Assembly (NCBI GenBank): GCA_016937715.1
Contig: JAFGWA010000092.1
Location: forward strand, 1 to 38,769
Reading direction: 5' to 3'
Length of the DNA stretch: 38,769 nt
Source of the DNA: Candidatus Goldiibacteriota bacterium
GTDB lineage: Bacteria > Oederibacteriota > PGYV01
Part shown: positions 1-38,769 of the stretch, in pieces
Layout of the letters: the number at the start of each line of letters is the position of its first letter
Numbering within the stretch: the first letter of the stretch is position 1
The notes under the pieces: model-generated
What the model was told of the DNA's origin: nothing
The model's input: only the letters and a program-made list of their open reading frames with translations
Databases searched by the model: none
Translations under genes and position numbers: made by a program

Positions 1-96
1 CGCGTTAAGCTATAAGCAGTTAAGCATAAGCGAAAGCTTAAAACATAGCGCATTAAGCTATAAGCAGTTAAGCATAAGCGAAAGCTTAAAACATAG
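1..96. repeat. Tandem repeat, two copies of a 48-bp unit
   Basis: Two adjacent 48-bp copies (1-48 and 49-96) differ at one base (position 4 versus 52). The unit is built from variations of TTAAGC and GCTTAA words and contains TTAAGCTATAAGC. The array touches the window edge, so more copies may lie to the left. No open frame with a ribosome binding site runs through it. Its function is unknown. Confidence 0.9.
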
Positions 97-102
97 TAGC
101 TA

Positions 103-225
103 TTGCTTAATTTGCTTCTGCTTATTTGTTTAACAGTTTCGCTATAGCTTAATTGCTTAATTTGTTTCTGCTTATTTGTTTAACAGTTTCGCTATAGCTT
201 AATTGCTTAATTTGCTTCTGCTTAT
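103..225. repeat. Tandem repeat, 50-bp unit, about 2.5 copies
   Basis: Copies start at 103, 153 and 203 with a period of 50 bp. The first two are full length and differ by one base; the third stops after about 23 bp. The unit contains GCTATAGCTTAA, close to the reverse complement of the TTAAGCTATA word in the array at 1-96. The two arrays are therefore related and face each other, and the transcript could fold into a long imperfect hairpin. Confidence 0.9.
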
Positions 226-264
226 CTTTAATTTAGCACATTTGTGCTACTGTGTCAAGGCTTA

Positions 265-293
265 TTGCGTTGGTTATTATCGTGTGGTATAGT
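265..293 (+). promoter_or_regulatory. Candidate sigma-70 promoter for the 323 lipoprotein gene
   Basis: TTGCGT at 265-270, a 17-base spacer and TATAGT at 288-293 form a moderate match to the vegetative consensus, about 30 bases before the start codon at 323. The spacing is ideal but the -35 box matches only half of its consensus. Confidence 0.4.
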
Positions 294-322
294 TAAATGG
301 AATTAAATACGGAGGTGAGTAT

Positions 323-1024
323 ATGCGTATAAGTAAAGTTGTAATTTTGTTTATTATTATGGCCGTTGTTTTTGCGTCAGGCTGTTCCAGGCGGTATATA
401 GTTAATGTTGATTCCATAAATGACAGGAGTGCTATTACAGGCAAAAAATTTGTGATAGTTTCCGGCAATAAAAATATAGACGCAAGCGATCTGCAGTTCA
501 TTGAATATGCCTGTTATGTGGCTGCTGCCCTTGAAAAGAAAGGATACACCCCGGTTGACAGCATAGATAAAGCCGACGTTGAGATATATATGTCATACGG
601 AGTGGGAGAAGCCGAAAGGCATGTGTATTCTTACACCACTCCGGTTTGGGGGCAGACCGGCGGGGAGACCACGACGATAGCCAATATAATAAAGGAAGAG
701 GACGGTTCCACCAAGTATATATCCAGCACTTCGTACACGCCGGATTACGGCATCACCGGATATCAGGAAAGGACGGATGTATACACCACGTACCCTAAAT
801 ACATAATTCTTGACGCTTATGACCTTAAGTTAAAGCAGGATAATAAGAAACTTAAGCAGCTGTGGAAAACCTCGATAAGTAATCAAGGCGGGACAAAAGA
901 GTTAAGAAAGTTTTTCCCTATAATGATAACGGCGGCGCAGCAGTATATAGGTGAAAATACCGGCGAAGAGATAAGTCTAAGCATCGGTGAAGACAATGAA
1001 GCTGCTATAAAATGCGTAAGGTAA
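323..1024 (+). CDS. Lipoprotein, DUF4136-like
   Basis: A 233-residue protein whose start is fixed by GGAGGTGAG just upstream. The N-terminus is a lipoprotein signal peptide: positive residues, a hydrophobic stretch (about 5-19) and a lipobox ending ASG-Cys at residue 21, so the mature protein should be lipid-anchored. The rest looks like a compact alpha/beta domain. An early segment of the form 'A-D-V-E-I-Y-M-S-Y-G' and a later one of the form 'K-Y-I-I-L-D-A-Y-D' resemble the DUF4136 lipoprotein family, where such strands flank a variable Thr/Tyr-rich insert. Family membership is a judgement from pattern only. The gene stands alone between the repeat arrays and the STAS-like pair. Its role is unknown. 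Confidence 0.8.
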   Translation: MRISKVVILFIIMAVVFASGCSRRYIVNVDSINDRSAITGKKFVIVSGNKNIDASDLQFIEYACYVAAALEKKGYTPVDSIDKADVEIYMSYGVGEAERHVYSYTTPVWGQTGGETTTIANIIKEEDGSTKYISSTSYTPDYGITGYQERTDVYTTYPKYIILDAYDLKLKQDNKKLKQLWKTSISNQGGTKELRKFFPIMITAAQQYIGENTGEEISLSIGEDNEAAIKCVR

Positions 1025-1083
1025 GCAAGTAATAAAATTCACAATGTTCTAAAAAAAACAGAATGGAGTTTTCTCCCGGCAAA

Positions 1084-1092
1084 TGGTAAAAT
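1084..1092 (+). promoter_or_regulatory. Candidate extended -10 element before the STAS-like pair
   Basis: TGGTAAAAT fits the TGnTATAAT extended -10 pattern with one mismatch. It lies 27 bases before the ATG at 1119, leaving room for a short leader. No good -35 box is visible. Confidence 0.3.
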
Positions 1093-1118
1093 AATCCGAC
1101 TAAATTCAGGAGGATTAT

Positions 1119-1487
1119 ATGCCGGGAGCTTCAGTTATTACTTATAAAGGCAAGCGAATAGTATTTAATGATTTTTCCAATTCCGCTAATGAAGAGATAT
1201 TAGCCACAATGAAAGAGGCGGTGGAACTGATAAGAACCCAGCCGCCGGAAAGTGTTTATGTAATAACGGATACCAGCGGAAGCAGTATGTATAATAAAGA
1301 AATCGCCGCGGCGTTTAAAGAGTTTGTTGCCGGCAATAAACCGTTTGTAAAAATGTCAGTAGTTGTAGGGATTGATGGAATTAAAAAAGTGCTTTATGAT
1401 GCTGTGATTCTTTTTTCCAGGCGTAAAAATCTTGTTCTGATGAACAGTATAGACGAAGCAAAAGAATTTCTTTCAAAACAGCCATGA
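1119..1487 (+). CDS. STAS/SEC14-like (SpoIIAA-like fold) protein, copy 1
   Basis: A 122-residue soluble protein with a strong ribosome binding site (AGGAGG) before the ATG. Its layout matches small proteins usually named STAS/SEC14 domain-containing: an N-terminal strand 'K-G-K-R-I-V', the segment 'F-S-N', a long helix from about 25 to 40, then 'Q-P-P-E-S-V' and a strand leading to 'D-T-S-G-S'. The C-terminal half reads 'G-I-K-K-V-L-Y-D-A-V' and ends in an amphipathic helix. There is no signal peptide or membrane segment. The next gene is a close paralog. The family has no well-defined biochemical activity; a signalling role by analogy with anti-sigma antagonists is only an inference. Confidence 0.75.
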   Translation: MPGASVITYKGKRIVFNDFSNSANEEILATMKEAVELIRTQPPESVYVITDTSGSSMYNKEIAAAFKEFVAGNKPFVKMSVVVGIDGIKKVLYDAVILFSRRKNLVLMNSIDEAKEFLSKQP

Positions 1488-1521
1488 TAAAATAAGGGCA
1501 TGTAAAAAATGGAGGTATTAT

Positions 1522-1887
1522 ATGGCGGGATCTTCAATTATAAATCATAAAGGGAAGAAAATTGTTCATATGGATTTTTCAAACAGCAATCAGGAAGAAG
1601 TAATGAGTACTATGAAGCAGGCAGAAGCGCTTATACGCAATCAGCCGCCGGAAAGCGTGCTGGGGCTGCTGGATATTTCGGGAAGCATGTATAATAAAGA
1701 AATAGCAGCTGCTTTTAAGGATTTTGCGGCGGGCAATAAACCGTTTATTAAGATGACGGCTATAGTGGGGCTGGAAGGCATAAAAAAAGTCCTTTATGAC
1801 GCGGTCGTTATGTTTACAAGAAGAAAAAATTTGGTCGCTATGGATAGCCTTGAAAAAGCGAAGGATTTTCTGGCGGAACTGAAATAA
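1522..1887 (+). CDS. STAS/SEC14-like (SpoIIAA-like fold) protein, copy 2
   Basis: A 121-residue paralog of the preceding protein, more than half identical by eye and collinear over its whole length. The one gap is a single Ser: 'T-S-G-S-S-M-Y-N' in copy 1 and 'I-S-G-S-M-Y-N' here. The segment 'Y-N-K-E-I-A-A-A-F-K' is unchanged, so this central region is probably the functional surface. A GGAGG ribosome binding site precedes the ATG. The gap between copies is 34 bases, so they are probably co-transcribed, and the FKBP gene follows 17 bases later. The pair looks like a tandem duplication that has since diverged. Confidence 0.75.
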   Translation: MAGSSIINHKGKKIVHMDFSNSNQEEVMSTMKQAEALIRNQPPESVLGLLDISGSMYNKEIAAAFKDFAAGNKPFIKMTAIVGLEGIKKVLYDAVVMFTRRKNLVAMDSLEKAKDFLAELK

Positions 1888-1904
1888 AAAAACCGGAGGT
1901 AATA

Positions 1905-2189
1905 ATGCCAGCGGCAAAAAACGGAGACAAAGTAAAAGTGCACTATAAAGGCAGCTTAAAAGACGGAAAAGTATTTGACTCTTCCGAAGGAAAAGAGCCG
2001 CTGGAATTCACAATAGGCGAAGGCCAGGTGATACCGGGTTTTGAAAACGGAGTTCTGGGGCTTTCTGCCGGAGAGAAAAAAACAATTGTAATTCCGTGCG
2101 CGCAGGCATACGGCGAATATAGTGAAGAAGCCGTGTTCTTTATAGGCAAAGAAAACCTTCCGGAAGGAATGGAGCCAAAACCGGGGTAG
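1905..2189 (+). CDS. SlyD-type FKBP peptidyl-prolyl isomerase, truncated by an in-frame UAG
   Basis: The start follows an ideal CCGGAGG site. The 94 residues carry hallmarks of SlyD-like FKBPs: 'V-H-Y-K-G' near the N-terminus, 'G-K-V-F-D-S-S', 'G-Q-V-I-P-G-F-E-N-G-V-L-G' and 'A-Y-G-E-Y', then the start of the inserted chaperone (IF) domain. Family members run to about 140-160 residues, but this frame ends at TAG 2187-2189. The missing C-terminal part continues in the same frame to 2333 and is well conserved. Without it the product lacks the last strand of the FKBP sheet and should not fold normally. The family has prolyl isomerase and folding-chaperone activity, but this copy may be inactive unless the stop is read through or is a base-call error. 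Confidence 0.85.
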   Translation: MPAAKNGDKVKVHYKGSLKDGKVFDSSEGKEPLEFTIGEGQVIPGFENGVLGLSAGEKKTIVIPCAQAYGEYSEEAVFFIGKENLPEGMEPKPG

Positions 2190-2333
2190 GAACTTCAGAT
2201 GGTAAACCCCGAAGGCCAGGTGTTTCAGGTTGTAATACTGGAAGTATCCGGAGACAAAATCAAACTGGACGCTAATCACCCGCTTGCGGGCAAAGAACTG
2301 ACTTTTGAACTGGAACTTGTAAGTGTTAATTAA
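2190..2333 (+). pseudogene. In-frame C-terminal remainder of the SlyD-type FKBP
   Basis: Directly after TAG 2187-2189 the same frame runs 47 more codons to TAA 2331-2333. It encodes the usual second half of the IF domain ('N-P-E-G-Q-V-F-Q-V') and the family signature 'D-A-N-H-P-L-A-G-K-E-L-T-F'. With the upstream part it would make 142 residues, a normal SlyD-like length. The sense residue replaced was probably Gln, because CAG to TAG is one transition. There is no separate ribosome binding site for this piece. Confidence 0.8.
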
Positions 2334-2409
2334 GCAGCTGCAGGCCGGCGCTTTATATAAAGTATAATTCAGGTAAGATGTTTACCGCGGTAAAAAAAGG
2401 GAGGTTAAA

Positions 2410-2976
2410 ATGGAAGTAAAAGGAACGGCTGTTATTTCCACCAGGGAATTTGTTAAGGCGGCTTTTGGAGAATCGAATTTTGATAAGTGGATATCAAGCC
2501 TTGACCCGCAGGCAAAAAAAATATACGAGAGCGCAATTCTCACCAATAACTGGTATCCGATTGAAGATGCCTTAAGGAAACCGTCAAAAAAGATAGGCGA
2601 AATGTTTTATAACGGGGATTTAAAAAAAGGCGCGTGGGATTCGGGTATGTTCAGCGCTGATTATGGGTTAAAGGGTATTTACAGGCTGTTTGTAAAGATG
2701 GGATCCGCTAAATTTATTATAAATAAGGCAAGTTCGATTTTTTCAACATATTATAAGCCAAGCGTTATGCAGTCCGAAGTTACAGGGGACAATTCATCTG
2801 TGTTAAGGATAGTGGAATTTGCGGATATCTGCCCCGTGGTGGAAAGCAGGATAGGCGGCTGGATGCATAAAGGTCTTGAAATCTGCGGGGTAACGGATAT
2901 TAATGTGGAAATAGTAAGGGCAAAGACAAAAGGCGATGCTGTTACGGAATACGCGGTAAGCTGGAGTGATAAATAA
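2410..2976 (+). CDS. DUF2378-like protein (myxobacterial TIGR02265 type)
   Basis: A 188-residue soluble protein behind a GGGAGG site. It begins 'M-E-V-K-G-T-A-V' and contains 'N-N-W-Y-P-I', then 'A-D-Y-G-L-K-G-I-Y-R-L-F-V-K' and 'F-S-T-Y-Y-K-P-S', and ends with 'G-W-M-H-K-G-L-E-I-C-G-V' and a final 'A-V-S-W-S'. I recognise this as the pattern of DUF2378, a family expanded in Myxococcus and relatives and thought to share the fold of heme-NO-binding and V4R domains. No ligand-binding residue can be assigned here. It sits alone between the broken FKBP and an HD hydrolase, with a possible -10 box (TATAAT, 2363-2368) upstream. The function is unknown. Confidence 0.6.
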   Translation: MEVKGTAVISTREFVKAAFGESNFDKWISSLDPQAKKIYESAILTNNWYPIEDALRKPSKKIGEMFYNGDLKKGAWDSGMFSADYGLKGIYRLFVKMGSAKFIINKASSIFSTYYKPSVMQSEVTGDNSSVLRIVEFADICPVVESRIGGWMHKGLEICGVTDINVEIVRAKTKGDAVTEYAVSWSDK

Positions 2977-2993
2977 GTTTAATATTTTCAGGG

Positions 2994-3644
2994 GTGTATG
3001 TGTTGGATGTAATGTTTGAAAAAATAAGCGCGGGCGCGGAACAGGTCCTGAAAAAATCACGCGGGTCACACGACTGGGAACACACACAAAGGGTGCTGCG
3101 GCTTGCTGTTCATCTGGCAAAAAAAGAAAAAGCAGATATAAAAACCGTTAAATACGCCGCGGTACTTCATGATATAGCCCGCCATGAAGAGGATAAAAGC
3201 GGAGGAAAAAAAGACCACGCGCTGCTTGGCGCAGTAAAAGCTTCGCGGATATTATTAAAGCACGGGTTTGAACCCGGTTTTGTTGAAAATATAAAGCACT
3301 GTATAGAATGTCACAGGTTTCGGGCGGAAAGGAAGCCGCGGACCAAAGAGGCAAAGGTGCTTTTTGACGCTGATAAGCTGGATTCTATAGGCGCGGTAGG
3401 TATAGGCCGCGCGTTTTTGTTTGCCGGTGAAGTTGGGGCAAAACTGCACAATCCCGGGGCTGATATATTAAATACAAAACCATACACACAGGATGATACC
3501 GCATACAGGGAATACATGGTAAAATTAAGGCATGTCCGGGGCAGGATGTATACCAAAGAAGGCAGAAAACTTGCAGAAGAACGCCATGCTTTTATGACGC
3601 TGTTTTTTAAAAGGCTTGGCATGGAAACGGAAGGGAAAATTTAA
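2994..3644 (+). CDS. HD-domain phosphohydrolase
   Basis: A 216-residue cytoplasmic HD-superfamily enzyme. The metal ligands are visible: 'S-H-D-W-E-H-T' near residue 26, the paired 'L-H-D-I-A-R-H-E' near 59, a later 'C-I-E-C-H' helix, and 'F-D-A-D-K-L-D' near 123. This order is that of YedJ/YpgQ-type hydrolases acting on phosphate esters or nucleotides; the substrate cannot be read from sequence. The start is uncertain: the frame opens at GTG 2994, but AGGGG at about 2990-2994 fits GTG 3000 or TTG 3003 better. It ends two bases before the next gene, so it is co-transcribed with the TPM genes. Confidence 0.8.
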   Translation: MYVLDVMFEKISAGAEQVLKKSRGSHDWEHTQRVLRLAVHLAKKEKADIKTVKYAAVLHDIARHEEDKSGGKKDHALLGAVKASRILLKHGFEPGFVENIKHCIECHRFRAERKPRTKEAKVLFDADKLDSIGAVGIGRAFLFAGEVGAKLHNPGADILNTKPYTQDDTAYREYMVKLRHVRGRMYTKEGRKLAEERHAFMTLFFKRLGMETEGKI

Positions 3645-3646
3645 AA

Positions 3647-4066
3647 ATGAAAATCACGCCGGAGAACATACTTTCAGAGCAGGAAAAGCAAGTGCTGCAG
3701 TCTTCTATTAATGCCGCGGAAAGAGGCACCACCGGCAGGATACGCGTGCATATTGAGAAAAAAGCCGGCAGGGCGCCTTTTGAAAGGGCAAGGGCCGTAT
3801 TTGAAAATTACGGGCTTAACGGGTATGCTGACAGAAACTGTGTGCTTTTATACGTGTCAACCGAAGACAGGCAGTTTGTGGTATTCGCGGATGACGGGAT
3901 TAATGAAAAGGTTCCGGAAGGTTTCTGGAAACACGTCAGTGATTCCGTGACCGGAAAGATGAAAGACGGGCAGTTTTCAATAGGCCTTACCGCGGCTGTC
4001 AGCCTTACCGGCAACATGTTAATGGAATTTTTTCCCGCTGTTTCTGAAAATGGTGTCCGGCTATGA
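3647..4066 (+). CDS. TPM-domain protein, soluble
   Basis: A 139-residue protein consisting of one TPM domain: an N-terminal 'S-E-Q-E-K-Q-V-L' helix, 'G-R-I-R-V-H-I-E' strand, 'N-C-V-L-L-Y-V-S' strand and 'F-V-V-F-A-D-D-G-I-N-E-K-V' segment, matching the usual secondary structure order. There is no signal peptide or membrane segment, unlike the next gene. Its ATG is two bases after the HD gene stop, and its last codons overlap the next start in an ATGA arrangement, which points to translational coupling. Small cytoplasmic TPM proteins next to a membrane-bound YgcG-type partner are common in bacteria, but their job is not established. TPM domains have been linked to phosphatase activity and photosystem repair in plants. 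Confidence 0.75.
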   Translation: MKITPENILSEQEKQVLQSSINAAERGTTGRIRVHIEKKAGRAPFERARAVFENYGLNGYADRNCVLLYVSTEDRQFVVFADDGINEKVPEGFWKHVSDSVTGKMKDGQFSIGLTAAVSLTGNMLMEFFPAVSENGVRL

Positions 4067-4725
4067 AATTACGCCTGGCGGCAGCCGCCGCTGTTTTTCT
4101 GTTATTTGCACCGGTGATATTTTCGACCGACTCTGTCCCTTACAGAAAAAGCAGGTATCTTAATGATTACGCTTCGGTTATAAACGATAAGAATGCCGGC
4201 GAAATTATGCTGTTGTTAAAAAGGTTTGAAAAAAAGACCGGTATTGAAGCGTCTGTACTTACTATAGGGAATGCTTCTGATTACGCCGCTGGAAGCGAAG
4301 GGGTTGACTTTCTTGCCGCAAGGGCGTTAAGCGAATGGAAACTGCAGGAAAGCGGGATTCTTCTTCTGGTGGCTGTTAATGACAGGCGCCTAAAAGTGGA
4401 ACTTGGGCGCAATCTGGCCGAAAGCGGGGAACAGAAGTTTCAGGAAATAATTAACAATGTAATACTGCCTTATTTTAAAGCGGGTGATTACAGCGCGGGT
4501 ATTTATAACGGAGCAAAAGCAATGACCGAAGCTTTTTCAAGGCAAGGCGGGGTTAAAGGGCCGCAGCTTCTGGTCTTTTCACTTATCGGCGGGGCTTTGT
4601 TTCTGTTTTTGCTTGCCGGAGTAAGTTTTATAGCCGGTAAAAATAAAGAAAGAAAACAGCCTGCAGGCGTGCCGGAAAATAACGGCAAAAAGACGTATGG
4701 CGGCGGCGCGGTAGGCCGGTGGTGA
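4063..4725 (+). CDS. YgcG-type TPM-domain membrane protein
   Basis: A 220-residue protein with a cleavable-looking signal peptide (hydrophobic 5-20), a TPM domain (about 30-150) with the typical 'L-N-D-Y-A-S-V-I' opening and 'L-L-L-V-A-V-N-D-R-R-L-K-V-E-L-G' core, one membrane helix (about 170-190) and a short basic tail ending Gly-Gly-Gly. That is the YgcG/LemA-partner architecture with the TPM domain outside the membrane. The start overlaps the end of the upstream TPM gene by four bases. No lemA gene is nearby, which is unusual for this family. The role may be envelope-associated but is unproven. Confidence 0.8.
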   Translation: MKLRLAAAAAVFLLFAPVIFSTDSVPYRKSRYLNDYASVINDKNAGEIMLLLKRFEKKTGIEASVLTIGNASDYAAGSEGVDFLAARALSEWKLQESGILLLVAVNDRRLKVELGRNLAESGEQKFQEIINNVILPYFKAGDYSAGIYNGAKAMTEAFSRQGGVKGPQLLVFSLIGGALFLFLLAGVSFIAGKNKERKQPAGVPENNGKKTYGGGAVGRW

Positions 4726-4751
4726 TAAGGCAGGTATAAATTTAAAACGGC

Positions 4752-4775
4752 CGCAGATATATCCGCGTTTTTTTA
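4752..4775 (+). terminator. Possible intrinsic terminator after the TPM operon
   Basis: CGCAGA (4752-4757) and TCCGCG (4762-4767) pair with one A-C mismatch around a TATA loop, followed by a run of eight T. The stem is short, so strength is doubtful, but the place, just after the last TPM gene, fits. Confidence 0.4.
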
Positions 4776-4851
4776 TAATATACTTTTTACTTTTTTTCAT
4801 ATATAATTAATTTGTGAATGTAGTAACTTCCCGCAGATAAGGGGGCGGCTT

Positions 4852-4980
4852 ATGTGGGAATATATTTTTTTTAGGTTTTCAATTTTACCCGGTTTTACGC
4901 TGCTAAAAAAACTATGCGCTGAAATGTTTTATATTTTTTTGTTTTTTGGCGATAAGGCGGCGTTTTATGAACACAATTAG
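4852..4980 (+). CDS. Candidate 42-residue leader peptide overlapping the receiver gene start
   Basis: An ATG at 4852 follows AAGGGGG (4839-4845) at six bases, as good a ribosome binding site as any in the window. The frame runs 42 codons to TAG 4978-4980 and overlaps the ATG of the next gene (4967) in another frame. The peptide is rich in Phe, Leu and Tyr and has two hydrophobic stretches. It may be a small membrane peptide or a coupling leader for the receiver gene. I recognise no family, and it could be chance. Confidence 0.3.
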   Translation: MWEYIFFRFSILPGFTLLKKLCAEMFYIFLFFGDKAAFYEHN

Positions 4981-5410
4981 CGGCAATAAAAACCCAAGGA
5001 TTCTTCTTGTGGAGGATAATCCGGCGGAATTACGCCTGATAAGGGAAATTTTTAAAGGTTTTGACCCTGACTGCAGTATTGTAAGCGCAAGGGACGGGGT
5101 GGAAGCCACGGACATATTGTTAAGGGATGATGATACCGGTTTTGACATCATAATTCTTGACCTTAATCTGCCCAGAAAAAACGGGCTGGAAGTATTAAGC
5201 GAAATTAAGCAGAGCAAAAAAGCAAGCGGGATTCCGGTGGTGGTTTTGTCCACTTCGGATTCAGAAATGGACATTCTGAAGTCTTATGAATTATCGGCAA
5301 ACTGCTATATCACAAAACCGGCAGGGCTGGATAACCTTATAGACGCGGTAAAGGGAATAGACAATTTCTGGCTTGCATTTGGAAAGCGCGCTGACACCAA
5401 GGCGCAATGA
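4967..5410 (+). CDS. Single-domain response regulator, Rcp1-like (1)
   Basis: A 147-residue receiver with no output domain. The acidic pair is in 'L-V-E-D-N' (residues 14-18), the phospho-acceptor is Asp65 in 'I-L-D-L-N-L-P', and the signature 'C-Y-I-T-K-P' supplies the conserved Lys. The long insert before the acceptor and the C-terminal 'I-D-N-F-W-L' helix are typical of Rcp1, the receiver partner of the phytochrome kinase Cph1. A TTG 21 bases upstream (4946) could extend the frame, but AAGGCGG at 4954-4960 sits six bases before ATG 4967, so I use the ATG. Likely partners are the Cph1-type kinases at 11695 and 13581. Confidence 0.85.
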   Translation: MNTISGNKNPRILLVEDNPAELRLIREIFKGFDPDCSIVSARDGVEATDILLRDDDTGFDIIILDLNLPRKNGLEVLSEIKQSKKASGIPVVVLSTSDSEMDILKSYELSANCYITKPAGLDNLIDAVKGIDNFWLAFGKRADTKAQ

Positions 5411-5462
5411 AATACCTTTTATTTATTTTACTATAAACGTTAAAAAATCAGGGCGGTTTTAA

Positions 5463-6092
5463 GTGAATAAAAAACATATAAAAGTACTGCTTATAGAGGA
5501 CAATCAGGGCGATGTAAGGCTTATCTGGGAAATACTATCAGAGGTAAGGAATTCGCCTTTCTACCTTGAAGTTGCTTCCACCCTTTTAAGCGGGCTTCAG
5601 GCGCTGGATAAAGTAAAACCCGACATAGTGCTTCTTGACCTTACCCTTCCGGACAGCAATGGAATATACACGCTGAACAGGGTAAAAGATAAAGTAAAAG
5701 AAGTGCCTGTGGTTGTCCTTACCGGAATGGATGATGAAGTGCTGGCAATTAAGTCTCTTAAAGAAGGCGCCCAGGATTACCTTGTTAAAGGCAGGACAGA
5801 CAGCGAACTTTTGAAACGCGCCATACTTCACGCCATAGAAAGAAACAAACTTATAAGTGAAATGGAAGAAAATGACCGTAAACTTAAAGAAAGCTATGAA
5901 AAGCTGCAGGCACAAGACCGCCGCAGGGAGTCTGAAATACGGAATCTTGCAGAGGGTATAATACCGGTGGAAAAAGCGCTGAAAGAAGCGCTGGAAAAGC
6001 ACAGCAGAGGCGGAGAAGAACGCGACGGAATTGAACAGACACTTAATGAAGCGGTTATATTGCTGGAAAAAATAAAAAAAATAAATGTTTAG
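5463..6092 (+). CDS. Response regulator with C-terminal coiled coil
   Basis: A 209-residue protein with a GTG start behind AGGGCGG. The receiver (about 5-125) has 'L-I-E-D-N' at 10-14, acceptor Asp59 in 'L-L-D-L-T-L-P', 'V-L-T-G' and the Lys in 'Q-D-Y-L-V-K-G'. The remaining 80 residues form a charged coiled coil (about 130-209) with no recognisable catalytic motif. The tail may dimerise or bind a partner. Unlike its neighbours it is not Rcp1-like: the receiver resembles those found fused to kinases or GGDEF domains ('Y-L-V-K-G-R-T-D-S-E-L-L-K-R-A-I'). The output could be a protein interaction that feeds the adjacent GGDEF protein. That is inference. Confidence 0.8.
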   Translation: MNKKHIKVLLIEDNQGDVRLIWEILSEVRNSPFYLEVASTLLSGLQALDKVKPDIVLLDLTLPDSNGIYTLNRVKDKVKEVPVVVLTGMDDEVLAIKSLKEGAQDYLVKGRTDSELLKRAILHAIERNKLISEMEENDRKLKESYEKLQAQDRRRESEIRNLAEGIIPVEKALKEALEKHSRGGEERDGIEQTLNEAVILLEKIKKINV

Positions 6093-6149
6093 TTTCCTTG
6101 ATATGCGCCTTTTTCGGTGATATAAATAGTATCAGGAAATGAAAAATAT

Positions 6150-6608
6150 ATGGGAGATGAGGAAATGTCCGCTGCGGAAATGAAAACTGTTGATATTTTA
6201 CTTGTTGAAGATAACAGGGCAGATATTAAACTTATTGAAGAATGCTTCAAGGAATTAGCCATAAAGTGCAATATAAGCGTTGCCACTGACGGCGAACAGG
6301 CTGTTAATATATTAAAAAAAACCGGCGGACACGCTGATGGTTTAAGGCCGGATGTTGTGCTTTTAGACCTTAAAATACCAAAAAAAGACGGTTTTGAAGT
6401 CTTAAAAGAGATTAAAAATGATGAAAATCTTGCCGGTATTCCTGTTATCATACTTTCATCTTCCAGCCTTAAAAATGACATTGATAAAGCGTATGCGTTA
6501 AAAGCCAATTTTTACATTACCAAAGAAATGGATATAGAAAATTATATACAGATAGCAAAATATATAGAAGATTACTGGCTGTCAAAGTCCGATAAAAGGG
6601 CCATATAG
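6150..6608 (+). CDS. Single-domain response regulator, Rcp1-like (2)
   Basis: A 152-residue stand-alone receiver. Acidic residues are in 'L-V-E-D-N' (18-22), the acceptor is Asp73 in 'L-L-D-L-K-I-P', and 'I-L-S-S-S' provides the Ser/Thr switch. The C-terminal 'I-E-D-Y-W-L' is Rcp1-like. One oddity is that the usual 'Y-I-T-K-P' is 'Y-I-T-K-E': the Lys is kept but the cis-Pro partner is Glu, which may change the active-site loop. ATG 6165 is an alternative start, with GGGAG just upstream of it. It is related to the receiver at 4967 and lies about 60 bases after the coiled-coil receiver. Confidence 0.8.
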   Translation: MGDEEMSAAEMKTVDILLVEDNRADIKLIEECFKELAIKCNISVATDGEQAVNILKKTGGHADGLRPDVVLLDLKIPKKDGFEVLKEIKNDENLAGIPVIILSSSSLKNDIDKAYALKANFYITKEMDIENYIQIAKYIEDYWLSKSDKRAI

Positions 6609-6807
6609 GGCGCAAAAAAAGCCCTGAATTAATAGTTTAAACCTCATAAAATTAAATCATAAAAGTATCCTTAAATAAGCCGTACAGGCAGTTTTTCCGC
6701 CTATTATCGTGTTTGACAGTAAATGGGGGATAAATTATAATATATTAGCCATAAAAAATGTTTCCTGCGGCAGGAGTGCGGCACGCTGTTTTAAGGAGTT
6801 GGTAAAA

Positions 6808-7719
6808 GTGGAGTATCAAAAGGATTTCTTTAAGAAGATACTGGACAACCTGTATGATTCTGTTTATTTCTGCGATGCCGAAAGAAAAATATCTTACTGG
6901 AATAAAGCCGCGGAAAAACTTACGGGTTATACGGCGCAGGAAATTGTAGGGACTCACTGCTGGGACCGAAAACTTGTGCATACCAATATCAAAGGAGAAT
7001 CGCTTTGCGGCGGGGACACTTGTCCCGCGGTGAAGGCCATGAAAGAAAGGCGGCTTGTGGAAGAAGAGATTTATTTAAAGCATAAAGACGGACACAGGAT
7101 ACCCGTATTAACCCGCATATCCCCGATTTTTGATGATAACGGCGCGGTGGCAGGGGCTGTGGAAATCTTCAGCGATAATTCAACGAAAATGAGCGCGTTC
7201 ATGCAGATTGAAAAACTTGAAAAACTTGCTTTTATTGACGAACTTACGGGTATAGGCAACAGAAGGTATTCGGAAATTAAGATAGGCGCCAAACTTGCGG
7301 AAACTGAAAGGTATTCATGGGCAAGGGATTTTGGGATGCTGTTTATGGATATAGATAAATTTAAGGATGTAAACGACATATACGGGCACGAAGCCGGCGA
7401 CAGTGTTTTAAAAATGGTGGCAAAAACACTTGCGGCCAATTTAAGGACGGAAGATTTTGTAGGCAGGTGGGGCGGCGAAGAGTTTGTGGCGGTTATTTCG
7501 GACGCGGACAATAAAACGCTGTATGCCATTGCTGAAAAAATAAGGTCGCTTGTGTCGCAGTCGTCCTTAAACATAACCGATAAGGCGGTGGCTGTAACCG
7601 TGTCCATAGGCGCTACAGTGGCAAAAAGGGGAGAGGCAATGGATGTTATTGTGAAAAGAGCGGACAGGTTAATGTATGAAAGTAAAAGTTCGGGAAGAAA
7701 CTACGTTACAATAGGGTGA
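6808..7719 (+). CDS. PAS-GGDEF diguanylate cyclase
   Basis: Predicted to make c-di-GMP from two GTP. The frame is open from 6709, but AAGGAG at 6793-6798 fixes GTG 6808, giving 303 residues. A PAS domain (about 5-125) has 'I-S-Y-W-N-K-A-A-E-K' and a Cys-containing insert (Cys51, Cys67, Cys72; 'L-C-G-G-D-T-C-P-A') common in this PAS subtype. The GGDEF domain (about 140-300) opens with 'D-E-L-T-G-I-G-N-R-R'. Its active site is 'G-G-E-E-F' (222-226), and the inhibitory site RxxD (213-216, R-T-E-D) lies five residues before it. Both key sites are intact, so it should be active and product-inhibited. No membrane segment is present. Confidence 0.9.
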   Translation: MEYQKDFFKKILDNLYDSVYFCDAERKISYWNKAAEKLTGYTAQEIVGTHCWDRKLVHTNIKGESLCGGDTCPAVKAMKERRLVEEEIYLKHKDGHRIPVLTRISPIFDDNGAVAGAVEIFSDNSTKMSAFMQIEKLEKLAFIDELTGIGNRRYSEIKIGAKLAETERYSWARDFGMLFMDIDKFKDVNDIYGHEAGDSVLKMVAKTLAANLRTEDFVGRWGGEEFVAVISDADNKTLYAIAEKIRSLVSQSSLNITDKAVAVTVSIGATVAKRGEAMDVIVKRADRLMYESKSSGRNYVTIG

Positions 7720-7720
7720 G

Positions 7721-8176
7721 ATGATGGAACAAAACGAAGCGCTTGAAAGGATATACAAAACGGCAAAGGTGGTCGGTTATATTCTGTTTGTAAGCCTGTT
7801 TTTTTACGCAGGGATAGTGGAATTTATTTCCCGCAGGCCGGAAATAGCGGGAAAAACGATAGTTGATTTTGATCCGGTCATGTTAAAAAAAATATTTCTT
7901 GTTTTAAGCGTGGTGGTTTATATGATTTGTGTTTTTATCAAAAAGTATTTTTTAAGAAAGGCGGCGCTTGGCGGAAACCAGGCGATTTCATCGCTGTACA
8001 TATCTTCGGTGTCGGTGCTTATGATATGCCAGGTACCCGCCGCGCTTGGCCTTGTTTTATATTTTTCGGCCGGCACTAAACAGGATTTTTACGGGCTGCT
8101 TGCGGTTTCCGCCCTTCTATTTGTTATTTTTTTCCCAAGGTTTCCGGAGTGGAAGAAAGCGTTTAAAATAAAATAG
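7721..8176 (+). CDS. Four-TM membrane protein of unknown function
   Basis: A 151-residue protein with four hydrophobic segments at about 16-36, 50-70, 85-112 and 120-140, and few charged residues between them. I recognise no family. It begins two bases after the GGDEF stop, at ATG 7721 or ATG 7724, and so is probably co-translated with the cyclase. The association suggests a membrane partner, but nothing in the sequence tests this. Confidence 0.7.
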   Translation: MMEQNEALERIYKTAKVVGYILFVSLFFYAGIVEFISRRPEIAGKTIVDFDPVMLKKIFLVLSVVVYMICVFIKKYFLRKAALGGNQAISSLYISSVSVLMICQVPAALGLVLYFSAGTKQDFYGLLAVSALLFVIFFPRFPEWKKAFKIK

Positions 8177-8179
8177 CGG

Positions 8180-8228
8180 TGTTCAGGCGCGCCTTCCATG
8201 GTTTCTGCGATAAAAAGCCGCCTGAACA
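8180..8228. repeat. Inverted repeat between membrane protein and HD-GYP genes
   Basis: TGTTCAGGCG (8180-8189) and CGCCTGAACA (8219-8228) are perfect 10-bp arms around 29 bases. The left arm starts three bases after the stop at 8176. The T-rich run lies about 15 bases after the right arm, so this is a poor terminator. It could be a protein-binding site or an mRNA processing or stability element between the two genes. Confidence 0.6.
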
Positions 8229-8262
8229 GACAGCTTTATAATTCTTTTTCTGGAGGTTTGTT

Positions 8263-9768
8263 TTGCCCGAAAAACTTAATGAGAAAAAACTGCTTGAAGA
8301 AATCAACAGTTTAAGGGAAAAACTGTCCAATCAGCAGCAGCTTGAAAAGCAGGTCAGGGTTTTAAAACAGTCCCTGAAAAACGCGGAAGAAATGAACAGT
8401 AAACTTGCAATGGCATCGCTTGATGCCGTTATGAAATTGGATTTGTCCGGCACGGTGATTTATGCTTCGGAACGCGCCGCGGAACTTTACGGCGCGGAAT
8501 CAGTTGCGGAACTTATGGGCAAAAACGTAAAAATTTCATTAAGCGGCGAAGATCTTGACAGGTTTAATGAAAATATAAAAAAACTTCTGGTTGAAGGCTT
8601 TGTAAGCGGAAGCGAGTACAGTATCAGAAAACAGAACGGGGAATCCATTTATGTGGAATTAAGTTCGGCGGTTATGAAAGACAGTGACGGCAAGCCCACG
8701 GGTTTTATCTCTTCAATAAGGGATATAACAAGAAGAAAGAAACTTGAACGCGAACTGGTTGAGAGTATTAATAAATATAAGACGCTGTTTGAAACCGCGT
8801 ATGACGCGATAACGGTGCATGAATATTTACCGGGAGAAACAGACGGAAGAATACTGGAAGCGAATGAAGTCGCCTGCCGTATGATAGGCCTAAGCAGGGG
8901 GCAGCTGCTTAAAAAGAAACTTTCGGATTTTATGCCGCCCGAGGCAACCGCGATTTCCAGAAAAGCCGTGGAACAAATATCCCAAAACGGGCATTGTATT
9001 TTTGAAACTATGATAAGGGCGGATAATATAACTTATCAGGCGGAAGTAAGCGCCCATATGATAGATTTTGCGGGAAAGAAAGCGATAATTTCCGTGATAA
9101 GGGATATAAGCCGGAGAAAGAAGACTGAAAAAATCCTTGAAGACAGCGCCAAAACTGTACGTAAAATAATGAACGGCATAATAATGGCTATGGAAAAACT
9201 TGTTGAAAAGAAGGATATTTATACTGTCGGCCATCAGAACCGCACGGCGGATTTGGCGGCGGCCATTGCTTCGGAAATGGGGCTTGATAAAGACAGGATA
9301 GCGGGAATATATATCGCCGCGGTTATTCATGATATAGGTAAAATATTCATTTCCGGCTCCATCTTAAATAAGAAAGCTAAACTTACAGGTGATGAATACG
9401 ATATAATTAAACAGCACCCGCAGGCCGGTTTTGATGTGCTTAAGAATATAGACTTTCCGTGGCCTATAGCGCAGATAGTGCTTCAGCACCACGAAAGGAT
9501 AAACGGAAGCGGATATCCCAACGGGCTTAAGGACGGGCAGATACTTTTGGAAGCCAGAATAATAAGCATAGCGGATGTGGTGGAGGCAATTACTTTTGAG
9601 CGCCCTTACCATGAAGCTTATGGTATTGAAAGGGCGTTGGAAGAAATAGAGAGCAACAAGGGTACTTTATATGATCCGGAAATTGTTGATGTATGTATAA
9701 AACTTTTCAGGGAAAAGGGTTATGTTTTAAATGATGAGTTGAAAGACAGGGACAGCATAATTCTCTGA
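8263..9768 (+). CDS. PAS-PAS-HD-GYP c-di-GMP phosphodiesterase
   Basis: A 501-residue cytoplasmic protein with a TTG start eight bases after GGAGG. It has an N-terminal coiled coil (about 5-50), PAS 1 (about 45-160, ending 'S-S-I-R-D-I-T-R-R-K-K'), PAS 2 (about 165-290, ending 'V-I-R-D-I-S-R-R-K-K') and an HD-GYP domain (about 300-480). The metal site is complete: 'H-Q-N-R' near 324, HD at 356-357, 'K-Q-H-P' near 385 and HHE...GxGYP at 409-418. HD-GYP enzymes hydrolyse c-di-GMP to GMP or pGpG. With the PAS-GGDEF gene upstream it forms a synthesis and breakdown pair under separate sensors. Confidence 0.9.
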   Translation: MPEKLNEKKLLEEINSLREKLSNQQQLEKQVRVLKQSLKNAEEMNSKLAMASLDAVMKLDLSGTVIYASERAAELYGAESVAELMGKNVKISLSGEDLDRFNENIKKLLVEGFVSGSEYSIRKQNGESIYVELSSAVMKDSDGKPTGFISSIRDITRRKKLERELVESINKYKTLFETAYDAITVHEYLPGETDGRILEANEVACRMIGLSRGQLLKKKLSDFMPPEATAISRKAVEQISQNGHCIFETMIRADNITYQAEVSAHMIDFAGKKAIISVIRDISRRKKTEKILEDSAKTVRKIMNGIIMAMEKLVEKKDIYTVGHQNRTADLAAAIASEMGLDKDRIAGIYIAAVIHDIGKIFISGSILNKKAKLTGDEYDIIKQHPQAGFDVLKNIDFPWPIAQIVLQHHERINGSGYPNGLKDGQILLEARIISIADVVEAITFERPYHEAYGIERALEEIESNKGTLYDPEIVDVCIKLFREKGYVLNDELKDRDSIIL

Positions 9769-9795
9769 TAAATATATTAAAACGGAGCGGATTTC

Positions 9796-10800
9796 TTGAA
9801 AAAAATATTATTGTTTTGTGCCGGTGTAATTATTATATATGCTGTATATGGATGCACGGGAAGTTCCAATCCTGCGGCGGCTTCTTACAGGCCGCCTGTT
9901 GCCGCGCCTACCGCTGTGCCGGGAATGGCTGACTGGCAGGAACTTGATGTGCCAATGGATACAAAAGGGGTTTATGGCCACGCGCTTTTAAAACTTGGCG
10001 GGAGTATAGCTGTAATTGGCGGAAAGACAGAGAACTCCTATTTGAAAAACGTGCCATTAACCGCTGATTTTGAAACGTGGTCAACTGTTAATGCGAATAC
10101 AGGTTTTGGAGAAAGGGAAGATTTTGCCTATTGTACAGACAGGGATAAGACTTATGTAATAGGCGGTTATTACGGCGGCGATAAAGAGGAAAAATTTTTT
10201 AATGATACCTGGGTTTCGTACGGAGCGCTGACATTCACCGCGCTTGAGACGGGAAAAACGGCGCCGGTATCGCGCGGTTTAAGGGCGGTTGTTTTTAAGG
10301 ACAAACCCCGTTTAAGCGGCGGTTATGACGGCAAAAATTACAGCAATGATGTGTATTATTTTGATAAAGAAAAAGGCTGGATAAAGGAAAAAACAGACAG
10401 GGAATCATTTAAACCAAGGGCATCGCACGGGTTTATTGTTTTTGACAATAAATTGTGGGTTATAGGCGGAAAAGGGGAAAAAGAGAAATTTTCCGATGTA
10501 TGGAATTCAACCAATGGCGCTGACTGGGAGGCGGTAACAACAAGCGCCATGTTTGGGGAAAGGTCTGATTTTGCCTGTTTTGTTTTTGGCGGAAGGATGT
10601 GGGTAATGGGCGGGCAGCTTTCGGACGGTAAAGCGTCCGGTGATGTCTGGTGGTCGGTTAACGGCAGGGCCTGGATACAGGCGGCTAAGGACGCGTTTCC
10701 TGCAAGGCATTCAGCCGGTGTCATAACAGAAGGCGGTGCTGTTTATCTTTTTGGAGGGATAGCGGATAAAATAAAAAATGACGGATGGTGGTCAAAATGA
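9796..10800 (+). CDS. Kelch-repeat beta-propeller lipoprotein
   Basis: A 334-residue lipoprotein with a TTG start behind GGAG. The signal peptide (hydrophobic about 4-18) ends in the lipobox 'A-V-Y-G-C', then a Ser/Pro/Ala-rich linker. The body has four to six kelch-like blades, each with a 'V-I-G-G' or 'W-V-M-G-G' strand, a W-S/W-x-S motif and a 'R-x-x-H/D-F' strand: 'I-A-V-I-G-G-K', 'T-Y-V-I-G-G-Y', 'L-W-V-I-G-G-K', 'M-W-V-M-G-G-Q' and 'V-Y-L-F-G-G-I'. These propellers bind partners or sugars and are usually not catalytic. It overlaps the next lipoprotein gene. Anchoring in the cell envelope inside a signalling island could mean a sensor input, but this is inference. Confidence 0.85.
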   Translation: MKKILLFCAGVIIIYAVYGCTGSSNPAAASYRPPVAAPTAVPGMADWQELDVPMDTKGVYGHALLKLGGSIAVIGGKTENSYLKNVPLTADFETWSTVNANTGFGEREDFAYCTDRDKTYVIGGYYGGDKEEKFFNDTWVSYGALTFTALETGKTAPVSRGLRAVVFKDKPRLSGGYDGKNYSNDVYYFDKEKGWIKEKTDRESFKPRASHGFIVFDNKLWVIGGKGEKEKFSDVWNSTNGADWEAVTTSAMFGERSDFACFVFGGRMWVMGGQLSDGKASGDVWWSVNGRAWIQAAKDAFPARHSAGVITEGGAVYLFGGIADKIKNDGWWSK

Positions 10801-11237
10801 AGAAAATACCTGTGATATTATTGATAGTATTTACGGTTTCATGCGGGCAGATATTCATGATGGAAGCGGAAAAAGCCAGGGCAAAAGCCGGTGATTTTCT
10901 TTATACGCTGTATAAAATGCAGGATGTGGATGCTGCGTATGCCATGACAGACCCGAATTTTGAGAACAACAATGGAATAGGGGCGCTGGAAATAGCTTTT
11001 GACACAGCTAAATTAAAATACGGCCGTTTTGAAGGGTTTAAAGCGGACAGTTATCTGGTGGATTCTGATTCGCGCACAATTGAACTTTTTTACAGGGCGT
11101 TAAGCGAAAAGGGTATCCTTTATCACAGGCTTACAGTAAGGCTTGATGAAAAAGGCAAATATAGAATTACCGGCATGGAAACATCTCCTGTAGCTTTTGG
11201 GCCTTTCAGGACCGAAAGAAAATTTAAAAGCGAATAA
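10797..11237 (+). CDS. Small lipoprotein of unknown function
   Basis: A 146-residue protein whose ATG overlaps the stop of the kelch gene (ATGA). An upstream ATG at 10785 is in frame, but the later start gives a clean signal peptide with the lipobox 'F-T-V-S-C'. After the Cys comes a helical segment (about 25-55) and a beta-rich domain ending 'G-P-F-R-T'. This overall layout, a helix then a curved sheet, is seen in NTF2-like lipoproteins that sit over membrane partners, but I cannot assign a family. Co-translation with the kelch lipoprotein suggests they act together. Confidence 0.75.
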   Translation: MKKIPVILLIVFTVSCGQIFMMEAEKARAKAGDFLYTLYKMQDVDAAYAMTDPNFENNNGIGALEIAFDTAKLKYGRFEGFKADSYLVDSDSRTIELFYRALSEKGILYHRLTVRLDEKGKYRITGMETSPVAFGPFRTERKFKSE

Positions 11238-11252
11238 TAAAGGGGAGATTAA

Positions 11253-11660
11253 ATGGCTGTTGAATGGAAACCGGAAATGTCTGTGGGTATAGGCGAAGTG
11301 GATGTGCAGCACAGGAAGATTATCGGCAAATTAAAGGAACTGTCTGACGCGCTTGAAAAAAAAGAAGAACCTGAAACCGCGGCGGGCATACTTAAATTTC
11401 TTGCGGTTTATATTGAGGAACATTTCAGGACGGAAGAAATGTTCATGCTTAAGTATATATATCCGGATTTTAAGGAACACCAGGACAGGCATCTGGGTTT
11501 CTTAAAACGCATCACGCGGCTTTATGAGGAACTGAACGCGGGCGGCATAAAAGGCGATGATATCTATAATGAAAGTATCGCGGTGTATAACTGGTTTGTT
11601 CTTCATATAGAAAATACAGATAAAAAGATGGGCGCTTTTTTACGCGGCAAAATAAGATAA
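11253..11660 (+). CDS. Bacteriohemerythrin
   Basis: A 135-residue four-helix di-iron oxygen-binding protein. All ligands are present: His20 (D-V-Q-H), His57 and Glu61 (E-H-F-R-T-E-E), His76 and His80 (H-Q-D-R-H), His118 and Asp123 (H-I-E-N-T-D). The N-terminal 'W-x-P-x-M-S-V-G' strand is typical. Length is standard, and GGGGAG precedes the ATG. Bacteriohemerythrins store or deliver O2 or sense it in aerotaxis. Here it sits directly before two sensor kinases, so oxygen or redox input to them is possible but unproven. Confidence 0.95.
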   Translation: MAVEWKPEMSVGIGEVDVQHRKIIGKLKELSDALEKKEEPETAAGILKFLAVYIEEHFRTEEMFMLKYIYPDFKEHQDRHLGFLKRITRLYEELNAGGIKGDDIYNESIAVYNWFVLHIENTDKKMGAFLRGKIR

Positions 11661-11694
11661 ACTGTTTAGGCCATAAAAACTTCAGGGGGCGGAT

Positions 11695-13434
11695 TTGAAT
11701 ATATGGACGGCGGTGCATTTTTCGGCTTTTTTGATTTATTCTGTGCTTGTTGTCTATGTGATTCTTAAAAACCCAAACGCTGTCATAAACTGGATGCTGG
11801 CCGCTGTTTTTCTGTGTATGTGGTTTTGGAGCGGCACAAATACAATCCTTTATAATTCCTATATATCCCCGCTGACGGCTGATTTTGTGCTTAGGGTTCA
11901 GTCTTTGTCATGGGCTGTTTTTCCGGCTTTTTACGCGCTTTTTCTGTTTCATCTGATGAAGAAAACCGCGCTTCTGAAAAATCCGTTTCTGTATATCGCC
12001 CTTTTTTCTGTTACGGCATTTTTTCAGCTGGGTAATTTCTCCGGGCGGATGCTTGTCTGCTGTGACAGCACTTATTTTGGGCTGACGGGAATATGGAAAA
12101 ATTCTTTTTATGTTTATTTGTTTATTGCGTACAGCGCGGTTATTTTTACAGTGCTTATGTTATATCTTATAAGTTTCATAAGAAACCATAAGAAGGGTAA
12201 TTACAGAAAATCTGCTGAAATAATACTTGGAAGCACTGTTATGTTTTTTGTGGTGACGGTTATAGTAAGTTTTGTTTTAAAAGCGCTGCGCATTCACATA
12301 CCGCTTCAGGTGAATATTACCCTTCTTGTATTTGTAGCGGGAATTGTTTACGCTGCGGAAAAATACAGTTTCTTTGAAATAAACGCGGAAACCGCCGCGG
12401 ACAAGATTGTGGAATCAATTGATGAAGGTTTAATACTGACGGATATGGACGGGGTTGTAGTGGAAGCAAATAAACACGCGGTTGAAATGATGAAGCGGTT
12501 TGGTAATCCGCATGGGAAGAATATATTTGAACTTATGGGGGAGAATGCGCTGGTTAAAAGGGTGGCATCCGGAGAAAAAATTAAGGAAGAAGAGGCGGCA
12601 AGGGAAACACCGGAAGGGATAAAGTTTTATACAATATCCGCGGGCCCGGTTGAAAAAAGAGGCGAAAAGTTTGGTTATATCTGCGTCATAAAAGACATTA
12701 CGGCAAGAAAAAAAGCCGAGGAAGAACTTAAATCAACCATAGCGGAATTAAAAAGGTCTAATGCGGACCTGGAACAATTCGCAAACGTGGCGGCACATGA
12801 CCTTAAAGAGCCTGCCAGAATGGTGGCAAGCCATGTGCAGCTGCTTAAAAAGAAAACTTATGAAAAGCTGGATGGCGCTCAAAAGGAGCATATGAATTTT
12901 GCCGTGGAAGGCGCGTTTCGTATGAACAGCCTGATAAATGACCTTTTGGATTATGCCGCCATACAGGCCGGTTCCGTTAAAATTTCAATGCTGAATCTTG
13001 ATTTGATTGCAGCCGGCGCTGTCACCGCTCTTAAACAGAAGGCGGATGAAGCAGGCGCTAAAATAACTGTATCAGAAAGCCTTTTAAAAGTGCGGGGTGA
13101 TGAAAAACAGGCAATAAGGCTGTTTGTTAATGTAATAGATAATGCGGTAAAATTCCGGCTTCCGGGGGTAAATCCGGAGATTCAAATTTCGGCCCGGGAG
13201 GACGCGGGTTATGTACGCGTTAAAATAAAGGATAACGGGATTGGTATTAATGAAGAGTATCTGGATAAAATTTTTAATTTATTTCAAAGGCTTAATCCGC
13301 GTGAACAATATGAAGGCAACGGCGTCGGCCTTGCCGTATGCAGGCGGATAATGGAAAGGCACGGCGGCAGAATTTGGGCGGAATCCGCAGGAGAAGGCAG
13401 AGGCAGTACGTTTGTGATTGAATTTAAGAAATAG
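11695..13434 (+). CDS. Seven-TM sensor histidine kinase (copy 1), Cph1-type HisKA
   Basis: A 579-residue membrane kinase with a TTG start behind AGGGGGCGG. Seven hydrophobic segments (about 5-25, 30-55, 65-88, 95-113, 138-163, 178-198, 203-223) match the HisKA-7TM input module. A PAS domain (about 232-340) follows, then HisKA with His368 in 'A-A-H-D-L-K-E-P' and HATPase with N-box Asn483, G1 'D-N-G-I-G-I' (513-518) and G2 'G-N-G-V-G-L' (541-546). The TM4-TM5 loop, predicted outside, has Cys122-Cys123 in 'V-C-C-D-S'. The HisKA class is that of Cph1, partnered by Rcp1-type receivers such as those at 4967 and 6150. The next gene is a collinear paralog. Confidence 0.9.
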   Translation: MNIWTAVHFSAFLIYSVLVVYVILKNPNAVINWMLAAVFLCMWFWSGTNTILYNSYISPLTADFVLRVQSLSWAVFPAFYALFLFHLMKKTALLKNPFLYIALFSVTAFFQLGNFSGRMLVCCDSTYFGLTGIWKNSFYVYLFIAYSAVIFTVLMLYLISFIRNHKKGNYRKSAEIILGSTVMFFVVTVIVSFVLKALRIHIPLQVNITLLVFVAGIVYAAEKYSFFEINAETAADKIVESIDEGLILTDMDGVVVEANKHAVEMMKRFGNPHGKNIFELMGENALVKRVASGEKIKEEEAARETPEGIKFYTISAGPVEKRGEKFGYICVIKDITARKKAEEELKSTIAELKRSNADLEQFANVAAHDLKEPARMVASHVQLLKKKTYEKLDGAQKEHMNFAVEGAFRMNSLINDLLDYAAIQAGSVKISMLNLDLIAAGAVTALKQKADEAGAKITVSESLLKVRGDEKQAIRLFVNVIDNAVKFRLPGVNPEIQISAREDAGYVRVKIKDNGIGINEEYLDKIFNLFQRLNPREQYEGNGVGLAVCRRIMERHGGRIWAESAGEGRGSTFVIEFKK

Positions 13435-13530
13435 TTTCAGCCGGTGTTAAAACAATTATTTAAGCCGGAACAAAGGCGTAAGCGGATGTTGAATGTTATC
13501 AGTAAAATGTAATTTCCGGAATGATTTTAA

Positions 13531-13539
13531 TGGTATAAT
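13531..13539 (+). promoter_or_regulatory. Extended -10 element before the second kinase gene
   Basis: TGGTATAAT is a perfect extended -10 (TGnTATAAT), 42 bases before the GTG at 13581. The same element occurs before the lipoprotein gene at 26611. It suggests the second kinase has its own promoter rather than depending on the first. Confidence 0.5.
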
Positions 13540-13580
13540 TTATTAAATGTCCTATAAAATGAATAAGGGGAGGCGAAGAA

Positions 13581-15320
13581 GTGAACGTTTGGACAGTACT
13601 TCATTTTTCCGCCTTTGTAATCTACTTCGTTCTGATGATATACATAATCGCAAAGAATCCCGCTGCTGTAATTAACTGGCTGCTTGGAATGGTTTTCATC
13701 TGTCTGTGGTTCTGGAGCGGTTCTAACGCCCTTCTTTTTAATTCGTACATAACACAGGAGAAAGCGGATATTATATTGAAAATTCAGACAATAGGATGGG
13801 CGTCTTTTCCCACTTTTTATGTTATTTTTCTTTTATATTTTATGAAAAAAGAGAGCATATTGAAAAATGTATTTGTTCTGACTTTCTTTTTTGCGATGCC
13901 GTTTATATTTGAGGCGGCGGCTTTTTCTGACAAAATGCTGGTATGTTGTGACAGGACTTCTTTTGGTTTAACCGGCATCTGGGGCAATTCCGCCTTTGTG
14001 TATCTTTTTATAGCTTATTGTTTTGTTATGTTCGCGGTTTCGCTGGGGATGCTTGTTCTTTTCAGGCACAGGCAGAAGAATGTTAATATGAAAAAGTCCG
14101 CGGATATAATACTGGCAACAACCATAATGGCTTTTTCAATAACTTTAATTGTAAGTTTCATACTTAAATGGTTCAGGATACATGTGCCTTTGGAAGCAAA
14201 TCTGGTATTTTTAATTTTTGTAACGGGTATTATATACGCGGCCGGTAAATATGACTTTTTTGAAATAAACGCGGAACAGGCTGCGGACAGGATACTGGAA
14301 TCGGTGGATGAAGGGCTTATTCTGACAGATATACAGGGTGTTGTGATGCAGGCAAATTCGACGGCAAAACAGATGCTTGATATTGAATTTAAAGCTGAAA
14401 AGGATAACATTTCGGAGATTATTCAGGATGAAAAAATAACAGCTATGATACTGTCAGGTGAGAAATTTACGGGCATAGAGTTGTCCCGGGGATCAGGTAA
14501 ATCCGAAAAAATGCTTACTTTATCCTGCACGCACGTTGAAAAAAACGGTGAAAAACTTGGTAATTTGTGCGTTATAGATGATGTCACCGAAAAAAAGGCC
14601 GCTGAAAGAGGGCTTGAAAAAACAATGAAAGACCTTGAAAGGTCAAATGTGGACCTGGAGCGGTTTGCGTATGTGGTGTCGCATGATTTAAAAGAGCCTT
14701 TAAGAATGGTTTCAAACTACATGCAGCTGCTAAAGAAGAAATCATACGACAGGCTTGAAAGCGAAGACAGGGAATACATTGATTTTGCGGTTGACGGCGC
14801 TTTAAGGATGAACGAGCTTATAAAAGACCTGCTGGATTATTCAAGGGTCAATACAAGGGGCGGTAAATTTGAGCCCGTTGACCTTAATGACGCGGCTGAA
14901 CACATAATTAATATAATGAAATTTAAAATAGAGGATGCTAAAGCACGGATATTAATACCGCAAAGGCTGCCTTCTGTCACGGGCGACGGAATGCAGATAG
15001 AACAGGTATTGCAGAATTTAATTGAAAACGGCCTTAAGTTCAGAAGTAAGTCGGGCATACCTGTGATTGAAATAACGGCACAGGAAAACGCGTCTTCTGT
15101 TATTTTAACGGTAAAAGACAACGGCATAGGCATAGAACAAAGGTTTCAGGACAGGATATTTGAAATATTTCAGAGGCTGCACTCCCGGGAGGAATATGAA
15201 GGTACGGGGATAGGCCTTGCCATCTGCAAACGTATTATGGAACGCCATGGCGGAAAAATCCGGGTGGAATCCGAAGGGGATAATAAAGGGAGCGTATTTG
15301 TTATTGAATTCAAAAGATAA
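13581..15320 (+). CDS. Seven-TM sensor histidine kinase (copy 2), Cph1-type HisKA
   Basis: A 579-residue paralog of the kinase at 11695, of exactly the same length and with landmarks at the same residues: Cys122-Cys123 in 'V-C-C-D-R', 'G-L-T-G-I-W' at 129-134, and His368 in 'V-S-H-D-L-K-E-P-L-R-M-V'. Input is seven TM segments plus a PAS domain (about 232-340); the kinase core has 'D-N-G-I-G-I' and 'G-T-G-I-G-L'. Here the HisKA is the full Cph1 consensus, whereas copy 1 has 'A-A-H' and 'E-P-A'. The GTG start has GGGGAGG upstream. A 146-base gap with a promoter-like element separates the two, so expression may differ. Confidence 0.9.
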   Translation: MNVWTVLHFSAFVIYFVLMIYIIAKNPAAVINWLLGMVFICLWFWSGSNALLFNSYITQEKADIILKIQTIGWASFPTFYVIFLLYFMKKESILKNVFVLTFFFAMPFIFEAAAFSDKMLVCCDRTSFGLTGIWGNSAFVYLFIAYCFVMFAVSLGMLVLFRHRQKNVNMKKSADIILATTIMAFSITLIVSFILKWFRIHVPLEANLVFLIFVTGIIYAAGKYDFFEINAEQAADRILESVDEGLILTDIQGVVMQANSTAKQMLDIEFKAEKDNISEIIQDEKITAMILSGEKFTGIELSRGSGKSEKMLTLSCTHVEKNGEKLGNLCVIDDVTEKKAAERGLEKTMKDLERSNVDLERFAYVVSHDLKEPLRMVSNYMQLLKKKSYDRLESEDREYIDFAVDGALRMNELIKDLLDYSRVNTRGGKFEPVDLNDAAEHIINIMKFKIEDAKARILIPQRLPSVTGDGMQIEQVLQNLIENGLKFRSKSGIPVIEITAQENASSVILTVKDNGIGIEQRFQDRIFEIFQRLHSREEYEGTGIGLAICKRIMERHGGKIRVESEGDNKGSVFVIEFKR

Positions 15321-15364
15321 TATAAGTGATAATATGCGGTATTTTAAGTGTGTTATGGAAATTA

Positions 15365-17596
15365 TTACTGTTGAAGCCTTTTAAGAATTTCAACAGAGCC
15401 TGGTTTATCAATGGGGTTATTCCCGTTTCCGCATTTGGGGGAAAAGACGCAGACAGGGCACCCTTTTTCACAGGCGCATGATGACACGTTATTTAAAGTG
15501 ATTCTAAGCCAGTCCTTATATGAGTCAAACAGTTTTTCCGCGATTCCTATACCGCCTTCATATCCGTCGTAAACAAATATTACAGGGTTTCCGTTTGTAT
15601 AGGTGCTGTATGACCTGCCGCCAATGTCATCCCTGTCGCACATGGCGATAATCGGCGCCATTCCTATTACCGCGTGTTCCGCGGCGTGCATAGAGCCGTC
15701 AAGGTCAAAGCCGGATACGGCAGATATAACAGAAGGGGACATATCAAACCATACCGCCTGTGTGTTAAAAGTTAAAGGCGGCAGCACCAGATTTTCCTGC
15801 CCTAAAGTACGGCCCGCTTTTTTTCTTCTGTACCCTTTAAAAAATTCAGTGACGTTTACGTCTCCGTAGCACAGGGAAAAACCGTTAAAATTAATTTTCT
15901 TTTTCAGGGCAAGTATCTTTACCTCTTCTTCTGTCACGGGTTCTGTCACGTAATCCGCGGATTTTTTCTCTGCCGTGGCCTCGCCCTGCGCAAGGTCAAG
16001 TTCTGTTATTATGTATGTTTCGCCGTTATATAAATGTACCGCGCCTTTGTGCGCGGTTTCATAGGCCCGGCTTAAGGGCAGCTCTTCAAGTGTTTTTCCG
16101 TCCACCTTTACCTTAACTGACAAAGGCCCGGAAGAATCAAGTGACACCGCGTCGTGCGGGCGCACGCCGCCGGAATAAATAAGGCCGCGCGCCGTATGTT
16201 TTATAACGCCCTGTTTTTCAAGTTCCGGAATTATCAGGTCTGCGCCTGTGTCAGAAAACATGGTGCTGCTGTTTTCGCCTTCAGAAGGGTAAGGCAGTTC
16301 GGCAAGCGCGCACAGTACCTGGCCGGCGGTAATATTCGGGTTTTCAAGCGACACATTGGCGCTTTCAAAAGACCGCGTCATTACCGTTTCGGGAAATTTT
16401 AATATGTACTGTTCCATCGCGTCTTCGGATGGAATAAAAAATATTACCGATTCTTTTCCGCTTCTTCCCGCGCGTCCCGACTGCTGCCAGAAAGAGGAAA
16501 CAGTTCCCGGGTAGCCCGCCATTATGACGCTGTCCAACCCGCCTATGTCTATTCCCAGTTCAAGGGCATTGGTGGATATTATGGCTTTTGATTTTCCTGT
16601 CTTTAAATTGTTTTCAATCTCGCGGCGTAATTCCGGAGTGTAACCCGCCCTGTAAGAAGCGATGTCAAGCAGCCCGTCTTCCTGTGACGCCCACATTCTT
16701 ATGGATTCCGCCATTCTTCTTGATTTGGTAAAGACCAGCGTCTGTAAGCCGTTATTAGTACATGAAAGTAAAAGGTCTTTGGCCTGGGTGACAGGAGATT
16801 TTTCGGAATTTTTTGAGGCATCCCAAAAGATTATTTTTTTGCCAGCCAATGGCGCGCCGTTTTCGCTTATCTCCTCAAAGGGCAGCCCTGTCAATTTGTA
16901 CATGAACTGCGGGGCATTTTTAATTGACCCTGAAGCGGCTGTAACGGCGGGTTTCACGCCGTAATAATTGCATACGCGCAGCAGGCGTCTGATTAAAAAT
17001 GCGATGTTGGATCCAAAGACGCCCCTGTACCTGTGCGCTTCGTCCAGAACTATCAGGCTCAGGCGCGAATAAAAATCCGCGAATTTGGAATGATAGGGAA
17101 GTATCTGGTGCAGCTCGTAAGGGTTTGTGATAATTACGGAGGCTTCCCGGCGTAAGCGCTGTTTTGTATTTGCATCCGTATCGCCGTCATAAACGCCGCT
17201 TACAAAATTCAGGCATGATAATGAATTCATCTTTTCAATTGAAATTAACTGGTCATTTGAAAGCGCCTTTGCCGGGTAAATATACAGGCATGACCTGCCC
17301 TTTTCAATTTCAGAAAGCGCGGGCAGGTTAAAAGCAAGGCTTTTGCCGGAAGCGGTTGGTGTTGTAAGGACGCTGTTTAAACCGTTATTATGGTTTTTTA
17401 TTGCCTCTGCCTGATGAATATACAGATTCTTAAGGTTCAGCGCTTCAAGATACTTTTTCTGCGCGGGTGTTAATATTAACCTGTCCGTGTCACAGTATCT
17501 GGCGGGCGATTCGGGCAGTGTTACGGTTTTTATTATCTGGCCGCGGTAATATTTGGATATTTCAATATCCTGAATTAATAAATCTATTTTGCCCAT
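15365..17596 (-). CDS. mrfA: MrfA-type DEAH helicase with C-terminal Cys cluster
   Basis: A 743-residue superfamily 2 helicase of the YprA/MrfA (DUF1998) family. The N-terminal helicase core has a Q-like 'L-Y-I-H-Q-A-E-A', motif I 'T-P-T-A-S-G-K-S' (79-86), motif II DEAH (185-188) and motif VI 'Q-Q-S-G-R-A-G-R'. The C-terminal domain ends in a cysteine cluster (Cys707, 709, 713, 716, 722; C-x-C-x3-C-x2-C), the metal site that is the family's hallmark. In Bacillus subtilis MrfA works with the nuclease MrfB in removing mitomycin C adducts, outside UvrABC. The start overlaps the end of mrfB by 13 bases. Confidence 0.9.
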   Translation of the reverse strand: MGKIDLLIQDIEISKYYRGQIIKTVTLPESPARYCDTDRLILTPAQKKYLEALNLKNLYIHQAEAIKNHNNGLNSVLTTPTASGKSLAFNLPALSEIEKGRSCLYIYPAKALSNDQLISIEKMNSLSCLNFVSGVYDGDTDANTKQRLRREASVIITNPYELHQILPYHSKFADFYSRLSLIVLDEAHRYRGVFGSNIAFLIRRLLRVCNYYGVKPAVTAASGSIKNAPQFMYKLTGLPFEEISENGAPLAGKKIIFWDASKNSEKSPVTQAKDLLLSCTNNGLQTLVFTKSRRMAESIRMWASQEDGLLDIASYRAGYTPELRREIENNLKTGKSKAIISTNALELGIDIGGLDSVIMAGYPGTVSSFWQQSGRAGRSGKESVIFFIPSEDAMEQYILKFPETVMTRSFESANVSLENPNITAGQVLCALAELPYPSEGENSSTMFSDTGADLIIPELEKQGVIKHTARGLIYSGGVRPHDAVSLDSSGPLSVKVKVDGKTLEELPLSRAYETAHKGAVHLYNGETYIITELDLAQGEATAEKKSADYVTEPVTEEEVKILALKKKINFNGFSLCYGDVNVTEFFKGYRRKKAGRTLGQENLVLPPLTFNTQAVWFDMSPSVISAVSGFDLDGSMHAAEHAVIGMAPIIAMCDRDDIGGRSYSTYTNGNPVIFVYDGYEGGIGIAEKLFDSYKDWLRITLNNVSSCACEKGCPVCVFSPKCGNGNNPIDKPGSVEILKRLQQ

Positions 17597-18552
17597 TTTT
17601 CACCAAGTTTGTTTAAGACAAGCGCCATAGAGCGCACATCAATGACGTTATGTGTTGTGATAAGGTTAATGTCTTCCGGTTTTCGCAGTTTCAGCCAGCG
17701 GGAATAATGGTAATCCACTTCTGAGCCGTCTATGTCATTATCGCGGTACTCTTTTAAAAGGTACATTTCCATCTCTTTAAGAGAATGCGCCAAAGCCGCC
17801 GAAAACGCGGCCCTGCAGTAATGCAGAAGGTCAAAGTTAATAAGGGCGGAAAAACGTTTTGCGGCGTTTCTTAATCCGTAATATGAAAACCTGGAAACTG
17901 TAAACGGCACATCAAAAGACCTGCCGTTGTATGTGACAAGCGCTTTGAATTTTGACGAAAGGGTATCCAGGTACATAAGGGCTTCGTATTCGGCGTCGGG
18001 GTTTAACGCGGTAAACTGGTTAACGCTGAAAGTTTTATTGTCCGCGTAATACCCTGTGCCTATTGTGATTATCTGGGTTTCGGAAAAAAGGCTGCGGGTT
18101 TCCAAATCCAGAAACAATAAATCTTTTGGGGCGTATAAGCCGGACATAAGGTAAAAAAGCCTGTTAGAGCCGGATAAACGCGTGCGCAGTTTTTTTGTAA
18201 GTTCTTCCGGGGTGCAGGACAATATATCCGCAAGGCCTGCCGCATGCTGTTTATGCTTCTCGTGCGACAGGGCATCCTGTATTTTATTAATGCCCGTGCT
18301 CTTTAATTTCTCGGCTTTTTTGGCGCGCACACCCGGTAAAAGTTCCAGGCAGCATTCACACTCGTTCTTAAACAGCTCCGCAGGGGGTAATGACGGTGTA
18401 ATTGCAAAGTCTTCAGTATAAGTAAGCAGTTTTGCCCCTTCCACTTCGGTTATCTGCCCCTTTAAACCGGCTTCTTTAATGGAATATGGAATCTCTTTTT
18501 CGGGCTTTTTCTGCGCTGTGAATTTCTTTAATATGTCGGGGTTAAACGCCAT
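17584..18552 (-). CDS. mrfB: MrfB-type RNase H-like exonuclease
   Basis: A 322-residue protein of the YprB ribonuclease-H-like family and the nuclease half of the MrfAB repair system. An N-terminal region has a Cys cluster (Cys65, 67, 68) and a helix-hairpin-helix-like 'L-L-P-G-V-R-A-K-K-A-E-K-L' (71-83). The DEDD nuclease core carries Asp149 and Glu151 ('F-L-D-L-E-T'), Asp214 ('Y-N-G-R-S-F-D'), and His301 with Asp305 ('H-N-V-I-D-V'). All catalytic acids are present, so activity is expected. CAGGAG before the ATG and an extended -10 on the minus strand at 18580-18588 support this start. It is first in the two-gene unit. Confidence 0.88.
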   Translation of the reverse strand: MAFNPDILKKFTAQKKPEKEIPYSIKEAGLKGQITEVEGAKLLTYTEDFAITPSLPPAELFKNECECCLELLPGVRAKKAEKLKSTGINKIQDALSHEKHKQHAAGLADILSCTPEELTKKLRTRLSGSNRLFYLMSGLYAPKDLLFLDLETRSLFSETQIITIGTGYYADNKTFSVNQFTALNPDAEYEALMYLDTLSSKFKALVTYNGRSFDVPFTVSRFSYYGLRNAAKRFSALINFDLLHYCRAAFSAALAHSLKEMEMYLLKEYRDNDIDGSEVDYHYSRWLKLRKPEDINLITTHNVIDVRSMALVLNKLGEKWAK

Positions 18553-18579
18553 TTAAATCTCCTGTGTTTTATACGGCTG

Positions 18580-18588
18580 ATTATATCA
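18580..18588 (-). promoter_or_regulatory. Extended -10 element of the mrfB-mrfA operon
   Basis: Read on the minus strand the bases give TGATATAAT, a perfect TGnTATAAT, about 28 bases before the mrfB start. No convincing -35 box or LexA-like palindrome is visible. Confidence 0.5.
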
Positions 18589-18690
18589 TAAATAAATACC
18601 GGCACTCCGGAAGCTGAGAAGTTTTATTTGCGCTTTGATTATTAACAGTTTTATGTTTAAATAAAATATCAAAAATCCGGGAGGGAATAC

Positions 18691-19668
18691 ATGGCAAAAA
18701 AACCTGCAAAGAAAGCGGTTAAAAAATCAATTAAGAAACCTGTAAAAAAAACTGACAGAAAAAGCGCGGGTAAGAAGGTATTGGTTAAAAAAACTGCCGG
18801 TTTAGAAAATATTATTACTCCAAAACAGCAGCCTTTGCGGGAGATTAAATTAATTTCTGTGGTAAAAAACAGTTTTGATACAATGGTAAATAATTTCTGG
18901 GAGCTTATGCTGCTGCTTTTTTTACCTTCCGCCTGTTTTTTGATAGGTTACCTGCCTTCGTACAGGCCGGACGCGCAGATCACAGGCGTTGAAGGTTTTA
19001 ACTGGCCTTTTATGATTGCGGGATACTTAATTGGTATTATTACTTATATTATGGTGTTTGTTGTGCTGGACAGACGGGACAAAGGGCTGCGTGAAAAAAG
19101 TACGGGAGAATACGTAAAAGAAAATTTAATGGGTGCTGTAAAACGGCTGCCTGCTGTTTTGTTGATAGGTTTGATATTTTTTTCCGTGATTGCGGCTGTT
19201 TTAGGAATACCTGCGGGGATAATAGTTTTTGCAGCGCTTGCGGATGAAAGTGTAAAAGCGGCTTCTATAGCAGCGGCGGTACTGCTTTTTGTAATTGCTT
19301 TGGGGGCGGTTTTTATAATTGTGCTGGTTTACGGCCAGTCGTTTATACTTGCTGTAACCAGGCCGGGAATAAAAAATCCCATAGCCCACAGCGCTAAAAT
19401 TACAAAAGGGAAAAGATGGAATATACTGTTATTATACATTCTGCTTTGGATGATGACCGCTTCGGTGCAGATTATGGTGATGATGCCGGCTTATATTCTG
19501 GGCGCTTTGTCATTGGCTTTTATTCCATTGTTGATGCTGGTTGGAATCATATATATGGTATTTATAATGGCTATAAACGTTTTTAATAATGTGTTTTATT
19601 TTTCGCTCTTCAGGGCGCTTGAAGATTCGTACCGGGATAAAAACGGCACAACAGCCCCGGGTAAATAG
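18691..19668 (+). CDS. Polytopic membrane protein with a lysine-rich H1-like N-terminal tail
   Basis: A 325-residue protein behind GGGAGGG. Residues 1-45 are an extreme Lys/Ala/Pro tail ('K-K-P-A-K-K-A-V-K-K' and similar), like the DNA- or RNA-binding tails of histone-H1-type bacterial proteins. The body has six hydrophobic segments (about 70-95, 105-125, 150-180, 188-218, 245-270, 273-300), with the pattern of YciC/DUF975-like glycerophosphoryl-diester-associated membrane proteins: long amphipathic starts, then 'V-V-K-N-S-F-D'. The first hydrophobic segment follows the tail at about residue 66, so the tail is probably cytosolic. Family assignment is tentative and the function unknown. Sequence simplicity of the tail could reflect acquisition or drift. 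Confidence 0.75.
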   Translation: MAKKPAKKAVKKSIKKPVKKTDRKSAGKKVLVKKTAGLENIITPKQQPLREIKLISVVKNSFDTMVNNFWELMLLLFLPSACFLIGYLPSYRPDAQITGVEGFNWPFMIAGYLIGIITYIMVFVVLDRRDKGLREKSTGEYVKENLMGAVKRLPAVLLIGLIFFSVIAAVLGIPAGIIVFAALADESVKAASIAAAVLLFVIALGAVFIIVLVYGQSFILAVTRPGIKNPIAHSAKITKGKRWNILLLYILLWMMTASVQIMVMMPAYILGALSLAFIPLLMLVGIIYMVFIMAINVFNNVFYFSLFRALEDSYRDKNGTTAPGK

Positions 19669-19757
19669 TAATTCATCTGTTTGTTCAGGAGCCGTGCGTA
19701 AGCCTTGATTTTACACCGCTTTATAAGCTATGCTTGTAATGGCGGGGTGGATTAATT

Positions 19758-20495
19758 ATGAAGATTGCATTTATATCGGATATTCACAGTAATTACGATG
19801 CTTTAAAAACAGCTGCGGAATTCATTAAGGACAGTAATGCCGAAGCCGTGTACTGCGCCGGAGATATCATCGGGTATGGCGCGCAGCCTAATGAATGCGT
19901 GGATACGTTAAGGGGAATGCGGGCGTTATGCGTAAGGGGTAATCATGAAGATTACTTATTGGGGGAGAAAGACTTTAACGGGGTAAACAGGAATGCCAGG
20001 GAAGCAATATCCTGGCACCGGGATACGGTAACGGAAAAAAATATGAAATACATAAAGGGGCTGAAATATTCCGAGGTAATAAAAGAACACTCCATAAAAA
20101 TTGTTCATGGTTCGCCTTTTTATCCGGAGAATTTCAACTATGTCATGTCCAGAAGGGAAGTGATTGAAGCCTTTTTATCATTTGAAGAACAGATATGTTT
20201 AATAGGGCATACTCACATTCCCGCGGCATTCAGGTTTAATGAAGACTCCGGGCTGTATCAGTACAGGTTTGGCAGCAAAGTACATGTTGAAAAAGGATTC
20301 AGGTATATTATTAACATAGGAAGCGTGGGTCAGCCGCGCGACGGCATGCCGCAGGCGGGAGTCTGTTTGTATGACAGTGACAGCGGTATTTTTGCCGAAA
20401 AAAGGCTTGATTATGATATTCACTCCGCGCAAAAAAAAATACTTGACGCAGGCCTTCCGCCAACCCTTGCCTACCGCCTGGCGTATGGGCTTTAA
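19758..20495 (+). CDS. Metallophosphoesterase, YfcE/MJ0936-like
   Basis: A 245-residue calcineurin-like phosphoesterase. The five metal motifs are in order: 'S-D-I-H-S-N' (8-13), 'A-G-D-I-I-G-Y-G' (about 36), 'G-N-H-E-D' (about 62), 'H-G-S-P' (about 118) and 'G-H-T-H-I-P' (about 151), plus 'N-I-G-S-V-G-Q-P-R' near 190. This is the small phosphodiesterase group (YfcE, MJ0936) that hydrolyses phosphodiesters in vitro; the physiological substrate is not known. The ATG is preceded by GGGGTGG. It stands between the H1-tailed membrane protein and the AbiE pair and is probably a separate unit. Confidence 0.9.
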   Translation: MKIAFISDIHSNYDALKTAAEFIKDSNAEAVYCAGDIIGYGAQPNECVDTLRGMRALCVRGNHEDYLLGEKDFNGVNRNAREAISWHRDTVTEKNMKYIKGLKYSEVIKEHSIKIVHGSPFYPENFNYVMSRREVIEAFLSFEEQICLIGHTHIPAAFRFNEDSGLYQYRFGSKVHVEKGFRYIINIGSVGQPRDGMPQAGVCLYDSDSGIFAEKRLDYDIHSAQKKILDAGLPPTLAYRLAYGL

Positions 20496-20530
20496 TTTAT
20501 ACAACGGGCAGGCAGCTTCCGGAAAAAAAC

Positions 20531-20559
20531 TTGACAGTTAATGATTTGTAACTTATAAT
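20531..20559 (+). promoter_or_regulatory. Full-consensus sigma-70 promoter of the abiE operon
   Basis: TTGACA (20531-20536), exactly 17 bases, and TATAAT (20554-20559): every consensus position matches. The antitoxin ATG is 42 bases downstream. Such a strong promoter is expected to be held down by a repressor, which fits the inverted repeat that follows. Confidence 0.9.
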
Positions 20560-20564
20560 TCGTT

Positions 20565-20578
20565 GTAAATAAATTTAC
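20565..20578. promoter_or_regulatory. Inverted repeat, probable AbiEi operator
   Basis: GTAAAT-AA-ATTTAC is a perfect 6-bp inverted repeat starting six bases after the -10 box, across the expected transcription start; TTCG and CGAA flank it with two extra bases on the left. A second TTGTAA at 20546-20551 repeats part of the left arm. AbiEi antitoxins are known to repress their own operon by binding inverted repeats, so this is the likely operator. The binding itself is inferred. Confidence 0.65.
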
Positions 20579-20600
20579 GAAAAATCCAGCAGGTGGAAAA

Positions 20601-21404
20601 ATGAGTAATAATACTACAAAGACGGATTATATCACACAGCGTGAAAAAGAAGTAATAGGAAGGCTGTCTTATGAAAAGGCAGATATTGTTACCCGTTTTC
20701 AATTTGACGCGTATTTTTCAAAGTATCCTAAAAACGTAAGATCAAAGCTTATTTACAGGCTTAAGAAAAAGGGAATTCTTAAAAAAATCAAAAATGGATT
20801 ATATGTTTATTCGCCGATAGAAGCCGGTCCAGGAGGAAGAAATATAAGTGAATATAGGATTCCGGCGCTTCTGTTTCCGGACGGAGAATATTATATGGGT
20901 TATTCTCCTATGTATAATTATTATAAATTTACAGATCAGATATACCAGGTTGTTTATCTGTTAAATACAAAACTTCAGCGCAAAATAAATGCCGGCGGTT
21001 TAAGGTTTAATCTGTTGAAAATACAAAAAAGCAGGATGTACGGTTTGATGGAAGCGGATTTTACAGGCACAAAAGTGAAAATAAGCGACCGTGAAAGAAC
21101 GCTTGTTGATTTGTTGTATTATTCCGCTCCGGTAGGAGGGTTAAAAAAAGCGTATAAGATAATGACAGATGAAGTTAAAAACGGCAGGATAAATCTTAAG
21201 AAGTTTATTTCTTATTTGGAAATTTTTCCTTCGGCTTATGTCAGAAAACGCGCGGGATATATTCTTGAAAATTCAGGGGTAAAAACAGGTAAATTGGTTA
21301 AAACAATAAATTCTTCTTCTTTAATGGGCCTTTATGAAGGCCGCGGCAGAAAGGGTAAAATAGATAAAAAATGGGGGGTTATTATTAATGATTCACAGGA
21401 ATAA
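20601..21404 (+). CDS. abiEi: AbiEi-type antitoxin of a type IV toxin-antitoxin system
   Basis: A 267-residue protein. Residues about 10-75 form a winged helix-turn-helix ('K-A-D-I-V-T-R-F', 'L-I-Y-R-L-K-K-K-G-I-L-K-K-I' and a Gly-Leu-Tyr wing), followed by the larger C-terminal domain with 'R-I-P-A-L-L-F-P-D' and 'R-T-L-V-D-L-L-Y' typical of AbiEi. In type IV systems the antitoxin opposes the toxin without binding it and represses the operon through the winged helix. Its end overlaps the toxin start by 17 bases, so they are translated together. The promoter at 20531 and inverted repeat at 20565 complete the layout. Confidence 0.85.
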   Translation: MSNNTTKTDYITQREKEVIGRLSYEKADIVTRFQFDAYFSKYPKNVRSKLIYRLKKKGILKKIKNGLYVYSPIEAGPGGRNISEYRIPALLFPDGEYYMGYSPMYNYYKFTDQIYQVVYLLNTKLQRKINAGGLRFNLLKIQKSRMYGLMEADFTGTKVKISDRERTLVDLLYYSAPVGGLKKAYKIMTDEVKNGRINLKKFISYLEIFPSAYVRKRAGYILENSGVKTGKLVKTINSSSLMGLYEGRGRKGKIDKKWGVIINDSQE

Positions 21405-22248
21405 AAGGCAATTTTCAGAAGTACTGGAAAGAACATCAGGACGGACCGGATTTCCGTTAAGGCTGCTTGAAAAAGATTATTATTTAACAATATTGCTGGG
21501 CGGCATGAATGAAAAACTTGATGAGAATCTTATTTTTAAAGGGGGCACGTGTCTTAATAAAATTTATTTTGAATATTTCAGGCTTAGTGAGGATCTGGAT
21601 TTCACCCTTGTTCTGCCTGAACAAAAAAGTACAAAAGGCAAAAGAAGCGCGGCTATGAAAAAGATTAAAAACAGCATAAAGGAATATACGGAAAATCTGG
21701 GTTTAAGATTAGATGAATCCGGGCCTGCGGGCAGGAATGAGAGCAGGCAGTATGTTTATTATATGGAATATGATTCTGTAATTACAGGAGCGGTTGATCA
21801 CGTTAAATTTGAAGTTGGTTTAAGGGCAAATCCATGTCTTCCGGCGCATTTAAAAGAGGTTAAGCACGTATTTAAAAATCCTTTCACGGAGGAAGATTTG
21901 TTTAAGGCGGGTAATGTAAAATGCATGCAGCTGCCGGAAATCGCGGCGGAAAAATTAAGAGCTGCAGTGACAAGAAAAACCATAGCTCCAAGAGATTTTT
22001 TTGATCTTCATTATCTGATAATGAATAAATTTGATTTCAAATCTTTGGAGTTTAAAGAACTTGCGGCAAAAAAGTTTGAAGAAGATGGATTTACCCGGGA
22101 ATTAAAAATGTATTATAATAACTTAAGGCCGCCTGAAGAAATTGAAAGTATGGTATTAAGGTTTGAAGATGAACTGTATCCGGTGTTAACACAGGAAGCA
22201 AAAGAGCGATTTGATTTAAAAAGAGTTATAAAATATTTTAAGGATTAA
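21388..22248 (+). CDS. abiEii: AbiEii-type nucleotidyltransferase toxin
   Basis: A 286-residue DNA polymerase-beta-like nucleotidyltransferase of the AbiEii family. Key motifs are 'L-E-K-D-Y-Y-L' (27-33), the KGGT box 'K-G-G-T-C-L-N-K' (51-58), the acidic 'S-E-D-L-D-F' (67-72) that supplies the metal-binding Asp residues, and 'A-P-R-D-F-F-D-L-H-Y-L' near 193-203. All are intact. Known relatives stop growth by transferring nucleotides to RNA targets such as tRNA acceptor ends, and protect against phages by abortive infection. The start lies inside the end of abiEi, with GGGGGG about 10 bases upstream. Confidence 0.9.
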   Translation: MIHRNKRQFSEVLERTSGRTGFPLRLLEKDYYLTILLGGMNEKLDENLIFKGGTCLNKIYFEYFRLSEDLDFTLVLPEQKSTKGKRSAAMKKIKNSIKEYTENLGLRLDESGPAGRNESRQYVYYMEYDSVITGAVDHVKFEVGLRANPCLPAHLKEVKHVFKNPFTEEDLFKAGNVKCMQLPEIAAEKLRAAVTRKTIAPRDFFDLHYLIMNKFDFKSLEFKELAAKKFEEDGFTRELKMYYNNLRPPEEIESMVLRFEDELYPVLTQEAKERFDLKRVIKYFKD

Positions 22249-22283
22249 ACTTACAAGTTAATATGGTAATGAAAGGAGAAGCA

Positions 22284-23123
22284 ATGAAACCAATAATCGC
22301 GGTAATTTATGATTTTGACGGGACGTTAACACCGGGTTCCATGCAGGACTATACTGTCCTGCCGCAGGTGGGGATAAAGGGCGCGGATTTCTGGCGCGAG
22401 CTGGAAACCCAGATGAGAAAGACAGGCGGGGATTCCACGCTTACATACATGCGTATGATACTTGAAAAAGCGCACAAGGCAGGGGTGCCGCTGACACGCG
22501 CGATGTTCGCGAAACCCGCGAAAAACATAAAGTATTTTAAAGGGGTAAAATCGCACTTTCACAGATTAAACCGGTATATAAAATCAAAAATGCCGGCAGC
22601 GGAAATACGGCATTACATAACCTCCGGCGGCATTAAAGAGATTATACAGGGTACATCCATATTTAAGAATTTCTATAATGTATTCGCGTGCGAGTATTAT
22701 TATAACCGGCAGGGCAAGGCTGTATTCCCAAATATTGTCGTAAATGACACCAACAAGACGCAGTATATTTTTCGTATTAATAAAGGAAAGGAAAAGCAGG
22801 GTGAATCCATCAACGAACATATGGATGAAAAAATAAGGCCTATTCCTTTTAAAAACATGATATACATAGGAGACGGGCTGACAGATGTGCCGTCAATGAC
22901 GGTTGTCCGTGGCGCAGGCGGATATGCTGTCGCGGTATACGCGCCGGGGGATAAAAAAGGGTATAAAGTCTGCAGGCAGCTGCTGAAGGCCGGGCGCGCG
23001 GATTTAATGGCGGAAGCGGACTATTCGGAAGGTTCAAAACTTACGGCTCTTATAAATATGCTTGCGGATAAAATCATCGCGGATGTAAAGTACCGTTTTG
23101 AGGCGGAAAAACAAAGGGAGTAG
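22284..23123 (+). CDS. HAD-superfamily phosphatase
   Basis: A 279-residue HAD hydrolase. Motif I is 'Y-D-F-D-G-T-L-T' with nucleophile Asp10 and acid Asp12. Motif II is 'Y-I-T-S-G-G' (about 112-117), a Lys/Arg-rich region supplies motif III, and 'G-D-G-L-T-D' (about 199-204) is motif IV. A helical cap lies between I and II. The substrate is unknown. An in-frame ATG at 22263 exists, but AAGGAG sits seven bases before ATG 22284. The gene begins 36 bases after the abiEii stop with no terminator between, so it may be transcribed with the toxin-antitoxin pair; a functional link is not implied. Confidence 0.85.
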   Translation: MKPIIAVIYDFDGTLTPGSMQDYTVLPQVGIKGADFWRELETQMRKTGGDSTLTYMRMILEKAHKAGVPLTRAMFAKPAKNIKYFKGVKSHFHRLNRYIKSKMPAAEIRHYITSGGIKEIIQGTSIFKNFYNVFACEYYYNRQGKAVFPNIVVNDTNKTQYIFRINKGKEKQGESINEHMDEKIRPIPFKNMIYIGDGLTDVPSMTVVRGAGGYAVAVYAPGDKKGYKVCRQLLKAGRADLMAEADYSEGSKLTALINMLADKIIADVKYRFEAEKQRE

Positions 23124-23285
23124 TATTCTGCATGCGCTGCAGCCGTATAATGCCGGTTTTTAAAGGGTTAAGCGGTATGTGTTGTATTTTTGGCTATGCC
23201 GATAAACGAAAAAACTTCAAATAAACATATACAAATATTTATATCTGTTTATAATGTCAGTATAAAAAAATAGAGGAGGTTCAAG

Positions 23286-24119
23286 ATGGCGGAAGAATTT
23301 TACGAAATGAAAAAAGCTTTTAACAGGTTTCCAAAGACAATAATTACGATTGGTATTTTGCTGGTTGTTTTAATTTTTTTCAGGCCTTGGGCGCTGGTAG
23401 GCCCGGGTGAAAGGGGAGTTATGCTGAATTTTGGAGCGGTTGAGGATAAAGTCCTTAATGAAGGCATACATTTCAGGATTCCGGTAATGCAGAGCATAGT
23501 GACTTTGGATGTTAAAGTACAGAAAGCAATGACGGAAACAATTGCGGCTTCAGCCGACCTTCAGGATGTCACATCCACAGTGGCGCTTAACTACCACATA
23601 ATTCCGGATAAAGCCAATAAAGTTTATCAGGAACTTGGAATCCAGTTTAAAGACAGAATAATTGACCCGGCAATACTTGAAGTGGTAAAGGCTGTAACCG
23701 CAAGGTATTCCGCGGAAGAACTTATTACAAAAAGGCCGATAGTCGGCGAAGAGATGCGGCTGAAACTTGAAGAACGTTTAAGGCCGTATAATATAGCGGT
23801 GGACGCGTTTTCGATTGTGGCTTTCAGTTTTTCAAAAGTGTTTACGGAAGCCATTGAAAATAAACAGACAGCGGAACAGCTGGCGTTAAAAGCGAAACGT
23901 GATCTTGAGCGTATTAAGATAGAAGCGGAACAGAAGATTACAGCCGCCCGCGCGGAAGCTGAATCTTTAAGGTTACAAAAGGCCAACATCTCTGCCGACC
24001 TTATTGAACTTAGAAAGATAGAAGCCAATATGAAAGCGATTGAAAAGTGGAACGGCATACTGCCAAATGTAACCGGCGCCGGAGCAGTGCCGTTTATAGG
24101 CGTGGGCGACAGCAAGTAA
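23286..24119 (+). CDS. Prohibitin-family SPFH membrane protein
   Basis: A 277-residue protein with one N-terminal membrane helix (about 17-34), an SPFH domain (about 35-200) and a helical C-terminal coil (about 200-260). The sequence 'V-G-P-G-E-R-G-V-M-L-N-F-G' after the helix and 'E-G-I-H-F-R-I-P' are the prohibitin signature, and 'Y-S-A-E-E-L-I-T-K-R' is the conserved oligomerisation region. Bacterial members form large membrane-bound rings and organise membrane microdomains or protease complexes. The ribosome binding site is GAGGAGG. It appears to be a single-gene unit with no nfeD or ftsH gene alongside. Confidence 0.9.
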   Translation: MAEEFYEMKKAFNRFPKTIITIGILLVVLIFFRPWALVGPGERGVMLNFGAVEDKVLNEGIHFRIPVMQSIVTLDVKVQKAMTETIAASADLQDVTSTVALNYHIIPDKANKVYQELGIQFKDRIIDPAILEVVKAVTARYSAEELITKRPIVGEEMRLKLEERLRPYNIAVDAFSIVAFSFSKVFTEAIENKQTAEQLALKAKRDLERIKIEAEQKITAARAEAESLRLQKANISADLIELRKIEANMKAIEKWNGILPNVTGAGAVPFIGVGDSK

Positions 24120-24123
24120 AGCG

Positions 24124-24148
24124 GTTTTTTGTTCTAAGAACAGAAAAC
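24124..24148. repeat. 25-bp near-perfect palindrome after the prohibitin gene
   Basis: GTTTTTTGTTCTAAGAACAG and the next five bases AAAAC form arms that pair over 12 bp around a central A, with one T-G mismatch. It begins five bases after the stop codon at 24119 and lacks a following T run, so it is not a standard terminator. It could be a factor-binding site or transcript end hairpin. Confidence 0.5.
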
Positions 24149-24267
24149 GGGCGTAATATTAAGAATGTTTTTAAGGATAATAAAGCAGGGGCGTAATACA
24201 ATCGCGGACATGCGAAAGGATTTGCGCCTCTGTTTAATAAAGGCCAAAATATTAATGGAGACAGTAA

Positions 24268-24873
24268 ATGTTCGGGGAACTGGCGGTTAATTTATTGCTT
24301 GGGTTTACTCTTGCGGCTCCTGTCGGGCCTGTAAATTCAGAAATTATGCGAAGGGGGCTGCAGGGCGGATTTAAGCCTGCTTTTTTATTCTCGCTTGGCG
24401 CATGTACGGCGGATTTTGTTATTATGATTATGGTTTTTTCCGGGTTTAAAAATTTCCTGTCGGGCGGACCGGTGGAACGTGTTATTTATTTTGCCGGTGT
24501 TATTTTTATAATTTATCTTGGGGCAAAGTCATGTATAACCGCTTTCAGCATAAAATCAAAAAAAACAGCTGCGATTTACGGTACAAATTATCTTCAGGGA
24601 TTTCTGCTGACTTTATTAAACCCTATGACTTTAATCTGGTGGACCGGACTGTCCGCTATTGTGCTTAAGAATTCCGCTTACTTTTGGCTTACAGGCGGAA
24701 CCGCGGTGCTTGCCGGTGTTTTGTTATGGACTCTGTTTTTTTCCGTGTTAACTGCCGGTGGAAAGAAAGTATTAAATGAAAAGGTTATAAGTGTTATATC
24801 CCTTGTTTCAGGGGCTTTCCTTATTATATTGGGGCTGTTTTTTGCCGTGCAGGGAATAAAGGGAGTTCTGTAA
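24268..24873 (+). CDS. LysE/RhtB-family amino acid exporter
   Basis: A 201-residue inner-membrane protein with six hydrophobic segments. The N-terminal 'L-L-L-G-F-T-L-A-A-P-V-G-P-V-N-S-E' is the LysE-family signature, and 'L-L-T-L-L-N-P-M-T-L-I-W-W' (about 113-125) is the second conserved motif with the helix-breaking Asn-Pro. Length is standard. The family exports amino acids or small amino acid derivatives by proton antiport; the cargo is not evident. The GH3-type gene starts two bases after its stop, which suggests that the product or substrate of that enzyme might be the cargo. Confidence 0.9.
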   Translation: MFGELAVNLLLGFTLAAPVGPVNSEIMRRGLQGGFKPAFLFSLGACTADFVIMIMVFSGFKNFLSGGPVERVIYFAGVIFIIYLGAKSCITAFSIKSKKTAAIYGTNYLQGFLLTLLNPMTLIWWTGLSAIVLKNSAYFWLTGGTAVLAGVLLWTLFFSVLTAGGKKVLNEKVISVISLVSGAFLIILGLFFAVQGIKGVL

Positions 24874-24874
24874 T

Positions 24875-26551
24875 ATGAGATATCTTCTGGAAACGGCAAT
24901 TAGAATAAAAGGAGCCCTGCTTCAGGCGCGTCTTGATAAAGCGGCAGATAATCCGGCAGGTGCCCAGCAAAAGCTGCTTCTGTCTATTCTTAAGAAAAAT
25001 GCCGCGTGTGAATATGGCAAGGCGCATAATTTTTCTGCCATAAGGGATGAATCGGGATATAGAAATAATGTTCCCGTGGTCAGATATGGAGATGTTGAAC
25101 CGTATATCAGAAGAATGCTTAAAGGTCAAAAGGATGTTCTGGTGTGCGGACATATTGTGATGTTCAGCATGACGTCCGGAACCAGTGCTTCGCCCAAATA
25201 TGTGCCGATGACTGATGAATCTTATAAAAAGACAATGGACCTGACTTTTCACTGGCTTTATGGCGCTATAAAAGCGCATCCGAAGCTTCTTGCCGGTAAA
25301 AATATCGGAATGGCAAATAAAGGTATTGAAGAAATATCAGAAGGCAATATTGTCTGCGGCTGTTTCTCGGGAATGGTGCGTTCAGGGGCTGCTTCCCGTT
25401 TTGGCGGAATTCATGCGGTGCCGGAAGAAGTTTCCATGCTGGGTGATTATAAAACCCGGTATTATATGACTGCAAGGTTTTCTTTTGAACAAAACGTTTC
25501 TTTTATAGTAACCCCGTGCCCGCTGACAATAATTAATATGGTAAAAACAGGTATGGAGTACTCCGGGGTTATAATAGAGAGCATAAGAAAAGGCGTGCTT
25601 TTTCCTGAAGGGTTTTTTGCGGGTGAAAAATCAGACCCTGCTGTCATTAAGAAACTTTCAAAGTATATAAAACCAAATCCCAAAAAGGCGGATGAACTTG
25701 AAAGTATACTGAAGAGAGAAGGAAAACTGATGCCGTATCATGTCTGGCCGGGGATGCGGCTGATAGGATGCTGGCTGGCCGGAAATGTGGGATATAAGTC
25801 TGATGAACTTGATTATTATTTTGGTAAAGGTATTGCCAAAAGGGATCTGGGTTACATAGCCAGCGAGGCGGCATGTTCCATACCGTATAAAGATAATTAT
25901 CCCGGGGCTGTTTTAGCTGTGGAAAGTAATTACTATGAGTTTATTCCGGAAGAACAGGCTGATTCCGGAGCTTATACGGTTTTAAACTGCGGGCAGCTTG
26001 AAATAAATAAGAATTACAAGATACTGCTTACAAACGGCAGCGGGCTGTACAGGTATGATATAGGCGATATAATAAGGGTTACGGGTTTTTATAAAAAGGC
26101 GCCCGTGATTACTTTTCAGCGAAAGTGCAATGACATAATTGATATAAGCGGTGAAAAAAACCATGTAAATCATTTCATTGAAACTTTTGCAGAAATAAAA
26201 AAAACAGCGGGTATTGAAGTCAGGCAGTTTCGGGCTGTGGGTAATGCCGCAAAAAGCAGGTATGATATTTATATTGACGCGGATAATAAAGAAGAAATAA
26301 GGCGGATGCTGCCGCAGTTGATTGAAAACACGCTTAAAGCGGTGAATCCCGAATATCTGGATGAAAGGGATTCGGGCAGGCTGGATCCGCCGGTATTTTA
26401 TTTTATGAAACCGGGATGGGAAGCGGAAATTATGAGAGGGCATATTAATAACGGACGGAGGGACACCCAATATAAATGGAAGTCAATGGCGTACGAGCCG
26501 GACGTAAAGGACAGCGGTTTTGTAGAGATGACAGTCGCACAATCATCATAA
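24875..26551 (+). CDS. GH3-family acyl-adenylating enzyme
   Basis: A 558-residue member of the GH3 branch of the ANL adenylation superfamily. Recognisable pieces are 'F-S-M-T-S-G-T-S-A-S-P-K' (about 98-109), the ATP-binding P-loop equivalent, 'C-G-Q-L-E-I-N' (about 371), and 'L-T-N-G-S-G-L-Y-R-Y-D-I-G-D' (about 386-399), which is the GH3 motif with catalytic Asp. The C-terminal part has 'C-N-D-I-I-D-I-S-G-E-K'. Plant GH3 enzymes join acyl acids such as jasmonate to amino acids through an acyl-AMP; the substrates of bacterial versions are largely unknown. It is translated almost in overlap with the LysE-type exporter. GGGAG precedes the ATG. Confidence 0.85.
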   Translation: MRYLLETAIRIKGALLQARLDKAADNPAGAQQKLLLSILKKNAACEYGKAHNFSAIRDESGYRNNVPVVRYGDVEPYIRRMLKGQKDVLVCGHIVMFSMTSGTSASPKYVPMTDESYKKTMDLTFHWLYGAIKAHPKLLAGKNIGMANKGIEEISEGNIVCGCFSGMVRSGAASRFGGIHAVPEEVSMLGDYKTRYYMTARFSFEQNVSFIVTPCPLTIINMVKTGMEYSGVIIESIRKGVLFPEGFFAGEKSDPAVIKKLSKYIKPNPKKADELESILKREGKLMPYHVWPGMRLIGCWLAGNVGYKSDELDYYFGKGIAKRDLGYIASEAACSIPYKDNYPGAVLAVESNYYEFIPEEQADSGAYTVLNCGQLEINKNYKILLTNGSGLYRYDIGDIIRVTGFYKKAPVITFQRKCNDIIDISGEKNHVNHFIETFAEIKKTAGIEVRQFRAVGNAAKSRYDIYIDADNKEEIRRMLPQLIENTLKAVNPEYLDERDSGRLDPPVFYFMKPGWEAEIMRGHINNGRRDTQYKWKSMAYEPDVKDSGFVEMTVAQSS

Positions 26552-26574
26552 TAATATTTAATTGTTATGTTTTT

Positions 26575-26583
26575 TGGTATAAT
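26575..26583 (+). promoter_or_regulatory. Extended -10 element before the 26611 lipoprotein gene
   Basis: TGGTATAAT is a perfect extended -10, 28 bases before the ATG. A -35 box is not convincing, as expected of extended -10 promoters. Confidence 0.55.
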
Positions 26584-26610
26584 ATAAAAAATTAAGGAGG
26601 CTGTAAAATT

Positions 26611-27183
26611 ATGAAAAAAGTCATGTTTCTTGTTCTGGCTGTAATTGTTTTACCTGTTGTTTTTATTGCGTGTTCAAAAAGCAGTTCGCCAAGCGCTCCG
26701 TCAACTGTTCCGGCAGGGGATTCACCTGACACCGCTATTGCAGTGGCTTTGGGAAGTTCAATTACAGGGCTTACGTTTGACGGTTTATGCGACCAGGATT
26801 GGTTTAAAGTTTCAGTTACGTCAGGTACGTCATATGTTTTAAGGACTTTTGACCTTACAAATGATGACACTGACCCGGACGGGACAGGCGATACAGATAC
26901 CTTTATGTATGTTTTCACACCTGATGGTAAGAACGCTTTAACAACACGCGATGTTGCTGATATAGAAGCGAATAATATTGCTTATAATGATGATTGTGCC
27001 AGCAACTGCGGTTCAGACCCGTCAGGGATACACCACTTAAGTACGGTTAATTATACGGCGGATTTTACCGGTACTCTTTATATTGTTGTAATTCCGTATG
27101 AATGCCAGGAGGATTCATATACGGAATTGGATAATGTCACGAATCCGGGATACTCGTTTGAAGCAATTGAGGATGTAATTTAA
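26611..27183 (+). CDS. Lipoprotein with a PPC-like beta domain
   Basis: A 190-residue lipoprotein behind AAGGAGG. The signal peptide is 'M-K-K-V' plus a hydrophobic run, with lipobox 'V-F-I-A-C' at about 17-21. A Ser/Pro linker (22-40) follows. The remainder resembles a pre-peptidase C-terminal (PPC) jelly-roll: 'D-S-P-D-T-A-I-A-V', 'D-Q-D-W-F-K-V-S-V-T-S-G', and a strand 'G-T-L-Y-I-V-V'. An Asp/Gly-rich loop (about 90-102, with many D-x-D steps) looks fit for calcium, and one pair of Cys (about 130 and 134) may form a disulfide. PPC-like domains aid secretion or stabilise surface proteins; here it stands alone, so its role is unknown. Confidence 0.8.
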   Translation: MKKVMFLVLAVIVLPVVFIACSKSSSPSAPSTVPAGDSPDTAIAVALGSSITGLTFDGLCDQDWFKVSVTSGTSYVLRTFDLTNDDTDPDGTGDTDTFMYVFTPDGKNALTTRDVADIEANNIAYNDDCASNCGSDPSGIHHLSTVNYTADFTGTLYIVVIPYECQEDSYTELDNVTNPGYSFEAIEDVI

Positions 27184-27192
27184 GATATAAAT

Positions 27193-27241
27193 AAAAGAGT
27201 CCGGAATAAAGCGTTAATTTGTTTTATTGCCGGGCTTTTTT
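27193..27241. terminator. Bidirectional intrinsic terminator
   Basis: The left arm, AAAAGAGTCCGGAATAAA (27193-27210), pairs with 27223-27240 through CCGG/CCGG and AATAAA/TTTATT, with one bulged G and two G-T pairs. Runs of A on the left and T on the right make it work in both directions: for the lipoprotein gene on the plus strand and the TPR gene on the minus strand, which ends at 27241. Confidence 0.8.
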
Positions 27242-27540
27242 TATTGCTGTGCCTGTGGTGGGGTTTCGGGGAACATTTTTGCGATGTCTGTTTTTATTCT
27301 TAGAACCTTTATTTCATCGCCCTTGGACGCGAAAATTGCCACGACTTTTTCATAAAGGTTTTTTGATTTGAACCTGTCGCCTTTTTCATAGTATGCCTTG
27401 GCAAGCGGTTCTATTATATAGGGGTCGTCCGGAAAATCCGCGTATAAAACTTCGTATTCAGATACGGCTTTATCCCAGTTTTTGGTTGCAAGATAAACCC
27501 TTGCGCACCTTATTAAAACCAGCTTTGTTTTTTCGTTCAT
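27241..27540 (-). CDS. Small TPR-repeat protein
   Basis: A 99-residue protein made almost only of helices. Residues about 8-75 form two tetratricopeptide repeats: 'A-R-V-Y-L-A-T-K-N-W-D-K-A-V-S-E-Y-E-V-L' and 'P-L-A-K-A-Y-Y-E-K-G-D-R-F-K-S-K-N-L-Y-E', with the usual Trp, Gly, Tyr and Ala positions. The tail is Pro/Gln-rich. No signal peptide or membrane segment is present. Such small TPR proteins act as docking adaptors. It ends at the shared terminator and is transcribed away from the M20 gene by a separate unit or by read-through. Confidence 0.75.
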   Translation of the reverse strand: MNEKTKLVLIRCARVYLATKNWDKAVSEYEVLYADFPDDPYIIEPLAKAYYEKGDRFKSKNLYEKVVAIFASKGDEIKVLRIKTDIAKMFPETPPQAQQ

Positions 27541-27732
27541 CCGGTCTCCGGTTAAGCGGTTCTGACCCGGTTTATCCGATAATATTTCAAACCCCGCCCT
27601 TATTTATATATTACCACTTAACGGCAAAGAAAGGTCATATTAATTTTTTTAAAGGCGGCCCGGGAATCAGTTCTGCGGGGCGGATAATAAACGGGGATAT
27701 TCTGTTAAACCGCGTGAGCCGGATTTAAGGCG

Positions 27733-28890
27733 TTAATATTTAAATCTCATTAATTCTTTAAACACACGAACGCCTTCTTCAAGTTCTTTTACCGCTATTG
27801 ATTCATCTGCGGTATGGGAATTTTTATCCTCGCCCGGGCCTAATACCACGCAGGGCAATCCTATGGCTGAAAAAGCGCCGGCGTCTGTTGCAAATGCCGC
27901 GCCTATGGGAGTGCTGTCTAATCCTGCTTTTTTAATTGCTTCCAGTGTTTTTGTTATAAAGGGGGTGCTTAAGTCCTGTGACAGGGGGTTGTCTTTGAAG
28001 TCAGACTCTGCTGTTACCCGCAGGCCGGGATCCTGTTTTCTAAGCCCGCTTAAAACTTTCTCCACTTCCGGGATTACTGAATCCACGTCTTCTCCCGGCA
28101 TGACCCTGCGGTCCACGCGTATTATACATTCATCGGGAATTCCGTTAATCTGGCGGCCGCCGGTTATCATGTTTATTGAACACTGTGCTTTGCCGCATAA
28201 TGGGTGTACAGCAGTAAGTTTTGCAATATAGTCCTTTTCAATAGCATCCATTACTTTTACCATATCCTTGATAGCGGACCTGCCTTTGGATGGGTCAGAA
28301 GCGTGTGCCGCAATGCCTTTTACAATTACCTTAAAGTGCCCAATGCCGGCATGTGCAACGATTGGCATTAAAGAAGTTGGCTCCGCTATTACAACTCCCT
28401 GCGGTTTAAAGTTAAGTTTTGGCAGCTGTTCATTGCAGAATGCCGCGGCTCCGCTGCGGTGCTGCTCCTCGTCCACCGTGAATAAAAGGGCAATGTTATT
28501 TACGCAATTGTCTTCGCTGATTACTTCTTTTAACGCCCATAAAGCCGCTGCAATGCTGCCCTTATCATCGTTTGAACCGCGGCCAAGAATGCGGCCGTTT
28601 TTTTCTTCCCCGCAAAACGGGTCAAAATTCATCCCGTCAGCAGAGACTGTATCCATATGCGCGCAGAACATTATCCACGGGGCGCTTTTTTTAAATTCTT
28701 TTGTAATAAGAAGATTAGGGGCGCATCCGGAAACTTCCAGAAGCTGTGTTTTTAAACCGGAAGATTCACTCAGATTTTTTAAATATTCCGCGATTTTCTG
28801 TTCCGCTTTTATTTCGCCTGTAATAAACTGATTAACAGAAGGAATACGTACAAGGTCTGATAAAAGGTTTTTTACAGATTCCGGTTTCAT
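27733..28890 (-). CDS. M20-family metallopeptidase (ArgE/DapE-like)
   Basis: A 385-residue zinc peptidase or deacylase. The first metal motif is 'C-A-H-M-D-T-V' (His78, Asp80); 'G-R-G-S-N-D-D-K-G' (103-111) supplies the bridging Asp; and 'F-T-V-D-E-E-Q-H' (137-144) carries the catalytic Glu pair. The dimerisation domain contains 'G-I-A-A-H-A-S-D-P'. This is the ArgE/DapE/acetylornithine-deacetylase group; the substrate cannot be told from DapE, ArgE or a general dipeptidase. The frame is open 32 codons farther upstream, but ATG 28890 has GGGAGA in front and starts the conserved part. Confidence 0.9.
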   Translation of the reverse strand: MKPESVKNLLSDLVRIPSVNQFITGEIKAEQKIAEYLKNLSESSGLKTQLLEVSGCAPNLLITKEFKKSAPWIMFCAHMDTVSADGMNFDPFCGEEKNGRILGRGSNDDKGSIAAALWALKEVISEDNCVNNIALLFTVDEEQHRSGAAAFCNEQLPKLNFKPQGVVIAEPTSLMPIVAHAGIGHFKVIVKGIAAHASDPSKGRSAIKDMVKVMDAIEKDYIAKLTAVHPLCGKAQCSINMITGGRQINGIPDECIIRVDRRVMPGEDVDSVIPEVEKVLSGLRKQDPGLRVTAESDFKDNPLSQDLSTPFITKTLEAIKKAGLDSTPIGAAFATDAGAFSAIGLPCVVLGPGEDKNSHTADESIAVKELEEGVRVFKELMRFKY

Positions 28891-29004
28891 TATGCGTTCT
28901 CCCGATTTTTTTTTACAGTATAACAGAATCAGAAATATAAGAAAAGCGGCATGCGGATTTTTCCTTACGGCATGTCGCATGTACAACTGTTCATCGGGTT
29001 ATGT

Positions 29005-29010
29005 TATAAT
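29005..29010 (+). promoter_or_regulatory. Candidate -10 box before the YitT-family gene
   Basis: TATAAT at 29005-29010 lies 26 bases before the ATG at 29036. At 17-base spacing the -35 region (28982-28987) reads TACAAC, a weak match. Confidence 0.35.
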
Positions 29011-29035
29011 TAAAATAATAAATAAGGGAGAGATT

Positions 29036-29884
29036 ATGAAAAATAAAATTAAAGACGCGGCATACAATATATTCCTGATAACCGCCGGAAGCCTGATTAC
29101 GGCTTTTGCCATAAAGGCTTTTCTGGTGCCGCAGGAATTTATTTCAAGGGGCGCCACAGGCATATCCCTTATGATATCTTATAAAACCGATATTCTGCCT
29201 TTGGGCGTGATTTATCTGCTTATAAATATTCCTATATTTGCCCTTGGATGGAAGTTTGTGGGCAGAAGGTTTACCGTTTACTCCCTTATCGGCATGGGCA
29301 TATATACGGTCATACTGGGTTTAATGCCTTTTCAGTTTCACATGCAGGATAAGATGCTTTGCGCGGTTATTGCCGGAGGCCTGTCAGGGATAGGGCTTGC
29401 TATTGCCCTTCGTTCATACGGTTCTGCCGGCGGGGCGGATGTGCTTTACATTATAATAAATAAACTTACCGGCATGACAATAGGGACATCCTCGATGATA
29501 ATAAACACTTTAATAATAGGCGTTATGGCGGCGTTTTTTCCTGTGGAAAATGTATTATATACTTTGGTGTATATTTTTATAAATATGTATGTGACAAACA
29601 AGACTTTTCATGGTTTTGCCCACAGGCGCGCTGTCCTTATAATGTCGGAAAAATCCGACCAGATAGCGGAACATATGAAAAAGGAGCATCTTGCGTTTAC
29701 GGTAATTGACAGCAAGGGCGGTTATAAAGGCACTATGCAGAAAATTCTGTACTCTGTAGTGGAAAGAAAGAAGATAGCGTATCTGAAACGGTCAATTTTG
29801 AAAACAGATCCTAAAGCTTTTATAGCGGTTATGACGGCTGAAGATGTCACAGGGGTGGAAATAGGCAATCAGCCGCATTGGTGA
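29036..29884 (+). CDS. YitT-family membrane protein (DUF161 with DUF2179)
   Basis: A 282-residue protein. The N-terminal region has five to six membrane segments (about 10-200) with the family features 'F-L-V-P-Q-E-F-I-S-R-G-A-T-G' and 'R-S-Y-G-S-A-G-G-A-D-V-L'. The C-terminal soluble domain (about 205-282) is the DUF2179 type, including 'G-G-Y-K-G-T-M-Q-K-I-L-Y-S-V-V' and 'T-A-E-D-V-T-G'. Homologs are common in Gram-positive and Gram-negative bacteria, with no clear activity. The frame is open from 28892, but AAGGGAGAG before ATG 29036 fixes the start. It is divergent from the M20 gene and probably carries its own promoter. Confidence 0.85.
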   Translation: MKNKIKDAAYNIFLITAGSLITAFAIKAFLVPQEFISRGATGISLMISYKTDILPLGVIYLLINIPIFALGWKFVGRRFTVYSLIGMGIYTVILGLMPFQFHMQDKMLCAVIAGGLSGIGLAIALRSYGSAGGADVLYIIINKLTGMTIGTSSMIINTLIIGVMAAFFPVENVLYTLVYIFINMYVTNKTFHGFAHRRAVLIMSEKSDQIAEHMKKEHLAFTVIDSKGGYKGTMQKILYSVVERKKIAYLKRSILKTDPKAFIAVMTAEDVTGVEIGNQPHW

Positions 29885-29926
29885 GATTAGGCAGTAGATA
29901 TTAGACAGAGCAAAAGGAGATTATAA

Positions 29927-30355
29927 TTGAAGCAGCTTATTGATTTTCAGAATGAATGGGAAATTATCGCGGAAAAGGGAATGGCTGATTATGGCTCTTT
30001 AACGGCAGACGAGCGTGTATGGTTTAACTGCCATACTTTAATGGAGCAGGCGGACAGCGGCATTATAAGTTTCTATTATAATGAAAGTGCCGGCCATGTT
30101 GACGATACAATACACGACCTTGAAAAAATAGGGTTTACAGAACCGATTGCGCTGTTAAAAAAGATAAACGCGCTGTTTCCTGACGGTATTGTCCCGGATT
30201 TGGAAAAACGCAATGAAATAATCAACAGCTGGGACAGCGAAGAATATAACTTAATGTTTGAAGAAATTGATGACAAGTTTTACGGCTTCAAGAAACAATT
30301 TACCAAAAAGATACTTGATTTTATAATGGATAAAGGTTTGGCATACAGAAAGTAA
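29927..30355 (+). CDS. DMP19-like (DUF4375) protein
   Basis: A 142-residue soluble helical protein with a TTG start behind AAAGGAG. It fits the DMP19/DUF4375 pattern: 'L-T-A-D-E-R-V-W-F-N', a central 'D-S-G-I-I-S-F-Y-Y-N-E-S-A-G' with the family's Gly/Phe/Tyr spacing, then 'A-L-L-K-K-I-N-A-L-F-P-D' and 'D-D-K-F-Y' near the end. DMP19 of Neisseria is a DNA mimic that binds a transcription factor; most DUF4375 proteins are uncharacterised, and this one is not shown to mimic DNA. It is strongly acidic in places but not overall. The upstream gene ends 42 bases away. Confidence 0.6.
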   Translation: MKQLIDFQNEWEIIAEKGMADYGSLTADERVWFNCHTLMEQADSGIISFYYNESAGHVDDTIHDLEKIGFTEPIALLKKINALFPDGIVPDLEKRNEIINSWDSEEYNLMFEEIDDKFYGFKKQFTKKILDFIMDKGLAYRK

Positions 30356-30391
30356 GCGCCTGCGGTTTAATGGATGTACAGGGGAGCGATA

Positions 30392-31072
30392 ATGAAAAAG
30401 ATAATGGTGGTAATATCTGTTGTTATGTTTTTCGGCGCGGTTATGGCGGCAGAGAGCAGCCCAAAGGATTATTGCCCGCTTGAACCCGGGTTAAAATGGA
30501 CATACGGTTTATATAATAAGAAAGATAAAATACAGCGGCCGGATGTTCAGGCGCTTATTGATAAGGCGGAAAAATACGGAAAACAGGAATACGCGCTTTA
30601 TGAAGTTCCATCCCGCGGAATAAAGTGTTTTGTCCGCGCCGATGATGAAGGCATCTGGGTAAAGGCCGCGCAGATGAATCTTCCCGTGTTAAGTTTTATA
30701 TATGTCACGCTTGAACTTGAAAAAGAAGCAAATATCCTTGTTTTTCCTGTTCAGCAGGGTCAAAAGTGGAATTATGAAGGCAATGTAAGAGTAAAAGCGC
30801 TTGCCATAATAAGCATAAAAGCAAAAGTTATGGTGGAGATGGAGAATAAAGGGATTGAAGAGGTCTTAGCCGGCGGTAATACTGTTTCCGCGTATCACAT
30901 AAGCGCGCGGGTAAACAGAAACCTTGTGGATAATAACCCGATGACAGGAAGCTGTTGGATGGCGCGGGGCCTGGGGCTGGTAAAAGCGGAAACAAAGAAT
31001 TCTATGCTGGCTTTACATGAAATTTCCGCGGGAAACATACAGGAAAAAACGGACAATAAAAACATAAGGTGA
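30392..31072 (+). CDS. Secreted protein of unknown family
   Basis: A 226-residue protein. GGGGAG precedes ATG 30392; an earlier in-frame ATG at 30374 lacks a site. A signal peptide (hydrophobic 4-18) is followed by 'V-M-A-A-E', so cleavage near 20 is likely and no lipobox Cys is present. The mature part opens 'D-Y-C-P-L-E-P-G-L-K-W-T-Y', the pattern of a family of secreted beta-rich proteins ('Y-P-L-x-x-G-x-x-W-x-Y') of unknown role. Just four bases separate its stop from the ankyrin start, so the genes should be co-translated. Confidence 0.75.
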   Translation: MKKIMVVISVVMFFGAVMAAESSPKDYCPLEPGLKWTYGLYNKKDKIQRPDVQALIDKAEKYGKQEYALYEVPSRGIKCFVRADDEGIWVKAAQMNLPVLSFIYVTLELEKEANILVFPVQQGQKWNYEGNVRVKALAIISIKAKVMVEMENKGIEEVLAGGNTVSAYHISARVNRNLVDNNPMTGSCWMARGLGLVKAETKNSMLALHEISAGNIQEKTDNKNIR

Positions 31073-31076
31073 TGAT

Positions 31077-32378
31077 TTGACTGAAGATGAAAGGTTATTA
31101 AATGCCGCGGAAAACGGCGATTTGGACGCGGTAAAAGACGCGGTAAAAAACGGGGCGGAATTTTTTAACGTGGCCATGTTAAAAGCCTCAAAAGCGGGCA
31201 GCCTGGACGTAATAAAGTATTTACTCCGTAAAGGCGCCAATAATATTCCGGACGCTTTAAAAATGGCCGCGTCATCCGGGCATGAAGAGGCGGTTAAATA
31301 CCTGCTGAATAAAACTGAATCGGGGTTTAACACGGCGGTTATGGAAGCGCTGGAGAGCGGCCACGACAATACCGCCGCCATGATGTTAAAAAGCGGGACA
31401 GGGAGCTTTCAGGAACTTCTAAGTTTTGCGTATGACAACAGCGACATGGCCTTATATAATAATGTAAAGCAGAAGGCGGGCAAAAAATTTATGCCGGCGT
31501 TAAGAATGGTTTTAACCGAAAGGTTCAGCGGCTTAAGCCGCAGCTTTACGGATGAGAAACTTGAAGCGTTTTTGAACAATGATGATGAAGTAAAATTGAC
31601 GGCTGTTTTGGACGCGGGGTTTGATGCGGATTATTTATTACTGTTTAATCACAATATTAAAGCGCCGCTGATTCTGTGTGCTTTGGCCGCGGGAAAGTTA
31701 AAAGCAGGCGCGGTAATTTTAAAACATAAAGCTGACCCCGGGGTAAAAGGAATTATTTATTTGAATGAAGAAGAAAAAGAGATATCTGTTTTTGACCTGC
31801 AGAATGATGAAAATGAAAGCCTGTTTGGCGCGGTTCTGCTTCAGGGATACGGCGGGTTAATAAAAACAGAACCGCTGAAAGTGTTCAAAGCGGCTATGCG
31901 CGGGAATAATGAGCCGGTGCTGGAAAAAATACTGCGCAATAAGGCTCTTTTAAAAACGGCAGGCGGCGGTTTTATAATATCCGCCCTGCTTTCTGAAAAA
32001 AGGGCGCTTGCCGTACGGTTAATTCAAAGCGGCGCTAAATTTACTGAAGCTAAGTTTTATACAAAAGAGCAGTTTGGAGCAATAGCAATGCTTGCTGATA
32101 AAAATGACACTGTAATGCTATATAATCTTAGTTCTGCCGGCCTTACAAAGAGGCGGGCAAAGTATGATGTAAAGAAAAGCTGGGAGATTCCGCTTGTAAA
32201 AGCTGCTTTTGACCGGAATTACAGGCTATTATCCCTGCTGGTGAAGAATTTCTTTGACCCAAATGAAAAAATAAGCGGCGATACAACTCCGCTGTCTTAC
32301 TGTACGGCAAATGGCGCCGACCCAAAGGCCCTGCGCATATTAAAACGCCGCGAAGAAAAAGACGGCGAAAATAAATAA
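31077..32378 (+). CDS. Ankyrin-repeat protein
   Basis: A 433-residue cytoplasmic protein with a TTG start. The N-terminal third (about 1-130) contains four to five ankyrin repeats, for example 'L-L-N-A-A-E-N-G-D-L-D-A-V', 'M-L-K-A-S-K-A-G-S-L-D-V-I-K-Y-L-L-R-K-G-A' and 'A-L-K-M-A-A-S-S-G-H-E-E-A-V-K-Y-L-L'. The remainder has looser helical repeats ending in another ankyrin-like block near 385-425 ('T-T-P-L-S-Y-C-T-A-N-G'). No signal peptide or membrane segment is present. Ankyrin repeats mediate protein binding. It lies between the secreted protein (4 bases) and the KaiC/PPDK fusion (13 bases), so it may be their adaptor. Confidence 0.85.
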   Translation: MTEDERLLNAAENGDLDAVKDAVKNGAEFFNVAMLKASKAGSLDVIKYLLRKGANNIPDALKMAASSGHEEAVKYLLNKTESGFNTAVMEALESGHDNTAAMMLKSGTGSFQELLSFAYDNSDMALYNNVKQKAGKKFMPALRMVLTERFSGLSRSFTDEKLEAFLNNDDEVKLTAVLDAGFDADYLLLFNHNIKAPLILCALAAGKLKAGAVILKHKADPGVKGIIYLNEEEKEISVFDLQNDENESLFGAVLLQGYGGLIKTEPLKVFKAAMRGNNEPVLEKILRNKALLKTAGGGFIISALLSEKRALAVRLIQSGAKFTEAKFYTKEQFGAIAMLADKNDTVMLYNLSSAGLTKRRAKYDVKKSWEIPLVKAAFDRNYRLLSLLVKNFFDPNEKISGDTTPLSYCTANGADPKALRILKRREEKDGENK

Positions 32379-32391
32379 AGCTCCGGAGGTA

Positions 32392-34950
32392 ATGATGCGG
32401 GACAGCACTGGAATACCGGGACTTGATAAGATATTAAACGGCATAATTCCGGGAGATAATATAGTATGGCAGACTGATGTTCTGGAACATTTTTTACCTT
32501 ATGTGAAGCCGTACTGCGAATACGCGAAAAACAACGGCAGGCCCCTTATATACTTCAGGTTTGCGGGGCATACGCCGTTTGTTTCTGAGGCGGACGGGGC
32601 GCAGGTGTGTGTTTTGCATCCGGAAGATGGTTTTGAAAAATTTATAACCCAAATGCACGATGTAATAACCAAAACGGGCGACGGCGCTTATTATGTCTTT
32701 GATTCGCTTTCCGAACTTGCGGTGGAAAGTTTCAGCGAGAGTATGATAGAAAACTTTTTTGTATTGACGTGCCCAAGGCTGTTAAAGATGAAGTGTATAG
32801 CGTATTTTGTTGTGACCAGCAATTTAAATTCATATCATGCCACAAGGCCGATTACAAAAACCACGCAGTTAATACTTGATATTTACAGCAGAAACGGGCG
32901 TGAATTTATTCAGCCTGTTAAAGTGGACGGCAGGTATTCTTCCGAAATGTTCATGCTGCACGAACGCGTGGGTGATGATTTTATGCCTGTCATGAACAGT
33001 TCCGATATAGCGGAAATATCCGCTTCTGACCCCTGGTACGGCCTGCAGTCCGCGCCTTACAGGGCGGTAGGCCTTTGGGACAGGCTTTTTATTGAATCTG
33101 AAGATGTAATTGAATCGTGCCGCCGCGGGGAATGTTCTTTGGATACTGTAAGGGAGATATTTTTAAGGCAGTTAAAGCAGATTTTTTCAAATGACGCGCG
33201 CATGCTGGAAATGGCGGAAAAGTTCATTGACCTGCCGGAATTAATACATATCTGGAAGCGCACCATAGGCACGGGAATGATAGGCGGAAAATCCGCCGGT
33301 ATGCTTTTAGCCCACGCCATTTTAAAAAAACATTTTCCTAAATACACCCAAATAATTGAAAAACACGACTCTTTTTATATAGGGTCGGACATATTTTACT
33401 CTTTTCTTGTAAGAAACGGCTGCTGGCACATAAGGCAGAATCAGAAAAACCCCGCCACCATTTATGACAGGCTTGAAGAGGCGCGGGCGCTTATTATAAA
33501 CGGGGAATTTCTGGAAACTGAAAAGCAGAAATTTTCCGATATGCTGGATTACTTCGGGCAGGCGCCTATTATTGTGCGTTCCAGTTCGCTGCTTGAAGAT
33601 AATTTTGGAAACGCGTTTTCCGGAAAATATGAAAGCATTTTCTGCGTAAACAACGGGACAAAAGAAAAGAGGCTTGAAGAATTTTTAAAAGCTGTCCGTT
33701 TAATTTACGCAAGTACAATGTCAAAAGAGGCGCTGGCTTACAGGGCCAGGCGTAATGTCCTTGATATGGACGAACAGATGGCGCTTTTGGTGCAGAGGGT
33801 TTCCGGGACAAGGTATGAAAAAATATTTATGCCGCAGCTTGCGGGCGTAGGGTTTTCGTACAACTCTTATAAATGGGACGAAAGTATTGACCCGGCGGCA
33901 GGACTTATACGTCTTGTGTATGGGCTTGGAACCAGGGCTGTGGACAGGCACGATGATGACTATACCCGTATAGTGGCGGTAAACGCGCCGGAAAAAAGGC
34001 CTGAAGGAAATCAGGCTGAAACCGCGAAGTTTACGCAGAAAAGGGTGGATGTGCTTGATATTCAGAATAATGTTTTAAAAACGGATTATTTTACGGATAT
34101 TTTAAAGGAAAACGCGGGGCTGGACCCGGAAATGTTTTCGCTTGAAAGGGAATACAATGGCGCCGGATACAGGATAATAAATTTTGACACTGTCCTGTCC
34201 GGAACAGAATTTATAAAAGATATGGGGGATATACTTTCTATATTAAGGGATAATTATGGCAGTCAGGTGGATATAGAATTTACGGCTAATTTTACCAAAG
34301 ACAAAAAATACAGAATAAACCTGCTTCAGTGCAGGCCTCAGCATGTAAGAAAAGAAAGCGGCGTTAAAAGCGTTCTCCCCACCGTGTCCGAAGATAAAAT
34401 AATATTAAAATCCAAAGGCGGTCTTGTAGGGCAGGGCAGGACAATGGCTGTTGACAGAATAATATATGTGGTGCCCGGGGTTTATGGGTTACTGCCGGAA
34501 CAGGACAGGTATTCAGTGGCAAGGCTTGTGGGCAGGGCGGCACACTTTGAGGAAGAAACCGGGAAAAATATAATGCTTTTAGGGCCGGGAAGGTGGGGCA
34601 CGCGGATGGTACAGCTTGGCGTGCCTGTGGTTTTTTCTGAAATTAATACCGCGTCTGTCATATGTGAAATCGGCAAGATGCACGAAGGGCTTATTCCGGA
34701 TCTTTCCATGGGGACGCATTTTTTTAATGACCTTGTGGAAATGAACATTCTTTATATCGGTTTTTTTGCGTCAGCCCATGGCAATGTATTAAATGAAAAG
34801 TTTATAGAGTCCCTTCTGGACAGTTTTCCGCGGATGTTTCCCGGTGAAAAAAATTATGGCGGCGCGGTAAGGGTGATAGAAGGTAAAGATTTAAAAATAT
34901 ATCTTCAGGCAGACCCGGTAAAACAGGAGTGCGTGGTTTTCGCGGGGTAA
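32392..34950 (+). CDS. Fusion of a degenerate KaiC-like domain with a PEP/pyruvate-binding (PPDK-N-like) domain
   Basis: An 852-residue protein behind CCGGAGG. Residues about 5-160 resemble KaiC/RadA-type RecA folds: 'S-T-G-I-P-G-L-D-K-I-L' at the start and 'Y-Y-V-F-D-S-L-S-E-L' as Walker B. The Walker A loop is missing, so this domain probably cannot hydrolyse ATP. Residues about 290-660 match the ATP-grasp half of PEP synthase/PPDK: 'G-G-K-S-A-G-M-L-L', 'I-V-R-S-S-S-L-L-E-D-N-F-G-N-A-F' and 'N-L-L-Q-C-R-P-Q-H'. The phospho-His swivel and PEP barrel domains are absent; instead there is a separate C-terminal domain (about 680-840) with 'L-G-P-G-R-W-G-T' and 'G-T-H-F-F-N-D'. Its reaction is unknown. 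Confidence 0.8.
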   Translation: MMRDSTGIPGLDKILNGIIPGDNIVWQTDVLEHFLPYVKPYCEYAKNNGRPLIYFRFAGHTPFVSEADGAQVCVLHPEDGFEKFITQMHDVITKTGDGAYYVFDSLSELAVESFSESMIENFFVLTCPRLLKMKCIAYFVVTSNLNSYHATRPITKTTQLILDIYSRNGREFIQPVKVDGRYSSEMFMLHERVGDDFMPVMNSSDIAEISASDPWYGLQSAPYRAVGLWDRLFIESEDVIESCRRGECSLDTVREIFLRQLKQIFSNDARMLEMAEKFIDLPELIHIWKRTIGTGMIGGKSAGMLLAHAILKKHFPKYTQIIEKHDSFYIGSDIFYSFLVRNGCWHIRQNQKNPATIYDRLEEARALIINGEFLETEKQKFSDMLDYFGQAPIIVRSSSLLEDNFGNAFSGKYESIFCVNNGTKEKRLEEFLKAVRLIYASTMSKEALAYRARRNVLDMDEQMALLVQRVSGTRYEKIFMPQLAGVGFSYNSYKWDESIDPAAGLIRLVYGLGTRAVDRHDDDYTRIVAVNAPEKRPEGNQAETAKFTQKRVDVLDIQNNVLKTDYFTDILKENAGLDPEMFSLEREYNGAGYRIINFDTVLSGTEFIKDMGDILSILRDNYGSQVDIEFTANFTKDKKYRINLLQCRPQHVRKESGVKSVLPTVSEDKIILKSKGGLVGQGRTMAVDRIIYVVPGVYGLLPEQDRYSVARLVGRAAHFEEETGKNIMLLGPGRWGTRMVQLGVPVVFSEINTASVICEIGKMHEGLIPDLSMGTHFFNDLVEMNILYIGFFASAHGNVLNEKFIESLLDSFPRMFPGEKNYGGAVRVIEGKDLKIYLQADPVKQECVVFAG

Positions 34951-34970
34951 AATTATTTAAAGGGGGCTTT

Positions 34971-35546
34971 ATGTTAAAAGAATTTATTCTGGCGTTTATT
35001 CCCGTATTTGTAGCGGTGGATGTTATCGGGCTGCTGCCCATATTTATATCTTTAACCCGCAGGCTTAACAAGAAGCAAATAAAAAAGACGCTTATTCTTT
35101 CTTTTATAACAGGTGTTTCTTTGGCCCTTATTTTTATTTTTGTAGGCAAGTGGTTATTTGCCATGCTTGGAATTACCGTTAATGACTTTATGGTGGCGGG
35201 AGGGGTTATACTTTTCCTGATAGCGCTTCGGGATATTTTTGACATAGGAAAGCACGCGGGGGAAGTGGCGGAAATGGGCGCTGTGCCTATTGGCACCCCG
35301 CTTATAGTGGGGCCGGGGGTTTTAACCACATGCCTTATACTGACCGCGCAATACGGAATTATTCCCACTATTACGTCTGTAGTGCTTAATGTGCTTATAG
35401 CTGTTTTGGTGCTAAGTTTTTCCGGGGCGATAATAAAGTTAATAGGCAATACCGGGGTTTTGGCAGTGTCCCGTATCATGGCGCTTCTGCTGGCGGCTAT
35501 TGCTGTAATGATGATTAGAAAAGGGTTAATGGGGATGTTGTTATAA
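34971..35546 (+). CDS. MarC-family integral membrane protein
   Basis: A 191-residue protein with six membrane segments. The family pattern is clear: 'F-V-A-V-D-V-I-G-L-L-P-I-F' near the start, 'G-I-T-V-N-D-F-M-V-A-G-G-V-I-L-F-L-I-A' around 70, 'V-P-I-G-T-P-L-I-V-G-P-G-V' around 103, and the 'G-x-x-A-V-S-R-I-M' end. MarC (UPF0056) members were once linked to multiple antibiotic resistance, but no transport substrate has been established. An upstream in-frame ATG at 34929 lacks a site, and AAAGGGGG precedes 34971. Only 20 bases separate it from the fusion gene upstream, so it probably ends that operon. Confidence 0.85.
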   Translation: MLKEFILAFIPVFVAVDVIGLLPIFISLTRRLNKKQIKKTLILSFITGVSLALIFIFVGKWLFAMLGITVNDFMVAGGVILFLIALRDIFDIGKHAGEVAEMGAVPIGTPLIVGPGVLTTCLILTAQYGIIPTITSVVLNVLIAVLVLSFSGAIIKLIGNTGVLAVSRIMALLLAAIAVMMIRKGLMGMLL

Positions 35547-35794
35547 ATAAGCCCAAAGATATAAACTATAGAAAATAAACAGTACGACAACTGAAAAACT
35601 TTAGGCTGTTTTTATTATTTTGGGGTAAAAAGCGCGGTAAATATTTCACAAGCCGGACAATAAAAAAGTGCTTATGCGTGATAATGTGTATCGTTTATGA
35701 TACGGTTTCTCAAAAATGAAATTAATCAATAAAAACCTATAATTCCTCCTGTCTTAAAAATCCTTTGTTATCAGCCGTTTTTTTGAATGCGAAG
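35547..35794. other. Intergenic stretch before the chemoreceptor promoter
   Basis: The stretch is AT-rich. I see no gene: the only notable items are a short hairpin (GTATC-GTTTAT-GATAC, about 35688-35703) and CCTCCT near 35745. Neither supports a terminator or RNA gene on its own. Confidence 0.5.
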
Positions 35795-35811
35795 TTGGTA
35801 TGATAAATGCT
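35795..35811 (+). promoter_or_regulatory. Candidate sigma-54 promoter of the chemoreceptor gene
   Basis: TTGGTATGATAAATGCT has the invariant GG (-24) and GC (-12) at the required 10-base spacing, with A, G and final W also matching the TTGGCACG-N4-TTGCW pattern; positions CAC-G and TT are only partly kept. It ends 50 bases before the ATG. A chemoreceptor is a common sigma-54 target in many bacteria, but no rpoN or activator is visible in the window. Confidence 0.5.
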
Positions 35812-35861
35812 TAATGATTATTAACAGTTATTGTCATTCACAAATAAAAGTGAGGTGCACA

Positions 35862-37514
35862 ATGAAGAAAAGTTTAAAACTGTCCACCAAGATCATCCTG
35901 TTATGCATCAGCCTTATTGTTGTTTTCAGCTACATGGTTATGACAAGCCTTTCTGCCCAAAGAAAAGCAATGCTTGAAGCAAAAGATGAAAGTACAAAAA
36001 AAATTGTGCTTTCAGCTGTTGATGTTGTGGAGTATTTTTTAGCTCAGTCAAAGTCGGGCGTTTTAAGCAAAGAAAAAGCAAAAGAACTTGCAATGGAATC
36101 GCTGCGAAATATAAGGTTTGAAAACGGTGATTATGTCTGGATTAACGATACCACCCCGCAGATGCTTATGCATCCCCTGGGCAAAGACGCGCAGCCGGGC
36201 TGGTATGTTCCCGGAGGTGTAACTGATTACACCACGGCTGACGGTAAAAAACTCTTTCAGGAGTTCAATAAGATTGCGTTTTCATCCGGAGAGGGTTTTA
36301 TAGATTACAAGTGGATTAAGAGCGGCAAAGCGGGCGATAAAGCGGAGCCGAAGGTTTCATTTGTTAAATACGTGAAAGAATGGGACTGGATTGTGGGAAC
36401 CGGCACATATACGGATGATGTTGAAAAAGAAATAGCCGCATCAACCCGCGGTATTGTGATGCTTCTTGTAATTATTATTCTTGCCGCGATGACGGCGGCT
36501 TTTTATCTTTCCCGTTCTATTACAAAACCCATAATTGAGACAATAAAAAATCTCAGCAGCGGCGCTGACCAGGTGTATATTGCGTCCGGACAGATAGCAT
36601 CCGCAAGCCAGGACCTGGCGCAGGGCGCGTCTGAACAGGCCGCGTCCATCGAAGAAACCGCGTCTTCGCTGGAAGAGATTACTTCCATGATATCGCATAA
36701 CACTGAAAATACAAAAAGGGCCAGCATAGACGCTACAGAGACAAAAAACATAGCGAATGCGGGTATAGAAGCCATGAATAAAATGGCTTTGTCAATTGTG
36801 GAAATAAAGCGCGCGTCTGACGAGACGGTGAAGATAATAAAAACAATTGACGATATTGCTTTTCAGACAAATCTTCTTGCGTTAAACGCCGCTGTGGAAG
36901 CGGCGCGCGCCGGAGAAGCGGGAAAAGGTTTCGCGGTTGTCGCGGAGGAGGTAAGAAACCTTTCCAAACGCAGCGCGGAAGCGGCAAAAGCAACAGGCGA
37001 GATAATTTCCAATTCGCTGAAGAACGTGGACAACGGGGTGAAGTCATCTGAAGAGGTAAAAAATATTCTTGGCAAAGTGGCTTTAAATATTGCCAAAGTA
37101 AGCGCGCTGTCGGATGAAATATCGGGCGCAAGCGAGGAACAGGCAAAAGGGATAAAGCAGATAAATTCGGCGGTATCGGAAATGGACAAAGTAACACAGA
37201 GAAATTCCGCCAACGCGGAAGAAACAGCTTCCGCCAGCGAAGAACTTTCATCACAGTCCGCCGAACTTAATGAGATGGTTGGAAAACTTGCGAATGCAAT
37301 AGGTGAAAATGAAATTGTGGAGAATATGAAAGTTGAAGAGAAAAAAAGAAGTGATGAAATTATTAAAAGAAAAGCGTTAAAGACTCATGAAATAGCAAAA
37401 AAACATTTTGCGGATTTCTCACAGGTAAAGCCGGGGAACAAAAAAACGTATAAAAAAGAAAACCCGGCGGATGTAATACCGTTTGGCGACCATGAGGATT
37501 TTAAAGAATTCTAA
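35862..37514 (+). CDS. Methyl-accepting chemotaxis protein with sCache_2 sensor
   Basis: A 550-residue chemoreceptor; GTGAGGTG precedes ATG 35862. The first membrane helix is about 8-28 and the second about 205-225, enclosing a periplasmic single-Cache (sCache_2) domain with 'G-D-Y-V-W-I-N-D' and 'M-L-M-H-P-L' (about 87-105), the pattern binding small carboxylates in relatives. After the second helix, 'R-S-I-T-K-P-I' starts a HAMP that stops early: only one helix remains before the methylation helices. The signalling tip '[13 protein letters not shown]' (about 344-356) is intact. The C-terminus lacks a CheR-binding NWETF-like pentapeptide and ends 'D-F-K-E-F'. It is 17 bases upstream of the porin-like gene. 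Confidence 0.9.
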
Positions 37515-37531
37515 AAAAGAAGGAGGGCAAA

Positions 37532-38500
37532 ATGAAGAAGAATTTATTGCTGGCCGTATTACTGCTTGTCGCGTTGTCAACGGGTTTGTCTGCGGTAGAG
37601 GTAAAGTTTTCAGGCTATAACTGGTTAAGGTACACGGCGGGATATACAGGCGCGGATTATACTTCAAGCAGGACTGCAATTGAACGAAATTACCTGAAAT
37701 GGGATATGTCAGTGGATGATAAAATTTCCGGAATGTTAATTCTTGACATTGTAAATGTTGATGACGCGCAGGAAAATATAGATTTTGGAATTTGGGTAAA
37801 GGTTCTTACCGTTGATTATAAAGTTTTTGACGGGCTTACGGCAAGGGCGGGTATGCAGGTTCTGGCATTTGGCATGAACGACGTATGGAGTTATCCTTTA
37901 ATAGGTTATTCCATGGATGTAAGAAAAGGCCTTGTCAAAGTGTGTGATATTGGGTTGGGGTTATACGGAAAGATTGAAGAAATTAATATGGATTATCAGT
38001 TATACGCTGTAAACGGTACAGGGTACAAATCTATTGAAACAAATAAGGGGAAAGCCGGCGGCGTAAGCGCGGGCATACGCCCTTTTTCCGGACTGTACGC
38101 AAGGGTATCGGTTTACGCGGACCAGCCTTCTGACAGCAGGGTAACGGACATCAACGGCTCTGCTTTTGTGCGCTATACCGAAGGCCCGGTTGACTGTTTT
38201 GTTCAGTATATTATTGCTGACAGGGAAGCCTCTGCGGGAAAATCAGGAACCGCGGAAGGGTACAGTTTTTTCGCGGGATATAAAATAACGGACAGCTTCA
38301 GCGCGAATTTAAGGTTTGATACATGGAATCCTGATACAGGCGCTGTTGACGACACGGTTAATACGTATTTTGCAGGCGTTAATTACATTGTAAACGCCAA
38401 TCTGCTGGTTCAGCTGAATTACGAACTTGAAATGCTCTCGGAATTGAACGGGGCGAAACAGGATAACAAGTATATGCTTCAGACCAAATTTTCCTTTTAA
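37532..38500 (+). CDS. Outer-membrane beta-barrel (porin-like) protein
   Basis: A 322-residue protein with AAGGAGGG before the ATG. A signal peptide (hydrophobic 5-18, cleavage near 'L-S-A') precedes alternating short strands with many aromatic, Gly and Asp residues and no cysteine-rich or helical domain. The last residue is Phe ('L-Q-T-K-F-S-F'), the C-terminal signature recognised by the BAM assembly machinery. Repeated 'G-x-x-A-G-x' and 'Y-x-A-x-x' turns suggest roughly 12-16 strands. It resembles small anion or general porins in overall look but not any one family that I can name. It follows the chemoreceptor by 17 bases and ends before a strong terminator. Confidence 0.8.
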   Translation: MKKNLLLAVLLLVALSTGLSAVEVKFSGYNWLRYTAGYTGADYTSSRTAIERNYLKWDMSVDDKISGMLILDIVNVDDAQENIDFGIWVKVLTVDYKVFDGLTARAGMQVLAFGMNDVWSYPLIGYSMDVRKGLVKVCDIGLGLYGKIEEINMDYQLYAVNGTGYKSIETNKGKAGGVSAGIRPFSGLYARVSVYADQPSDSRVTDINGSAFVRYTEGPVDCFVQYIIADREASAGKSGTAEGYSFFAGYKITDSFSANLRFDTWNPDTGAVDDTVNTYFAGVNYIVNANLLVQLNYELEMLSELNGAKQDNKYMLQTKFSF

Positions 38501-38543
38501 TTTTTCAGTTATAAAAACAAGAAGGTTAAAAGTATAAATATTA

Positions 38544-38590
38544 AAACAGCCGGGCGCCGGTTTTGTATCTGACGCCCGGCTGTTTGTTTA
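38544..38590 (+). terminator. Strong intrinsic terminator after the porin-like gene
   Basis: AAACAGCCGGGCG (38544-38556) and CGCCCGGCTGTTT (38573-38585) are perfect 13-bp arms around 16 bases, and the right arm runs straight into TTT and GTTTA. This is the best stem-loop in the window and ends the chemoreceptor-porin unit. Confidence 0.9.
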
Positions 38591-38769
38591 AAAAGTGACC
38601 CGTAAATTTTAAGACATAAATGAATAATGGTTTAAGAACCGGCAGGGTTCAATGGTGTATACCCTTTGGGCTGATTTTTATGGTTTTTATGGTAAAAAAT
38701 GTAATATGAAATGCACCACTTAAGTAAATAAAAAGTCCCACCAAGCACTTGTGTTATTATGTTGTTTGC
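38591..38769. other. Intergenic stretch at the window end
   Basis: AT-rich DNA with no supported gene. A short hairpin (GAACC...GGTTC, about 38636-38651) is the only structure that I see. The longest start-to-stop frame here has no ribosome binding site. Confidence 0.5.

Follow-up and report, generated by a model that had tools for sequence, protein, structure and literature searches.

A KaiC-like and PPDK_N fusion protein in a Goldiibacteriota contig, its protein family, and the linkage of that family to genes of glutamate synthesis

The window analyzed here is a whole stretch of 38,769 nucleotides, contig JAFGWA010000092.1 of a Candidatus Goldiibacteriota bacterium (assembly GCA_016937715.1). 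Four co-directional ORFs in its ORF listing encode, in sequence order, a secreted protein, an ankyrin-repeat protein, an 852-aa fusion protein, and a MarC protein (Table 1). The ORF coordinates and the bases between the ORFs confirmed the gaps of 4, 13, and 20 bases that a first-pass annotation of this DNA had given with its own choice of starts. A ribosome-binding-like GGAGG lies upstream of the fusion gene, and the choice of that gene as the one of main interest, made in the same annotation, has been borne out. Pfam detected ankyrin repeats (E 8.5e-21) and MarC (E 7.9e-35), and the DUF3108-like match of the secreted protein (E 5e-4) fell below the cut-off. The boundary of the four-gene set is arbitrary, as the same-strand run also includes the DMP19 and YitT genes, the order of which is kept in the two other genomes of the window's genus. 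Across these genomes, the genes of the run are ~68-93% identical and are therefore real genes rather than chance ORFs. Promoter-like and terminator-like sites (20 and 13, versus 16.7 and 7.8 in shuffles) were set aside as evidence for an operon.

Table 1. Genes of the run and domains of the fusion protein, with positions in the window.
Feature	Position	Strand	Evidence or remark
YitT gene	28892-29884	same strand	Precedes DMP19
DMP19 gene	29927-30355	same strand	18-36 bases upstream of the secreted-protein gene
Secreted DUF3108-like protein gene	30392..31072 (alternative start 30374)	+	ORF; Pfam below cut-off
Ankyrin-repeat protein gene	31077..32378	+	ORF; Pfam
852-aa fusion gene (P-loop-less KaiC/RecA-like domain, PPDK_N, undescribed C-terminal domain)	32392..34950	+	
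KaiC/RecA-like N-terminal domain, residues 1-236	32392..33099	+	GDNIVW at the Walker A place; D104 at the Walker B position
PPDK_N ATP-binding domain, residues 296-664	33277..34383	+	Pfam E 1.9e-46; active-site residues conserved
C-terminal domain, about residues 665-852	34384..34947	+	GPGRWG and SxGTHFF motifs; invariant H776
MarC/NAAT-family membrane protein gene	34971..35546 (alternative start 34929)	+	ORF; Pfam

With the homologous protein of genome G037 as the query (E <= 1e-20), we found relatives in 69 of 384 genomes across bacteria, comprising 87 genes. When full-length KaiC types and other types were split by the coverage and length of the match, 19 of those genomes had full-length KaiC-PPDK_N proteins, and the others had PPDK_N and the C-terminal domain under different N-termini. 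In a second survey, of 44 genomes in the phylum of genome G271 (E <= 1e-150), the KaiC type turned up in 13, and 12 of these were new; the KaiC-type set (n = 31) consists of the first 19 genomes and these 12 further genomes. Ten non-KaiC relatives were scanned with Pfam, which gave receiver-like matches in four sequences (L013, L062 twice, and L066) and a C-terminal nucleotidyltransferase domain in two (L061 and L063); among 21 non-KaiC sequences, 6 contain the nucleotidyltransferase motif GSxKNxTAGxxSDxD. The family core carries interchangeable N-termini, which are KaiC-like, receiver-like, or helical. The window's fusion has the defining set of the family, PPDK_N and then a C-terminal domain with GRW, E759, and SxG[TS]HFF, and these shared features place it in the KaiC-type branch of a bacterial family that is widespread, has no name, and has PPDK_N plus a new C-terminal domain as its core. 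Spread by phages or plasmids was considered and set aside: no relative came up when viral contigs were scanned with the family alignment, and a plasmid collection gave distant matches only, on large Bacteroidales and other replicons.

At the N-terminus of the fusion, Pfam gave a KaiC match only as a fragment (residues 5-25, E 0.073; E 0.002 with the N-terminus scanned alone), and a profile search of the PDB gave chance matches only. The relation to KaiC is drawn from profile-profile and fold comparison. In hhalign, the N-terminus matched four KaiC domains with E 4.5e-6 and a probability of 86.6 over 113 columns, and the control, the fusion's own C-terminal domain against KaiC, reached a probability of 0.4. 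The AlphaFold2 model of the N-terminus, with two sequences as input, was of low confidence (pLDDT 50, pTM 0.53); with this model, all of the 50 Foldseek matches listed were KaiC, the best having E 2.7e-4, and VIA-align placed it on KaiC with Z 8.8 and an rmsd of 3.9 over 136 residues. The RecA and RAD51 rows of VIA-align stood at ~Z 7, and no more than about 2 Z units separate the KaiC, RecA, and RAD51 rows. A RecA-like fold of the N-terminus is thus well supported as a prediction, though from a weak model. The first 250 residues of the KaiC-type proteins were scanned for Walker A, which was found in 0/31; GD[NS].V[WF] replaces it in 30 of the 31, the remaining one being cut by a contig end, and D104, the Walker B aspartate, is invariant in 19/19.

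The PPDK_N domain follows in 19/19 full-length relatives (Pfam), and its residues K300, R396, E402, D403, E629, Q646, and R648 are identical in 40/40 sequences with all N-terminal types. The lysine, arginines, glutamate, and glutamine among them correspond to catalytic residues of PPDK, and the ATP site of the fusion is intact. Neither the phospho-His domain (PF00391) nor the PEP domain (PF02896) was found in the 19 full-length relatives (Pfam, E <= 0.01), and the T[SC]H[AT] motif occurs in 0/31 KaiC-type proteins. As for rifampicin phosphotransferase (RPH), this identity was rejected on the lack of PF00391 and on an NCBIfam score of 22.7 versus a cut-off of 999.

The C-terminal region has no Pfam match, a profile search of the PDB gave 0 matches, and its structure model (two sequences as input, pLDDT 34) was too poor for a fold search. 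Nine of its residues (G733, R734, G743, E759, S772, G774, H776, F777, and F778) are identical in 40/40 family sequences, and G[TS]HFF is present in 31/31 KaiC-type proteins. A diverged phospho-His domain was tried as a candidate and rejected, hhalign against PF00391 sequences giving a probability of 0.5. With its motifs (GPGRWG...SxGTHFF), the region is a new, undescribed domain. The first-pass annotation had described a RecA/KaiC-like domain lacking the Walker A loop, joined to PPDK_N and an additional C-terminal domain, with no phospho-His or PEP domain; each element of this architecture, the RecA-likeness of the predicted fold included, stands after the searches above.

The same residues bear on how the protein may work. 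It could be an inactivated-KaiC-type signalling or scaffold protein that senses the energy or nitrogen state and acts by protein binding alone, with PPDK_N serving as an ATP sensor only. Such a role is in keeping with the loss of Walker A in 31/31 KaiC-type proteins and with the available text of a census of archaeal two-component systems, in which inactivated KaiC domains are a recognised kind and "iKaiC" domains are described in archaeal signalling proteins (PMC5847659). However, the conservation of the expected catalytic residues in 40/40 sequences, together with the invariant histidine, suggests chemistry over sensing alone, and we consider this binding-only role quite improbable.

The first-pass annotation had also taken the secreted protein, the ankyrin protein, the fusion, and MarC as one system, with the ankyrin protein as an adaptor. 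The short gaps speak for a single unit, as does the presence of the ankyrin, secreted, and MarC genes around the fusion in 3/3 genomes of the window's genus, in the same order in the other two, where the fusion is 87% and 84% identical. The fusion is present in 5 of 45 genomes of the window's phylum, and its identity falls to 66% in G012 (same taxonomic order) and 40% in G037 (same phylum); around the fusion in these two genomes, the ankyrin, secreted, and MarC genes were not found. Moreover, tblastn of the ankyrin, secreted, MarC, and DMP19 proteins over 30 loci gave matches only in the two genus loci and in 0/28 others, and the fusion family is much wider and has different partners. The four-gene unit is largely refuted as a general system, and it is highly unlikely that the four proteins act together as a single unit. 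The adaptor proposal is likewise unsupported, the ankyrin gene adjoining the fusion within the genus only. A survey of the gene neighbors of the fusion homologs, suggested by the same annotation, had a divided outcome: what that annotation had named as a refutation, homologs that share no neighbors, was observed for the ankyrin, secreted, and MarC genes (0/28 loci outside the genus), but glutamate dehydrogenase (GDH) and glutamate synthase (GOGAT) genes are shared instead. The secreted DUF3108-like protein probably lies outside the function of the fusion. A defence system was considered separately and rejected, the fusion having no PADLOC match and the neighboring ankyrin gene a weak, ankyrin-only match.

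A GDH or GOGAT gene lies within 6 kb of the full-length KaiC-PPDK_N gene in 17 of the 31 genomes, often in an operon-like arrangement. Among the first 19 genomes, tblastn and PF00208 located GDH within 6 kb in seven (G037, G154, G219, G257, G313, G229, and G308; the G313 entry comes from tblastn, its GDH being truncated at the contig end), and GltB or GltBD adjoins the gene in three more (G157, G110, and G188). Among the further 12, GDH lies within 6 kb in five (G425, G424, G423, G387, and G411) and GltB-GltD directly upstream in two (G422 and G384), with gaps between linked pairs down to 21-25 bases. G399 has GltD alone, 4.2 kb away, and is outside the 17. No GDH or GOGAT neighbor was found in 13 of the 31 loci, two of them on short cut contigs; G412 and G413 belong here, as do G397 and G410, with short contigs. 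Neighbor clustering over 24 loci of the window's relatives, the window's own locus not included, gave GDH in 11 and GltB/GltD in four.

The linkage is a trait of much of the family, though not one that defines it: of the 87 genes of the whole family, 49 have a gene of the glutamate dehydrogenase family within 6 kb (PF00208, which also takes in leucine, phenylalanine, and valine dehydrogenases; the comparison with GDH itself covers the neighbor-clustering loci, the KaiC-type loci, and the Bacteroidales records). One of 117 PF00208 rows, on a G280 contig with no family gene, was excluded from the linkage list. Counted by genome, family genes are linked to PF00208 in 37 of 69 versus about 0.5 expected from random placement. 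The canonical PEP-utilising genes (PF02896) of these 69 genomes were the control, and 1 of 142 had PF00208 within 6 kb (Fisher 1e-24, uncorrected for kinship). PF00208 itself is present in 68/69 genomes with the family versus 211/315 without it, again uncorrected for kinship.

On a quick tree of the 31 KaiC-type proteins, at least seven changes are needed between linked and unlinked states and at least four between GDH and GOGAT; therefore, the linkage has been gained or lost repeatedly and is not one inherited block. The window's clade stands among the linked branches, in a starred group of seven that includes the GDH-linked L055 (50% identity). In the window's genus (three genomes) and its nearest relative G012, no GDH/GOGAT linkage was found within 6 kb; in the window's own genome, GDH is on contig C73 and GltB on contig C28, both apart from the fusion. 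The function of the window's copy therefore rests on homology, and we assume, from its sequence relationship, that the fusion of this genus keeps the glutamate role of the family despite the lost linkage.

We also observed the family beside GDH in other arrangements. In the clusters of L061, L062, and L063, GDH is accompanied by a bare PPDK_N + GTHFF protein of 575-600 aa and by a larger protein in which PPDK_N is combined with a C-terminal nucleotidyltransferase that has GSxKNxTAGxxSDxD intact; in L061, GDH (8722-10008) stands beside the family cluster (3663-8626). GlnE and GlnD are nucleotidyltransferases of nitrogen control. By analogy, the nucleotidyltransferase-bearing proteins of these three loci may be GlnE/GlnD-like regulators of GDH, a likeness in the kind of domain alone, and the window's fusion differs in having no such domain. 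In Parabacteroides distasonis (L066, 6184-15476, NZ_OY725790.1) and Phocaeicola massiliensis (L120), a receiver-type family gene is flanked by two gdh genes and is divergent from one; in P. distasonis, the interval from the family gene to the second gdh is occupied by genes with the annotations phosphatase family, nucleotidyltransferase, and RapZ. A search of 9 kb around the family gene of the Prevotella record found no GDH. Baggio and Morrison reportedly noted a downstream gene, which we consider here as a possible match to the PPDK_N + GTHFF family.

The repeated operon-like association with two unrelated enzymes of one product is the reason for naming glutamate synthesis as the process, and regulation is named for the way in which sensor-like N-termini are exchanged on an ATP-using core that stays fixed. 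The fusion probably serves nitrogen assimilation, as a regulator or as an enzyme, rather than a four-gene system. More specifically, we see about an even chance that the family responds to a cell signal by controlling or modifying glutamate synthesis in an ATP-dependent manner. Since the partner alternates between GDH and GOGAT, neither can be the sole direct target.

Alternatively, the protein may be a metabolic enzyme that transfers phosphate from ATP to a small molecule of the pathway or of its carbon supply (pyruvate, 2-oxoglutarate, or glutamate), in which case the linkage would mark a common pathway and not regulation. The intact ATP site and the alternation of GDH and GOGAT are both compatible with a pathway enzyme, and PPDK_N domains are known best from pyruvate-acting enzymes. 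Class I aminotransferase-like genes near three KaiC-type genes (L011, L051, and L057, which include the window's nearest extra-genus relative) would fit as well, although they could be there by chance, aminotransferases being common. However, the PEP/pyruvate TIM barrel is absent, the exchangeable N-termini look regulatory (receiver-like, or KaiC-like with no P-loop), and ordinary PEP-utilising enzymes are also encoded (PF02896 in 69/69 genomes). We therefore regard a purely metabolic role as rather unlikely.

Under the regulatory reading, the PPDK_N site would pass phosphate from ATP to an acceptor, for which the C-terminal H776 is the leading candidate, and the phosphate would then move from H776 to a target in the glutamate pathway, either a protein or a small molecule. 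The KaiC-like N-terminus, presumably no normal P-loop ATPase, may be a sensing or oligomerising part, swapped in relatives for receiver-like or helical domains. Extending this, we tentatively put forward a hitherto unrecognised control system of glutamate synthesis in many bacterial lineages, in which a PPDK-type site would phosphorylate the C-terminal histidine and the phosphate or signal would be handed to GDH or GOGAT; the swappable N-termini (KaiC-like with no P-loop, receiver-like, and helical) would be the sensors, and the nucleotidyltransferase branch might do a GlnE/GlnD-like job for GDH.

Pyruvate phosphate dikinase and PEP synthase share with it PPDK_N and the signature residues of this domain, but the fusion has neither the phospho-His swivelling domain nor the PEP/pyruvate TIM barrel and carries extra N- and C-terminal domains. 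With the KaiC/RadA-like ATPases, and especially inactivated KaiC (iKaiC), it shares the fold, as far as predicted, the initial TG..GLD..L.G, and the aspartate of Walker B, but it has GDNxVW in place of Walker A and a single such domain joined to PPDK_N. The Bacteroidales "PEP/pyruvate-binding domain-containing protein" (e.g., WP_041525632.1 of P. distasonis) is like the fusion in having PPDK_N and then a GPGRWG...GTHFF domain, near GDH, and unlike it in its receiver-like N-terminus, with a core identity of about 27-29%; no function for this protein was found in the literature searched. Desulfovibrio DVU0246 (PMC4001038) is PPDK-like, is encoded in a two-component gene cluster, and gives nitrate-resistant mutants. 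Like the family, it is a PPDK_N orphan, here among signalling genes, but its annotation includes a mobile phospho-His domain, its neighbors are different, and a GTHFF domain is not mentioned in the text consulted. REC-PPDK combinations are noted as Bacteroides-like in the available text of the archaeal census (PMC5847659). The literature searched, with most subscription papers outside its scope, held no description of a KaiC-PPDK_N protein or of its GDH linkage. The fusion is a real, uncharacterised protein, and the strong linkage of its family to glutamate synthesis was likewise not found in that literature. Being widespread, having an intact ATP site, and being strongly linked to both of the enzymes that form glutamate, the family is a concrete candidate that can be tested in common laboratory Bacteroidales.

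Elsewhere in the window, 4946-15320 is a dense signalling stretch in which the translations show several receiver-domain proteins, one PAS-GGDEF-like and one PAS-HD-GYP-like protein, and a tandem pair of similar histidine kinase-like proteins of 579 aa each. Two adjacent genes at 20601-22248 resemble what we take to be an AbiEi-like regulator and an AbiEii-like nucleotidyltransferase, and the pair is possibly a toxin-antitoxin pair. GH3 is a family of adenylating enzymes best known from plant hormone conjugation, and a GH3-family protein is encoded in this bacterium at 24875-26551 (Pfam, E 6.8e-58).
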